Positions 1 to 64,000 of a stretch of DNA of 64,000 nt are shown here, piece after piece. The DNA is from Ceratodon purpureus (lineage: Eukaryota; Streptophyta; Bryopsida; Pseudoditrichales; Ditrichaceae). The notes beneath the pieces are model-generated. The model ran no database searches. It was not told the origin of the DNA and saw nothing but the letters and a program-made list of their open reading frames with translations. The translations under genes and the position numbers were made by a program. The stretch lies in the NCBI GenBank assembly GCA_014871385.1, contig CM026433.1, forward strand, positions 3,112,474-3,176,473, written 5' to 3'. The stretch's first letter is position 1, and the number at the start of each line of letters is the position of its first letter.

Positions 1-1650
1 ATTTGAGTCCAATTGTTTGGAAATGTTGCATTAAGAATAAAGAAACAGTAAAAGATCAGTAACTTCTAGACTCATGCGATATAGGAACTCCAATTGCTCA
101 AGTGAGCACCATTCCACTCAGCTTTACAGTGAATGCATGTAAGACTAAAAACCAATGCACGCTTATCAAACCGATCTAAATACAACCTAGGCTGATAATT
201 GGCATCAGGAGCATACCAGCTGCACGCCTTGATAGAATTTTAGTTCCTTGTGAAAATAAATGCTCTTAGAAGCTTGTAAACACAGAAGCACTTTTGGTCA
301 AGAAGCTACCCGGTGGTCCTCCAAGTTCTACTTTAGAGAAGGATGCATCATTTCTCAAAACTGTTGGTAGCAAAACTGATCCAAAGCTCTTGGATATGCA
401 TGATACTACTTCTTGCCGCTTGTATATTTACAAAATATTTGAAATTCGGATCTTCAAGATCTACATTCTTGCACTTTGTTGCTTTCTTATGGCACTTTAG
501 TGTTTTTTTATGGTTTTTTTATGGCAATTAATCATTCAATAAAATGGGCTTTTAAGTGTTTTAAAAAACAAAGTTCAACAAAATGGTCTTTTTATTGTAA
601 TAAAAAACCGGGAGTCGGACAATTATTAAAATAAAGCATTGCAAAGATTAAATTAGAGATTTCAAAATGATCAAAACTGAAATTTGAGTTCAATTGTTTG
701 AAAAATGTGGCTTTAAAAATAAAGAAAACGGTAAAAGATTAAAAAGCCACATCGAATCAACAAGGATTCAGAATCGCTATTTCCACAGTGAATGCAAACG
801 TGGTCTTGCGTGCATAGGTACACATAGAGCTATGAGAATGATAGCACTAAAGTGCTTTTTATCGGACTTTAGTGCTTTTTTATCGCTTAATGCTAATAAA
901 ATTAAAAAAATATACAATATTGGAATTAAGAAAATTAATTTCAATGCACAACATATAATTCTCTTTAAATAATCAACTAACAAATTTAGAAATGGTGAAT
1001 TAAGAGGAAAATTGTTAAAAAGGTTAATTGTTCAGAAATGTTACATTAACATTAAAACTAGAATTTTTTTATAAAAGATTAAAAAGACAATGACAAAATG
1101 ACTTATGGAATCCTAAGCTAGACAACTAGAGTATGAAGTAATTGCCACAGTAGTGTGTGCAAATCTACAGAACCTCTATGCCCCCAAGTTCTGCCTTACA
1201 GTTTACAGCCCTACATGGAGAAAGGACAGCGTTCCATGTCGTGGTCGCCATCGAAATGGAGAGCACAGTTTAGACGTCGAACTTAATCCATATCAAAACA
1301 GATTCACAAGTGTTAAGTTATGCTCCTTTGCATATTAACAAACAATATGTTTCAAATGCAAGATTAAATTTAAAAAGCATCAAATACTGTTTGACGATAA
1401 GTGGCTTAATAAGCATCAAATTTTACCCTAAACCTATGTCAAAAAAACTGTTTAAACATTAATCACTAAAAAACATTAAAGAACGTGTATACGTTAAAAT
1501 AAGGATTTATAATGAAATAGAATGGGCTTTTCATTGAACAAAATATAATATTTAATAAAATCGGTTTTTTATTGTAAATGAGAAAAAATTAGGAACTATA
1601 CAATTAATCATTCAAAAAAATGGGCTTTCAATTGTCTAAAAAAATAATCA
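1..1650. other. AT-rich gene-less DNA
   Basis: No supportable gene. The open frames here are short, low complexity and lack splice or family signals. The first 60 bases recur in degenerate form near 682-740 (both share the words AATTGTTTG and GTAAAAGAT) and more weakly near 1015-1085, so the stretch looks like old dispersed repeat DNA. Confidence 0.6.
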
Positions 1651-2310
1651 ATAAAGTGCACTTTAAAAGAAAAAAAATACAATAAAAAGAAGCAAATGAA
1701 AAGTGATTAGTTCATATTAAAAATCAAATATTTCAATAAAAAAAACTAAATGAACAAATAAAAGTGCTTAGTTCCACATTAAAAACCAAACAATACAATT
1801 AATAGAAGCAAATTAAAAAAATAAAAGAACTCCATTTTTATTAAAAAACAAATAACTCAATTATAAGAAGCAAAGTAGTAAATTAAAGAGATTAGTTCAT
1901 ATTAAAAATCAAACGAACAATAAAAAAAAGCAAATGAACAAATAAAAAAGATTAGTTGCACATTAATAAACAAAAAACTCAATTAAAATAATCAAATGAA
2001 GAAATAACTCAACTGGTCGCCCATTAATCTTCAAATAACTCAATTAAAAAGAACAAATGTTATTATAAAAGTAATTAAATCATATTAGAAACAAAATAGC
2101 TGAATTAAAAAAATGAAATGGAAAAGGAATATTCAGACAAACTAAATAAAATAAAAATTATCATTGCATGATCTTTGCAAATTAATCAATTAATAGAAGC
2201 AAATAAAAAAATAAAAGTGATTAATTCATATTAAAAAACAAATGACACTCTAAAATGAGGGAATTGAAAATATAAAATAGATTAATTCATAGAAAGAAAC
2301 AAATGAATCA
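1650..2310. repeat. Degenerate 60-bp tandem array
   Basis: A motif resembling AAAGTGATTAGTTCATATTA followed by AAAAAYCAAA recurs with a spacing of very nearly 60 bp: near 1701, 1761, 1821, 1881, 1941, 2001, 2061 and again near 2211 and 2271. Between copies the words AGAAGCAAATGAACAAAT recur. The array is AT-rich, has no coding potential and its copies differ by roughly 10-30 percent, so it is an old minisatellite or satellite fragment. Confidence 0.7.
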
Positions 2311-2461
2311 ATTACCCAAGTCCAAAAACGAAAAATGGACTGATATCTAAATATGTGATACAAAAGATTAAAAAGCATGGTAGAAAAATGATATTTTAAA
2401 AAATAAGCAACCATTCTTCCAATTCCTGCATTTTACTAAAAGCCCTGGAGGAATTCAAGGA

Positions 2462-2531
2462 ACCATTTACCCTAGATCCTAGAAACCCTATACCCTAGAA
2501 AACCCTAAACCCTAGAAACCCTAGACCCTAC
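2462..2531 (+). repeat. Interstitial telomere-like block
   Basis: Eight or so short blocks of the form CCCTAGAAA, CCCTAAA or CCCTATA follow one another. They are close to the plant telomere repeat CCCTAAA but degenerate. It is either an internal telomeric remnant or a telo-box cluster. Confidence 0.6.
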
Positions 2532-2837
2532 CTCCTTCACCTTAACTTTAAATAAAATGAAAAAAAATCAATTTTGTAAGGTGTAGAGAAAAGAAAAATT
2601 AAAGGCCGAATAAAGACACAAGCAACATAATGAGTGAAGCTGGAACTCTGAAATTAAAATATAGAGTCTTCCTTGACATTTGAGGCAGATTGATTTCATT
2701 TGAGGCAGATTTATTAAAATTTGAAGTTGTATATACGAAAAAAATACACACACAAATTGAATATTTTATAAAAGGGAAGCTTAAAAAATTAAACATAGAA
2801 TTTGCGATCATGTAAACTTTGGACAAAATTATATACA

Positions 2838-2896
2838 TATATATATGATTATAATATATATATATATATGATTATAATATATATATATATATAACA
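2838..2896. repeat. AT dinucleotide microsatellite
   Basis: Two runs of (AT)n are separated by GATTATA; the whole block is almost pure A/T. Confidence 0.8.
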
Positions 2897-4643
2897 CAAT
2901 CAAATATAAACACAATGTCTCCCAAAAGGTTTGAATTACGAAATAATTAATGGAATTGTGTTATTATTTTTTGCAAACAAAAATAAAGGATGAAGTGATT
3001 TTCAGTCAAAATCTAAAATAATCAAAGAGTTATATTCAAAATGAAGGGAGTTTTTATATGAGAATTGGATGTGAAATCAATTTCTAAAATCAAATGTTTT
3101 AAAATCTCAGTGATAATTAATTCATTTAATAGCTGAGGGGGGTTTAGGAACTGCAAATGCGCCAATATCAATATCCACTAGGTACTTAAAAGCAACATTA
3201 AAAAGAAGTACATTTCAGAAACTACTGTGTACGCATGGAGGACATGTTCAGTTGGGACAGAAAGTACAAGTGACGCACATCGACGGCGGGTGAAACGCAT
3301 GAGAAATGGATTCAACGGTACAGATTGTGTCTCTCCCGAGGGGAAGGGTTACGATGCCAGAAGATGGACATTTGCGGCAAGATATGTAGGCAAGACAGGA
3401 TATGTAGGCAAGATGAGATGTCGGGTTTAGGGGTTAGTGCCTGGCTTTCATCAATTCTGTTGTAGCTCGCATGAGGAAATGAACAGCGTAGACTTTGTCT
3501 CTCTCGCGGGAACAATCAGGGTTTTGCATCGACTTCTTGGTAACACTTGACGTCCACAGTTTGCTCCGGTCAATTATGTCTCTTCTGTTTTGTGTGGTGG
3601 TTTTTTTCGCTCTTTCTTTATACAGTTGATTTTGGTTCAGATTTTTAACAATAGCGAGGTTGCATGCAGGGGAGTCGATGCAGGTTCAGCTTCGAAGACT
3701 ATCTAAGTTTCAACGTCATTGTCACGGTCCAAAAGATCACTGATAGTGCAGTTTTTTTGAGTGATATTTAGAGCTTAATTAGATTAAGTAACATCTGAGA
3801 GATACTTAAATTGCAGCTGAGCTCCAGGTCTGTTTTCAGGGGTTTACCAAAACGTCGTAGGGTTAGGATCAGCCTATGAGGGTTATGACTTCGTCGCGTA
3901 AGAGTACTGAGCGGTGTCAGGTTGTTGATATAACAAAGGTTCAAGAAGCGAGGCTCAAGAACACCCAATGTAGAAGAAAGAATCAAGAGTTGGAGAGGAT
4001 TCATCGTGAGGCATCGCAGTCGTTAGCAGCCTCTGTTGATAACGCAGAGTGCCTTCGCGACCTCCTATTGCATAGGGCGGCCACAGCGCATGCAAAGAGA
4101 GTAGCATACCGTCTTTCAGAAGAAACGGCGACGAGGGGCGAAGAATATCAGAGGGTGTTTTTCCAGAAGTTGATTGAGCAGCCAGTTCTTGAAAACGTTG
4201 TTCCAGAGTATGTTTCGAAACGACTTCAATTAGAGCTGTCTAGAGTAGTATGTGACGGACTTGCTGAGGCCTGGTCAGGGCTCAAATATGGGATTGGGAA
4301 GGACAAGTTTCTTGCAAGAAACGTGATTGAAGCAGCAGTAATATCAATTGGCGATGATAGTTGCATGCGCGCCGCTGCTACCTGTGTCGGAATGAACAAG
4401 CGTACTGTTCGACGGGCAATACAACGACGATCTTTGTTAAATGACCGAAGCGACGGAGAGGTGTGGGCAAAGATTTATAGGCGGAAGCGAAAAGATGCCT
4501 TGGAGGAATGCGTGGTGGATTGAGTGATTTCTTGGTGGACAGACGAAACCCGTGTCTCCCCGTGCAAGAAGGACGTTAGAACCAAGAGGACCGGTTACAA
4601 GACAGAAATTTTTCATCCTACACATTGGCTGGAGGAGAGCGAG

Positions 4644-5619
4644 GTAAGTGCCTTCACACTGGAATGATCTGTTTCCTTCAAATTCCCGTTGGTCCGTTAT
4701 TGATCCTATGGGTGGCCTCTGTTGTCCAATTAAGAAACATTGATAAGTCTTGTACGATGAGTGTTGTTCGTTTAAGAGTCATTAAGAAATTCACGGATTA
4801 GAGGTGTAGGTTTACTCCTGATGTTTCTTGAACTACCATCCTGATCGGATTACATCCTTTTAGCTCTCTATCTTAGAAGTCTCTCTGTCTTTTGCCTTAG
4901 AAGTCAGTTACGTATGGATCGTTGCATCTGGGTGTTCCTTTTCCTTTTATAGATAGAGTCCACACAATCTGATCGGGACTCATGAGATGGTCTATGAGAA
5001 GTCCTGGAGTTCTTTGATGATGTAATGTAGTCCTTTGCTCCGTTCCAATTCGGAATCCTTTGTGTGAGTGATTAAAAGTTTAGTAATTGACAAGGTTATA
5101 TTCAGACCAGAAGATTGCTAAGGACTGTCTTAGTTTTGCTAAGGACTGTTTTAGTGCTGCAAAGGACGCTGCGTTTCCGGCAAAGATTAAGACATCTGTT
5201 CCTTTATTAATAGAATCCGTTCCTTTAGGTCAGAGTAAGAATGTGATCCGTAAGGTTCAGAGTCCGTTCCTTTACTTTCAGAGTCCGTCCTTTCAGTTTC
5301 CATAGTGCGTTCCTTTAGTTTCAGATTCCTTTAGTTCTTTTACTTTCACCTTCCATTCCTTTAGTTTCAAATTCCGTTCGTTTAGTTTCAGATTCCTTTA
5401 GTTATTATAGTTTTAGCTTCCGTTCCTTTAGTTTCAAATTCTGTTCCTTTAGTTTCAGATTCCTTTAGCTCCTTTCGTTTCAGCTTCCGTTCCTTTACTT
5501 TCAGCTTCCATTTTCCAGTTTACTCATACACTTCCGTTCCTTTTTTTTTTGGGACATGTTCCGTTCCTAGACTCCGGACCTGAGCATGACTTCTGACTAT
5601 AAGTGAATTGCCTGTGTAG
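4644..5619 (+). other. Intron 1 of the transposase-like gene, carrying a minisatellite
   Basis: Donor GAG|GTAAGT at 4643/4644 and acceptor TGTAG|C at 5619/5620 connect two coding blocks in phase 0. The 3' half holds an array of a pyrimidine-rich unit (see next entry). No coding content was seen. Confidence 0.7.
5100..5560 (+). repeat. TTCCTTTAGTTTCAG minisatellite, copy 1
   Basis: The words TTCCGTTCCTTTAGTTTCAG, AGATTCCTTTAGTT and CAGCTTCCGTTCC alternate about twenty times. The same array, with the same leading segment (GCAAAGATTAAGACATCTG), lies on the opposite strand at 15030-15540. Each unit looks like a polypyrimidine tract ending in AG. Confidence 0.8.
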
Positions 5620-8382
5620 CTTGATTTTTATACGAGATTTCGGGCTGCAAACAGGGACCTCTCTTTATCCTACACCGTCTTCAAACGATTGAAGCCTTTT
5701 TATGTTAAACGACTTACGGACTTCAATAGCTGTTGTTGTAAGTATCATCAGGAAATGCAGGAAATTACTCTCGGTTTTCAGAATATGCGAACAAACAAAG
5801 TCCACATCGAGGCGGGTGAGAGCAGGTGTACCTGTGGTTGTGCAAGTGTATGCACGAATTTTGGCGAATCAACGATGGGGGAAGGCCCGGTAACTTGCCA
5901 GGTGTCTCGTCACAGGTACATTCGAATCTGTGCTCCCTAACATCATTAATTCAGTTTGCTTGAAAATTTGATCATATCTGTTTGTGGAATAAATTGAACC
6001 TGTTATCGATTTTACCGTTTTGTAATCTATCATGTCTTCTGACTAAGTTCGGTGATTGCTAGGTACAAACGGAGCAGCGAACTCTGGGAGCAGAGTTTAT
6101 GTCCCCGGCTACATGGGAGCGAATGGCATGCTAAAAGCTGCCTCAAAGGAGAATGCAGTGAGTGCGGATTTAAGCTAATTCCGTTGTGTGAAAGAGAGGT
6201 AGATCCGGAGAACAAGAGCACAATGACATGGAGATGCTTTGAAATGGTCTCTGCTGGTTCTAAAACAAAAAAGGGTGACCCCAAGCAGGTTATACGACTG
6301 GAGTACAAGGTTACAACACCGAGAGATTTCCTACTGTATGCTGAGCCGAAGATTAAGCAGTTCGTATGGCACCAATTTGTTGCACGTTGGCAAGATTCTA
6401 AGTTTAAGCAATCAGTTCAGGATCTTAAACCAGGTGAACTTCTGAGCCTCATCGATTCCGCCGAGAATTACAGCTACAAGGGGCAGTCCGAAATCCAGAG
6501 CCAGCATTGGTTCTCGTTTCACTTGACAATCCTGGTGCATATCACTTACCGCATCAACGACAACCACAACCCGGAAGACCCGCAATCAAAGAGGTTATCA
6601 ACTGAGTACCACTATTATATAAGTGATGACAGAGTTCATGACTCCCTTTATGTTCAGCATTGTCTTATGTTGCACTGGTCGTCATTAGTTGCTGCAGAAA
6701 GAATTCCTAATCGACACATCGTGTGGAGTGACGGCTGTGCCTCTCAATTCAAGGGAGCAAAGGCTTTCTTCTTTGTTGCCAAGTAAGTCCCTCGTCACGT
6801 TTTGAAAAAGTCTTTGCACGTGCTTGATGAAAGCGGCGTTGTTTGCTTTGCCCTGAATTCGGTGAATTTATTGTGAGTCTTCGAAGGCTGCAAAATGTTT
6901 ATAATTATGTGTTGTTGTGACTTATATTTTGTATGATTCTGTATGTAGTAATTTCTTTGATCATGGTTATTGTTTTTCATTATGTATTGTATGATTATGT
7001 ATGTAGAGTTTTTCTTAGGAGTTCCAGAATCTGAATTTTGATGAAGCAGATCTCCCTCGTATCATTGTTGTCTACATATTTTATGTGTGAGAACCGGCTG
7101 TTTGCTTATGTGTTCTGCGCGGTGCTTGTTTTTTCTCGTCTACTTGAGAGCAAGTTTTTTTGGTGCAAGTACTGTTTATTGATTGCTTTGCGGTTTGGAT
7201 GAAAGAGGAAGCTGAAATGGAATCTGTGACGTAGAGTTTTGAGAATCAGACTGTCTGTAGGTTTACGGTGTGTGTTTTCCTTTGTTGAGTTTAGCAAGTT
7301 ACAACGGAAACATCGAAGCAAGTTGAGTTGATATGTGACATGTGACATGCAGATACCCCAGCTTGACAGTGTCAGACAACTTGCCCACTGGTTGCAAGCT
7401 CGACTGGAACTACTGGGGGACTGGTCAAGGGAAGGGTCTCCACGACGGGGCAGGAGCATGCGTGAAACGAGCTCTTCGAAAAGAACAACTGAAGGAAGAT
7501 AGCGTCAAGCTTCATAATGCAACAGACGTAGTCTCCTTTCTGCGGGTAGAAATGAACTTACCGCATGCAGCCTACCCGAATGCGAAACAACATGTTGTTA
7601 GACATTTCCACCTAATAGGTCTATCTGACGTTCCCCGGGATAAGCCTTTAGCGTGTCAAACAGTGCCGGGAAGTAGAAGTTTGCATTCAATCAGATCAGT
7701 TTCGCACACCAATAATGTGCTCCTCGAGTGCAGGGATTTCTGCTGTTTCTGCTCTGCATGTGGTCGGGGCGAAACTGGAGTGTGTGCCAACGCTGCTCAT
7801 GTACGTCCTTGGGAGCTTGTGACGCTACAACCTCTTTCTAGCGACGACGCAGTGCAAGAGTCTGAGGATCCCGACCCTAGCTGGATTGTTGAGACGGGCG
7901 ATAACGTACTAGCGCAGGAGTGTCAGGTGGGAGATCATTTCGCAATAGTCGCTGATCCAAATAATTTAGATGAACCCGGGGAAGAGTTTTATGTTCTGCA
8001 ATGCACCAAGTCTATGTATGTGCATCGAGGTCCGTCTACCAGGGATGCGTGGAACTCTGTGATTGACGACGGAGACGAGGTTTTAGAGGGGTACTATTAC
8101 CGCCTTCGAGGTAGACGACCGAATTCCTATGTTTTTTTGAGAGAAGCCGGGGTTGCTCGTGTGTACTCCCATCTCGTATGCGCTACTAAGTTCACTATGA
8201 CCCAGGCTCCGCACAGGCAAAAGGGTAACGAGACTGTCTTTCAGCTCAGTGACAGCACCTTGGAACACATCCAGGAAGTTCTGATGAGACGTCGTGAACA
8301 AGAGGACCTCGCTACAGAAGAAGACGAGGAACATGATGAAGTAGACAGTAGCGAGGACTCTGAGAGCGATTTTGATGAGTAA

Positions 8383-8888
8383 GTGATTGAACATACATTG
8401 TCTAGTTTGAACATCTGAGTGCTTGCCTACGTACCTAGGGTCTAACTCTTATTGTCATTGCAAGCGTAGTTGTAAGTATGTTCACTTTTGTTTTGTGGAT
8501 CTGCTGCTATTGCAAACTCTTTTGAAAACGCGACTCTACTAATGTCATTGATATTTTGGGTGAAATCTGGTTTATGTTGTTGAGGTGCTGTTTGATCTTG
8601 GTTTTTGCACATTATTTCCCAGTTTTACAGCTGTGTGTCTCGATTGGACGAGTGAGCCGTACATGTTTCACTCATTTTTTGTTGTATTAATCTTGCTTTT
8701 ATGGATGCCGTGTATTAATTTTATGTCAAAATCTAAGTGATCAGAGGCAACAAGCCAAGTCAAATTATTCTCTCTTACCCAGTCTCGTACCCAGTCCTTA
8801 CCTCGTAGCAGAATCGCCCCCAACGCAAACACCGTTTTTGTGATTAATTTTATATGAAATCTGATCTAAGTTTCCAATGAAAGATGAC
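8383..8888. other. Gene-less spacer
   Basis: 3' flank of the transposase-like gene. No coding or structural signal was recognised before the small-RNA-like unit begins. Confidence 0.5.
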
Positions 8889-8955
8889 GATAAGGGTTCC
8901 CCTGATTAGTCAAATAAGTGTTCACTACTAGTCAAAGTGGACAATGGCGGGAGTT

Positions 8956-9149
8956 ATCCCATATCGTTTGGCATTGCACCTCTAGTTTGATATAAATACT
9001 ATCACCGGGTTACTTACTCCCAGTTGACAGCCTGAACGGGTTGGTGATCAGAGGCTCTGATGGTTTGGGGCTGCCGTGGCAACCTCCGGGTGCTTGTGCC
9101 GGGCCCCAAACCACCCCCTGACATCCACCCTGCCACGCTACTTTTTTTG
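8956..9149 (+). ncRNA. Candidate Pol III small RNA, copy 1 (with promoter)
   Basis: An upstream-sequence-element match ATCCCATATCG (8956-8966; plant snRNA consensus RTCCCACATCG) is followed after 24 bp by TATAAATA (8991-8998). In plants a spacing of about three helical turns is the Pol III class of snRNA-type promoter. A start near 9022 would give an RNA of about 120 nt ending at the T-run 9142-9149. The RNA region has an 11-bp perfect stem (TGGTTTGGGGC with GCCCCAAACCA), and GGGT..GG..TCAG near the 5' end can pair with CTGA..CC.ACCC near the 3' end. It does not match U1-U6, U3, 7SL, RNase P/MRP or telomerase RNA as I know them. The identity is unknown. Confidence 0.6.
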
Positions 9150-9169
9150 AATTTTTTCATAATTTTTGA

Positions 9170-9368
9170 TATTCTTTCATGAATGGTCCTCTGCAAGATT
9201 CTCATTCTCACCCAATTTCTATTTGTGATTCAGTTGTGTTTCATAGTTTTCTATGTTCTTTCATTAATGGTCATCTGCAAGATTCTCATTCTTACCCAAT
9301 TTCTTTTTGTGATTCAGTTGTGTTTCAGCAGTTCGTGTTTGTGATTCATTTGTGTTTCAGCAGTTCGT
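9170..9368 (+). repeat. Short tandem duplication, about 75-bp unit
   Basis: The segment CTTTCATGAATGGTCCTCTG ... TTGTGTTTCA occurs twice and is followed by two partial units ending TTTCAGCAGTTCGTG. A related piece (TTTTATGAATGGCCATCTGC) follows the third small-RNA unit near 12843, so this is part of the duplicated unit's 3' flank. Confidence 0.65.
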
Positions 9369-9614
9369 GAAGGGAAATGTCTACACTACTCTCTGCATGA
9401 ACAGGTTTACATTCATATCAGAATTTTCTCCATATCAGAATATCTTTAATGTGCACACTGCACACACGATTCTACAGGTGACAATTTAATTGATAAACTC
9501 GACTTATTCTGCAGGTGGATGGTAATGAAATATTTTACAAATATTACGATAAGAGTTCCCCTGATTGGTCAAATAAGTGTTCACTACTAGTCAAACTGGT
9601 GCATTGCGGGAGTT

Positions 9615-9807
9615 ATCCCATACTGTTTGGCATTGCACCTCTGTTCTAATATAAATACTCTCACGCGGTTGAGTACTTCTAGTTAACAGCCTGAACGGGT
9701 TGGTGATCAGAGGCTCCGATGGTTTGGGGCTGCCGTGGCAACCTCTGGGTGCTTGTGCCGGGCCCCAAACCACCCCCTGACACCCACCCTACCACGCTAC
9801 TTTTTTG
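9615..9807 (+). ncRNA. Candidate Pol III small RNA, copy 2
   Basis: It has the same architecture as the 8956 unit: a weaker USE ATCCCATACTG (9615-9625), 24 bp, TATAAATA (9650-9657), then an RNA region nearly identical to copy 1 from ACAGCCTGAACGGG to CCACGCTAC and a T-run at about 9802-9807. The 11-bp stem is preserved. Homology extends upstream of the USE (TTCCCCTGATTGGTCAAATA), so a unit of about 270 bp was duplicated. Confidence 0.55.
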
Positions 9808-10703
9808 AATTTTTTCAGAACAGATATTTCATATCACAAGAGCGATAAAATACATTCATAGTGATTTACTTCGGCGACTAGAATCGAAGATAATCCCAGT
9901 TCAATGTAAAATGTGGAGAATGTATTTTAACAGAACTGATTGCAGCAAGTTGAGTTGATACTATTGACTCAATCCACACAACTGAGTTATCTATTTCTAA
10001 TTTTTGGTGTCAAATGATAGCTGCGGTTGGAATAAATCTTTCACTGGTTCGCCTGTTTCCACATCTTGAATTGATGACATTTAAATGTTGAACATCACAC
10101 TACAATGTTTTAACGCAAGTGACATCTTCACGAAATAGATCCTCATCGTGTGCCTCCAAAGCTCACGAATCCATATAAATCCTAAACCATAATCCGAAAG
10201 AACAGTTATTCCGCCCCTGGAAGTCTCGATGCTCACACGATCTCTATCATAGTTTCTAGATTATAGGTCTGGACAGACCACGTCTAGTTCTAGAGATGAA
10301 CAGTGAACTAGCCAGAATTCAACTCGACAATCTAGTTCCAGAGATGTCTAGGCTGTAGGGTTCTAGATCAAGTAATTGCCATGACCTATTAATCATATTG
10401 TCTCAAGAGGAGTAATTGGTGTCTCAGTACTTAAGCTTCTAGTCTGTCAATTCCAAGTTGTGTCTTGGGAGTGAATTATGTCCCCGGCAATGAGTGAATT
10501 ATTATTTAACTCTTAGGACATCTAATCGAAATGAACTTAGCAACGTTCAGACACAGTACGAGTGCCTCGCCACGTGAAACTGCTTCCTACTGTAGACGTC
10601 CAGGGCAGCTTCATCAGGTGGGGCGCAGAGTCTCTAAGCACCGGAGCTTGGAAGTAGTTGTAAGTCTAGGATCTCGAGGAGCTGGAGGGACTGTGTTAGA
10701 GTG
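9808..10703. other. Gene-less spacer
   Basis: No supportable gene. GC content rises near 10560-10700, just before the start codon of the next gene, consistent with a 5' UTR or promoter, but no TATA element was placed with confidence. Confidence 0.4.
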
Positions 10704-12217
10704 ATGGCAGAACCTGGAGGGAAGGGAAAGGAGATGGCAGGAGTAGTTGGGAAGGGGAAGGAGCAACAGAGAGACGAGGAGGGGAACGGGGCTGAAACCT
10801 CGGACGGAGTGAAAACTGAGCTCCGTCTTGTTGGAGACTACGAGCAGGGAGATCTAGAAGTTTGGAAGGGGTCGGCAGAGAGAAGAGGAGGGGAGTACCA
10901 ACTGCTTAGAGATGCACCAACTAACCTACCTTGCTTGCATTGGTGGCTGAAGACGATGGCAGAGTTCGTTGTCGTCACCGGGCTGGAGGTTCCCAAGCAT
11001 GACAAAGTCCAGGAGATGCCGTCCGCAAGTTGGCGAGGTGCTTGGAAGATGAAGGCGTTGCTGCAGTTCCAAGCGGTGGCGCATGCCACAGGCATAATGC
11101 ATCCACCGCGACCGCGACGACAGGGACCTCAGCAAACTTGTGGGGAGCAGCGCGAAAATCAACACCTGGGAAGCATCAGGTAAGTACCTGTACCTGTGCA
11201 CTTTCTTAGAATAGTCTGAAAGCTTGGCTGCTGTTGTAGAACTTGTAGCCTGCAGGATTGCATCATGGGGGGACTCTTACGGTACAGTTTTGACTCTGAT
11301 ATGCGGTATCATTATTTTAGTAAATCACTTGTCACGTAAGCAAGGCCTTGCAGCCATCGCGGTGGTGGAGTACAACTTCCTCATCGAAATGGTCCTCGAC
11401 ATCCTTCTAGCTTACTGTGGGTTGTAATTTCAGTGTCTAGACTAGTTTCAGAGTTTCGAGTTACCAAAGAACTTGCGGGTTCTTTTAATTGATTAATTCC
11501 GGGTTCTCATCGTCTGCTGTTAGAGTAGGATCTTATGTAGTGCGAATCTTTAAATATCTATGCCCAAATTGGTCGGTTGTCTTTCATGTTGGTCTTTCTG
11601 TTTTCACCATCTTGAAATAATTGTGATCTCAGCCAAGTCGTCGGGAGCAACGAACCTGCATCGCCTGGAAAGCTTGTCGCACAGGCTGTCAAACAGCCAT
11701 CAACCGGGAAGGAGGTCGCGGGAGCATCGGGTGGGGTGCAGGTCGAAGGAGCATCAGACGCGCCAGTGCCATCCCGTGGGAGTCCAACGGAACTACGACC
11801 AGTTCTAGCACTACCGGCGGTTGTCCGAAAGAGAACCACCGCTCGTCGCCGTCAATCTACTGTAGGCGCCGCTGGAATGGCAAACACTCCGAACCTGGCG
11901 GGTTGGTGCCGGGCATGCAAAGCAAGGTACCGTGACGGACACATTCTCCATTGCCCATACTCCGCCCACGCGCCGCAGACTGCCCCAAGCGAAGTTGTAC
12001 CTGTGATAGATCTGTCTTCCATTCCGAGCTCGGACGATTCGGACGACTTCGACACACTGGCTGAAATGGCGGCACTTGATTTCCTCAAGAACTCTAAAGG
12101 TATGTATGTAATCACTAACTGCATGTTTAATTTCAGTTCATTTGATACTTGGTACCATTTTTCAAGATGTAACAACACATGTGGTGATATGTCGCAGGAA
12201 AAAAAGACAACAAATAG
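10704..12217 (+). CDS. Hypothetical 320-aa protein with small zinc motif and SUMO-interacting-type motif
   Basis: Exons 10704-11179, 11633-12099 and 12198-12217 join in frame (963 nt) through a GTAAGT and a GTATGT donor. The first 30 residues are Gly/Lys/Glu rich. Near residues 251-271 lies WCRACKARYRDGHILHC followed by PYSAH, a compact Cys/His cluster that could bind one zinc. Residues 281-287 read VPVIDLS and are followed by SSDDSDDFD, which is the hydrophobic core plus acidic tail of a SUMO-interacting motif. I do not recognise the family. GC-rich exons in an AT-rich setting support real coding. It sits between small-RNA copies 2 and 3 and next to the RING-like genes on the other strand. 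The final exon is only 20 nt, so the 3' end is the least certain part. Confidence 0.5.
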
Positions 12218-12624
12218 TCGTGATTGCGGGATTTCTGACTTACGGTGTGCAAGCTCGAAGAATGTAAAACGAACGTGAATATTCAAAACCGAGGGAATAT
12301 TCAAAACGAACGTGAATTTTGTTAGGATGTAAAACACGAAGAATGGTCTACCGCAGTAGCAGGTCCTGAAGAAATCCGACAGTCACTTGGAAAGGGAGAA
12401 ATCATGATACCTTGCTCGGTACGTAATTTTAGAGATGAAACGTGCCTTTTGTCTTTGCTGTGCACCTTGTTAAATCTGTCACGAGGATCATCGTACAAAA
12501 CTCTGCCTTAATTCCGAAAGAAACAAAAACTCTGCCGCGTCCACGGTGTTACTGTAAACATGGTCTCTGACGAACTACAGTACAGTACAGTTTTTGTAAG
12601 TGAAACTGGTCCATGGCGGGACTT
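12218..12624. other. Gene-less spacer
   Basis: 3' flank of the preceding gene. It contains short direct repeats (GAATATTCAAAAC twice near 12277-12310; ACAGTACAGTACAG near 12579). Confidence 0.4.
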
Positions 12625-12816
12625 ATCCCATATCGTTTGGCATTGCACCTTTGGTCTGATATAAATACTCTCACCGGGAAACTCTCCGCCAAATGACAGC
12701 CTGAATGGGTCGGTGATCAGAGGCTGCTATTGTCTGGGGGGACACGTGGCAACCCGGTGCTTGTGTTAGGCCCCAAACTACCCTCAGACACCCACCCCGC
12801 CACGCTACTTTTGCAC
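12625..12816 (+). ncRNA. Candidate Pol III small RNA, copy 3 (diverged)
   Basis: USE ATCCCATATCG (12625-12635), 24 bp, TATAAATA (12660-12667), then ACAGCCTGAATGGGTCGGTG and a transcript-like region ending CCACGCTACTTTT. The USE, TATA and their spacing are conserved exactly, while the long stem has substitutions (TGTCTGGGGGG opposite GGCCCCAAACTA), so this copy is either a different isoform or decaying. Confidence 0.5.
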
Positions 12817-12829
12817 TTTTTTACATTGG

Positions 12830-13710
12830 CATTTTTTCTTCTTTTATGAATGGCCATCTGCAAGTTCAAGGACCAGTCTTAGGCCATGTATGAAATTGTA
12901 GAATAGTCGTGAATACATTCCAAACTATTCAAATGAATAAGACAATTCCAAACTATTCAAATGAATAAGACAACTCAGTGGCAACTGATGCACCGGTTCT
13001 CTGAATCCATAACCTTCGAATTCAAGATACCAACACACTCACAGACCAGGACAAATTCAATAATACCTTCCCGAATTAAAAAAAAACACGTTCACAAATA
13101 AAACAAAAAAATTAAAACTGTCTCACCTCCAGATGCCAAGCACCACTCACAACAACTTAATAGAAAATGTGACCATTCAAATTTCAACTAAGAATTTAGA
13201 ATACAACAAAATGCTCGCTACTCATCCCAGCTTGTTAATAGCCTCACCAGCAAAAACACCGAAAGAGGCTAAGTTCATCAGAAATCAAATTTACACAGTA
13301 CACTCTCCAGAAGCAGACAGCTTGCGCCTTTGCCTCCAAACTCACTAACGGCCTGTTCCATAACGGAGTACCGAACAGCAGAATCTTACGTTTCACAATT
13401 TCCCCAGATGCGAATTACCCAGATATGCACACTAATAAACATTCGACGCATTCCTCATTCCTCCACGACCAAATGCAACGCCATCACACTCTAGCCCTTC
13501 GTGATGTTCTCACGATCTCCTACATACAACCAACCGACCCTCACAAACCCTCACAATCTCATGCAAATTGAGCCTAAGAATGTACAATATCAACCAAAGC
13601 TCTTTGAAAACCACATAGACAAGGGGCAGTACTAAACCATATAAACCAATACTGTTTAGTGAGCCATAATCCACCTTCACCAAAAATGGAACCTATACAA
13701 AGCATCGAAA
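12830..13710. other. Gene-less AT-rich stretch
   Basis: No gene was supported. A 27-bp unit containing CCAAACTATTCAAATGAATA is tandemly duplicated near 12919-12974. Confidence 0.45.
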
Positions 13711-14469
13711 CTACTCTCTAAATTTTGCAGGGACAGTCAAACGTTGTGAATTGCCCCGCGTCGCTCCTGTGCGCAGTCGTTTAACTGTGCAATTCAAAGT
13801 TGGTTGAGCATCCTTCTCCTTGCCCTTGCTGTCGAGATCAGCTAGTGGTGCTGCAACTAAAATCTCCGTTAGTGGCCGTTCCATCAGCCGGGTATGATTT
13901 AAAGTATCTACGTCCAGTGATCTTCGCCCACGTCGCTTCTTGGATAATGCAATCACAGGCCGACTGGACTCCAATTCTACGTCAGCAACCGCGGGCTCCT
14001 CAGTGGCCATCGTCCTCGTAGCACGGCGAATGAAAGTTTTTGTCGGTGAAGGAGGTCGATCTTCAGTCCTCTCTGGAGTTTCCGCTACTGCTACTTCATC
14101 GATTTCCAAGCTAGGCATCTCCTTTGCATGCGAATTCTCACCTCCCTCTAAGCGTACGCTATCATTAGCAACTGTGCTTCCTAGTACTGTTCGCACCCCC
14201 CCCTGAGAGAACAGATCGTCAGAGCACCATTCGACAAGTCCTGCTTGATTGTCGTCGTCGTCGCTTTCGCTGGCGTCCAGATGATCTACTACATCCTCAG
14301 CAGGTGGAAAGAGCGACGGGTTGGATTTATGTGACGTCACAACCCATCCTGCAATCTTCGTTGTGCATATCGGGCAATTCTCCAAACCGGAGATGCACTT
14401 AAAGCAGAAATTATCGTGTCCACATGCCTGTTCAAGACATTTGCACATCCAGAACTTAAAGACGGTCAC
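13711..14469 (-). CDS. RING-like zinc-finger exon (3' part of a gene)
   Basis: An open frame of 252 codons ends at a TAG at 13711. It begins FWMCKCLEQACGHDNFCFKC and continues to NCPICTTKI, the second half of a RING-type zinc finger (Cys-Gly-His, FCxxC, CPxC). The first Cys pair would lie in an upstream exon. Downstream are an acidic stretch (SESDDDDNQ) and a Ser/Lys/Arg-rich tail with KKRRGRRS, a possible nuclear signal. RING fingers of this kind usually mark E3 ubiquitin ligases, which is an inference here. The 5' border is probably an acceptor near 14476 (GTTAG|C); the phase relation to the upstream exon was not resolved. Confidence 0.5.
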   Translation of the reverse strand: MTVFKFWMCKCLEQACGHDNFCFKCISGLENCPICTTKIAGWVVTSHKSNPSLFPPAEDVVDHLDASESDDDDNQAGLVEWCSDDLFSQGGVRTVLGSTVANDSVRLEGGENSHAKEMPSLEIDEVAVAETPERTEDRPPSPTKTFIRRATRTMATEEPAVADVELESSRPVIALSKKRRGRRSLDVDTLNHTRLMERPLTEILVAAPLADLDSKGKEKDAQPTLNCTVKRLRTGATRGNSQRLTVPAKFRE

Positions 14470-14589
14470 ATTGCTAACTTTAAAACGATAACATTACATA
14501 TAAACCAAACCATACAAAATATTGCTAATTGAACTAGTGGATAAGGATGGTGAGATGTAGAAAAAGCAAAATGCAGAAGCTGGCTTACC

Positions 14590-14996
14590 GTGAGTGACAA
14601 TGACGATGCTTTGGTCTTGTACATGCTGCAAAGTTTGCCTGTACTTCCATCTGCCGCATGTGTCTTCCCTGAAATGCGAGTGCTTACACTGGACTGCGAT
14701 TGATTGAAGCCGCCTTGTGGTGCCTTGTCCAGCTCCGAAAATGAACGTGGACCACAACTATCAGTACCTGCGAGATTAGTGACATGTTCTGGCTGTGGTG
14801 ATCTTCTTCTGGCTGATATATGGATCGTATTCTCCTCCCTCCTCTGAAAAGACTCGCTTGAGGGCTCCGAATCTTGGGCGGTGGATGCTGAAGTGCTTGG
14901 CGTTGCACACTGAAAGACCAATGCTGGTCGAGAAATCTCCGGACCTCGCAGCTCTGATCCAGTTCCTGCAAGGACCACAAGATTGGTGATTCTCAA
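14590..14996 (-). CDS. Possible upstream exon(s) of the RING-like gene
   Basis: A Ser-rich open frame precedes a donor CTCACG|GTAAGC near 14589. A second donor-like site (CTCGCAG|GTACTG) lies near 14772, so the stretch may hold two exons. None of the three frames joined the RING exon cleanly in the expected phase, so this is weakly supported coding. Confidence 0.25.
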
Positions 14997-15029
14997 TCCA
15001 TGCCCAAGGAACGGAATTTGAAACTCAGG

Positions 15030-15540
15030 AGAAAGTGAAGCCCAAACACTGTATGGAAGGAACGGACTCTGTTTTTAAAGGAATCTTAAACTAAAGGAAA
15101 AGAATTTGAAACTAAAGGAACGGAAGCTGAAACTAAAAGAACTAAAGGGATCTGAAACTAAAGGAACGGAAGCTGAAACTAAAAGAACTAAAGGGATCTG
15201 AAACTAAAGGAACGAAATTTGAAACTAAAGGAACGAAATTTGAAACTAAAGGAACGGAAGCTGAAACAAAAGGAGCTAAAGGAATCTGAAACTAAAGGAA
15301 TGGAATTTTAAACTAAAGGAATGGAAGCTGAAAATAAAAGAACTAAAGGAATCTGAAACTAAAGGAACGCACTATGGAAACTAAAAGAACGGACTCTGAA
15401 ACTAAAGGAACGGACTCAAAAACTTAAGGATCAGATTCTTAATCTAATCAGAAGGAACGGACTCTAATAATAAAGGAACAGATGTCTTAATCTTTGCCTG
15501 GGCCAGGAACGGACTTAGAATGCCCAATCACAGACCCTGA
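15030..15540 (-). repeat. TTCCTTTAGTTTCAG minisatellite, copy 2 (inverted)
   Basis: On the plus strand this reads GAAACTAAAGGAACGGAAGC, repeated with variants such as AGAACTAAAGGGATCTGAAA. The reverse complement matches the array at 5100-5560, including the leading block GCAAAGATTAAGACATCTG. It lies between minus-strand coding blocks, so in the direction of transcription it has the same orientation as copy 1 has in its intron. Confidence 0.8.
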
Positions 15541-16400
15541 ATCTCAAGGAACAGAACCTCAAATAAAAGGAACAGACTCTGAATGACCTGGACTGACTTT
15601 ATAAACCGGACTCCAAGCGTTCCTTTACTGAGTAATACAGAGAGAGCAGGACAACGGTGAGAGCAAACGAGGATCACAAGGAACGGAAAGACAAATTATA
15701 TACACAAGGTACACAAACAAAGGCACCTTAGTACACAAAGAAACTGACAAGGACTTAGCGCGGAATTAAGAAAGCTAACCGTGGACTCTCGGAAAGCCAC
15801 GACCACCAATGTCTGAAGTAGATCCTTTAATAATCAAGTCCTGAAATTGCCCTGCAAGACGGACAATTGCTGAGTCCTCAAGCTCTACATCAAAATTACG
15901 GACACCAGGCCTCTAGTCCCCCTGCGATTGATTAGTTTGTAATCCGTTACCAGCCTGAAAGGAAACCTCTGTACAAATTCAGACCAACACGGATAAACCC
16001 TTTGTGCAACAGTAACATGGAAAAGACCCTAAACAACGATCGGCCTAATGCCGCAAAACTTCAAACAGTGATCAAGAGACAATTCGCAATTTCATAATGA
16101 GCAACGTATTAAATCAAAAAACTAAAGATCAACCACCTAAACTACAGGAACCTCATCGAAGTTAAAGAAATCCTAAAACAAACCATTGCACGTGACCAAG
16201 AAACCCCCCAGGGCGATCCACATACCCACAAGCCAACCAACGGACTCATCCATTTATTCAAGAATTCAAACAGACTCAAAAACAGCAAAAGAACACCAAT
16301 AGCATTAACGATCAGGACCAACTAAAATAAATGACAACAAGGAATTTTTGTAAGCATCAAATGACAAAGAAGACCAAGAACAAGGAGTCCAAATGCTCAC
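15541..16400. other. Gene-less stretch between minus-strand coding blocks
   Basis: No coding signal was seen. It may be intronic if the 16401-17814 and 13711-14996 blocks belong to one transcript. Confidence 0.35.
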
Positions 16401-17814
16401 CTGCGGTTCTCGACTTTTTTCCTTCACCGTCTGCTGTGTCTTCGACCTTGATGTCGTAAGTCAGGTCGCCAATGGGCTTCGGGATGCAGATACCAATCGA
16501 GATAATGCTGTCTGCGGAAAACTCTTCCCTACAGTCCTGAAAGCAGCAAAGTGAACTTGTACTTGCATGTTGAGCTAAACAGAATCCATGATAAGTGTGT
16601 CCACAGCCTAAGGGGACAAAGTTGTTGCAACTAAACCAATACCCGCAAACAGGGCAGGCGTTGATGACGTGAACTTTAGAGAAGGGTTTTCAACTGGATT
16701 GTTTCCAAGGGGTCTTGGAAAGAAAGCCAATCCTGTCCCCTCGCTCATCTTCTTCGACTGGTCTTGCATGCCGATGAGTAGGCGTTCGAGACTAGAAACC
16801 CTACTCTGGACATTCTCTTGTCTCAACAAACTCTCACACAAGCGCGTTTCAACCGATCCCAATTCCTCCCGACATCCAGCAACTATGGTCCTGCAGTGAG
16901 CGGTTGATTTCGACTTGAAGGCTATGGACAGTGAGAGGTCTTCAAGGGACGAGCTTCCTTCACTACTCCCTCCCTCACTATTCAACTCCGTGTCTTGAAC
17001 CTTGGATTGAAGGAGTGTATGCCTATGGTTCAAGTTCGACAACTCCCGCTCCTCCTCTTCTAACATTACAACCCTATCTGATAACATAATCTTGGCCCTT
17101 CTCGACTGACCCTCTAATCCCTGGACTTCAACTAATCGCTCTTCCAGCTCCACTCGACACTCGGCTAACAACCTCTCGGTGCTTTCAATGACTCCGGATA
17201 TGGCGTCTAGGTCATTCGGCACCCAACCAGGACCAACATCAGACTGCTTCCCTCTATGGGCTTTTAGCTTCGGACTGACCACCTTCTTCCCCATCGCACA
17301 CCCGTCCTGAACCTCTGCTTTGAGGGTGAGCTTTACTACAGCCGGCAACGGCTCTTCCTTGCGAACCCCAGCCTGCAGCCGTTTCTTGCCGAACACTTGG
17401 ACTCCTCCAAGACCCTCACCAACCTTTCCACTCGATAGTTTCAGCTTCCGTTCTCTCAATTGCTCTCGATACCTCTGCCTTCTTACAGCAAACTCAGGGC
17501 TCCCAATTCACGGGCTGAGTCTGTTGCATAATGAGACCCCTTGCGAATTGCAAGGAAATTTCCTTGTTAGGCATATGAGTGTCATCATACACTTTTGTCC
17601 AGAGACTGTAGATAGCAGCGGCCTCTTCTGGAGTGCTGCGCTTACAATACTTCCAGCCCGATTTGGAAGCCTTAGGCCCAAAATATTGTGATACTAAAGA
17701 CTCTGGAACTTGATCTCGAATCTCGTCGACTATCAGACCAGAGGAGGGGAGAATATCACTAAATTTAACGAGAAGAGGATCGACGCTCAAGGACTTCGCA
17801 GCAGAACCCTCCAT
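16401..17814 (-). pseudogene. Coiled-coil plus RING-like zinc-finger protein, two frameshifts
   Basis: Start at 17814 (MEGSAAKSL). The N-terminal part carries GWKYCKRSTPEEAAAIYSLW and MPNKEISLQFARGL, then a long Glu/Leu/Arg-rich coiled-coil region, then a zinc finger: CPVCGYWF, CGHTYHGFCLAQH, CCFQDC. It ends at a donor ACCGCAG|GTGAGC at 16401/16400. Coding changes frame twice. Near 17500, NWEP meets a TGA, but removing one base gives PEFAVRRQRYREQL. Near 16690, ENP must shift to FSKVHVINACPVC. No intron fits either point. I recall similar N-terminal and CGHTYH modules from repetitive moss or liverwort proteins of unknown function. It is most likely a decayed copy of a multi-gene or element-borne family; sequencing errors are the alternative. 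Confidence 0.6.
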
Positions 17815-18400
17815 CTACAAATCAATGACAACATAGGGTACAATCTCAGGGTACACATTGTCGCAGCAAATGACGCAACACGGAATCAGCAACTCAGAAA
17901 TTGAATCAGCAACTCAGAAATTCCTTGCTCAAGAAGCACTCGCTAAAAATCCAAAGAACAGATAAATTCGCAGAGAACCCTCGCTCAAAAGCACCCGCAG
18001 AAAACCCTAAGAGCAGAAACCCTTGCTGAAAAAACCATGCAAGAAACACAAGCCATGCAAGAAACACACTTGAACAGAGTGACTCACCCTGATCAAGATC
18101 AAGATCCGCGCAGTAATTGAAGATGCGAGTACAAGCGTGGCAGAAGCTGAAAAGATGGAGATTGAAGGAAGGTTCTCACGGAAAAGAATTTTTATGCCAG
18201 AAATTGGCGGGGATCGATTTGAGTGGGCCAGATCACCAAGAAGGGCGCGAGATATGGGCGCCAGATCAGACACTTCCCGCCGTCGTCCATGTCCGGATAC
18301 GGACTACACTGAGGTGGCAAGAAATTTGAGTCGCAGAGAAATACCCCATTCGCTTCCCTGTCCGGAGCTCCTTTCTGTCCGGGGCGGGGTACCTTGAATG
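17815..18400. other. Gene-less stretch, GC-rich toward 18.4 kb
   Basis: 5' flank of the minus-strand gene. Short direct repeats occur (CTTGCT and AAGAAACAC words near 17930-18070). Nothing else was recognised. Confidence 0.4.
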
Positions 18401-18548
18401 TAGGAAATTGTAGACATACTCAAAAAATGATTTTTTTTTGGGATGGCTTTGCACTAGCTTTGCACTTCATCCAAAAATTATAAAAAAATTCCACCACTAT
18501 TCCAAATGAGCAAACCTGAAATTCGGACGGTTTCTGGGACCACTACCT
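18401..18548 (-). mobile_element. Truncated copy of the AGGTAGTGGTCCC MITE
   Basis: The reverse complement is almost identical over about 148 bp to 43304-43450, starting AGGTAGTGGTCCCAGAAACC right after a TA. The other terminus is missing. High identity between the two copies implies recent movement. Confidence 0.75.
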
Positions 18549-20325
18549 TAACTCCAGACTAATTTCACACACCAAGCACTTCCCCCCTTACCGTACAAAA
18601 GTACGAACCTATCAGATTTTTACCTTTTCAAAAAGACGTCAAAAAGGAAAAGGAGAGGAGGAAGAGAACCGCTTCGATGATAATCCAAGTCAAGTATTAA
18701 GTTGCATTCATGGTACTGTATTCAGAATTCAGGCCGTGCGAATCCATATGTGCCAGCCGCTGATCACCTCGCTAAATACATATCGCACTCTTGTCCGAGC
18801 CGGTTCATGATCCACTCGTCTGACCAACTGCGTTAAGCGCGCGTGGAGCATCAGTTTCGAAGGACCGAGAACGTGAGGATGGTGGGATAATTGATTACAG
18901 CCCTTCACCTTGCAGTCCTTCAATATGATCATGATCAAGAGGGAAATCAATATCTGAACGGATGAGATTACTCAAACTCTGCACCATTGGAGAGTCTTGT
19001 CTGAAACGGGTACTAGTGATCCATTATCTGATCCATCTCAAGGTCGTGCTCGATCAACCCGCCGGGCCTTGCTAAGTTGCTAGTAAAGAGCAGGTGAGCC
19101 TTTCAACTAGGGCGGTTGCCATGATCAGCGGTGTATAGGACCGCGAGAGGCGAGGCTTCGTTCCGTGGGAACAAGCCTGCACAACTCACAGGAAGATGAA
19201 CAAACAAGTTGGAAATGTGTAACAGATGCACAATAATGCAAAACTGTGGTGGCATTTTGTTGAGAGGAAGAATGGGCTTCATCCTGGATCATCGGGCTAA
19301 TGGGCATGGATATTTGTTCGGAGAGAGGAGGGACCAGCTTTATCACGAAATTGTTGAACTAAGTGTAAAGTTCTAGGTGTGAAGGCCTAAGTGTATTTAG
19401 GCCTGTATGTGAAAGGGAGAATCAAATCTCAGGGGACTTATGTACGGTGAATCCAAGCTCTCAAACATTGTCCTCAATCGCAGATCTCCAAACCTGGCTC
19501 ATGTCTTCTACAACAGCAGAAGAGGCAGGAATATCAGAGATGTTGGGGAGAAGAAGCTCTGGTGTACATTGTAAGGAAGGTTAGGATGGTGGAGGCATTC
19601 ATAGATACAAGTAATTATGAATCCCATTAAGTAAATTCATTATGGACCAGTTGAGAGATTGGGCTTTGATCCACATAGATATGAATAGAGAGGAGGCGTG
19701 CCACTTCTGAGATACAAAACAGAAGGAGTTCGAGAGAAAATTCGAAATCTGGTGATTCATGTGGACCTCATTGAGACAAGATGGAAAAAGGCATTAATTC
19801 AAAACTGCTTTGTAAATTGGAAAGATCCTTAAAACTGATCAAGAACCAAGAAAGAAGAAACCTTATTTGGAGCATATGGCATATTAAAGCCATTGTAGTG
19901 AATGATTGGAGAAACAGAGCCCTCCAACCCCTCATTTTCCTCTCGCCCTGCACTTACATTGCATTTGGACATACCAGAAAGCTTTAAGGACAAGAAATAG
20001 ACCTCGGAACTACTGCACGATCTCCGTCAGAAACACGGTAACTTCACGGAAAGAAACGAGAGAATTTTTGACAATCAAATAGGCTCATTTGAGAAAACCA
20101 CAGAGAGAATTTGGATTGGCTTGTACAGGATTATGCCAGGATCGCCTGGAGAAAGGTTTTGAAGGAAACTCCTGTGGAAGTTTGCAACCCAATATGCCTG
20201 GTAGTGCCCGAGTATATGTAGACGAGCTGATCTTAGGACTCTTCAGTACTGCTGAACTCAATTTGAAGTTAAGGTGTCTGTGCACGAATTACGTGCTTGT
20301 TGAGGTGTTCGCTCAATCTGCTACA
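18549..20325. other. Gene-less intergenic stretch
   Basis: No family-supported coding was found. The part nearest 20326 is the promoter and 5' UTR of the polyamine oxidase gene; the frame upstream of its ATG stays open but has no coding features. Confidence 0.45.
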
Positions 20326-23300
20326 ATGGGGAGCTTCTTCAGGCTCCTAGTCGTGGCCGTGGTGTTGCTTCAAGGGTCGGCGCTTCTGGATGCCGCAAGG
20401 AACGTCGATATTCCTGTTCGTTCCACGGTGATCATCATCGGCGCTGGCATGTCAGGTTGGGATGTGTACTGTGGTATTTGAAGATGTGCTAGAATGTCGT
20501 TGGGTGATTCTCTCGAAGAATGCTGTGTTAGCAGATGGAGCTCACTTGCACATGAATCGTTTGATGATAATGTTCATTACCTGCGTTTGTCATGATATTG
20601 GAATTCAAAAGACACATCTATCTACACTTCTGGAGGTATAATTTTAGTTTGTATGAGTATTCAGTAACAGTACTGAGCTTATAGAATGTTTGCAGGTATC
20701 AACGCAGGGAAACGCCTGGTCGAGAAGGGCGTGACGGACATCATAATCCTCGAGGCCAGAGAGCAGATTGGCGGGAGGATGTATAGCCACGACTTCAATG
20801 GCATCACTATCGAGAAAGGAGCCAACTGGATCGAGGGCACTGGAGGGGGGTTGCAAAACCCTATCCTCCCCATCGCCGAGGCAATTGGTCTTATTTACGA
20901 CGTATCGAACTTTGACAACACTACCAACAACGTCTTTGATCAGAAGTACGTCCGCAACTGACATCTGCGCTTTCTACTGACGTAGCCGCCGGAAGCTTAT
21001 CCTGGCATAATTCCGAGTTTTTCGAGTTGTAGCTAACGTGCATAAGTTGATGTGATCATCCTTCAGGCATAATGCACCTGACAATGCTATATTGCTGCAG
21101 TGGTTTTGTGGCTCCAGAGGTGGCAGAGGCGACAGCCAAGAAGGTCGAAGAAATGTATGAGTTTACGGAGCAGTTGGGAATCCAGATGAACAACTCAACT
21201 GAGTCGGATGTCTGTGTGCTAACCGCTCAGCGATTCTACAACCAGTACGTTGCATTGTGCTGAATCTATTCATGTTACGGATTTTCGTGTAACACATCAG
21301 ATATCATTTAGTTTTTAGTTGAGCTTTAACAAATAGTACATTGAAAAGCTTACTATTGTGATATTGTGATTCATAGAGCCAAAGTTCCAGGTACTCCAGT
21401 GGAGATGGCGTTGGACTACTACCATAACGATTTTGAGTTCGCAGGTTTGTAAATAACATGAACTGTTATAATAATAGCTTCTTTTGTATTAATGTCGAGT
21501 TGTTCAAAGGCTCAAATTGAGTTGTACCTATTGCTGCCTTAGCTAGCACTGGGTTGATCATGGGGTGGGCATGTCCATCGATCAGTACTCATTTGTGTCG
21601 TTGTGTCGTGTGATCAGAGCCACCGAGAGTGACAAGTTTAAAGAGTACGCAGCCTCTCAAGACATTCTCCGATTTTGGAGGAGATTTAAACTTCGTTCAT
21701 GACCCTCGGGGCTACAAAGCTGTCGTGCATCACTTGGCGCACTCATACCTGGCGAACAAGGACGGCAAAATCACAGACCCTCGTCTGAAGCTGAACAAGG
21801 TACACTTCTTCCGAACAGCTTCGGTTCTCACATGGTGAGATTACTTTTTCTTTCAGGGCCCTTACCTTCAAAAGCCATGCGACCTTAAGTAATATTTCAA
21901 AAAATTGCGAGTTCTTCCGTTTCATAGTATTGGACTGAATTAGATTGTAATAGATCAGCTGTAGTTCTATTTAAGCATGATGTGGCTACCACATTACTAA
22001 TATGTCCATGTATGTTTTGGGTTAAACGATACTGTGACACTTGTGCAGGTTGTAAACAAGGTCGAGTATCGGAAGAGGGGAGTTCGAGTGATGTGTGAAG
22101 ACGGGTCGGTGTACGTTGCCGGCTACGCAATTGTGTCCGTGAGTCTGGGCGTTCTTCAGAGCAACCTCATCGACTTTGAGCCGGACCTCCCGGTATTTGC
22201 ACGCAACTATCACTTAATGCTGTGATAATGCTGAGTTTAATTTTCAGCCAGAAGCCGAGTTGATTTGAGATATGCGCAGAATTACATGCTCGACTTGTCT
22301 TTCCTGCACTTTGGTATTGATGCTTAATTTCTGTAATTGTGCGAGACCTAGGAGCTTTGTAACGTGATCTTACCTAATTGAGTGCTACCTCGCAGTTCTG
22401 GAAGCTCAAATCCATCTATACATTTAACATGGCTGTCTACACCAAGATCTTCTTGAAGTTTCCTCGCACATTCTGGAACACTCACCCAGGTGCGAAGTTT
22501 TTCGTGTACGCCGACGAGCGCCGGGGATACTACCCCATCTGGGAGGTGGGTGGTTTTTCACTAGTAAAAATTGGCCCCGGCTAACGTCTCAAAAACTTCC
22601 TGTGAAAAATCTTGGATTTCTTTTGTACTCTGGGATTAGCCCCCAAAATGATCTCATTACGGGGCTAATGTTCTGAAGATCTTTGCAAGGTAGAAGTTAA
22701 CCGGGGCCAAAGTGTCACCGATTAGGCCCCCACAGTTTAGCCCGGGGGCTAACGTCTCGAAAACTCCCTGTGTAATTCTGCAGTAATTCCTGCCGTTACT
22801 TAATCCTTACAGTGGACATGTTCTCAGAATTTGGACAGCGAGTTTCCGGGGCAGAATCTCCTGATGGTGACTGTCACAGACGAAGAGGCACGCCGGGTAG
22901 AGCAACAGCCGGACAGCGAGACTTTGGATGAAATCATGGGTGTGCTTCGATCCATGTATGGACCAGACGTTCCCAGAGCGGAAGCCATTTTCGTACCGAG
23001 ATGGTTCACCGATCGCCTCTTCCGGGGATCTTTCTCGAACTGGCCCTTGGGTGTTGACTCCAGCACCTTCGATCATCTTCAGGTAATTCGCTTCTTCAGT
23101 TATAAAGACATAACAGTTTCGGCACATTTAGATCATGATGATAAGGCCAGGTATAGTTTACAAGGTCACAGGATATTCTCGACAATGCTGATCAAAGTTT
23201 CGAGGTTGACTGAAATTTTCTTGACAGGCGCCAGTGAAGTCTCTGTACTTCACAGGGGAGCATACGAGCGAAAAATACAATGGTTATGTCCATGGAGCCT

Positions 23301-23738
23301 ACTTGCAAGGTATGTCAGTATTGAATATGTTCTCAATGTTCAGCAGTAAATGGCTTAATTGTTACACGGGAAACATTTCGTGTTTATCACTTTGGGGTCA
23401 AGTAGCCTGGAACATCATTGCATGCATGGTTCTGTTCCTACCTAAAGTTCATATTAAAGGTTTTAAAATAGAAAGAAAACAGTCTCTTGCTCGATAGTGC
23501 ATCTTTGGATGAGAAAGGGTGGGCAAAGAAAGTAATGTACCTGCCGCTGTAATTTGATGTGCTGTTTCATTGTTGTTCAGGAATTGTCACGGCAAACGAA
23601 CTACTTGATTGCATGTTCAAGCGCAAGTGCTCCAAGCCAAACTCGGCTTATGAAAGTGTTGTTGCCAATGCTCACACTGAAACTGAGCTTTTGAGACAGA
23701 TGAAGAAAAACACGAGGACCCCTGATGCAGCCCGCTAA
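20326..23738 (+). CDS. PAO: Polyamine oxidase, secreted type, 520 aa, ten exons
   Basis: FAD-dependent oxidation of polyamines (spermidine/spermine) with release of hydrogen peroxide, by family the apoplastic back- or terminal-catabolism enzymes of plants. Exons: 20326-20455, 20696-20945, 21101-21244, 21377-21444, 21618-21799, 22049-22192, 22396-22545, 22828-23082, 23228-23309, 23581-23738. All are GT-AG with consistent phases; total 1563 nt. Residues 1-24 are a hydrophobic signal peptide ([18 protein letters not shown]). The dinucleotide-binding motif [10 protein letters not shown] is at about 35-44. EARxxIGGRM and KGANWIEG follow, and the C-terminal FAD motif [20 protein letters not shown] is intact. 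Length fits maize-type PAO (about 500 aa). I chose ATG 20326 because it opens the signal peptide. Intron 7 carries a duplicated insertion (see 22565-22780). Confidence 0.93.
22565..22780 (+). repeat. Direct repeat inside PAO intron 7
   Basis: The sequence GGCTAACGTCTCAAAAACTT with CCTGTG occurs near 22579 and again, with two changes, near 22748, about 170 bp apart. GGGGCTAA and TTAGCCCC words between them can pair. It looks like an old small insertion in the intron. Confidence 0.5.
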
Positions 23739-25390
23739 ACGTGATGAGTGACCGGGGCTTATTGTTTTCAAAGATTCGTGTTGAGATCTGTAAGTCGAAT
23801 GAGATTCGTTAATTAATTTCCTGGTCTTCTTTTTCTAAATAAGTCACAGCAGTGTATGGTCTGCAAAGCATTTGCGAAGAAATGGACATAGTGTTAGGGC
23901 CAATGAAGTGCTGCTCTTTCTTTATGCCGTACTTAAATTACCTGAGTACTAAAATTTCTCTTCGGAATTTGTAGAGCTCGAGAAAGATTTGGAGGATGCG
24001 AAGCAAAGGAGGTCTTTGGAGATTGCTAGAATTACTGTATGATTTTCTACCGCAATTCGCTGCTAAGCTTAGCTTTGAGAAAATGTTATAAGCGTTGTAC
24101 TATTAGATGTATGAATATGTGTTACGTGAACCGGATCTTTTGAATTCCACTTCAGGTAAGTCTAGAGCACGAAGGAAGATTGGCGATCAAAAGTGTATTC
24201 TTCTACTGTTTCTTTACTATAAGAAAGTTTATTTTTCTGTAATATGTTTCTCTCAGAAGAATTACAGTCGCTGTAAAGTAACTGCTCATATTTCACCATA
24301 GAGGGCGACTGTAGATTTGATATATGTGGACAATGTACGACATTCGATTACTAAATGACTTGGAAACAAATAGTTTGTATTTAACCATCTATTTGTGCCA
24401 ATCTATGCATCGATGAAGTAGTGAACAAGTTGCAGGTAATTCATACCATCACGATGCAAATTTTGCTTATTCCCAACCATCACAATGCAATGAAACCAAG
24501 TTCCAATCCAGGGAGAAATCAATGTAATGCTGCTAGCTGGTTGCTTTTAGGTGAATCCTTCGTTTCACAAATAGAGGAATTCCTTCCTGCAACAGCATCG
24601 AGACTTGACAGTAGATCGGCACTGAGTCATGTGATAACTTAAGCCCCACTTGTCTCCTAAAATACTGCACTATTGATGAAACAAAGCCTTGTAATTCTCG
24701 TTTCTGTTTTTAGTTTATACAAATGAAGGAAGCCGTCATTGCAAAGAGAAAGAAATAATAAACAAAGAAGACAGTTTTATGGTCTGCACTAAGTAGAATT
24801 CAATTTAGTAAGGCTCAGTTCCAACCGTTGACATACTACGTCATTTGGAATGGATTTTAGCGGCTGGTCAATCCTGCCCGTCACACAACTCATGCCCTTC
24901 ATTAGTCGCATTTCTAATTGCTTCCATACACACACTCTCCACTATTTCCACTTTGGAATTTAGAATTAGACAGCTCATCAGATGTCGGAATACAACTTAT
25001 TATTTTATCCAGCACCACTATCATATCATTATCACCCCAATATCACCAGGTATCAATCGAAGATCGGATCCAGTGATCCTTGTTTTTGAAATTATCCTCC
25101 TGATTCCGTGCACATAACATTTCAGATCGCACACTACTCCAATGTGATGAGAACTATAAGTTTGTATCTCGAGAGTTCATTTTCGTGGTGGATCGATCTG
25201 AATTTCATATTCTCGGTATACATTGCATTCCCTCCATGTTTGCTATCGTCTCTTCAATGGTCTTTTGAGTCTTTAGAGTGCTTTCGCAGCAGTGATCGAT
25301 ATGATTTGGAGCACCTCCTTGTCGATTGCTCGGATGTACACATTGGACTAACGATTGCTTTGTCAATTTGCAGTGAAGTTGCCGTGCAGT
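23739..25390. other. Gene-less intergenic stretch
   Basis: 3' flank of the polyamine oxidase gene and 5' flank of the extensin-like gene. No gene was supported. Confidence 0.5.
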
Positions 25391-26707
25391 ATGGCATCCA
25401 CTCATGGTCTTGTAGTGTTGATCATCGCTGCACTGACCGTTCTCATATTCTGCAACATTCACATTGGTATGCGATTGGGAGTAATTGAATTCTTGAGCTA
25501 TTATGAGTTGCAAATCTGTTTGGAGTACACTGGTAACAAGTTGGCTTGCTTTTAAATTGGAATATTAACAAGCAACGGCGTCCAGGCTTAACAAGATCTT
25601 GGTTTTATTCTATGTATGAAGTTTGAGGAGATTCATTTCTGTGCAGATGCTGCAAGAGTGTGCAATAATGTGGATAACTGCGGCTACAGTCACGTGAAGT
25701 GCCCAAACCGGCCTCACAGCGATCGCTTCTGCAAGGACGGCCAGTGCGGGATCAAATGCAAGGGCTCGTACAGAGATTGTGATTGCAAGCAGAGCAATGG
25801 CTGCGAGACCGATGTGGAGGAAGATACTCTCAATTGTGGTAGATGTAAACACAAGTGTCCGGTTCCTGCAAACAGCGTAGCAACGTGCAATGACGGGGAG
25901 TGCGGTTTCAAATGCAAACCGGGCTTCAAGCTTTACAATTACTGTTGCGTTGCTGTGACACCTCCTCCTCCACCTCCAAGTCCATCACGTCCTCCGCCAC
26001 CCTTCGTTTATTCATCTCCTCCTCCTCCGCCCTTCTTGTCTCCATCTCCCCCTCCACCCGTGGTTCTTTCGTCTCCTCCTCCACCCGTGGTTCTTTCGTC
26101 TCCTCCTCCACCCGTGGTTCTTTCCTCTCCTCCTCCACCCGTGGTTTTTTCGTCTCCTCCTCCACCCTTGGTTCTTTCCTCTCCTCCTCCACCCGTGGTT
26201 TTTTCGTCTCCTCCTCCACCCTTGGTTCTTTCCTCTCCTCCTCCACCCTTGGTTCTTTCCTCTCCTCCTCCACCCTTGGTTCTTTCCTCTCCTCCTCCAC
26301 CCGTGGTTCTTTCGTCTCCTCCTCCACCCGTGGTTCTTTCGTCTCCTCCTCCACCCGTGGTTCTTTCGTCTCCTCCTCCACCCGTGGTTCTTTCGTCTCC
26401 TCCTCCACCCGTGGTTCTTTCGTCTCCTCCTCCACCCGTGGTTCTTTCCTCTCCTCCTCCACCCGAGGTTCTGTCATCTCCTCCTCCACCCGAGGTTCTG
26501 TCATCTCCTCCTCCACCCGAGGTTCTTTCGTCTCCTCCTCCACCCTCGGTTCTGTCATCTCCTCCTCCACCCGTGGTTCTGTCATCTCCTCCTCCACCCG
26601 AGGTTCTGTCATCTCCTCCTCCACCCTCGGTTCTTTCGTCTCCTCCTCCACCCGTGGTTCTGTCATCTCCTCCCCCACCCCTTGTTCTGTCACCTCCGGC
26701 GGCCTAA
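25391..26707 (+). CDS. Secreted Cys-rich domain fused to extensin-like SPPPP repeats, 378 aa
   Basis: Exons 25391-25466 and 25647-26707 (phase 1). Residues 1-25 form a signal peptide (LVVLIIAALTVLIFC). Residues 26-129 contain 17 Cys arranged as repeats such as CKDGQCGIKCKG, NGCETD, NCGRCKHKC and CNDGECGFKCKPG. Similar NGCETD/NCGxC modules are well known from secreted bacterial proteins and occur in some plant proteins. The rest is (SSPPPPxVL)n with about 24 copies of a 9-residue unit (27 bp in DNA), where x is V, L, E or S. SPPPP is the extensin glycosylation motif, so a hydroxyproline-rich cell-wall protein is inferred. Tyr cross-linking motifs are nearly absent. Copy number should vary between individuals because the DNA repeat is so regular. 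Confidence 0.85.
26045..26697 (+). repeat. 27-bp coding minisatellite
   Basis: About 24 copies of TCTCCTCCTCCACCCGTGGT plus TCTTTCG, with point variants that create the VVL, LVL, VVF, EVL and SVL forms of the encoded 9-mer. Long open frames on the other frame and strand are by-products of this composition. Confidence 0.95.
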
Positions 26708-28310
26708 ATGCGCGTCCTCTAGAAGGATCCAAAGCCTTCGAAACTTGAGGCGAAGACTTAAAACACTAGTGGCCATCTCCTCTGCAATGTGACTGGATGG
26801 GTTTCAACCAAGACACTACAGTCTCAACAGTTTCACTCATCTAGTTCGAAATCTAGGTGACTGTGAGCGGGAGGAATGGAGTGATTCTTTGTTCGAGTTC
26901 GACTTGAGGTGTGTGAGAGAATCAAGTCAGACAACAATAACAGTTCGCAAATTTTTGCAAGAGAGTACTGAGAGTTCTGTTGTGACGGCATTGATTTATT
27001 TTATAAACACGATTAATTATGACTTACAGTTTGTCCTTCAGAATTTTCTGTGAGGATTGTTATTGATTGTGAGAAAAAGTTGAACAGCGATTGCAATTTG
27101 ATCACAATGTAGCCTAGTTCAGAGGGCACGATATAAAGGACCTTTCAGAGGCAATTGTTCTTCTTCAAGGCAATTGTGCCCAAAGCCGTCTGTATTCCTC
27201 AAAACCGACATCTAGCCGATCTGTACACTTTCACACCAAAAATCTTCGAAATTGACAGAATATCATATTGAGAATACTAACGGTTCTAGCTATACGTTCC
27301 ACTCTTTGGAGCTCCTTCATTCGCCCCAGCACTGTCTCTGAGGAGGGCATAATTCACTAACCCAAAACCGTCACTGAACCCAAAAACAATATATCTATGT
27401 ATTGTCCACATTCGACTCCTCAAATTCTTGAATTTTATAGATATAGCCGAATCTAGTTACACATCCCGCACTCAGTCGCCAGTGAATTTGGAAAATGCTG
27501 CCATGTGCAGTTGGAGTAGGAAAGTTGCCTGTATCACAACCAAAGAGGGAGGCTGCGCAGAAAGCAAACTTGTTCGGAGACAAGGAATGCATCAACTTAC
27601 CCCAGAACCATCACTACACCTAACGCAAATATATCTCTACCATCTGCATAGATTTGACTGTGAATTATGAGAAGTCTGTAGATGATGGCGGTTTCAAGTG
27701 CGGTGACGTTGTTTGGAATCGGCTCTGATGGTCACCTGCGGCGAGAATCCGATTGTGCTGCAGCTTTTGTTCTCCGCTCTCGATCTCCATCGCCGGTGTC
27801 GCCATCGCCATCGCCGGCCTGCCTGCCATTTCTTCCTTCTCGGTCACGACAACGCTTGTCACGGCCTGCACGCCAACACGACAAACCGCACGATCGCTGT
27901 TGTTGCAGCTTACAACTTAATCAAGTGCTCTCCAATTTTGATCTCTGCCACAACTTGCAGTAATTGACAGCTTGATTGTGAGTCGCTCGCTGCTTTGTCG
28001 CGGCCTGTACGCTAAGAGAACAAGTCGTACGTTTGCTGATTTTGGAACGCAACGTACGATCTGCAGTTGCGACAATTCGAAAGAATTAGTTAGCAGGTCG
28101 ATTGTGAGGCCTGATCCGGGAGTCGGTTGTTGTAGATTGTCTCAGGGTTCGTCATTTGCCTCTTTATATTCCAGGATCGTTTATGTTCTCAGTGAATAAT
28201 GTTTTAGCAACTCGTACAGAAGCCTGTTTATGTTCGCAGTGAACTAGGTTCTTGAAGCCGAGCACTACGGTACATTTGATAAAATTTGTCGATAATATTT
28301 GATTGGAGTC
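26708..28310. other. Gene-less intergenic stretch
   Basis: Contains GC-rich patches near 27690-28100 with short open frames (Ser/Pro/Arg rich) that lack any family match or matching splice structure. It is likely promoter and 5' UTR of the DnaJ gene. Paired words such as CACGGCCTGCACGC and CGCGGCCTGTACGC suggest a small internal duplication. Confidence 0.4.
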
Positions 28311-31149
28311 ATGGCGGCATGTCAAACGACGATGTCCTTGACGTGCGCGTGTAGGCTGCCCGCATATGCATCTTCTTGCGACAAGAGCAGTGAGAGGTTT
28401 TGCGCCGTACATGTTGGAGGTTCAACTCAGCTCAGACCTCTGAGTGTTCGTAAGACGTTCCGTATGAGCCGCACGCCAATATTTAGGAAGAGCGGGGTGA
28501 GACGGGAAACATGCGCTCAGTTTGGTGGAGATGGCGATCTTGACTTTGACGACGATGCCATGGCTGAGGATTTCTATTCGGTGCTTGGTTTGGTAAGTCT
28601 CTCATCAATAACGTGCACGTTTAAGGAAATTCTTTAGTTAGTTTGTAAATAAGAACGTCTTTAATGTTTGCCGCCTTTCGCTGCAGACACCCGATGCGAC
28701 GCAAGAGGAGATCAAGAAGGCGTACTACACTTGCATGAAGACATGTCATCCAGATCTTAGTGGCAATAATCCTGACTCCAACGACTTCTGTATGTTTGTA
28801 AACGAAATTTATGAGGTATGATTGCCATGTGCTCCTCGCGATCGCACAAGTTTCCTTTGTTAAGTCTTGTAATGCACGCGAGGATGGAAGTCGGTCTCAT
28901 TTTGGCAGGTATGGACGATTTGTGATGGAAGTTTCTTCTAACAAATTTGTGCCGATGTTTAGGTGCTAAGCGATCCAGACCAACGAACAGTCTACGATGA
29001 GATTAATGGATACTCAGTGACGGCAGCAAATCCCTTCTTGAGTTCTGAACAAGAGCGTGACCACGCGTTTGTTGACGAGTTCAGTTGCATTGGTGAGATT
29101 TTGCTCGCAGCATGGCTGGTAGCTTGGAAGTTTTTTTCGAAAAGAAACCCTAACTTGTAGCTTAAGATCATCCTTTCAAATGGCCACTTACTTCAGTTGT
29201 CCTTATTCTTTTTCGTCCTGAAGCAGTTTAGAGTGTATGTGATGAGAATGAATGGATGTAAAATTGTGTGCAGGCTGCAAGAATTGCGCCAATGTGGCTC
29301 CGGATACCTTCGAGATTGAGGACGAGTTCGGAAGAGCACGGGTCCACTGTCAATTAGGGAATGTCCGACTGGCGCAAGAGGCTATCGATACATGGTAAGA
29401 TCAAGCTCAATTATCATACATCTTTTTCTTTCTGGATGAAACATTAGTCAGAGACTTGGAGTAGGTAGAAGGGCCAGATGAGTGAAGGTCAGATGTTCTC
29501 CTGCTGAAGCACTGTTTCGTCTCCTAAGTCCTTTACATGTCACTGATGAGACGGTTTCTGGTTTTGGCAGCCCGGTAGATTGCATTCACTGGGTGACGGC
29601 TGCTCAGTTGACGCTTCTTGAAGATGAGATGAGGAGGATTGAGCGTGTTAATGTGAGCACTTTAGACTTAGTCCTATTATCTTTCTTCAAAATCGATCAA
29701 TTGCGAGCTGAAAAGGTTGTTGCCAAGAGGTTCTTTGAAACACGAATGTTTTTTGTGATCTTGTACGAGATGTGATATTTCAGGATTACAAGCCTTATAT
29801 AGCCATTCATATTCCTTTGTGGGTTACGATGTTCAGGTAGCTATGATGCTGTCAGGCATGGGCTTCCAGTCACCCGACGTCTTTGCTCAGGTGATTGCTC
29901 GCATCCAAATCCACTTGGTAGATTCGCTTTTCTAACAATAAGATCGTTAAAGTGTGCCATGTATGCTTTCTTGGAGTTATTTGGAAGTGAGGCAGTTTTT
30001 AAATCCTTCTGAGATCTTGCAGGGAATTCCACTTCCATAATTGTGCTCCTCTATTAAATATATTTGGCTCACTCTCCTTTTTCCCTTGATAATGTTCATA
30101 GTCATGTTACACTACCTAGTCAGAAAACAGTGTGAGTGATTTGAATAAACTGGAATAAATTGGAATAATTTTTAGGAATAAATTGGTGAGTAATATGCTC
30201 TCGTTTGGCACTGAATTGAGACCTGCAGGCAAATTGGAGGTGGGAGAAACGGCAATCGAAGGCACTGGTATGTTTTGAAATCCTACATACAAGTTTGCAT
30301 TTGCTTCAATTAGTGACTTGTACATCAGGATAAATTGAACATATGTTGTCGAGAATGCATGTTGGATTATCTGGCTGAAGTTGGTCCTCTGATGATTATT
30401 TCCGCTAGTATGAATAGTGTCGGGAAGTAGTCAAGAATTCTCTGCTCTTTATCGGGCAAAGACGAAAAGCACTGGGACGTTAATTATTATTTCATAATTT
30501 CAATAGTAACTCAACTCCGCTGTCTGGGTGCTTCATCACGTAGGACTCGCACGATTGCAGCTTGAGTAGTTACTTTTTGGTATAACATAAATAAAGTGTA
30601 TATGATTCGACTGGCAGAATCGTGCACGAATTCGGATGATGAAAGAGAAGGGTACAGATTCCCCGAGAGCATGGTGGTGGAGCGGGTGGACCAATCCTGG
30701 AGGCGATGAAGATTTTAGGCCAGGTCTTTTTTATGAAATTTTGTTGAGAATTTGTTCCTTCAACTCATTGAAATTCGTTGTTTGGCTGCGAGCAGTCCCT
30801 TTCCTTCTAGAACCCATATCCTCCATAAGCAATTTTCTCCTCATCCTGAAATTGGTAGTTCCATTGTTTCCTTAACATAGTGCATGTATGATGCATACCC
30901 TCTGGCATTCTGTGTTCTTTTCCCGGTGCATATTAGTGAGTGGTGCACTTGTAAGTAGTCCTCATGCTTGTGACCTAATCATTACTGACTTCAGATGACG
31001 TGGGAGATCGGGAGCGAGCAGCAAAGACAGCCGCAGCATCCCGGCGTTGGCGAGAGTATTCTAGGCAGAACTCAGGACGGAGGAGCACTCAGACGCTTCT
31101 TTCAAAGTCAGGTGCTGAAGACGACATTAAGAAGACTACTGTCAATTAA
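28311..31149 (+). CDS. DnaJ domain plus 4Fe-4S ferredoxin domain protein, plastid type, 365 aa
   Basis: Exons: 28311-28592, 28687-28815, 28963-29092, 29274-29394, 29571-29652, 29837-29890, 30229-30267, 30618-30723, 30995-31149, all in phase, total 1098 nt. The first 80 residues are Ser/Arg rich without acidic residues until DLDFDDD, typical of a chloroplast transit peptide. The J domain runs from about 86 to 150 with HPD at 115-117. A ferredoxin-like site follows: Cys179-x2-Cys182-x2-Cys185 and the later CPVDC (221-225). The C-terminus is basic with many Trp near 265-300. This order matches the Arabidopsis DJC76/DJC77/DJC82 group, implicated in plastid J-protein function and redox sensing. 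Which of the three it matches best cannot be told by eye. Confidence 0.88.
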
Positions 31150-32688
31150 CTTGGAACCGGGCATAATCAAGGCCCCTCAAGGCCCCTCTACCATGCCACT
31201 GATATCTAACGATATGCTGTGGGTTCTCTGCCTCCACCATGTACACATGTTGCAAATTCGTTGGTTTTAGTATCATTTGACAATAAGTGATTAAATTAGT
31301 TTGCCTTCTGCAGATTCTTCATTCTTGCTGAACACATTTGGAATCATTAATTCTCTTCCATTGTTACTCATTACTGGTTTAACCATTCATGTATAGGTAC
31401 TAGAGCTGCTTGAAGCATGTACAGTACAGTAGTTACCCTTCCTGGGACTTGATGATCTTGTATTAATGTAGTAAACACTGGCTGCAGAGGCCGATAAGGA
31501 AACTATCTATCGGTGTCCCTCCGAGCCGACGTTATCCTTGTTCTAGGTTATCTGTCATTTACACATGCTCAGCCCTTGCTTTTAAAGTGGGCTCTAGCAA
31601 GTAGTTACAATTTCGTTCAAAGCAACAGTTATGTAAATATCATTAAAGTCAACACACTCGAAGTTTTAACAATTCTACTACTGGCAGTGCGGTGTTTAAA
31701 ATCCGATTGCATATCTTGATGCTATTTGATTATTGCATTCTGTACTACAAGTCCTGTGCGTCTTCTAGAGTCTTGACATGAGTGCTTATCAGTCCTTCCT
31801 CGTAACTCAAAATGTTTTCCAGTATTCCACAACGCAGAAAATTTGAAGAGTATCTTGCCATCATCGTGACATACCACAAATACACCTTACTGGACTACTT
31901 GCTTCGGAACCATATTAGAATCCGTAGACTAAGAAAATCCAAACTAATTTGGAGCCGGATAGTGTTTTCTGAGGATTTGAAATGTGCCAGTGCTTTGTTG
32001 GGGAAACTTATCACAATTATGTTATGACAGTCACAATTGCATGGTATATGCACAGATTCCGCATACCAATTACTTTCCATCCCATTGTCAGGAACTTAGC
32101 AGTAGAATGATACCATACTGTCAAAGTTCGTTGATTCATAAATTTATAACCAAAATATCAATAAAGCCTGCTGTTACGGTAGATGCCAAGAAATATTTGA
32201 AGATTTAAAGCATACTACTGTGCGAGATTCCATTCCAGCTCTGACGAACTGAGCAATAAAAAACACTTCATCCTGGCAACTTACATCCAAGATATGACAA
32301 ATGGCGCAATCATTTACTTCTTGCAGCTTTCCAGGTCAGTAGTGCAGCATGATCCACATGGTAAAACGCTTGCAAGCGCGGCACTTTACAAACAGTAATG
32401 TACTGTACCTTTCAACTACGACCATTGGAACAGGTCCAAGACGTTCACAACTTCACCCACCCTTAAAACTTCAAACAGCAACAACAATGGCACAACATGG
32501 AGAAAGAAGTTCATAGCAGCATTTGTTGAAAATATCCGGAGAGCTCACAGACAGAGCATGTGTATTCCGGTTCAAGTACCTGGTATCATTCTGAAACACA
32601 TGTACAAATTGGTGCATGGCTACAAATGCCTTCCTATACACTGATCCACAATGCACAGTTTCTTGACCATTACTAAAGAGAGAGCGGT
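31150..32688. other. Gene-less region between convergent genes
   Basis: 3' flanks of the DnaJ-ferredoxin gene and of COR413. No coding was supported. Confidence 0.5.
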
Positions 32689-33877
32689 CTAGAAGAGGTG
32701 GAAGAGGGCCCACAAGGGAGCCACGAACAAGAGAAGGATTCCGATGGTGTGTGGGACGCCCCGAGACTCCCCGAAAGCACGGCGGAACCCGCCAGCATGG
32801 CTGGTGTGCTGGTACAGCAAGTACGCGCCGATTATGAGACAGACGAAGTCGGAGATCTTGCTTCCTCTGAAGTGGACGATCGTCTTTGGGGCGGTGACGA
32901 CAAGCAGGATGAAGGCAACGGGCAGCTCCAGGTCCTCTACAGAAGCACCATTTTCGTGAGAAATTTAAAGGAAGGCAGATCGTCAAGCTGAACTTAGGTA
33001 CAGATCAGAGATAATAACTAAGGTTTTATGCTGACTTACCATTGATAAGCTGGGGGAACTTTTGAGCGAAGAAGAGACGGATCACGACAGCAATGAAGGC
33101 GATCCATGCACCAATTCCTCCCCTGTAAAAATAAGCCACATTAGAGCGGCTTCGCAGAATAAAAAATTTGTAACAAGCCCGACAATATTTGCCGAATTTC
33201 CGGAGAAGGTTGTATATAGATAGTGCTATACCTCAGGTAACCGAAGATTGGCTCGGGCAGTTGCAGCGCAAGGTATGGTACAAGAAGAGCCGTCAACAAA
33301 TTAGTCCTCCAGTTGGTTCTGTCCAAGATCAACAAGGAACTGCAAAAACAAAACATAGAAAATCTCTCAACGACACAGTCCAACGCATATCCTAAGCATC
33401 GACTATAGCCAACTTCGTCAGTCACGAAGATAGAACTCACACTCCCCTAGAAAGCACCCATATTCAACCCCAAAGTTAAAAGATCCATTTCCCCCCTCAA
33501 CCAACAGAAACCCGATTCAACCCCTGTTCTTAGCTTCTACACTTATCGACAACCACTGTCACTCTCCAGCAAAAGAACACCTGATGATGACACTCCACAT
33601 GAAATCTAGCAAAAACCACCACATCCACCCTCAGCTCAACTTAAGAAAAGCACATCCAAACATACTGGGCATGGATTCTAGACTGGAGGACGGCTTACAC
33701 GGCAGCGACGACGGCGAGCCACTGCAGGAGCCCAGTGACGGGGCCCTCCAGCTGCATCGAAGCGACGATGTGCGCTCCCAAGGTGCCGAGAGCCTCGCCG
33801 ACCGCGCGCCAATCCTGGTCGAGCGCCATGGCGGCGGCGCCCGGCTGCGAGACGTCGAGGGCGAATGCACGAGACAT
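32689..33877 (-). CDS. COR413: COR413 cold-regulated membrane protein, 205 aa
   Basis: Exons on the minus strand: 33877-33699, 33339-33232, 33122-33040 and 32936-32689, in phase, 618 nt. The protein shows the COR413 signature: LLILDRTNWRTNLLTALLVPY, then FGYLRGGIGAWIAFIAVVIR, FPQLI, and a C-terminal series of hydrophobic segments including ISDFVCLIIGAYLLYQH and GGFRRAFG, ending IGILLLFVAPLWALFHLF. About six membrane segments are predicted by eye, and the length equals the plasma-membrane COR413 group (about 200 aa); no long plastid transit peptide is present. In flowering plants these genes respond to cold, drought and ABA and stabilise membranes. A second ATG (MALDQDW) 20 codons in is an alternative start. 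Confidence 0.93.
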
Positions 33878-34357
33878 TGTGAAGCTCGCTGGTGGTGCGA
33901 TCGAACCGCGTCGATGCTGGTGGCGCTCCGGATCTCTTCGGCGATCTCTAGATCGGGCGAGCAAGTGAGTGAATGAGAGAAGAATGGGATGTGTTGGAGG
34001 GAGAAAGGCAGCTCACGGAGCTCATACCCAAGACCGTCTCTGTACCTAAACCCACTCCCATGTACGCCACCCTAACACTTGACTCGGGATTCGATAGATG
34101 GCGTTGGTTTTGGGTGGAGTGACGGTTTTGGGAGGAGTTGGAGGGTGGGCGGAGTGGGCAGTCCAGTTGGCGGAGTCGTGGAGGGTGGTGGAGAGGTTTG
34201 GTTTTGCGTTGAGCTCCCGGTGGGAGTAACCGCCACCTGTCTGTTGGTGGTCGCGGGCTAAAACTTGTCTAGATGCTCGGGACTGGATACATGATAGAGA
34301 CGAGGATCCTCGAGCATAATATACTTTTGGAGAATACATTAAAGTTCACTTTAGTGG
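33878..34357. other. COR413 5' flank
   Basis: GC-rich 5' UTR and promoter region with GGAG/GGTGG-rich tracts near 34100-34230. No gene was supported. Confidence 0.4.
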
Positions 34358-34410
34358 CACTATTGGAAAGATGGTCTGGGGCCAGCGAGTATAGTATGAA
34401 TTAGTGTAAA
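34358..34410 (+). mobile_element. Terminal fragment of the CACTA-type MITE family
   Basis: CACTATTGGAAAGATGGTCT then CCAGCGAGTA matches the terminus of the complete element at 54469-54730. The other end was not found, so this is a partial or strongly diverged copy. Confidence 0.5.
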
Positions 34411-34908
34411 ATGCTAGTCCACCATCTCACTGTTATATTTGCTGCTTCTCCAAAATCATTTATTCCTAAGTAGTAAGTGGTGGTATCAGGGTTGGCGTTT
34501 ACAATTGCAGTATGGATGGAAGTTAGTAAAAAATTGTCCAATAACAGAAGCTAGCATGTTATCTCACCTTGCAATTCTCATCTTCAATAGAGTTATACCA
34601 AAATAGAAATTTTTTTGCTACAAGTTGTATCACGCATTCTGACATGCTCCATGTTGTAATCTTGGCTATAAGCAATCCGTGAAGCGTTAGGGCTCTAATT
34701 CCTATAGAAATACTAAAATGTTCTAGGGCGGAATACCCATGTTGTCGAAAAATTACAAAATTGAATGACCTCTCTTGTGGTATACAAAATAGTGAGCCCT
34801 CTTCAAGGGTTTCAGTATAGGAAACCCATCTTGGCCTTAGGCTCCCTACTGTACAAAAAGAAATTCTAAAATGATATGATAGTTTTTTGCTTGTAATCCC
34901 GATTGCAT

Positions 34909-35159
34909 TACCATAAGACTATAGCAGATCTGTTCTTAAATTATTCTATACATAGGAAAAATTATGAAGCCTTAAAAATGAAAATAGAATAAATTTAATT
35001 TTGCAATATTTTGTTATTTCTAAGCCATTTAAGTTCATTTTCACTGATTTTTTTGCTAAAAAACGAAAAATTTACCGTTTTTTTAGAGACAAACCATAAT
35101 TTTTCAAAAGAAATAATTAATCCTTTGCTGACGACTGAACCTGCTATGGTGTTACGGTA
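34909..35159. mobile_element. MITE-like element, TACCRTAA ends, copy 1
   Basis: Imperfect 19-bp inverted ends: TACCATAAGACTATAGCAG at the left and CTGCTATGGTGTTACGGTA at the right (3 mismatches). The interior matches 52250-52518 through words such as TGCAATATTTTGTTA, AAGCCATTTAAG and TTTGCTGA. AT-rich and non-coding. Confidence 0.65.
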
Positions 35160-35261
35160 GTATTTACACTGCTATTTCTGCGGGTATGGGTGTTTCACAA
35201 CGGTTGTGAACATTGCAAGGTATGCACACTCTTGAGCCTGTATTAAGGTAGACAGTGCTAA

Positions 35262-36299
35262 GGCCCAGTTTATATGTGATCTGGGGCTGGCCCGAAGTTG
35301 GTCCTGATTTGGGATCCTTCCGGACCCCAATCAGGCCTGACTTTTGGGATCCAGCCCCTTCGCATGTAAACATGTGAGCCCCATTCCTTGGGCGTAATCA
35401 GTGTAGAAAATTAGCTCTAATTAGACTCTACAGTTGATTTACAACAACAACTGTGCTTCTCTACAAATGATTGTGGTTGAAGCTTCTGTTTTATGAAGCA
35501 CTCTACATTTGATTTACAACAACAGTTGTGCTTTTATTTTATGAAGCACTCGGGTATTGGCTGTGAATTAATCACTACTGAATCAATGTCTGGCTGAGTT
35601 ATAATTGCTTGGTTGAAGATGTCAATTGCAATATTGCAAGTAACCCAGAATTTGTCTGTAACCCAAAATTGCAAAACCCAATTGACATCAGTACTGTAAA
35701 ATGTGGCTGTAACCCAGAATTGCAAAACCCAATTGACATCAGTACTGCAAAATGTGGCTGTAATTAACCCAGAATTGCAAAACCCAGTTGACATCAGTAA
35801 TACAAAATCGGGAGAATTGCAAAACCCAATTGACATCAGTATTGCAAAATTTGGTTGTAACCCAGAATTCGTCTGTAACCCAGTATTGCAATTCATCTGT
35901 AACCCAGTATTGCAAACCTCTCTTACAAATTCTACATGGATCGGAGACAAGAAATGAAGAGAAACGAAGCAAGAGGAAGGAGGGAGAGAACTCTCTTGGT
36001 GGTGGATTTACAATCCATTGATGGACGGTGGGGATTCAAAGGATCCAACGGAGGTGCACAATCGAGCCCAAGTTTCATCTTCGGGCCACAGAAAACCTTG
36101 GCCCGATTGCACCACTTAGGCCCAAAGATTTGGCGCCAAAATACTGCCACATAAGTTGCCATGTAGGATATGGTGATGCTTGGGACGGGCCCTAGTATAA
36201 AACCCTTGGGCCCGATTTGAGAGAATGGAGCAATCCTATTGGTTGAAAAGTGGAGAGTTCGCGCCGGCCCTCAATCGGGACCCATGTGTAAACTGGGCC
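35262..36299. mobile_element. PIF/Harbinger (Tourist)-like element, 1038 bp, TSD TAA
   Basis: Inverted ends GGCCCAGTTTA / TAAACTGGGCC (11 bp exact, similar for a few more) are flanked on both sides by TAA (35259-35261 and 36300-36302). The 3-bp TWA target and GGCCC start are typical of Tourist/Harbinger elements. It carries an internal tandem repeat (35640-35920) and no transposase, so it is non-autonomous. Confidence 0.75.
35640..35925 (+). repeat. Tandem repeat, about 57-bp unit
   Basis: GTAACCCAGAATTGCAAAAC followed by CCAATTGACATCAGTA and a short spacer recurs four to five times, with partial units at both ends. It lies inside the Harbinger-like element. Confidence 0.8.
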
Positions 36300-36407
36300 T
36301 AAATCCGTGCATGTGGTTTGAGCAGAAAAACCATGCACTGCAAGACTCAAAACCAACCTAGTAGTGTTTGCAAGTTGGATACACTCGCAATTGCATGTAG
36401 GAAACAA

Positions 36408-36532
36408 ACTGGGTGGATTTGGATGGAAAGTGGGTGGATTTGGATGCTAAGTGGGTGGATTTGGATGCTAAGTGGGTGGATTTGGATGCTAAGTGGGTGG
36501 ATTTGGATACAAAGTGGGTGGATTTGTATTCC
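36408..36532 (+). repeat. 21-bp minisatellite
   Basis: About six copies of GTGGGTGGATTTGGATGCTA(A), with small variants in the last bases. The open frames it creates (WIWMLSG repeats) are not supported as protein. Confidence 0.9.
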
Positions 36533-38214
36533 ACGATGGCCAGTTCTCACCTTAATCTTGACTGTCAATAGTGGCGTTAGGGCATGTCTATGGGGGATTT
36601 TGTTGTTTCACTTTGAACATTTTTCATTAATTGAGGTGGTTTGATATGCTCATGTAAACACTGCCTAACGAATCGTCTTTTTCTTGCAAGTATGTGAATT
36701 TTTTGCAATTATTTATGCTTGATTCAAGCTGCTCAAATCCCTTAAGTGCACGGTTTAAGCACCATCTACCTTATAACAGGATGGTGGTACGCTGTTAGCA
36801 GACACCCACAGACTGAAGATTCTGATGACTTGTGAGCCATGCAAGCAGCTTGGAATTTGCACATTTTATGGAGTTCAGGACAAGTGGTCTTCAGGACAAG
36901 TGGTTGGGTATGAACACTTTGAGAAACATGCTGGTCTCAAAATTCATATTGTTTGCATAACTTACACTTTTTTGCATTTGAATATATGTGTGTAATAGTG
37001 TATGTTCTTTATAACCAAACAAGTAATTATAATAAACTTATTATATATATTTTTATTCAAATCTATTCATTCTTCATCTATTCATAAATTCTGAAGACAC
37101 TGAATGTCAATTTCTGAACTATAACTAGCTCAAAAAATACAGAGAACCAAGTCAATGAAAATTAATTTAAACCTGGTTGAACTTGGATTAGTTCGTAGTC
37201 AGAATTGGGTTTGTAATTAGTTCAGAATGTGTAAAACTATAGTTTAGGGCATGGGGATGCTTGTGCCCTTCTTCCAAGTGTGAACAAGACCAAGGGGAAT
37301 CATCACCTTAAATTCCAGAGCGAACATGTTCATCGCAGGACAAGAGGAAAGCCTTTCACGTCCACTGTCAGCCGTGGATGCAAGCCAACGGAAGGTGAGA
37401 TGCAGAGCGCAAACTGCCACTGGAAGCGCCGGGATGCACTCCTGCCCACGTCGGCCATGCCCAACCTTATCCTGGCGTAAGGACGAACCTCGCTCCCCCG
37501 CAGACTTGCAGTTCCACTCAAGGGATCAAATCTCCTTCGGGATGCCTTTCTAGGGAACGGCCCACGCTCTTGCACTGCGTTCTATTCTGCCGACTGCTTA
37601 GAGAATTTTTAGTTGAGAGACTCGGCACACGCTCCATTGCTGCGTACATCTTTGGATGCAATCCGTTGACACGCCACCTCTACTGCAAACATTCGTCCCA
37701 AAACGTTCTCTTGGGTACCAGTGATCGCAGAACCATTTTATGACATTAGCACAGGATTGATCTACTTTCCACATGAATGTTAGCTATTTTGTTGTTGATG
37801 CATATACTACATGCGATAACTCTACGATATCCTGTCAATACCCCAGAAATATTAATGTGATACCATGGTGATATCCATGGAAATGAAATCATGAACTTGT
37901 TACATACTTATAGCATGGTATGAATTTTGGTTAAACTTCAATATTTTTTAGTTTTTTCCTTAATAGATGTAGTACTCCTTTTATTTAAAGGTTACTTTTT
38001 TGTGAAATTTAACCACTTTCAAGATTGCTGGTTGGTACTTTGATGCAAATTTTCAGGGAGTTGAGCAGTCAATCTGCTATTGAACATTAACTTACAGTTT
38101 AATATAGAGCACATAATAATCATGTGACTTGATACAGCAAAATATCTACAAATTGTATAAAAATTGAGAATCAGATTTTCCACAGCTAACAAGGCCATGG
38201 CTTGAATATATATA
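36533..38214. other. Gene-less stretch
   Basis: A GC-rich island at about 37260-37580 has overlapping short open frames on both strands but no family signal or splice-consistent model. The rest is AT-rich. Confidence 0.4.
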
Positions 38215-38619
38215 AGGTAGACGAACCCATATCCAATGAGATTCCCATTACGGATCAGTAGACTTTTCCATTTCAAAGAAGTTTTAAATTCAAAATCTAG
38301 GAAAACCTTCCTAGATTTTTGTGTGATTCCTAAGCATGATTGGTAGAAAGGGAATTGTATGAGAATATTTTGATAGTAGATCATGTTCAAATTTTGGTGT
38401 CAGTGATCAATTTTATAGCAGCCTATGTGTACACCATGTATGAGTTCAACTTTTCACTTCAAATAATTGTAACTATTTCAATATTGGGAATAAAATTATG
38501 GAAATTTTTGCATTCAACAAGAACCTTATGTTTGAACACATGAAAAATCCTCTTCAAACTATATACCTTACACACATATGCTAAAATCCTAAAGTGATCA
38601 GTTTTAGGTTCGTCTACCT
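38215..38619. mobile_element. TA-target MITE, 405 bp, AGGTAGACGAACC ends
   Basis: Exact 13-bp inverted ends AGGTAGACGAACC / GGTTCGTCTACCT with TA on both sides (38213-38214, 38620-38621). The interior shares AAGCATGATTGGTAGAAAGG in inverse orientation with the element at 62751-63174. Non-coding; mariner-type target preference. Confidence 0.75.
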
Positions 38620-38621
38620 TA

Positions 38622-39233
38622 GTCTGTGTAGCTGCAATGAAAAAAACATTCAGATTTATGAGACATTCGATAGCTATGGAATCCATCACACTCACTGCAT
38701 GAAACGCAGACGCACTTAGTTGTGTACAATCAGATACGTAAGCTGACTGTAAAGAATGGTCATTAGAAATTCTGTCCAGGAGTAGGCTAGAACTCAAAGA
38801 TTGAGAACAATGATCAATGTACACTTTTTCTATAAGAATCCAATTGTAAGGGGGTCTTGCCGCTGTTTACAGGAGTACGTTGTGAATTGAAGTTTAGATC
38901 CCGCAATCGTTTCTACAACAAATCTATCCAATGTTGGGTATCAGTGTCCTTTGACAACCAGATCATTGTCAAACTCTTGCTGAATGTATAGATAAAGAAT
39001 CCTCAAAAGAATAGGAATCAAATGAATGTTTCCGTGTTGCCATCTTGCTGGATGTTGAATTGGTAAGCACACCTCCTGAGCTCTGTATGAACTGTAAATA
39101 AATCTTGTTGCTCCAATTCTTCAATAACATAATGTGCCGGGATGTGAAGGGCCAAAAGGATACTTGGTTTGTTAGAAACAAAGAAGTTCTCAGAGTATTC
39201 TGTCACCTCAAATTCTAACCGTGTGTTCGCAGT
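38622..39233. other. 3' flank of the 695-aa gene
   Basis: Probable 3' UTR and downstream DNA of the minus-strand gene. Nothing else was recognised. Confidence 0.4.
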
Positions 39234-41932
39234 TCAGAACAATGAAGCGGAGATTACCGTAGTGCTCAATGAGGCAGGTGCATCATGCCAACTCTCACCC
39301 TCATACAGTGGGAGAACTTCAGCTTGCGTTTCGGGAGCACCATCCTCTCCCGAAAGGTTAGTGCCTTCAGCACACAATTCTCTGTTCGCGCCAGCAGGAG
39401 GGGCTGCTAGAAGCTCCAGAAGCTCGGAGGTGTTCTGAGCAAGCTCTGCAGTTGGGCTCTGCAGAAGCTTGAGAAGGTTGTCAAAAGCCATTGACAAGGA
39501 CTTTTCCGAATCATTGTTGAGAAGCCCCGTATCTGTGCCTTGCAGGTCTAACATTTCAGTCCCTCTGTTTACATCTTCTGCACACACCGATTCTTGGATT
39601 GGCTGTTCGCCATGTATTGATACCCTCTCCTGTTTCACCAGAATAATGCCTGTCGTTACTTTGGCTAGCTAGAATATGCTCCATTTGCAATTCTCACATC
39701 ATACAAAGAGATGACTATGGCTTCTTCAGTTCAGTATCCCGAACCGTGTTCATAGTCGAGACCAGAGCGTGTTAAAGAGGAAAGGTAGAAATGCAGAGCT
39801 TATGGTATTTCTAAGAAACAAATAATCAAGTGGTGAAATAAACCTTTTCTGCCTGAGACTCTACTACAGCAACTTCGTTTCCTGATGGAGATGCTGTGCC
39901 ACAGTTTCCTCCAGGAGCCAATCGTTCGATGATTGCGGAGTCTTCTGCTTCACTTCTCTGAGACTCTTCTCCACTCAAAATCGCTGCAGCACATGGACAG
40001 CCCGAATCCCAGACCACTGAAAATTCAGTGAACAGTATCACACAAAATGAGGTCATCCAGAGACTCAGTGTTATGTATAAGCACTTCTAACCTAGATCAT
40101 GGGTATCCTCATTTAGAGAAGTTGAATCCAGAAATGAATTTTTTGTCATGCTACAATTTATGAGAGTTAAACCTTGCGTTGAACTGTGCGTTTCGTGTGT
40201 CAATTCCCAATGTTGTCTCTTGAGAGCACCAAGCTCCAACTGAAGAAGAGAACTGTCCTGTAAGTCCAACGATCGTGTAACTCCCCTCTTTAGTCCAGTG
40301 GGAGTCCGCGCTTTCAATAGATGATTCTTCCGAGCGAGAGGGTCGTGTACAGGAGTAACGTTGGCACTGATCTCTGTGAGAGCTAATCGAGACATTGAGT
40401 TATTCGGTTTCTTCTCCTGCTGAGAGCCCTGAACACAAAGCAAAACATCATTCTCAGCACTGCAAGTACACTTTCTCTAGAATACATGAAGACAATCCTC
40501 AAATATGCATGCAAGGATTCATAGATGCATTAATTCCTCACCTTATTAGTACCATCCATGTGATGTATTCCGCCAAAGTCTGAGGTTGTCCTGGAGTGTC
40601 TGTGCCCATGTCTACGTAAAGCTACTGGCGCTGAATTCTCTGCTTCACATTCAGCAGATACCGAAGGTCGTTCATCCTTAGTATCCTGCACAAATACCAG
40701 AAATGTGGTGGGGACATTGTAGCTCACTTCTACACTAATTATGAATTCCTAAACCCTAAACCTCCAAGTAACACCCTCCCAGTCCTCTTACTGTAGTGGT
40801 CACTCATTCTCTGAAGTTAAATTGACAGAACACTGATGTTGAGTGTAAAATTCTAAACAGACTAAAACTCTTAATATTGAACGTTTATGTGTACCTGTGA
40901 TGCATCTAGGGAGTGGCCAGACGCTAGACTGACTTCAAGGCTACAATCGGATGGTTCCGTCTCTGCGGGGTGGGGACACGGTGCTTCAAAAGTTGCCTCG
41001 AAGTCCGTGAACTGAATCTTGTCGTCTGCGTCCTGGAACCGTAAGCTGGGCAGCCTGCTCACGCCCTCATCGCTTTCTCCCAGATCCGTGACCAGCTCCA
41101 CCGGTTGTCGAGGCGCTGCTGTATCCACCTGGGAAACGAAATTCTCCACCTCCTTAAGAAAGCTTGCAACCGACTTCTCAAGTGGCACACACTCTTTCAG
41201 GTCCTGTGCGACCGACTTTAGAACAACACCACCTTGACAGTTATCGTAAGCGTGTTCGTTCGCGAAACACAGCAGCTTCTGCGCAAGCTCGCGGCACGAG
41301 TCATGAAGCAGAATTGAATTCTCTTGGGCACAAGCAGCGCTCAACTCGTGTGAAGAATTGCGAGCGGAAGAGCTCCGCTTTTCCAGAAAGAGCTTCACGT
41401 CGCAAAATTTCTCGAGGCGCGCTATTGTCTCCACCAGATTCTTATGCGGCTCTGGGCAAGACTTCCTCGCGGGCACCTTCTTCGCATTGCTTGTTCTCGG
41501 CGGCATAGGAGGCTTATCGGTCGAGGATCGTCCAGGGCGAACACCAACCGATCTCCTGCCACTGGGGGAGGTGGGCGCGCGAGAAGAAGTAGACGATCTG
41601 GCGATGGAGGCCACGGACCCGCGAGCCGGCGATGTTGACCTAGAGCGGTCGTATTCCGACCCACCCTCGCTCGGCAGGGAGAAGAGCTCACTGCTGTGCG
41701 GAATCGCGTGAGAGTCATCCAAGCTCGGTCGAGGCGAAGCCGAGGAGAGCTTCCTGCCCTCACTACCCTCGCTGTACAATTGCAAGAACCTCTTCAGCGA
41801 CTGACTGGCATCAAGCTGCGCGTCGCTCCGCGACGGCCGCGCCGGCGACGCGCTCGACTGGTGGGACATCGACACCGCCACCACCGCGGCCTTTTGCTGC
41901 GCCTGCCCACAGTGGCTCACACACAGCCCCAT
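39234..41932 (-). CDS. Unrecognised 695-aa Ser-rich protein with N-myristoylation-type start, five exons
   Basis: Exons 41932-40895, 40685-40542, 40428-40092, 40016-39844 and 39629-39234 join in phase (2088 nt) through standard GT-AG introns. The start MGLCVSHC fits a Gly2 myristoylation site with adjacent Cys for palmitoylation, suggesting membrane attachment. An ATG 29 codons upstream in frame is possible. Residues about 20-150 are Ser/Pro/Arg rich with SPARPSRSD, RSTSPARGS, TSPSGRRSVGVRP and KPPMPPRTSNAKKVPARKS, a basic disordered region of the type found in microtubule- or membrane-associated proteins. A more ordered Leu/Glu/Cys-rich part follows (VETIARLEKFCDVKLFLEK). The C-terminal exon has LLKLLQSPTAELAQNTSELL, a helical segment. 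I do not recognise the family; function is unknown. Confidence 0.75.
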
Positions 41933-42836
41933 CCTTCCCCAAACTCGCAATTCCAGAGCGCTTACACCTCTAACCAATACCACAATCCACCTCCAATTCA
42001 GAATACTACCAATCTGCACTGTAACGACTATTAAAACTAAATTCAGCCCGCATCAAAAGTACCTGAAACCAAGCTCGCATCAGATCATACACAACACAGA
42101 TCAACGTGCAAGACTTTCCTGATCAGTCCCCCATGTCTAACTCGTACTTTGCATGAGCATCGAAAACCACAAACTGTTAGTTCGAGGCATGCGATCGATC
42201 ACTCACCAACTGGTACTCTCTTCTGATTCAACCTGCTCGAACATCCAATCTCTTCAAGCTCATCATTTCAACACAGAACTGATCTCCAACCTGTACCCAG
42301 ATCACCTAACCACGTCTCGGCGAAGAAGCAAGTCTAGGACTCCAGCTCTTTAGAAATGAGTCTCCAGGTGGGATTATTGTCTGGAATACCATCAGGCCAA
42401 CTTCAACTGAAGGCAGTGAGAGCGGTGGAGATTTGTAAGGGCAGCACTTGCTTTGGCGCCGGTGGCAACGGATGCTGTGGAGCCATAAAGGCATGGGAGA
42501 AAGGTGGCGGAGGAGTTATTACTGTTGTTGTTTGCCGAGGATTAGTTTGCGGTAATGGGATCGGTGATGGCATCATGCTCACTGGGGGTTACCTCGGGAG
42601 GCACCCTAGTATTTATTGCCTCCAGGGATTCAAATTTCCTTTTTTCCAGTCAAGGTTTCATTGATTGACTTGCCTAAACTTGGCCCATATTTCTCGCAAT
42701 CTGTGCAGTTACCATGCAGTGCAATATTCATGACTTGCTCCGCGTTCTGTGGTGCTCATGTAGCACGGTATTATTGGCTGCTTCCTCAAGGGTTGAATTG
42801 AAATGCATCACCTTCTTTGTTTTTTCCAAACTACTA
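41933..42836. other. 5' flank of the 695-aa gene
   Basis: Probable promoter and 5' UTR. A Gly-rich plus-strand open frame at 42356-42664 has no family or splice support. Confidence 0.4.
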
Positions 42837-43125
42837 CTCCCTCTGTTTCTGAAAGAAACCATGGTTTCCACAAAGTCTTTGTTTCACAAAGAAACCATGG
42901 TTTCATTATTACCAAGAAGTCCACCGTCAAGAATTCAAAGGAGGAAACTGTGTTAAGCCAAATGGCACTTGAAAACCGTGTTAAGCCAAATGGCATTATG
43001 GCACTTGAAATCCGTGTTAAGGCAAATGGCACTTTCAATTAAAATTAACAAAATTCAAGGCGGCGTCACTGTGCTTAATACTGGCCTAAAATAGAAACCA
43101 CGGTTTCTTTCAGAAACAGAGGGAG
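42837..43125. mobile_element. Stowaway-type MITE, 289 bp, TSD TA
   Basis: Terminal inverted repeat CTCCCTCTGTTTCTGAAAGA followed by AACC[A/G]TGGTTTC: about 32 bp with one mismatch, flanked by TA at 42835-42836 and 43126-43127. CTCCCTC at the tip and the TA target are the diagnostic features of Stowaway elements. The interior has a threefold AAACCGTGTTAAGCCAAATG-like repeat. Confidence 0.88.
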
Positions 43126-43303
43126 TATAATACTCTCTCCATGCAAGTGTTGTGACTCTTGTGAGAATAAAGCTCCTTTTTTCATTTTCAACTTTAAAAA
43201 GTGCAAGGATGTGGAGTGGACTATGTCTGGCAAGTTGCAACCATCTGAGTCTTGAGCCTCCATGTCTGTGATTAATCCTTATTCTAGAAATTGAAGATTG
43301 TTA

Positions 43304-43676
43304 AGGTAGTGGTCCCAGAAACCGTCCGAATTTCAGGTTTGCTCATTTGGAATAGTGGTGGAATTTTTTTATAATTTTTGGATGAAGTGCAAAGCTAGTG
43401 CAAAGCCATCCCAAAAAAAAATCATTTTTTGAGTAAGTCTACAATTTCCTATGAATTTTTGAATGTTCAGCCCTAGGTGCTCCACTAACCGTCCCTAGAG
43501 TCATGGTTAATATGACGACTTGGATTCTGAGAATAGAACGTTTCTGCACCAATCACAAGCACTCAATTTCTGCAGCCATAGACGGAATTAGAATGATTTT
43601 GCACAGTTTCAGGAACAGCCTATGTCAAGCCTATGGGACGGTTTTTGGGCCGGGACGGTTTTTGGGCGCACTACCT
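43304..43676. mobile_element. TA-target MITE, 373 bp, AGGTAGTG ends
   Basis: Ends AGGTAGTGGTCCCAGAAACC and (reverse) AGGTAGTGCGCCCAAAAACC, both continuing CGTCC, with TA on each side (43302-43303, 43677-43678). A truncated near-identical copy lies at 18401-18548, and a diverged relative at about 56655-56830. Confidence 0.8.
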
Positions 43677-43770
43677 TAATGAATGTTTGATACAATATCC
43701 ATTCCACAGCAAAACTGGGACTTGTCAAGCTTGAGGTGATGGTATTACATTATATAGTTCTTAATTTTAA

Positions 43771-44856
43771 CCCCTAAAGCATTTGGCAATAAAATCCCAA
43801 ATTCTGCCTCAATTCTGCCATGTTTTAGTTCAAGGTAGAATTATGCAGATTCGAATATATTTTAAAGAATCTAACCGTAGGATCTAGTACTTAACTTGTA
43901 CATGTATGTGTCCACAAAATTTTAAATTGTAACTCTTCACCGTTTGGAAGATCCTAAGGTTCCAACTTGACAAAAAAGTTTTTTTGGGTACTGCCCGGCA
44001 GGGACAGCCACTCTTCGGAGAGTGAAACAACCAATTTTTTGAGATTGTGCAGTTGGAGGCTCTTCAGTTTTGGATTCTAAAGTGAGTTGGGAGTATGCGC
44101 AAAAAAATTGAAGACAATACAACACACAGAAGCATTGGAAAACCACATTTCCAGTGACGGGAGTCAAATGAAATGCATATACACTAGCTCTTTTTCCACA
44201 CTACAAATGCCTACGAAGATCATCTATCTTTTGAAATCTGAATGGTGTATACATGCATTTGTATGAAAAAAAAAATTGTAGAGGAAAGAAATCCAAAAAA
44301 TAAATAAATCCAAAATAGATATGAATTTTACAGCATATACTATGGTTTAGGAGAAGAAAATGGTGAAGGAAAAATGGGTGACGAAGGTGATCCAATCACT
44401 GTTGATCTGTCCACAGGTTTTTATAAAACTTGGAACTTTGACTAAATATATCTCAAGATCCATACGGTCAAAATTTACAAAACTTGGTACGTAGACTAAT
44501 TGGATGGCTCTAAACAAGATCCTACGGTTGGATTTTTCAAAATCAAGTTTTAAAAAAACTTGCAAAACGATTTCAGAAAGTATTATTTGGAAGTCACTGT
44601 AGACTGTCACAGATTTGGTACACCACTTCCATTGGCCACAAACCTGCCCCTGCTGCCCTGAATTGAATTTTAATCTTTAAACACAAATTATTTCTTTACT
44701 ACGGGCCCGATGGAAGTAAAATTTGGTCTTGTTAGAAAGATATGACAATTTCCTATGATGTGCCAAAGTTACAGCTACATCCGGTAAAATTTGACTCATA
44801 GGGAGCCTGACCGGATTCTAAATCATACCAAAACTATTGAGTTAATGCTTTAGGGG
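43771..44856. mobile_element. piggyBac-type non-autonomous element, 1086 bp, TSD TTAA
   Basis: Exact inverted ends CCCCTAAAGCATT / AATGCTTTAGGGG are flanked by TTAA at 43767-43770 and 44857-44860. A four-base TTAA target next to a tip starting CCC is characteristic of piggyBac elements. No coding remains inside. Confidence 0.72.
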
Positions 44857-44890
44857 TTAAACTGGTAGTTCAGGCGCCCATCCGCACTTA

Positions 44891-45614
44891 GGGCTGGTTC
44901 AGACTAGGCCAACGTCGAGAGGAGAAGCGTCCCTTTCTTGGCCCAAACTATGACAAGAGGAGAAGCCTTTGGGCTGCAAATGTATATCAAAATAATCCAC
45001 ATGAAGCGTTTGGCCGGTCATAGTGTGAAGGCCCGAAGGAGAAGTCCAAAGGCCAAGACCTATGATCTGAATATGTAAACATATATATAAAACTGAAAAC
45101 AAATCAAAAAGTTTTGGAAAAAAAAAAAAGGAATTTGTACAAACTAGTGAAAAATGTGTGGAAAATATTTTAGCAAAATATACATTATTAATTTATTATG
45201 ATAAAGTTATGACTATTTGAAGTTCAACTTATTTTTGGACCGGCATTAGTGTAATGTCAATGATTGTCAAAAGGTTCATTAACGAAGTATGACAAGGTTT
45301 GTAAAGCATAACGAGTTCTTCATAGGCCAAGAGCCTTGTCTTCTCGTGCATATTTTAATGAAAAATAAATAAAAAAAAATTGGCATTTCAACCAAAGTTT
45401 GAGTCGAGCATTTTGCTCAACCTAAACTTGGCTTGAGAGGCCGAACTCTTTGCGCCAAAATTTCTTAAAAGTGCTACCACCTAAGCTAGTTTGGAGGCAA
45501 CGTCCCTTTGACTTTGGCCTCTAGTGCGAAGTCCAAGATGAAGAACTTTGTGCATTTTTGTATTTTCATTGGTTGGAATGCTTCACTTCTCAAAGGAATA
45601 GTCTAAACCGGCCT
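44891..45614. mobile_element. Harbinger-like MITE, 724 bp, TSD TTA, copy 1
   Basis: Left end GGGCTGGTTCAGACTAGGCC and right end (reverse) AGGCCGGTTTAGACTA, with TTA on both sides (44888-44890, 45615-45617). The interior matches the element at 63269-63961 in opposite orientation (GAGAGGAGAAGCGTCCC, GGCGCAAAGAG and CAACGTCC words). Confidence 0.7.
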
Positions 45615-45617
45615 TTA

Positions 45618-48485
45618 ATGCCGAGGTTACCTCGGTGTTTATGTTTCCGGAGGTAAGAAGAACTTGACTATTCCTCTCATTTGCAGAGACCTGTGACAGA
45701 GGTGAAGTGCCATCATAGATTAACGTTACAAATGGAGCAAAGTGTATCCCCGCTTTATATGCCCGTACCTTCGGTTTAAGAGCAATAATATTGAGAACTT
45801 TGGTTATGAGTTGAAAAGACATTACAATTTTCTCTATTCAAGACAACCAAAGCTTAAATTGTCGGTATTTTCAACTCAACTATTATGTGAAGAATAGTAT
45901 ATATTAGTGATGGACTATTGAAAATTAAGGAGACATTTATTTGGTTGACCAATATTTAGTATGGTTGCCCTTTTGATTAAAAAAATAGATCAAAAGACTT
46001 TGGCTAGTTGTTGCTAAGAAGCCAACTTGCTACATCTAAGTTGAATGATGAATACTTGTAGAAAATACTTATTCATTTTTTTATCATATCAATTTAAATA
46101 AAAATATCATCCTTAATATTTCATTATTCTTTAAATATGTTATGCTTAAATGAATGGATGGTATAATTATATTATTAACGTAGGTTAATTGAATGTATTT
46201 TTTGGGCATGATATGGTTTAATGGTTCCAAAGCAACTTATTTAAAGTAAGTGATTTATACAAGATCATAGACATGAATAAAGCAATCTATGATTAAATTG
46301 GTGGTCGCCAAATTAAAAATAATGATTTTGTATTTACAATTTCACAGCCTCATTGGCAACTCTTACCATGTAATCCATAACATTTCAAAATTACTCTACC
46401 ATATATAAAACATATTTACCATTGATTTGCAAGTCACTCAAAAACATCAATCAAATTAATGACACTTTAAAACTAAAGAAGGTTGGATCTAAGCATTGAA
46501 TTCACAATCATTGAATACATACTTCAATAGATGGAGCTAGATGAGGCTTTTTAGTCAAGGAAGAACTAACAAAGAACACTTAGACGTATTCTCACCTATT
46601 GGGTCTGATCTTGGAAAATACGATCTTGAATGGTTTGAAAACTAATCATAGGACTGTCACCTAAAATTTTCTATAAATATTCACCACTAAAAAGAACAAA
46701 ACAATTGATGATACATTCAATAATACATGTTACATGAAAATAAGATCCTACTTCACACTACATCTAGTTCCAAGCATAAAGTGTAGAAGGGTGGAAGTGC
46801 ATTTATTATTTGCTACATCATGTGAACTTTCAGAAGAAGTGTATAAATAAGATAAGAGAAAATTTTCTTGAGAGAAAACATGAAGAAAATCCAAGTATTA
46901 GACAATAGTGACAACCCCCCCCCCCCCCCCCCCCTCCCTCCCCTCCTTCCAAGACTTCTTGAAATCCATACACATCTAGAATCCCTTTTCATCCACAAAG
47001 CATAAAATGGAGACTCCTTTGTGTTTCCACGAGTGATTAGTGACAGTTGGCGGAGTCGAGGATGAAGAGAAGGGTGGGTCGGGTTTGCCACGTCGACATG
47101 GGGTATGGAGTCTCTGGTCGGGCAAGGGTGGAGATGTGGATGAGTCGGGCTAGGCGAGTGGACCATGAGCGGGGCTACCTCAGCATGGGTCCTTGACTGC
47201 GGTGGTGCTTTGACTGCACCTAGCGACTTGGCCTGCGTGAGGCGACGCTGGCCTCCTCAGGCTCTCTGATCAGACAGGTCGGTGTAAAAGTGTCATGATT
47301 TTTTTTAGGGCGACTGCTGCCATAACTCCGCCCACCTCCATCCCCACAACTTGGTTTTGCAGCAAAATAATGCCTCCTAAATCAAAAAAGAGGATCACTT
47401 CAAGTAGCAGATCACCTAATGCTTCCAAAAAAATTCTACTAAGTCAAATGTACAACGCTAATCTCAATCACTCAAACAAATTCAGATTCTCTACAACAAT
47501 GTCTACATTCCAATCACAACTCTATATCAACTTCCATAACCTCATGTCTTCATATCTTGTAGAACTTATGTATCTTCACTTTCATCTCATGCAACTTTGA
47601 CTCCGATATTCTTCATAGAAATCACTATGAGGAAGGATGTGAGAGTCATGCTTTGCTCAAATTTTTGAATTGACAATACATCATAAGACTTTGATTTCTA
47701 CCATACTCATACATGCTAATGTTGAAATTATAGGACTATTTTCTAGAGGCTCCAAGGTGGAGCTATAGATTACAATCAAGAAGTTTTGCATCAACCTTCA
47801 GCCCAACTCTTCCACCCTCACCTTCACCTCTCTCTCCACCTCTACCTCTACCACCACCTCAATCTCCTCCACCACCACCTACTCCAACACATGCAAATTT
47901 AGACAAGGACATCTACACACTAGGCTTGAAGAAGCAATAGGAGAACCTAATCCAGATTTTCTTGATAATCAAGAAACTTTTGAATATGGAGGAAATGAGA
48001 GCTTATGTGAAGAGCTTAGTGATGATAGTTTTGATGAAGGGGAATATGCACTATATGAAGATAGAACCTCGGAAGATCTATGGTGGCCTCAAGAGCCACA
48101 TATAACATTCAAAAATGTGATTCAAAACTAGAAGGCAACCAAAATATTTTATAAGAAGAGGAAACCAACAAGGAGGTATGGAGGGAGAGGCGTGCTAGGG
48201 TGGTGTGTTGTAGAGGAAGGACTCAACTCACCACTGAGAGAGAGACGAAAATGGCCGTTGGGGTGAGATTGAGGGAGGGAGCGGGAGAGGGAGCGGGCAA
48301 GGGAGCGAGGGAGGGAGCAGGGGAGGGAGCGTGGGAGGGATCAGGGTCGGGAGCGCAGGAAGGAGTGCAGAAGAAAGTGTGGGCGGAGGAGACAATCCGA
48401 GAGACCAGAGAGTCCAAACGGAGATAAAGAGCGCACAATTGGGACGAGGATACGTGGCAGACGGAGGTAAGTTCAGAAGGTGGGA
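45618..48485. other. AT-rich stretch with a few possible coding remnants
   Basis: No intact gene. A 20-base C-run lies at 46915-46934. A frame at about 47925-48131 reads as an acidic peptide (FLDNQETFEYGGNES, EELSDDSFDEGEY) ending in a stop, possibly a decayed element-encoded segment. A GAGGGAGCGGGA-like purine repeat lies at 48264-48360. Confidence 0.35.
46915..46934 (+). repeat. Homopolymer C-run (20)
   Basis: An uninterrupted run of C followed by TCCCTCCCCTCC. Sequencing length may be unreliable here. Confidence 0.9.
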
Positions 48486-50545
48486 TGAGGGTGAAAGGGA
48501 TAATCAGTGAGGGGGCCGCTAGGAATGGGGTGAGTTGAGGTCACATTGAGGGGTGAAGGGGTTGGCATGGATGAGGAGCCGGAGTTCGCTGGAGGGAGTA
48601 AGGGTGGGAACCGAGGAGAGGGGAAATTTAAGATGGATGTGGATGGGTTGGGACACATGGGGAATATTGATCCCAATGATGGTGAGGGTGAGATGGAGAG
48701 TTTAGGAAGGAATGAAGGATTTGCAGCCACCGATTTTGAAAATGAGGAGGTCGAAAATTTTGATAATAATTTAGTTATGCTTCCCAATAGAAGGATAAGA
48801 ATTCTTGATGATGATACTTTTGTTCACGAGCGGCGAAGAAGGAGAGTTGGTAATATTCAGGTTCTGATGCTCGATAGTGGAAGTGAAGATACAAGTAACA
48901 AGGTTATTTTTAGGGAGGACGAAGATGAAGATGGTACAACGGAAGTTCATGAGAGTATGAAGTACTTGTTCAGCGATGAAACATGAATTAAAATCCACTT
49001 CATTTATAATTCACCACCAGTAGAGTTTCAAACAGTCTCAAGGTCAATGATTTTTTGGAGGTCCTTTCCGATAATGTTGCAACTTTTTGGCATGTTTTGG
49101 ACACATCATGCAGTACGGGACATTGTGAGAGAGACCAACAGGTATGCCACAGAGGTTGACGGATTTGGAAATATTATGAGAGGAGAAAGTTGGAAGGAAT
49201 TTACAGTGGCAAAATTAGAGGTTTTCATGGCAATTTAGTTGTATATGGGCATGAAGCGTCAACCAAACATAAAGTCGTATTGGCATAAGAGGGGTTCTAT
49301 TTTCCATTGTTCCATTATTTCTAGGATTATGACACGTTCCTGATTCATAGATTTGATTAGATGTTTCCACATTACAAATTCGGCAAGTTGAGTTCGTGAA
49401 AAGAATTAACCGGGTTATGATAAATTGGAGCAAGTGAGGTGGTTGATTGAAAGCATTAGGGAAAATTGTAAAAGTTCTTGGAAGTTAAGGAAGTTTTGTA
49501 CAATTGATAAAATTATGATTTGTTACAAAGGGTCCTATTGTCCCTTGCGGCAGTATATGCCTCAGAAACTTCAAAAGTAGGGCATCAAAGTATGTATGAA
49601 ATTTCTCAATGTATTACGGAAAATGCCAAATACAAGAATAGGGTCTTTCGATAGCTATAGGAGAGACAAAATTGGCACTCAAAGTAGTTCTAGATCTTAC
49701 GAATGAAATAAGTGGGATAGGGTATGTCATTGCCATGGACGATTTTTTTACAAGTATTGGGCTTTTCAAAAACTTGCTTACAAGAAGTATATGCTACAAA
49801 CACTATGCAGTCTTATCGCATCGAATTACTTATTGTATTCCGGAATACTAAGGTTTACATGAAGAAAGAACAACAGTGGATGGATTGGAGAATGCATTTA
49901 TCTCGATCTATTTCATCGGTAGTTTGGAAAGATAAGAAACATGTTTTGCTTTTATCAACTCATGTCCAATCGACTACGATTCCGGTTTTGCCTATCCAAA
50001 CAGTACCTCGTCAGAATGGAACATTTTGTGACGACATTCCTACATCTCCCATGCACTTAGAATACACTACTCATATGCGTAGGGTTGATGTAGGTGACCA
50101 ACTTCCCGCTTCTTATTGCACTCAGAATTGTTTCCGTAAATGGTGGCATCAAATTTTTTTCTTTCTGCTAGACATGACCGAGCTGAATATGTTTTTAGTG
50201 TACCTTGATAGGTCAAAGAGAGCTATTCCGGTCCGTAAAACTATAATACATTTGCAGTTTAGAACGGAATTGTGTGAAGCTTTATTGCGGAATTGGAATG
50301 GCCGAGAACTTAGAAGATGACGACTTTGTAATACCTCGTCGAGCTCGGGGTTTATGTTTTCCAATATACTGAAGGAAGAGAGGCTATTGTGTGGTATGCA
50401 ATGCGGCCTAAACTAGTTCGGGTAAAAGGCCTCATTTCTATTGTCTCACATGCGATAACAAATATATGTGTGTAACAAATGGTACATGTTTCCAAAAGTA
50501 TCATGAAGAACTTCAGCACCGCATGCTTGCAAATATAGGTGTTTC
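48486..50545 (+). pseudogene. Broken piggyBac transposase
   Basis: Fragments of a PGBD-type transposase appear in order but in different frames and with several stops. There is an acidic N-terminal part, then DIVRETNRYA and WKEFTVAKLEVFMAI, a TAG at 49236, LYMGMKRQPNIKSYW, DKIMICYKG with RQYMPQK, AMDDFFTSIGLFKNLL, VVWKDKKHVLLLSTH, MRRVDVGDQLPASY with KWWHQIFFFLLD, and a C-terminal Cys cluster (CVVCNAA, HFYCLTCDNKYMC). The three catalytic Asp positions can be placed in DKIM, DDFF and VDVGDQ. The multiple frame changes and stops mean it is not expressed as an active enzyme. It is notable next to TTAA-flanked elements in the same window. Confidence 0.85.
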
Positions 50546-51856
50546 ATATTATCATTTCTAAACTTCTTCAATTTCATTTATGCATTTATTTTGAAAAAAA
50601 ATTGCTCTATAAAATTCTTATTCTAATGTTTCTAGTGTTTATTTTTCCCTCATTTGGACATGAATATAGTATAACTTATTGCCTCATATTCCAAGATTTA
50701 TAGTTTCATAAATGTCAATTGAAAATAAAACAAGAGTGTCTATTTACATTTTTTGAGAGAAAATGCCTTAGATAATAGGCATGTCATTAGAAAATACAAT
50801 TTTTAAAGGTGCTCATAGTTTCTATGGTGGTATAGAGACGGAATTGAGTTCTCTACAATTTTAAGGGCACCGGTGGCATAAGGTGCACGGGTGGGATAAG
50901 GGTCCGTGAGGGGGTAGAGAGGCACCAAGTCAGGACAGTCGCTGTGGGGAGGGCAGCAGGACTTGCAAGGAAGGCGAGGGCGGAGCCGACGAGGGGAGCC
51001 ACGATGACTGCCAACGAGGCGGCCAGACAATGTAGTCGGGTCAGCGGCGGTCAGCCACTCTGGCAGTGTAATGTCGCGGGCCCAAATCCGGTCCGCAGAG
51101 GGGTCTAAGATGTCGAAAGAGAGGAGGTCAGGGAGAGAGGGGAGAGGGGGGGGGGGGGGGGGGAGTGAGTGGAAGGAGAGAGAGGGGATCTAGAAGGCGA
51201 TGTAGGGAGGATGGTCAGCAGGGGCCCGTAGGAGTGGATAGAAGGTCCATTGCTAGGCCTCTATCTCCTCCCTCTTTAGAAATTTTAAACTGAAATCAGT
51301 AATTTATACGTACTATGCACCTTTATATTTTTTATTTTGAAAATATTATGAATTTGAATTTTATATAGAGAGCCATACATTTACCGTTTGGGTTGTATTT
51401 GTGGCAAAAATTGAATTTTCTAAAATGTAGGAAGCAATTACAATGGATTTGTTATACATTCCTTCCTTTTTCTTTTCCTTTTTTTTTTTTCCCCCAACAA
51501 TATTTTAATCTTTTTTTACATTTTTATTTAGACATGTACTTGACCTAGTCTGCTTTTTAAGTATGAAAAATCCCCAAATTGGGAAGTGGAGAAATTTTAT
51601 TCTACTTGCGGTCAAACCTTGGAAATGGTCTTGGGCAATTCCAAAAACAAATTAAAAAAATCACATCAAATGTTATAATCTTCTAATCTGTGCGGCCAAA
51701 AATTCTAAATTGTTTTTGACACATCTTGAATATCATATACTATTAGATCCCACGGTTTAATTTCCAAAAACAAATTAAAAATTAAAAATTAAATTCTCTA
51801 GAAAATTGGCAGATTTGGGGACTTCTGGGATAGAAATTGTCAAGGAATGTTAGGGG
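50546..51856. other. Gene-less stretch 3' of the piggyBac relic
   Basis: Holds a GC-rich patch (50860-51180) with an 18-base G-run at 51146-51163, then AT-rich DNA ending in a lone piggyBac-type right end (TTAGGGG followed by TTAA at 51857-51860). Confidence 0.4.
51146..51163 (+). repeat. Homopolymer G-run (18)
   Basis: Uninterrupted G-run within a purine-rich tract (GGGAGAGAGGGGAGA). Confidence 0.9.
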
Positions 51857-52249
51857 TTAAAAATGGTCAAGGATGGATGAAGTCATAATTATGTTTGATG
51901 GGAAACGAATAGCCTGAAACCTGGTTAATTCAACTAGGTATCCGGTGCTTTTGTTAAAAAACTTTTCCTCAGGAGTTTCTTCTTTGATAATGATTCTGCT
52001 GATGTTTATTATTGCAGTTGGAATTAAATTCAGTTTCTTCAAAAAATTTAAAAAATTAAATTTAGCAAGGCTCAGACTTGAGTTCAGTCATGTTCCTCCC
52101 ACCACAACCCAAATACTCTCTTCATCCTCCTTCAAAATTTTTAACTTCAAAGAGGTAAAGAATATATACCGTATGGGAGAAGGGATTCTCCATAAAACAC
52201 TCAAAATGCATTAAAAAAAAAATATTAGTCCACTGCTAAACAAACTCGC

Positions 52250-52518
52250 TACCATAATACCATAGCATGTTTGTTCTTTAATAATTCAAAATATAAAAAG
52301 CAAAAAAATCAGAAAATTATGAAGACATAAGAATGAAAGTAGAATAAATTAGTTTCTGCAATATTTTGTTACTTTTAAGCCATTTAAGATCATTTTTACT
52401 GATTCTTTTGCTTAAAAACAAAAATCGAGAAATTCAATTTTTAAGAGATTAACCTTAATTTTTCAAAAAAAATAAACATTTGTTTGCTGAAGACCGAACC
52501 TACTGTGGTGTTACGGTA
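52250..52518. mobile_element. MITE-like element, TACCRTAA ends, copy 2
   Basis: Ends TACCATAATACCATAGCATG and (reverse) TACCGTAACACCACAGTAGG; the interior is homologous to 34909-35159. It abuts a piggyBac-type left end (TTAA at 52520-52523, then CCCCTAAACTC). Confidence 0.65.
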
Positions 52519-54059
52519 TTTAACCCCTAAACTCTTAGCCAACAAAAATGTGGTCGCCGGCTATTTTGGGCAAGGTCCCCCAGTGTCAAAAATAAGTTTC
52601 AAGTTCTAAGATTTTGTATGTGGATTCTATAGGTCATTATGTATATGCCAAGCTTTGTTTCATAAGATTTGGTTATGTAATGCAAAAGTTATGAATGGAT
52701 TAAGGTAAATAATCTCAACGCGGGCAGCCACAAAAATTTCAATTTTTTTTTTTTAAATTAATAAAAATTATCAGCATTTTGTAGAGTTTCATATTTGAAT
52801 AGGATGCTTTGATTTAGTCCATTCCAACAAGTGAGGTAAAAGATATGACAAGTCATGTTATGCCGGCAGTTTTCTCAAGCCTTCATAAAAAATAACTGTA
52901 AAAGCTCATTTTTAATACAATTTTGACCATTTTTCAAAAATAAAAATTCGAAAAGTTTTTTGTTATGTACCACATCATTTTTACCGTTGAAAGTGACGTT
53001 TATCACTTTTATATGGATGTAATCAGCAATTTAATTTTTCCTTATATTCTACATTGTATTCTAATTTATATATCTTTTGAGGATGAAAATCTAGGTTTTT
53101 TCTTTTGATATTTTTTGTGTAGATTCTCAAGTCATCTTTTTAATAAAATATGGAGTTGCCCATTCCAAATTTGTAAAGCATATTGTTTGAAAATTTATTG
53201 AAGGTGAGATTTCAGCTTTTGGAAGGATTGAAATAAACTTGTTTTCTAACTTTGAACATTACAATCTTGCAATCGGTGTTATTTTTTCCTCTAAAACTTA
53301 GGAAACTAATGTCTGAGTAACTAAGCTAAAAGATCCTATGGTTGAAATTACAAAAAAAAATCATGAAATTGGAAAAACTAACTTGCTTCACAAAGGAGTG
53401 TTGATGGGCAGTTTTTAATGTGATTTCATGGTGGTCATTTAGTGATTAAAAGTTATTTTTCTGATTTGAACTAATAAGAAATAAGAGAGCCCCAGAATGA
53501 CTCAAAAGGCTCAAAATAACCATGCATACCTAAAACTAAATTCATCCTATTTAAAAAAAATTAATGTCTTCATTATTTGGTTTCTCTTCAAAATCATTTT
53601 CGTGCAACCCTGCTACATGACTAGAGTTGTATCATGCACAATAGCAGTTGGGATCAAATGGAGCAGCCTGAGTTTGAATTCAGAACTTCTTTGAATCTAG
53701 CAATAATTTCTTTCACATGCAAATGGAAAGTTTATTGCAGTGGAGTCAAACCACATGCATGCTGCTAAAATTCCATCCACTTGGATGGATACCAAGGACC
53801 TAATCATGTGTTATACCTTTTCTTTAAATTTTGGCATGCTTCAGGGAAAGTAGAAAAATGCTGTCCACAGTGGGACAATGTTTCATAACTTATAATAGTT
53901 TTTTTGTCAACTCCCCTCGGATTTGAACAAGACATCAATAGACATAAAGGTTTGTGATAATTCTCCAAAATAGAAAAGCACTCACGGGTAAATCACTCTA
54001 AAGCATTTTTGTGCACCACATGCGGTTGGGGATTTTTTTTTTTGGGGTTAATTATCTTC

Positions 54060-54090
<31 letters not shown>

Positions 54091-54468
54091 GAAACAAGGG
54101 GTTAATTATCTTGAAGGGCTGAATTAATGCCTCCCTATAATTACTTAAATTTTAAAAATGACCCATTTGTTTCCACCCTTCCATCGCTTATATTGTCCAA
54201 GTCATTCCAATTTTTTGTACTCTATATTATTTTTAAAGTAATAAAAGCTAAATTAAAAGCATAAGCAATTAACAAGTGTCAAGTGAAAGCATGGAAAAAA
54301 GGAAAGATGCAAAAAGTAAAACCATTGCAAACATAGTTATGAAGAAAACACATAGGAGACCTTAGCATAGTAATACCATTGCAAACAGAGTTATGAAGAA
54401 ACTACATAAGCTCCTTTGTAATAGTATCAACCATATTATAGTAGACATTGTAGTGCAAGTGATGATAA
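52519..54468. other. AT-rich gene-less stretch
   Basis: Begins with a piggyBac-type terminus (TTAACCCCTAAA). Two copies of GGGGTTAATTATCTT near 54044 and 54108 flank a T-rich run. No coding was supported. Confidence 0.4.
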
Positions 54469-54730
54469 CACTAGTGGAAAAATGGTCTCGCAGGACTAGC
54501 GAGTAAACCAATGAGGTGTTGTACTTGTAGTTTACACTAATCGCCATATACATTAAAATGGCCAATTTACGTTATATTGGCCGCTCAAATAGTCTGATTT
54601 CAGTTCATTTTTCCACTTTATTTGAATAGTGTGGCGGCCAATATAACATAAATTGGCCATTTTAATGTATATGGCGTTACTAGCTTAGTAGTGTACTCGC
54701 TGGTCTTGCGAGACCATCTTTCCACTAGTG
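54469..54730. mobile_element. CACTA-type foldback MITE, 262 bp, TSD TAA
   Basis: Both arms begin CACTAGTGGAAA and continue ATGGTCTCGC ... AGCGAGTA. Further in, both carry CGCCATATACATTAAAATGG and CCAATTTAYGTTATATTGGC, so arms of about 115 bp fold back on a short loop. TAA lies directly outside each end (54466-54468 and 54731-54733). The CACTA tip and 3-bp target duplication fit the CACTA (CMC/EnSpm) superfamily. No coding. Confidence 0.88.
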
Positions 54731-57432
54731 TAAATACAGAGCATAGCAAGGGGATTTTAGAACTTACAACTTAGAATGGAGTCCACATTTAAAATACGGT
54801 TTGCAAAATGCTGACCCAAACTCATTAGATATCGGCAACCATGGCAGCGGTTTACAAGTCGTGTAATTTTGGAGCTTCATGTACATGTGAATTTTGGGTT
54901 TAGAGGAAGAAAAAATACCAGCAGTTTACACAAAAAGAAAAAGAAAAACACAATTCATGATCTAAGAGGAGTTACCTAGAATCCTACGTTGTGAATCAAA
55001 CTATCACCACGGCGGACCTATAACTCTTGTGGCCACCCAGACTTTAAGTGCAGGCGAATGGCATACAAATTTGTGACATGGAGGTTTAAGAAGGAGGTCG
55101 TACGAAGGCGATCAAACATGAGGTTGTTTAAATCCATGATATGATGAGCAGCTCCATGTAGGCATCAAAGCGTTCTACAATTGCAAGTCCTCGATGTGCA
55201 CACTAATGCGGACGGAACACAGCTACGTTCGCTTCTCCTAGTCAAAAAGCTACAAATTCCACTGTGCTTCCTATTAAATCTTTGGCAGAGCTCTTGATGA
55301 TGACAGCCAAATTGGGAAGAAGCTTCATAAAACTAGCGCAGTCCTCGTCTGTGAGATCTACGCGATGTCATTCTTGCTAGACGAGGCAACGACTAAACAC
55401 TCAATTGCCAAAGACATCAATTGCCGCATCCGCAACATACTACCAACTTCTATGCAAACTCAACGTCAACAACAATATTAAAAATGCACCTCCAAAATAC
55501 AATAGATGAAAACGTGGAGTTAAATGAAATCGTAGCCATCTGCAAATAAGAGTAGGAAGACGACTTTAACAATGGCGCGTTATCTTTTCATACATATTTA
55601 GATAGATAAGAATCTCAATTATCATCCATCCCTGTGAGTCATAAACCTATTTATCAACCATATAAATATGTAAATATAATAAACTCTGGTGTAAATAATA
55701 TTAGCGTGGATAAATGGCCTTTTAATCTGTAAAAATGCTATTTGTTGGCCGCGTAGCCTACTTATATTCTTCTTTGATTTAATGCCACTTTTTTCACTGG
55801 TAGGCTCTATAGGAACTGTTGTACTTATATAAATTTAAGTGATTACAACCGACCATGGGTTCTTTCAAAGTTTCATTGTGGTTTTGATTGTGTGTCTTTT
55901 TGGGTGTTTAAGTTTTGGTTTCTTTTGTCCACGAACACCTTGTATATTAGATATGTTAGTATCTTGGTGATACTTCACACTTTGTGTTTGAAAGTGTAAT
56001 CCATTCGAGTTCGAGTCTTCATAAAGGCTTGAGGGTTTGATGTAGTATTCTGCTGGTGGGATTTGGTAAGAATTTTATGGAGGTCTATGAATACTTTGAC
56101 AAGTGATGTTATCTAAAGTTTATCAACCATACTAAATATACCTTTTAGGATCCTTATCATGAGCCCCTATATTAATTTTATAAAAAAATAATGATCCACG
56201 TTTTATGTCCATCTAACTAATATATAACGCAATTGTTTACATATGATGACCCCTTATCATTTGGAGTTTCTTTATAATGCTGATTCAAATGAATATAATC
56301 CTCTCTATATTACGCCGCACATCTTTTTTTAAATGCACTAAGTGATCTATACGTGAAAGCACTATATGCATCATATGAGATTTTAGTAGAATATATATAG
56401 CTTGACACAATTTTGGAAATACAACCTATGGGATCTTGTTTAGCAAAAAGCCCATCTTGGAAGAAAAATATTTTGAAGATTAATGGTGGATTTTGTTTCA
56501 TTAAAGCCAACATAAAGATTTTGTCATTTTTATAGATTTTTTCTTTAAAAACAAAAATTGAGAAATTCTGTTTTTGGAACGCAAATGTTATTTTTGAAAA
56601 AATAAATTGTTTGCCAGGTGGCAAACCTACTATGATGTTACAATAGTGTAAAGGCTTTCCCAAAAAAAACATATTTTTTGAATATTTCTACAACTTTTTT
56701 ATGAATTTTGAAGTCTAATAGCATATAGTGGCCATTAACCGTCCACTAGGTCATGGCTTTCATGAGAGGTTGAATTTTGAAAATAGTGCGCTTATTGGAC
56801 CAATTAGAAGCATTTGATTTCCTAAGTATGAATATAATTAAAACATTTTTGGAAAGTTTTTGAAACCAAGGCTAGGTGGTTATTGGTGGTTAACCCCCAA
56901 TTGTAGGGGTCAGGAATTAGGCCTGTTGCCTTCTGTATTCTTGTATTAATTCTTGAAAACAAAGAGCAAAGATATCTTGTACTATCATGTGCTTCATGTT
57001 GAGTAGTATCCAATAGAAGAGTTTACCTTCTGTGAGTATCCTGCACAAAGATAACACTTGTTTTTTAATAACTCAAAGCCTAATTTTGAATTTTTTGGCA
57101 CAAGCAAAGTATCAATTTCACTGCAACAGCACACAACCAAGAAATAAAGTCCTGTGAATCAAAACCATGTTCAAGAGCCTCGTTATTAGGAAATAAGAGT
57201 CCCATGGAACTTTGACTGTGGAACACACTTGACACAACTCGAGAAATCCCACCTCATATCAAAACTCAAGACATGGTTGTAATTCATGAGACTTGTGAGA
57301 GGAAGTTGGCACCAAGAATGACATTTGATCACCACTTCTATGACTTTCTGCACTGTCTCTATACTTTATTGAGAACCACCCAGCCTTGGTACTTGTGGCA
57401 ATGTGAATGGAGGGAAGAGAAATTTGCTGCAG
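54731..57432. other. AT-rich gene-less stretch with old repeats
   Basis: A third, diverged relative of the TACCRTAA element ends near 56650 (CTACTATGATGTTACAATAG). A diverged relative of the 43304 element follows at about 56655-56830 (AACCGTCCACTAGGTCATGG). Weak minus-strand coding-like words near 55020-55400 have stops and no family match. Confidence 0.4.
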
Positions 57433-57900
57433 TTAACCCCTAAAGGATGTTGCAAGCTCCTATGGACTGCGGGTCGCTGAATTCAGTACTTTGAGGGCAC
57501 TTATTGAACGTATTTGCATATCGGTGTCAAAGAAGAATTGTGGACATAGTTGTGAGGATCATGAATGTATTTTTTTAAAAAATTAGAAAAATAAAGAACG
57601 CTTTGTCGACAGCTCAGAAGTTTGTTTCAGGTGTATTCAGACTGATACTGTATCAGCCACTGCCTCGAAATACCCAGTAACGGGTGTGACAGCGACGCGT
57701 TCTAATCATGGGTTCAGTGACCGGCCCGACAGGTCACATGGCAGTTAGCCTAGTCTACTGTAGCGAGGTTCACTTCAAACATTGGATCCTCGAGGGGGAG
57801 GGCCTTCGACTTCAAGAGACAGCTTTTCGGGTTTAGGGAGAAGGCTTTGTATTCGATTTGGGAGCTTTGTGATTGACGGTAGGGAGGGTGATTGTGGAAA

Positions 57901-58527
57901 ATGGCGGCTGGCGATGAAAGAGGATTCTTCAACGAGGTGAAGTTATTGGAGTTGGGGCCAGAAATCGAGAGTGTGGGATTCACACACAGATCTGAAATTT
58001 GTGAGGCCAACGACAGGGATTTACAAGGCTGGTTTGTGAGTTTCTTCATGGGGAATGTAGAGGACACGCGGATTGAGGGTGAGGTTCCCGGGAGAGAAGA
58101 CGGCGTAGAGGCGCTTCGACTTTGGGTGAGAGAGCAGGGGCGGTCGGTCACAACGGCGGCGAAGGTTGTTGCCCTGTTGCGCCGAGAGGAGTTGCTGTTG
58201 GAGCCGCGTCCACGGAGCTGGAGTCGCAGGGGGCAATTCACAGAAGACGAGCAGCTTCGGTATTACTGGTACCGGCATGCTGCTAGACTCCTTGGTTGGA
58301 AGGAGAGACACAAATTCCCGGATTTCGTGTCCACGCTTTTGAAGACACACTTCTACAGAGACCATGGAGACCATCGCCAAGCAGGGGATCAAGCAGGCGG
58401 CGAGGGCCAGATTGGTGCAATAACCCGAGTCCATGGCCGTGGGAGCATCGGCTCCACCAGCTTGCACCATGGCCAGAGTAACCGAGGACATGGTGGGCGT
58501 CACTCTATTCCCGGAACAGGTAAGTAG
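57901..58527 (+). CDS. Hypothetical protein, about 208 aa
   Basis: ATG in good context (GGAAAATGGCGGCT). The N-terminal 140 residues look protein-like (mixed charge, VREQGRSVTTAAKVVALLRR, WYRHAARLLGWKERHKF), while the last 50 residues are His/Gly rich and probably read past a splice site. I do not recognise the family. Its 3' part overlaps, in another frame, the possible first exon of the AT-hook gene at 58433, so both cannot be fully right. Confidence 0.3.
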   Translation: MAAGDERGFFNEVKLLELGPEIESVGFTHRSEICEANDRDLQGWFVSFFMGNVEDTRIEGEVPGREDGVEALRLWVREQGRSVTTAAKVVALLRREELLLEPRPRSWSRRGQFTEDEQLRYYWYRHAARLLGWKERHKFPDFVSTLLKTHFYRDHGDHRQAGDQAGGEGQIGAITRVHGRGSIGSTSLHHGQSNRGHGGRHSIPGTGK

Positions 58528-59646
58528 GGTTTCGGTTATCTCATGGCCGGGTTGATTCACCTGCCTCCAAGTTGGATTAGGGTTTCGGTGTCTTTTGAAA
58601 ATGCGCTCCTATTAATCAGCACTGCATTGCTGTTCGATGAAATTCTTGGATTGATTGTGAATGTGTACCCAACCATTTTTGCACTCTGTATGGTTTGTTG
58701 CATATGTTGGGGCTTGACTACGGATTTGCAGTCATCGTTCAGTTTAGAGGGTGTTTGATGGACTGTAGTTTGCAGGTTGTTTCAAAGTTGAATTTGGTTG
58801 GGATGGTTAGAGTGCATATGCCTCCAATACATGCCTTTTTTTTGGAGATTTCACTGTATGAGCTTTTGAAATCTGCAAAGCTTATCTGAGATCCATCCTT
58901 CGAACCGTGGCACATGCACAGAATTTTCAGAACATGTGGAGAGAGGATTGTGCAATATTCTACGTATTGTGAGCATAGGTGCTGTCTTGATGTTTTCGGG
59001 TTGTTGATGAATCTCCCCTCACATGGTATCTTTAGTTTGGCTAATATGGAAATTCGAAGTGGATGCTCATGGGGATTGGATGTGGGGGGTGGGGGATTCT
59101 GGGGCTGTGTGGTTTATCAGGGGGTGGAGATCAGGCAGGGGGTGGTGAGTGCCGAAGTGGAGGGGGTGACAACTGCCAAGAGACGGGGGCGGCCGAGGAA
59201 GCAGCTGGCGATGGAAGGAGCGGGGGCATTGGGAGGAGCAGCGACGGAGAAGAAACCAAGGCAGCCGAGGAAGAAGAAGGGGGAGAATCCAGCACCCCCG
59301 GGGGCGGGAGAAACAGGAGATGTCGGGGCGGGGGCATTGGGAGGAGCAGCGAGGGAGAAGAAGCCAAGGCAGCCGAGGAAGAAGAAGGGGGAGAATCCAG
59401 CACCTCCGGGGGCGGGAGAAACGGGAGATGTCGGGGCGGGGGCATTGGGAGGAGCAGCAAGGGAGAAGAAACTGAGGCAGTCGAGGAAGAAGAAGGGGGA
59501 GAATGCAGCACCACCAAGGGATTCATCTGCTCCTGGTGGATTTTCTGCAGCACCTAGCAACCTGTTTTTCGGCGCCATCAATCCGAAGGTGATAGCCATG
59601 GACCGGGGCAGACGGCGCTGGGCATTGATTTCATCGTCTTCTTCAG
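58433..59646 (+). CDS. AT-hook repeat protein (partial model)
   Basis: Exon 58433-58519 (MAVGASAPPACTMARV ...) ends at CCGGAACAG|GTAAGT in phase 0. An acceptor TTTATCAG at 59119-59120 opens 59121-59646 in the same phase, which reads AKRRGRPRKQL (canonical AT-hook RGRP) followed by three 36-residue repeats containing KKPRQPRKKKGENP. A donor TCTTCTTCAG|GTGAGT ends the exon at 59646 in phase 1. Minor-groove DNA binding, as in HMGA-type proteins, is inferred. The next exon was not found with confidence; splicing into the B3 gene at 59937 is phase compatible but has a poor acceptor. Confidence 0.4.
59210..59520 (+). repeat. 108-bp coding tandem repeat (3 copies)
   Basis: Unit encoding GAGALGGAA[T/R]EKKPRQPRKK plus KGENPAPPGAGETGDV. 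The three copies differ by only a few bases, so the duplication is recent. Confidence 0.9.
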
Positions 59647-59830
59647 GTGAGTTTTCTACTCACCCCTGCGAGTCCTCCACCACAATTTTCATTCGCGCAG
59701 CCCAACTGCTACACTCCGCCACCGCTGCGCTCTTCACCCTAGCTTCCGCCTACGATCTTCACCTTCCTCCTTTGCACTCTGTCTTCCTCTCGCCGTTGCG
59801 CCTTGAATCCCCTGTTCCTTCATTGACGCC

Positions 59831-60931
59831 ATGGCCGCCGGAAACCCGGGTGAGGTCTTGGATGATCTGCAGGGTGCGGCGCTCCGTGAGCTGGACGATT
59901 TGGCCGCGGTCTACTTCTCCGTGACTGTGAAAACAGAGATTGATCTGCTGGAGCTGGTGAGTTCCCCGACCCTCGAATTACACCTACTTCGGTTGCTCCT
60001 TCTTTCACATTGCATGAATTTCCCTATCCCCACTAACCCACCTTTTCCTTATCGACTGGCTGAATGCAGAAGGTGCCGAAGACGTTCACAGAGAGATGCG
60101 GATTCCCAACCTCGCACAAATGCGTACTCCTCACTTCAGTCACCGGCAAGGAAGAGTGGCCCGTGAACCTCCAGCGCCTCGAAGGCAGACAGTGGGTCCA
60201 TCCTGCGGTGTCAATCGGGTGGGGCTTCACCAAATTCGTGGCAGATTTTGGAGTCCTTGTGGGTGACCTCCTGGTGTTTGAGTGGGCTTGTGAAGACGCG
60301 TTGGCGGTGAAGAGATTCCCCCGCAGCCCAGAGAAGAAGCCGAGACGGGAGCCCCGAAATTCTGTTGCTGTTGCACCGGAGGCTGTACCCAACAACCCCG
60401 CTACCGCCTCAGTCGTAACTTCCTCCCCCGGTCCCTCCTCCGTCGTCGCTTCCACTGCCGATGCCGCTACCCCCTCAGTGGTTGCTTCGTTCCCCGATGC
60501 CGCAGCCAACCTTCTGGAGTCCCCTCGCTTCACAAAGACACTCCGAAAGACACACCTCCTACCACGCCCCCAAGCTCGCATCGTAAGTTCCCTGTTCCTT
60601 CACCTCGTTTTGGATTGGCCCCTGCCTAGCCAATTCTTTCTTCAATTACCTTGCTGATCTCATTCTCCATCCCCTGCTGCAGGACATCCCCACCGAGTAC
60701 TGGAGGACTCACGGGCAGGAGCAATTCGATGGGAAACTGTTCACAATTTCTGGTCCATTGTGGTGGGGAATTGCTAAAAGCGCACTGCACATCACACCAC
60801 GACAGACGTTTTGCTTCCTCACACAAGGTTGGTGGGAGTTCTGGATGCTCAACAAATTCAAGCTTGGAGACACCTTGTTGTTTGTGAAAACTGGCCCTGC
60901 AGCGTTTCAAGTGTCTGTCGTAGATGAGTAG
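59831..60931 (+). CDS. Two-B3-domain protein (REM-like), 295 aa
   Basis: Exons 59831-59956, 60070-60582 and 60683-60931 (all phase 0, 888 nt). ATG context GACGCCATGGCC. The first B3 fold covers residues about 43-120: KVPKTFTERCGF, WPVNLQ, GWGFTKFVADFGVLVGDLLVFEW. The linker (125-210) is basic then Ala/Ser/Pro rich. The second B3 fold is at 214-295: DIPTEYWRTH, KLFTISGPLWWGIAKS, WWEFWMLNKFKLGDTLLFVK. The order and the GDxLxFE/GDTLLFV motifs are typical of plant B3 DNA-binding domains, closest in layout to REM-type proteins with several B3 domains. Nuclear DNA binding is inferred. It lies 185 bp downstream of the AT-hook exon and inside TTAA-flanked inverted repeats. Confidence 0.82.
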
Positions 60932-62750
60932 CTTCTTGTCTCGAGACCCGGTGTGGCCCTTGGCAGTTCATTGTCGATGCAGGTTTCTATTCCCTCCCAG
61001 GTTATTAGTCGCGGATTTCCAGCTCCTTCCTCTCAGGATTGAAGGCTTCGGTGTTCTCCCAAGTGACTACCCCGTAGTTCAATGCAGGAACGGACCATCG
61101 ATTGGTGGCTGAGCTCTGTTTTGTTTGGTGACTTGTTGTGTCACCACTGCTCCCCTCCATTCTCTGAGCAGTGCTCTAACTCTGCTTGTGAAATACTGTT
61201 AGACATATTCTGTGCTACTTCATGCCTAAACCTTAGACATATTTGTAATACTCCTTGACCTGGGGCCGAGTATTGTGTATTCCCGGATTTTGTGATACCT
61301 GATGTATGCCTTTATCACACCTTTGTAATACCCCTTTGCATTTTTGTTGTTTCAGTCAACTGATTGTTAGTCAACTGAACTGACTGCTTGTGTATGCTGA
61401 AGCCACGGGACACCACGGCAGTTAGAAGCCCGTGTCCCAGGACTTCCTGCCCCCCCCCCCCCCCCAGTTGCGTGTCCTCACCTCCTTCGCTCAGGATCCG
61501 AGGTAATCCCAACCGCCTTTCCTGGGACCGGTTCAGCCGGTCACTTTCCCCGGGTGTAACTTTCTACCCTCAGTCACCCTAAAGCTAGATTCAGTGGCAG
61601 ACTCTGTTGCAGTTGTATTCTGACTTTGTTTTATTCCTCTTCTCCCATACAAATACCATTTTCACTAGGATTCAGACCCCCTCTCACTTATGAATTTCCC
61701 TAAAATTATAGGCACATCACATTCTAAATGTAATTCCACAGCTCTCTTACAGACTTCTCAGTGAATGTAAACAAAAAATTAACCCTCCAAAAATGCCACC
61801 ATTAATATCAGAAATTGCTGCTGTATACAGAATTTGCCACAGAATACGCCATGTACAGCTCCTCCATTTTTTGGGCCAACATCCTTTAGGGGTTAAGTTA
61901 TCCCCACTTCCAAATCTTGCAATAAGTTAGGGCTTCTCTTGAGTATTGACTGTTGATCAAGTAAAATCTGACTAGCTTTTTCAGCAAGCATCAATAAATC
62001 TGAGTGTCATTCTGCTGTTGTATGAATTGCCACCATAACTGGAGCCAGCTGAGTTGGGATGTGAGCCATAAGAATGTGCCAGCTCCATGTCCTTGACCAC
62101 CAAAACACCGTTCACTTGCTCGATTTGCCATTTTACTAGCAAGGTCCAGTAGTCAAAATTGCAACAAAAGTTGCTTTGTAGGGGATGCCTTAATTATTTG
62201 TGACAGTATCCTCCTGTTAATCCAGGATGTGCGTCTCCTGGAGAAAAACCTCCTTTTGTACTCTGCTTGGACCATGATAGGGTCCTTCAGGCAAGAAACA
62301 CAAGAGGAAACCATGTTCACGTACAATGACCAAAACAAGTGACAGGATCATGACCATTTTGACTAGATTTTTCATAATCTGGTGAGAATGGTCATGATCC
62401 TCGTCATTGCGGGCATGGTTTCCACTAGGTAAACCTCTTATTTGATGATGCCAAAGCCGCAAAGATATGCTATAGATGTGGATTGCAAGAGCTTCATTGT
62501 GGGAGTTGACAGTCACTCCTTGTTCAAAACTTGGCCTGCATTCCAACTTGAAAGATATGAGCGATGTATATATGTATGTATATGTATATGATAAGAGGAA
62601 TTGGACAATGTGTTAAGACCAAGGTCATTCCAATACACGTAGTCCAAAGAATAAAGGAGATTGTTGACCATTTGTTCGACAAGTTTAGACTCAAGAACTT
62701 GACCTTGTAATTCTGCCTGCAAACATTTGATCTGTCTCATATAATTGGTA
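60932..62750. other. Gene-less stretch
   Basis: 3' flank of the B3 gene, a 16-base C-run at 61450-61465, and the right piggyBac-type end at 61876-61891. An ATGTATAT microsatellite lies at 62563-62590. No further coding was supported. Confidence 0.45.
61450..61465 (+). repeat. Homopolymer C-run (16)
   Basis: Uninterrupted C-run. Confidence 0.9.
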
Positions 62751-63174
62751 AGGTCGAGGCACCTATAACCGACCAATTAAGAGATTTGCCACTGAGATTG
62801 GAGGTGTATAAGTTTCACGGAGATTTTTCCTTGAAGGGAAAATAGGTTTAAGGAGGAATGCAACTTTAAATGTCATGTTTACTTCAATATTTAATTTACT
62901 ATGAATTTTGAAAGACATTTTTTTTGTAATACATATAACCGATATGTAGGCCCACCTAAAACCGACCACCATGACACCAAAACTTGATCACTCTACTACT
63001 GCCAAAATATTCTCCTTTGATTTCCTTTGATTCCCTTTCTACTAATCATGCTTGATACTTTCTTCTAGATCCCCTAAGATTTTGAATTTGAAAACTGGTC
63101 GGAAATGGAGATTGGAAATGGAGAAGTCTACTTATTAGTTATGGGTACCTGGTCGGCTATGGGTGCCTCGACCT
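62751..63174. mobile_element. TA-target MITE, 424 bp, AGGTCGAGGCACC ends
   Basis: Inverted ends AGGTCGAGGCACCTATAACC and (reverse) AGGTCGAGGCACCCATAGCC, both continuing GACC: 24 bp with two mismatches, TA outside each (62749-62750, 63175-63176). The interior shares CCCTTTCTACTAATCATGCT with the 38215-38619 element in inverse orientation, so the two are one family with diverged tips. Confidence 0.8.
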
Positions 63175-63268
63175 TAATGAAGGCTCCTTCTTTCGAACAT
63201 AAGCTTGTTGAGCTTGTCCTTAAGCATTTGACGGCCCGCATTTGTTTGTTGCAAGTAGGTGGTACTTA

Positions 63269-63961
63269 GGGCTGCTTTAGACTATGGCCAAACTTTGAGA
63301 GGAGAAGCGTCCCAACCAATGAAATTACCAAAAACCACAAAGTTCTCTTCTCGGCCTTCACACTAAGGCCTAAGTCCAAAGGACGTTGCCTCCAAAAAAA
63401 CTTCGGTAGCAGCACTTTTGGGAAATTATGGCGCCAAGAGTTTCTCCTCTTGACCAAAGTTTGGGTTGAGCAAAATGCTCGACCCAAAATTCCGTCAAGA
63501 GGATAATTTTTTTTTTTTTTCATTAAAATATGCACAAGAAGACAAGGGCTATTAAGAGCTGGTCATGCTCCAGTAATATTGTCATGTTTTATTTAATGAA
63601 CCTTTTGACAATCATTGGGTTTAGAACAATGCTGTCCAAAAATAAGCTGAACTTCAATCACTCACAACTTCGTCATAACAATGTAGATTTTTTCACATAT
63701 TCTTCGTTAGTTTATACGCCTTCTCTATTTTTTTTTGATTTTTTTGATTTTTTTTTTGATTTTCCATAAATGTCTAAATATTTAGATCATAGGTCTTGGC
63801 CTTTGGCCTTTTCCTTTGGGTCTTCACACTATGCCCGGCAAAAGCCCCCAAGTGGATTATTTTAAGATTACTTTTGAGCCGAAAAGCTTCTCCTCTTGAC
63901 CAAGTTCGAGATAGTGGACTCAGACTTCTTCTCTCAAGTTTGGCCTAGTCTGAAGCGACCC
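63269..63961. mobile_element. Harbinger-like MITE, 693 bp, TSD TTA, copy 2
   Basis: Ends GGGCTGCTTTAGACTATGGC and (reverse) GGGTCGCTTCAGACTAGGCC, continuing CAAACTTGAGAG, with TTA outside both (63266-63268, 63962-63964). It is homologous to 44891-45614 in opposite orientation and carries no transposase. Confidence 0.8.
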
Positions 63962-64000
63962 TTAGAATGTTCTATGCAACACATAGATCATTGCAAGAAT

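Follow-up and report, generated by a model that had tools for sequence, protein, structure and literature searches.

Eukaryotic DNA transposons are, to our knowledge, generally held to need proteins and terminal DNA only, and we know of no described counterpart of a transposon-encoded Pol III small RNA that serves as an essential trans-acting part. The omega RNA of TnpB/Fanzor is a non-coding RNA of a DNA transposon, conserved with it. VA RNA and EBER have internal box A/B promoters, and in animals adenovirus VA RNA acts as a decoy by sequestering a host factor for silencing or dsRNA binding. Lanisha elements have reportedly been described from Ceratodon. Dada is a DNA transposon family that inserts into host U6, U1 and tRNA genes (PMC3706591). 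In plant type-3 Pol III genes, the USE and TATA box lie one helical turn closer together than in Pol II snRNA genes and a T-run is present (PMC9845283, PMC6765143, PMC12133305). Here we analyse three units of this kind in the window, the whole 64-kb stretch of DNA. They are probably structured RNA genes, roughly 120–150 nt long, borne by large DNA transposons of one family, and their product may form an RNP with protein.

Results

Three units in the window

An earlier note on this DNA had described three USE-like boxes, each followed after 24 bp by a TATA box, then by a foldable body and a T-run about 150 bp past the TATA box. The start positions of the boxes were confirmed (Table 1), and in 3/3 copies exactly 24 bp separate the USE from TATAAATA. 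The T-run, of 7, 6 and 4 residues in copies 1, 2 and 3, starts 151, 151 and 149 bp from the first T of the TATA box, respectively. The single USE read in all three copies holds for copies 1 and 3, whereas copy 2 departs from it at two positions (ATCCCATACTG in place of ATCCCATATCG). Relative to the plant USE consensus, RTCCCACATCG, copies 1 and 3 have one mismatch and copy 2 has three.

Table 1. Features of the RNA gene units and of the dispersed element (window coordinates)
Feature	Position	Strand	Remarks
USE, RNA gene copy 1	8956..8966	+	ATCCCATATCG
TATA box, copy 1	8991..8998	+	24 bp past USE
RNA gene body, copy 1	9022..9148	+	T7 terminator 9142-9148; 5' end inferred from TATA distance
USE, copy 2	9615..9625	+	ATCCCATACTG; two changes, possibly weakened
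TATA box, copy 2	9650..9657	+	24 bp past USE
RNA gene body, copy 2	9681..9806	+	T6 terminator 9801-9806
USE, copy 3	12625..12635	+	ATCCCATATCG, as copy 1
TATA box, copy 3	12660..12667	+	24 bp past USE
RNA gene body, copy 3	12691..12812	+	T4 at 12809-12812; T6 next at 12817-12822
Dispersed DNA element, minimum extent	2276..18210		left end before 2276
Candidate transposase, N-terminal exon	3867..4523	+	L051 97% identical; L046 45%, 2 stops
Subterminal-type tandem repeat array	5179..5520	+	inverted relative to 15076-15583
Candidate transposase, exon E1	5599..5919	+	
Candidate transposase, exon E2	6061..6790	+	FAENY-type and SDG motifs (by eye)
Candidate transposase, exon E3	7351..8367	+	dN/dS about 0.1 to L035 clade
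Element gene G	10638..12278	+	two exons; Cys-rich motif, VPVIDLSS
RING-like zinc-finger gene of element	13711..14493	-	Pfam zf-C3HC4_3 E 0.003, under cut-off
Inverted partner array of 5179-5520	15076..15583	-	
Coiled-coil-like gene CC of element	16608..17507	-	convergent with transposase; 96 genome matches

Taken alone, the USE/TATA boxes are weak evidence. The window holds 14 USE matches with up to two mismatches, where 12.1 are expected and 35 of 100 shuffles reach as many; a loose scan for USE plus TATA returned 15 rows, six of them from the three copies, and 20 Markov simulations returned 1–12 rows. The weight rests on the whole arrangement being kept across homologous copies; within the window, nhmmer found these three copies and no others. 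Gene conversion between copies could produce likeness of the RNA. However, copies 1 and 2 differ at 8/23 positions of the TATA-to-start spacer and at 4/115 positions of the RNA (9027–9141), which argues against it.

Promoter and terminator across the genome

The 24-nt apical motif of the RNA has 241 genome matches (up to three mismatches; 362 Mb, probably the moss Ceratodon purpureus), of which 61 are exact over 24 nt; the reversed control has none. What had been taken for a three-copy family of presumably host genes thus has hundreds of members, at least largely carried by a dispersed DNA element. A T-run of T4 or more, called as the first TTTT from 131 bp past the TATA box, is present at +144 to +180 after the TATA box in 58/58 copies found with a profile. 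The USE-TATA spacing is 24 bp in 56/58 of these, the other two having 22 bp (ambiguous TATATATA) and 23 bp (USE with a one-base deletion), and in 20/58 the USE reads AACCCATACTG, which has four mismatches to RTCCCACATCG. Because the profile took in the promoter, the 58 are biased towards promoter-bearing copies. Eight copies chosen by the 24-nt RNA motif alone and inspected by eye had a USE-like box in 8/8 cases, a TATA box at 24 bp in 6/8 and a T-run of at least four within the stretch in 7/8. Copies without promoter and T-run, which the earlier note had named as the observation that would tell against it, were not what the 58 copies presented. An ordinary dispersed repeat without function would likewise be scattered and could give 241 motif matches, yet copies whose flanks have diverged beyond alignment retain the promoter spacing, the T-run and the base pairs, and we regard this reading as extremely unlikely.

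The sequence supports a plant type-3 Pol III geometry for the promoter of these RNA genes, which very probably give real Pol III transcripts. The exact canonical USE GTCCCACATCG followed 22–26 bp on by TATAWATA has no occurrence in the genome. Prokaryote and viral contigs, scanned with exact patterns, gave no matches, as expected of a plant sequence. An external promoter is lost in retroposition, so promoter-bearing copies arose at the DNA level. A SINE was ruled out, since the copies keep their USE and TATA box ahead of the RNA start; PMC12133305, however, lists SINEs among USE-bearing genes.

Search for a known RNA identity

None of 4227 Rfam families reached its gathering score in the window, in keeping with the earlier remark that the body resembles no familiar RNA. 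At permissive E, scores were far under gathering, the best (E 0.069) being on the opposite strand. U6, U3, 7SL, MRP and telomerase RNA were excluded for want of a covariance-model match, and a telomerase template such as CTAAACCCT is absent from the three window bodies (by eye). An H/ACA or C/D snoRNA (with an ACA box three bases from its 3' end, or a stem closed by C and D boxes) was rejected by eye, the 3' ends being CACGCTAC-T-run and CTGA missing near the 3' end of copy 3. A literature text search with a fragment of the body returned no match.

Folding and covariation of the RNA

Folded separately, the three window bodies form a similar rod-like hairpin (z –2.4, –2.8 and –0.4), though copy 3 on its own falls short of significance. 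In 3/3 window copies the more stable fold is that of the antisense strand, so folding energy does not indicate the strand. The three copies alone gave no significant covariation (172/500 shuffles reach the level); under random placement of substitutions in these copies, their few broken pairs have P 0.018, or P 0.20 given the paired sites hit. The question was decided by deeper alignments, beyond the three window copies. Alignment A4 has 22 rows and omits 5/27 dereplicated copies, namely four copy-3-like rows with a one-base MAFFT shift (window copy 3 included) and one row with indels. Alignment A7 keeps these five omissions and adds 6/8 motif-chosen copies, leaving out L054 (insertion) and the second L053 copy (identical). 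The covariation check proposed in the earlier note, not significant within the window, was positive over the 28 rows of A7: 12/34 modelled pairs have two-sided changes, with 58 two-sided cells against 17.9 in shuffled alignments, a level reached by 0/500 shuffles, and at most 5 cells in slid controls. The basal and apical register of the A7 structure was refined after subfamilies had been seen and so leans towards the data; with the earlier register on A4 the signal was smaller and still above controls. In the apical helix, an A-U pair is replaced by C-G in 4 of 28 rows, and G-U cells of the sense strand occur among the covarying pairs. Some diverged copies, but not all, fold a 3' mini-hairpin, which we do not claim as part of the structure.

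These observations bear on two other readings. If the USE and TATA acted in cis at the DNA level (as SNAPc/TBP sites, insulator or transposase docking sites), with the RNA as a by-product, several copies per element would be understandable, some of them inverted ~11.7 kb apart (C2:8490833/8502578, C5:4746221/4757966, C7:808161/819897). Covariation of RNA pairs, including sense-strand G-U cells, is instead a signature of RNA folding, which makes the DNA-level reading highly improbable. The long, near-continuous stem would suit a hairpin precursor of miRNA or siRNA against host or rival-transposon transcripts; the stem arms, however, change by compensation and the most conserved stretch of the RNA is the apical hairpin rather than a 21-nt arm, so that we find such a precursor very unlikely.

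The element and its genes

On the right, the element ends somewhere past 18210 but short of a host gene for polyamine oxidase, placed by eye at about 20400. Pieces of loci L051 and L044 align to window 2276–12150 and pieces of L041 to 6029–15576, and L050 aligns to 15741–18210 at 92–95%. The E2 motif reads SAENY in the window copy versus FAENY in the other four rows. Exon E3 has 119 scored relatives genome-wide, the RING-like gene, which like CC runs convergent to the transposase, has tblastn relatives in 17/20 fetched loci, and E3-CC pairs are convergent in 53/54 cases. VPVIDLSS in gene G we take to be SUMO-interaction-like. Apart from the weak RING match, Pfam hits on the element ORFs had E > 0.02; in the search for a DDE transposase (catalytic triad in an RNase H fold), E1–E3 had no Pfam transposase match, and a PDB sequence search with E2 and E3 gave nothing below E 0.7. 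An AlphaFold model of E3 (pLDDT 32) was discarded.

Loci L031–L037 hold one common element at seven loci on six contigs. L035 is 99.66% identical to L031 over 9,399 bp and 99.59% to L037 over 9,860 bp; E2 is stop-free in 7/7 and E3 in 6/7. Recent near-identical dispersed copies with intact coding exons, as expected of a cut-and-paste DNA transposon, are present. Each of the seven loci carries 4–5 RNA genes, and the range across fetched loci is 1–5. Such numbers, an independent promoter, a rod-like, mostly double-stranded RNA and residence in a transposon would also fit a silencing decoy, an abundant Pol III hairpin that would soak up a silencing or dsRNA-binding factor of the host and let the transposon evade siRNA silencing. 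A generic Dicer decoy needs no conserved apical sequence, yet many apical matches are exact (61/241), and we consider the decoy unlikely, if worth keeping in mind.

Association and conservation of RNA genes and element

At least one element protein was found by tblastn in 20/20 fetched 9.9-kb loci. When the window is compared with L046, L047 and L049, BLASTN matches of at least 100 bp (E ≤ 1e-10) comprise the RNA genes only, although tblastn still detects transposase, RING or CC proteins in these loci. Between L035 and the window, E3 has dS 1.35, near saturation, and dN/dS 0.107; where transposase dS is 1.35, the RNA core differs at 7/113 positions. The likeness of copy 3 to L035 was excluded from the evidence, because 10301–12837 is 93–94% identical in L035 and was probably exchanged recently. 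We are confident that this is a transposon-borne RNA gene family under selection.

Among E3 copies at least 60% identical to that of the window, 21/30 have a listed RNA place within 15 kb, compared with 2/44 at 44–59% and 0/45 below 44%, with 100 of the 241 RNA matches listed; 13 further RNA places added two more E3 loci, at 51% identity. Among the RNA places listed, most of the distant transposases are thus without a detected RNA. Conversely, neither a listed E3 nor a listed CC lies inside 15 kb of 51/113 listed RNA places, and a fraction of the RNA genes may therefore stand alone or sit in elements that have decayed or are of another kind. For this count and that of the E3-CC pairs, the lists comprised 74/119 E3 places (45% identity or more; four genes as two fragments each) and 83/96 CC matches (13 second fragments omitted). 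The RNA places lacking both, and the apparent host type of the promoter, would be compatible with capture by the elements of a Pol III RNA gene of the host that is not known from elsewhere and is kept as a passenger or host-RNA mimic. No Rfam family fits, however, and some of the places lacking E3 or CC are repeated units themselves (C2:2754250 and C11:4458685, 99% identical units, each with a second copy ~2.7 kb off). Nor would a passenger be expected to stay alike past near-saturated synonymous sites, and capture seems to us quite unlikely.

Discussion

Very probably, then, the transposon has a Pol III RNA that acts in trans and is under selection, and the guarded shape of this RNA points to some role that it fills for the element. 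Host SNAPc and Pol III would transcribe it at any landing site, with no need of a neighbouring promoter. The rod may act as a scaffold whose sequence is free to drift while pairing holds, and the conserved apical hairpin (CGUGGCAACCUCCGGGUGCUUGUG) may be a protein recognition surface. Its partner would most likely be either an element protein or a host RNA-binding or silencing factor; we put action as a protein-binding RNP at an even chance, and a partner encoded by the element, rather than a host target, is doubtful as a specific claim. Such an RNP might aid persistence or movement of the element. We tentatively suggest, at somewhat short of even chances, that in one lineage of eukaryotic DNA transposons a self-encoded Pol III small RNA is indispensable in trans, perhaps as the RNA subunit of a transposition or anti-silencing RNP. 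If true, a conserved, promoter-bearing structured RNA gene in DNA transposons would mean an RNA component in their life cycle, the first such transposon RNA with an snRNA-type promoter as far as the literature searched shows. Transposon RNA genes could also account for orphan USE/TATA loci of moss genomes.

The plant type-3 Pol III genes (U6, U3, 7SL, MRP and telomerase RNA) share the USE-TATA spacing and T-run; here the body is without an Rfam match and many copies ride DNA transposons. Dada is likewise a DNA transposon tied to small RNA genes, whereas here the RNA genes are internal to the element and no U6, U1 or tRNA model matches them. Lanisha, compared by description only, may share with the present element its host and its standing as a new DNA transposon lineage; of the Lanisha-type motifs (EnSpm-like transposase, C(2)C and H(3-4)H), E3 has CxxC and no clear H(3-4)H (by eye). 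The omega RNA of TnpB/Fanzor is likewise a transposon-encoded, conserved non-coding RNA. In contrast, the present RNA genes bear an snRNA-type promoter of their own, a variable guide segment was not seen in them, and the ORFs scanned with Pfam, part of those of the element, gave no RuvC/OrfB-type domain. VA RNA and EBER, compared in sequence via Rfam only, are likewise short rod-like Pol III RNAs of genetic parasites, in their case viral; they use internal promoters, whereas the RNA genes described here have an external USE and TATA box.

Three RNA genes with a Pol III-type promoter

The window contains three units on the same strand (copies 1–3). In each, exactly 24 bp separate a USE-like box from a TATA box, and a GC-rich body and then a T-run lie downstream. 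The earlier note had described this architecture with one USE throughout, and it stands in all three units except that the USE of copy 2 is ATCCCATACTG instead of ATCCCATATCG. The copy 2 promoter may be weak, since single changes at later USE positions abolished activity of the dicot U6 promoters tested (PMC12268498). The spacing fits the Pol III class proposed for these units: among plant genes of the snRNA type, those transcribed by Pol III have the USE one helical turn closer to the TATA box than those transcribed by Pol II (PMC9845283). No Rfam family reached its gathering score in the window, in agreement with the view that the body matches no known plant RNA; ARAGORN found no tRNA gene there and nhmmer no fourth copy, and neither a telomerase-type template nor snoRNA boxes were seen in the RNA by eye. 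Copies 1 and 2 differ at 4 of 115 sites in the RNA (9027–9141) versus 19 of 92 at 8930–9021 (Fisher P = 1e-4), and at 8 of 23 sites between TATA box and start.

Features of the window (window coordinates)
Feature	Position	Strand	Remark
Inverted repeat array	5179–5520		tandem 21/67-bp repeats
Transposase exon E3	7351–8367	+	candidate transposase
RNA copy 1	8956		USE
RNA copy 2	9615		USE
Gene G	10638–12278	+	VPVIDLSS-like motif
RNA copy 3	12625		USE
RING-like gene	13711–14493	-	
Inverted repeat array	15076–15583		tandem 21/67-bp repeats, inverted to the first
Coiled-coil-like gene (CC)	16608–17507	-	
152-bp repeat	18401–18552		near presumed right end of element
Polyamine oxidase gene	20400–23349		plant type; fragment matches solved polyamine oxidases, PDB 1b37 and 3kpf
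152-bp repeat, partner	43300–43451		inverted, 99% identical, 25 kb away
Transposase fragment	49721–50320		piggyBac-type DDE_Tnp_1_7

Conservation of promoter and fold across the genome

The earlier note's three-copy family is correct for the window by nhmmer but not for the genome (362.5-Mb assembly; window at C13:3112474-3176473), where the 24-nt motif at the hairpin tip gave 241 matches with up to 3 mismatches (61 exact) and the reversed motif none. A BLASTN search starting from copy 1 scored 40 matches out of 160 candidates. The surroundings of RNA copies were examined in twenty 9.9-kb stretches, which were picked as best DNA matches and therefore lean to the window's clade. The stretches and the window together contain 59 profile matches, 58 of them full copies. 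Copies lacking promoter and T-run, which would have marked an ordinary dispersed repeat, are not what we found: 56 of the 58 keep the 24-bp spacing and all 58 the T-run, and, as the profile itself contained the promoter, eight copies picked by RNA motif alone served as cross-check. By eye, a USE-like box is present in all eight. The TATA box lies at exactly 24 bp in six and at 23 bp in another, and is degenerate in the remaining one; a T-run is present in seven, and L056 has none within the stretch. The promoter thus belongs to what conservation of the RNA gene covers. Retroposition leaves behind a promoter external to the transcript, and the RNA genes, which kept theirs, are therefore not retroposed SINE copies, even though PMC12133305 does mention USE-bearing SINEs.

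Each of copies 1–3 forms a similar rod-like fold. Covariation, not significant among these three alone, emerged in a 28-sequence alignment (94.1% of cells pair), with two-sided changes in 12 of 34 pairs and 58 such cells. Shuffling left 17.9, and in 0 of 500 cases as many as 58; these shuffle counts are not probabilities because the rows are related. Sliding the pairing partner gave at most 5 two-sided cells. Columns 48/86 are A-U or G-C (14 each) and 17/114 C-G or U-A (12 each); even the otherwise conserved apical helix changes from A-U to C-G at 62/71 in four rows. An earlier count on 22 rows, made with a different basal register, found such changes in 6 pairs and 20 cells versus 6.3; both alignments leave out copy 3 and three similar rows. 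Some diverged copies (L046, L048, L049, L052–L057) appear to have a second small 3' hairpin, seen in none of the window copies, whose loop near AGTTGAA is similar to AGTTRAAGCC, the sequence with which the RNA itself begins.

Between the window and L035, a stretch with a young element, E3 has dS 1.35 and dN/dS 0.107, and the RNA core differs at 7 of 113 sites, which speaks for selection on the RNA and against neutral drift. Compared with L046, L047 or L049, no part of the window outside the RNA genes gives a BLASTN match of at least 100 bp. The likeness of the RNA genes could come in part from gene conversion; alone it would not make the matched double changes.

A carrier element

Seven stretches (L031–L037) on six contigs, two on C8, share one element with four or five RNA genes per stretch; L035 is 99.66% identical to L031 over 9,399 bp and 99.59% to L037 over 9,860 bp. 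Pieces of L041 (window 6029–15576), of L044 and L051 (2276–12150) and L050 (15741–18210) align in the same gene order, which argues for a window element covering at least 2276–18210, both ends lying beyond the aligned part. This element encodes a candidate transposase in several exons, the protein of gene G, a RING-like protein and a coiled-coil protein, and each of the 20 stretches, selected as they were, has at least one of the four. The polyamine oxidase gene marks host DNA to the right of the element.

E3 has 119 scored relatives among 1076 candidates in the genome, and the CC protein 96 matches. With 83 of these 96 listed, CC lies within 15 kb of 54 of the 74 E3 places at ≥45% identity (four genes counted as two fragments); 53 of the 54 pairs are convergent and therefore define a large element family. 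Among 113 RNA places listed (100 of the 241 motif matches plus 13 from a further listing), 62 have a listed E3 or CC at most 15 kb away, E3 in 54 cases; chance would place about 1% near one of the 119 E3 places. For the other 51 the lists show no such neighbour, and as some of them are repeated units in their own right, decayed or otherwise equipped elements are likely. With 100 of 241 matches listed, E3 places with an RNA place nearby number 21 of 30 at identities of 60% or more, 2 of 44 at 44–59% and 0 of 45 below 44%, which opposes the idea that every element carries the RNA; the thirteen further places added two E3 loci of 51%, and diverged RNAs may escape the motif behind these counts (113 of 241 listed).

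Window 10301–12837 (gene G and copy 3) is 93–94% identical to L035, whereas the adjoining transposase exons reach only 74–76% DNA identity, so that modules seem to have been exchanged between element families. Opposed RNA copies about 11.7 kb apart (C2:8490833/8502578, C5:4746221/4757966, C7:808161/819897) perhaps represent a further young family whose elements bear an RNA gene close to either end. The gene G motif, which is of a SUMO-interaction-like type, and the RING-like neighbour hint at SUMO/ubiquitin manipulation.

Proposed function and relation to known systems

Beyond the anatomy, linkage and constraint of the RNA genes, established by observation, a role can be proposed. The genes would be transcribed by host Pol III and the RNA would act in trans. 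The main rival reading is a silencing decoy. A protein-binding RNA would fit the pattern best, because stems compensate, the apical hairpin is conserved and no variable guide segment was seen.

Subterminal repeats occur in CACTA-type elements, and the window's inverted arrays, which flank E1–E3, the RNA genes, gene G and the RING-like gene, resemble them. Lanisha is reportedly a named transposon lineage described from Ceratodon purpureus; PMC12730594 calls it EnSpm-like. Our literature search brought up no transposon that encodes a Pol III RNA of its own, though the Ceratodon genome paper may hold an earlier description. Dada transposons, according to PMC3706591, target small RNA genes, whereas the window element carries them.
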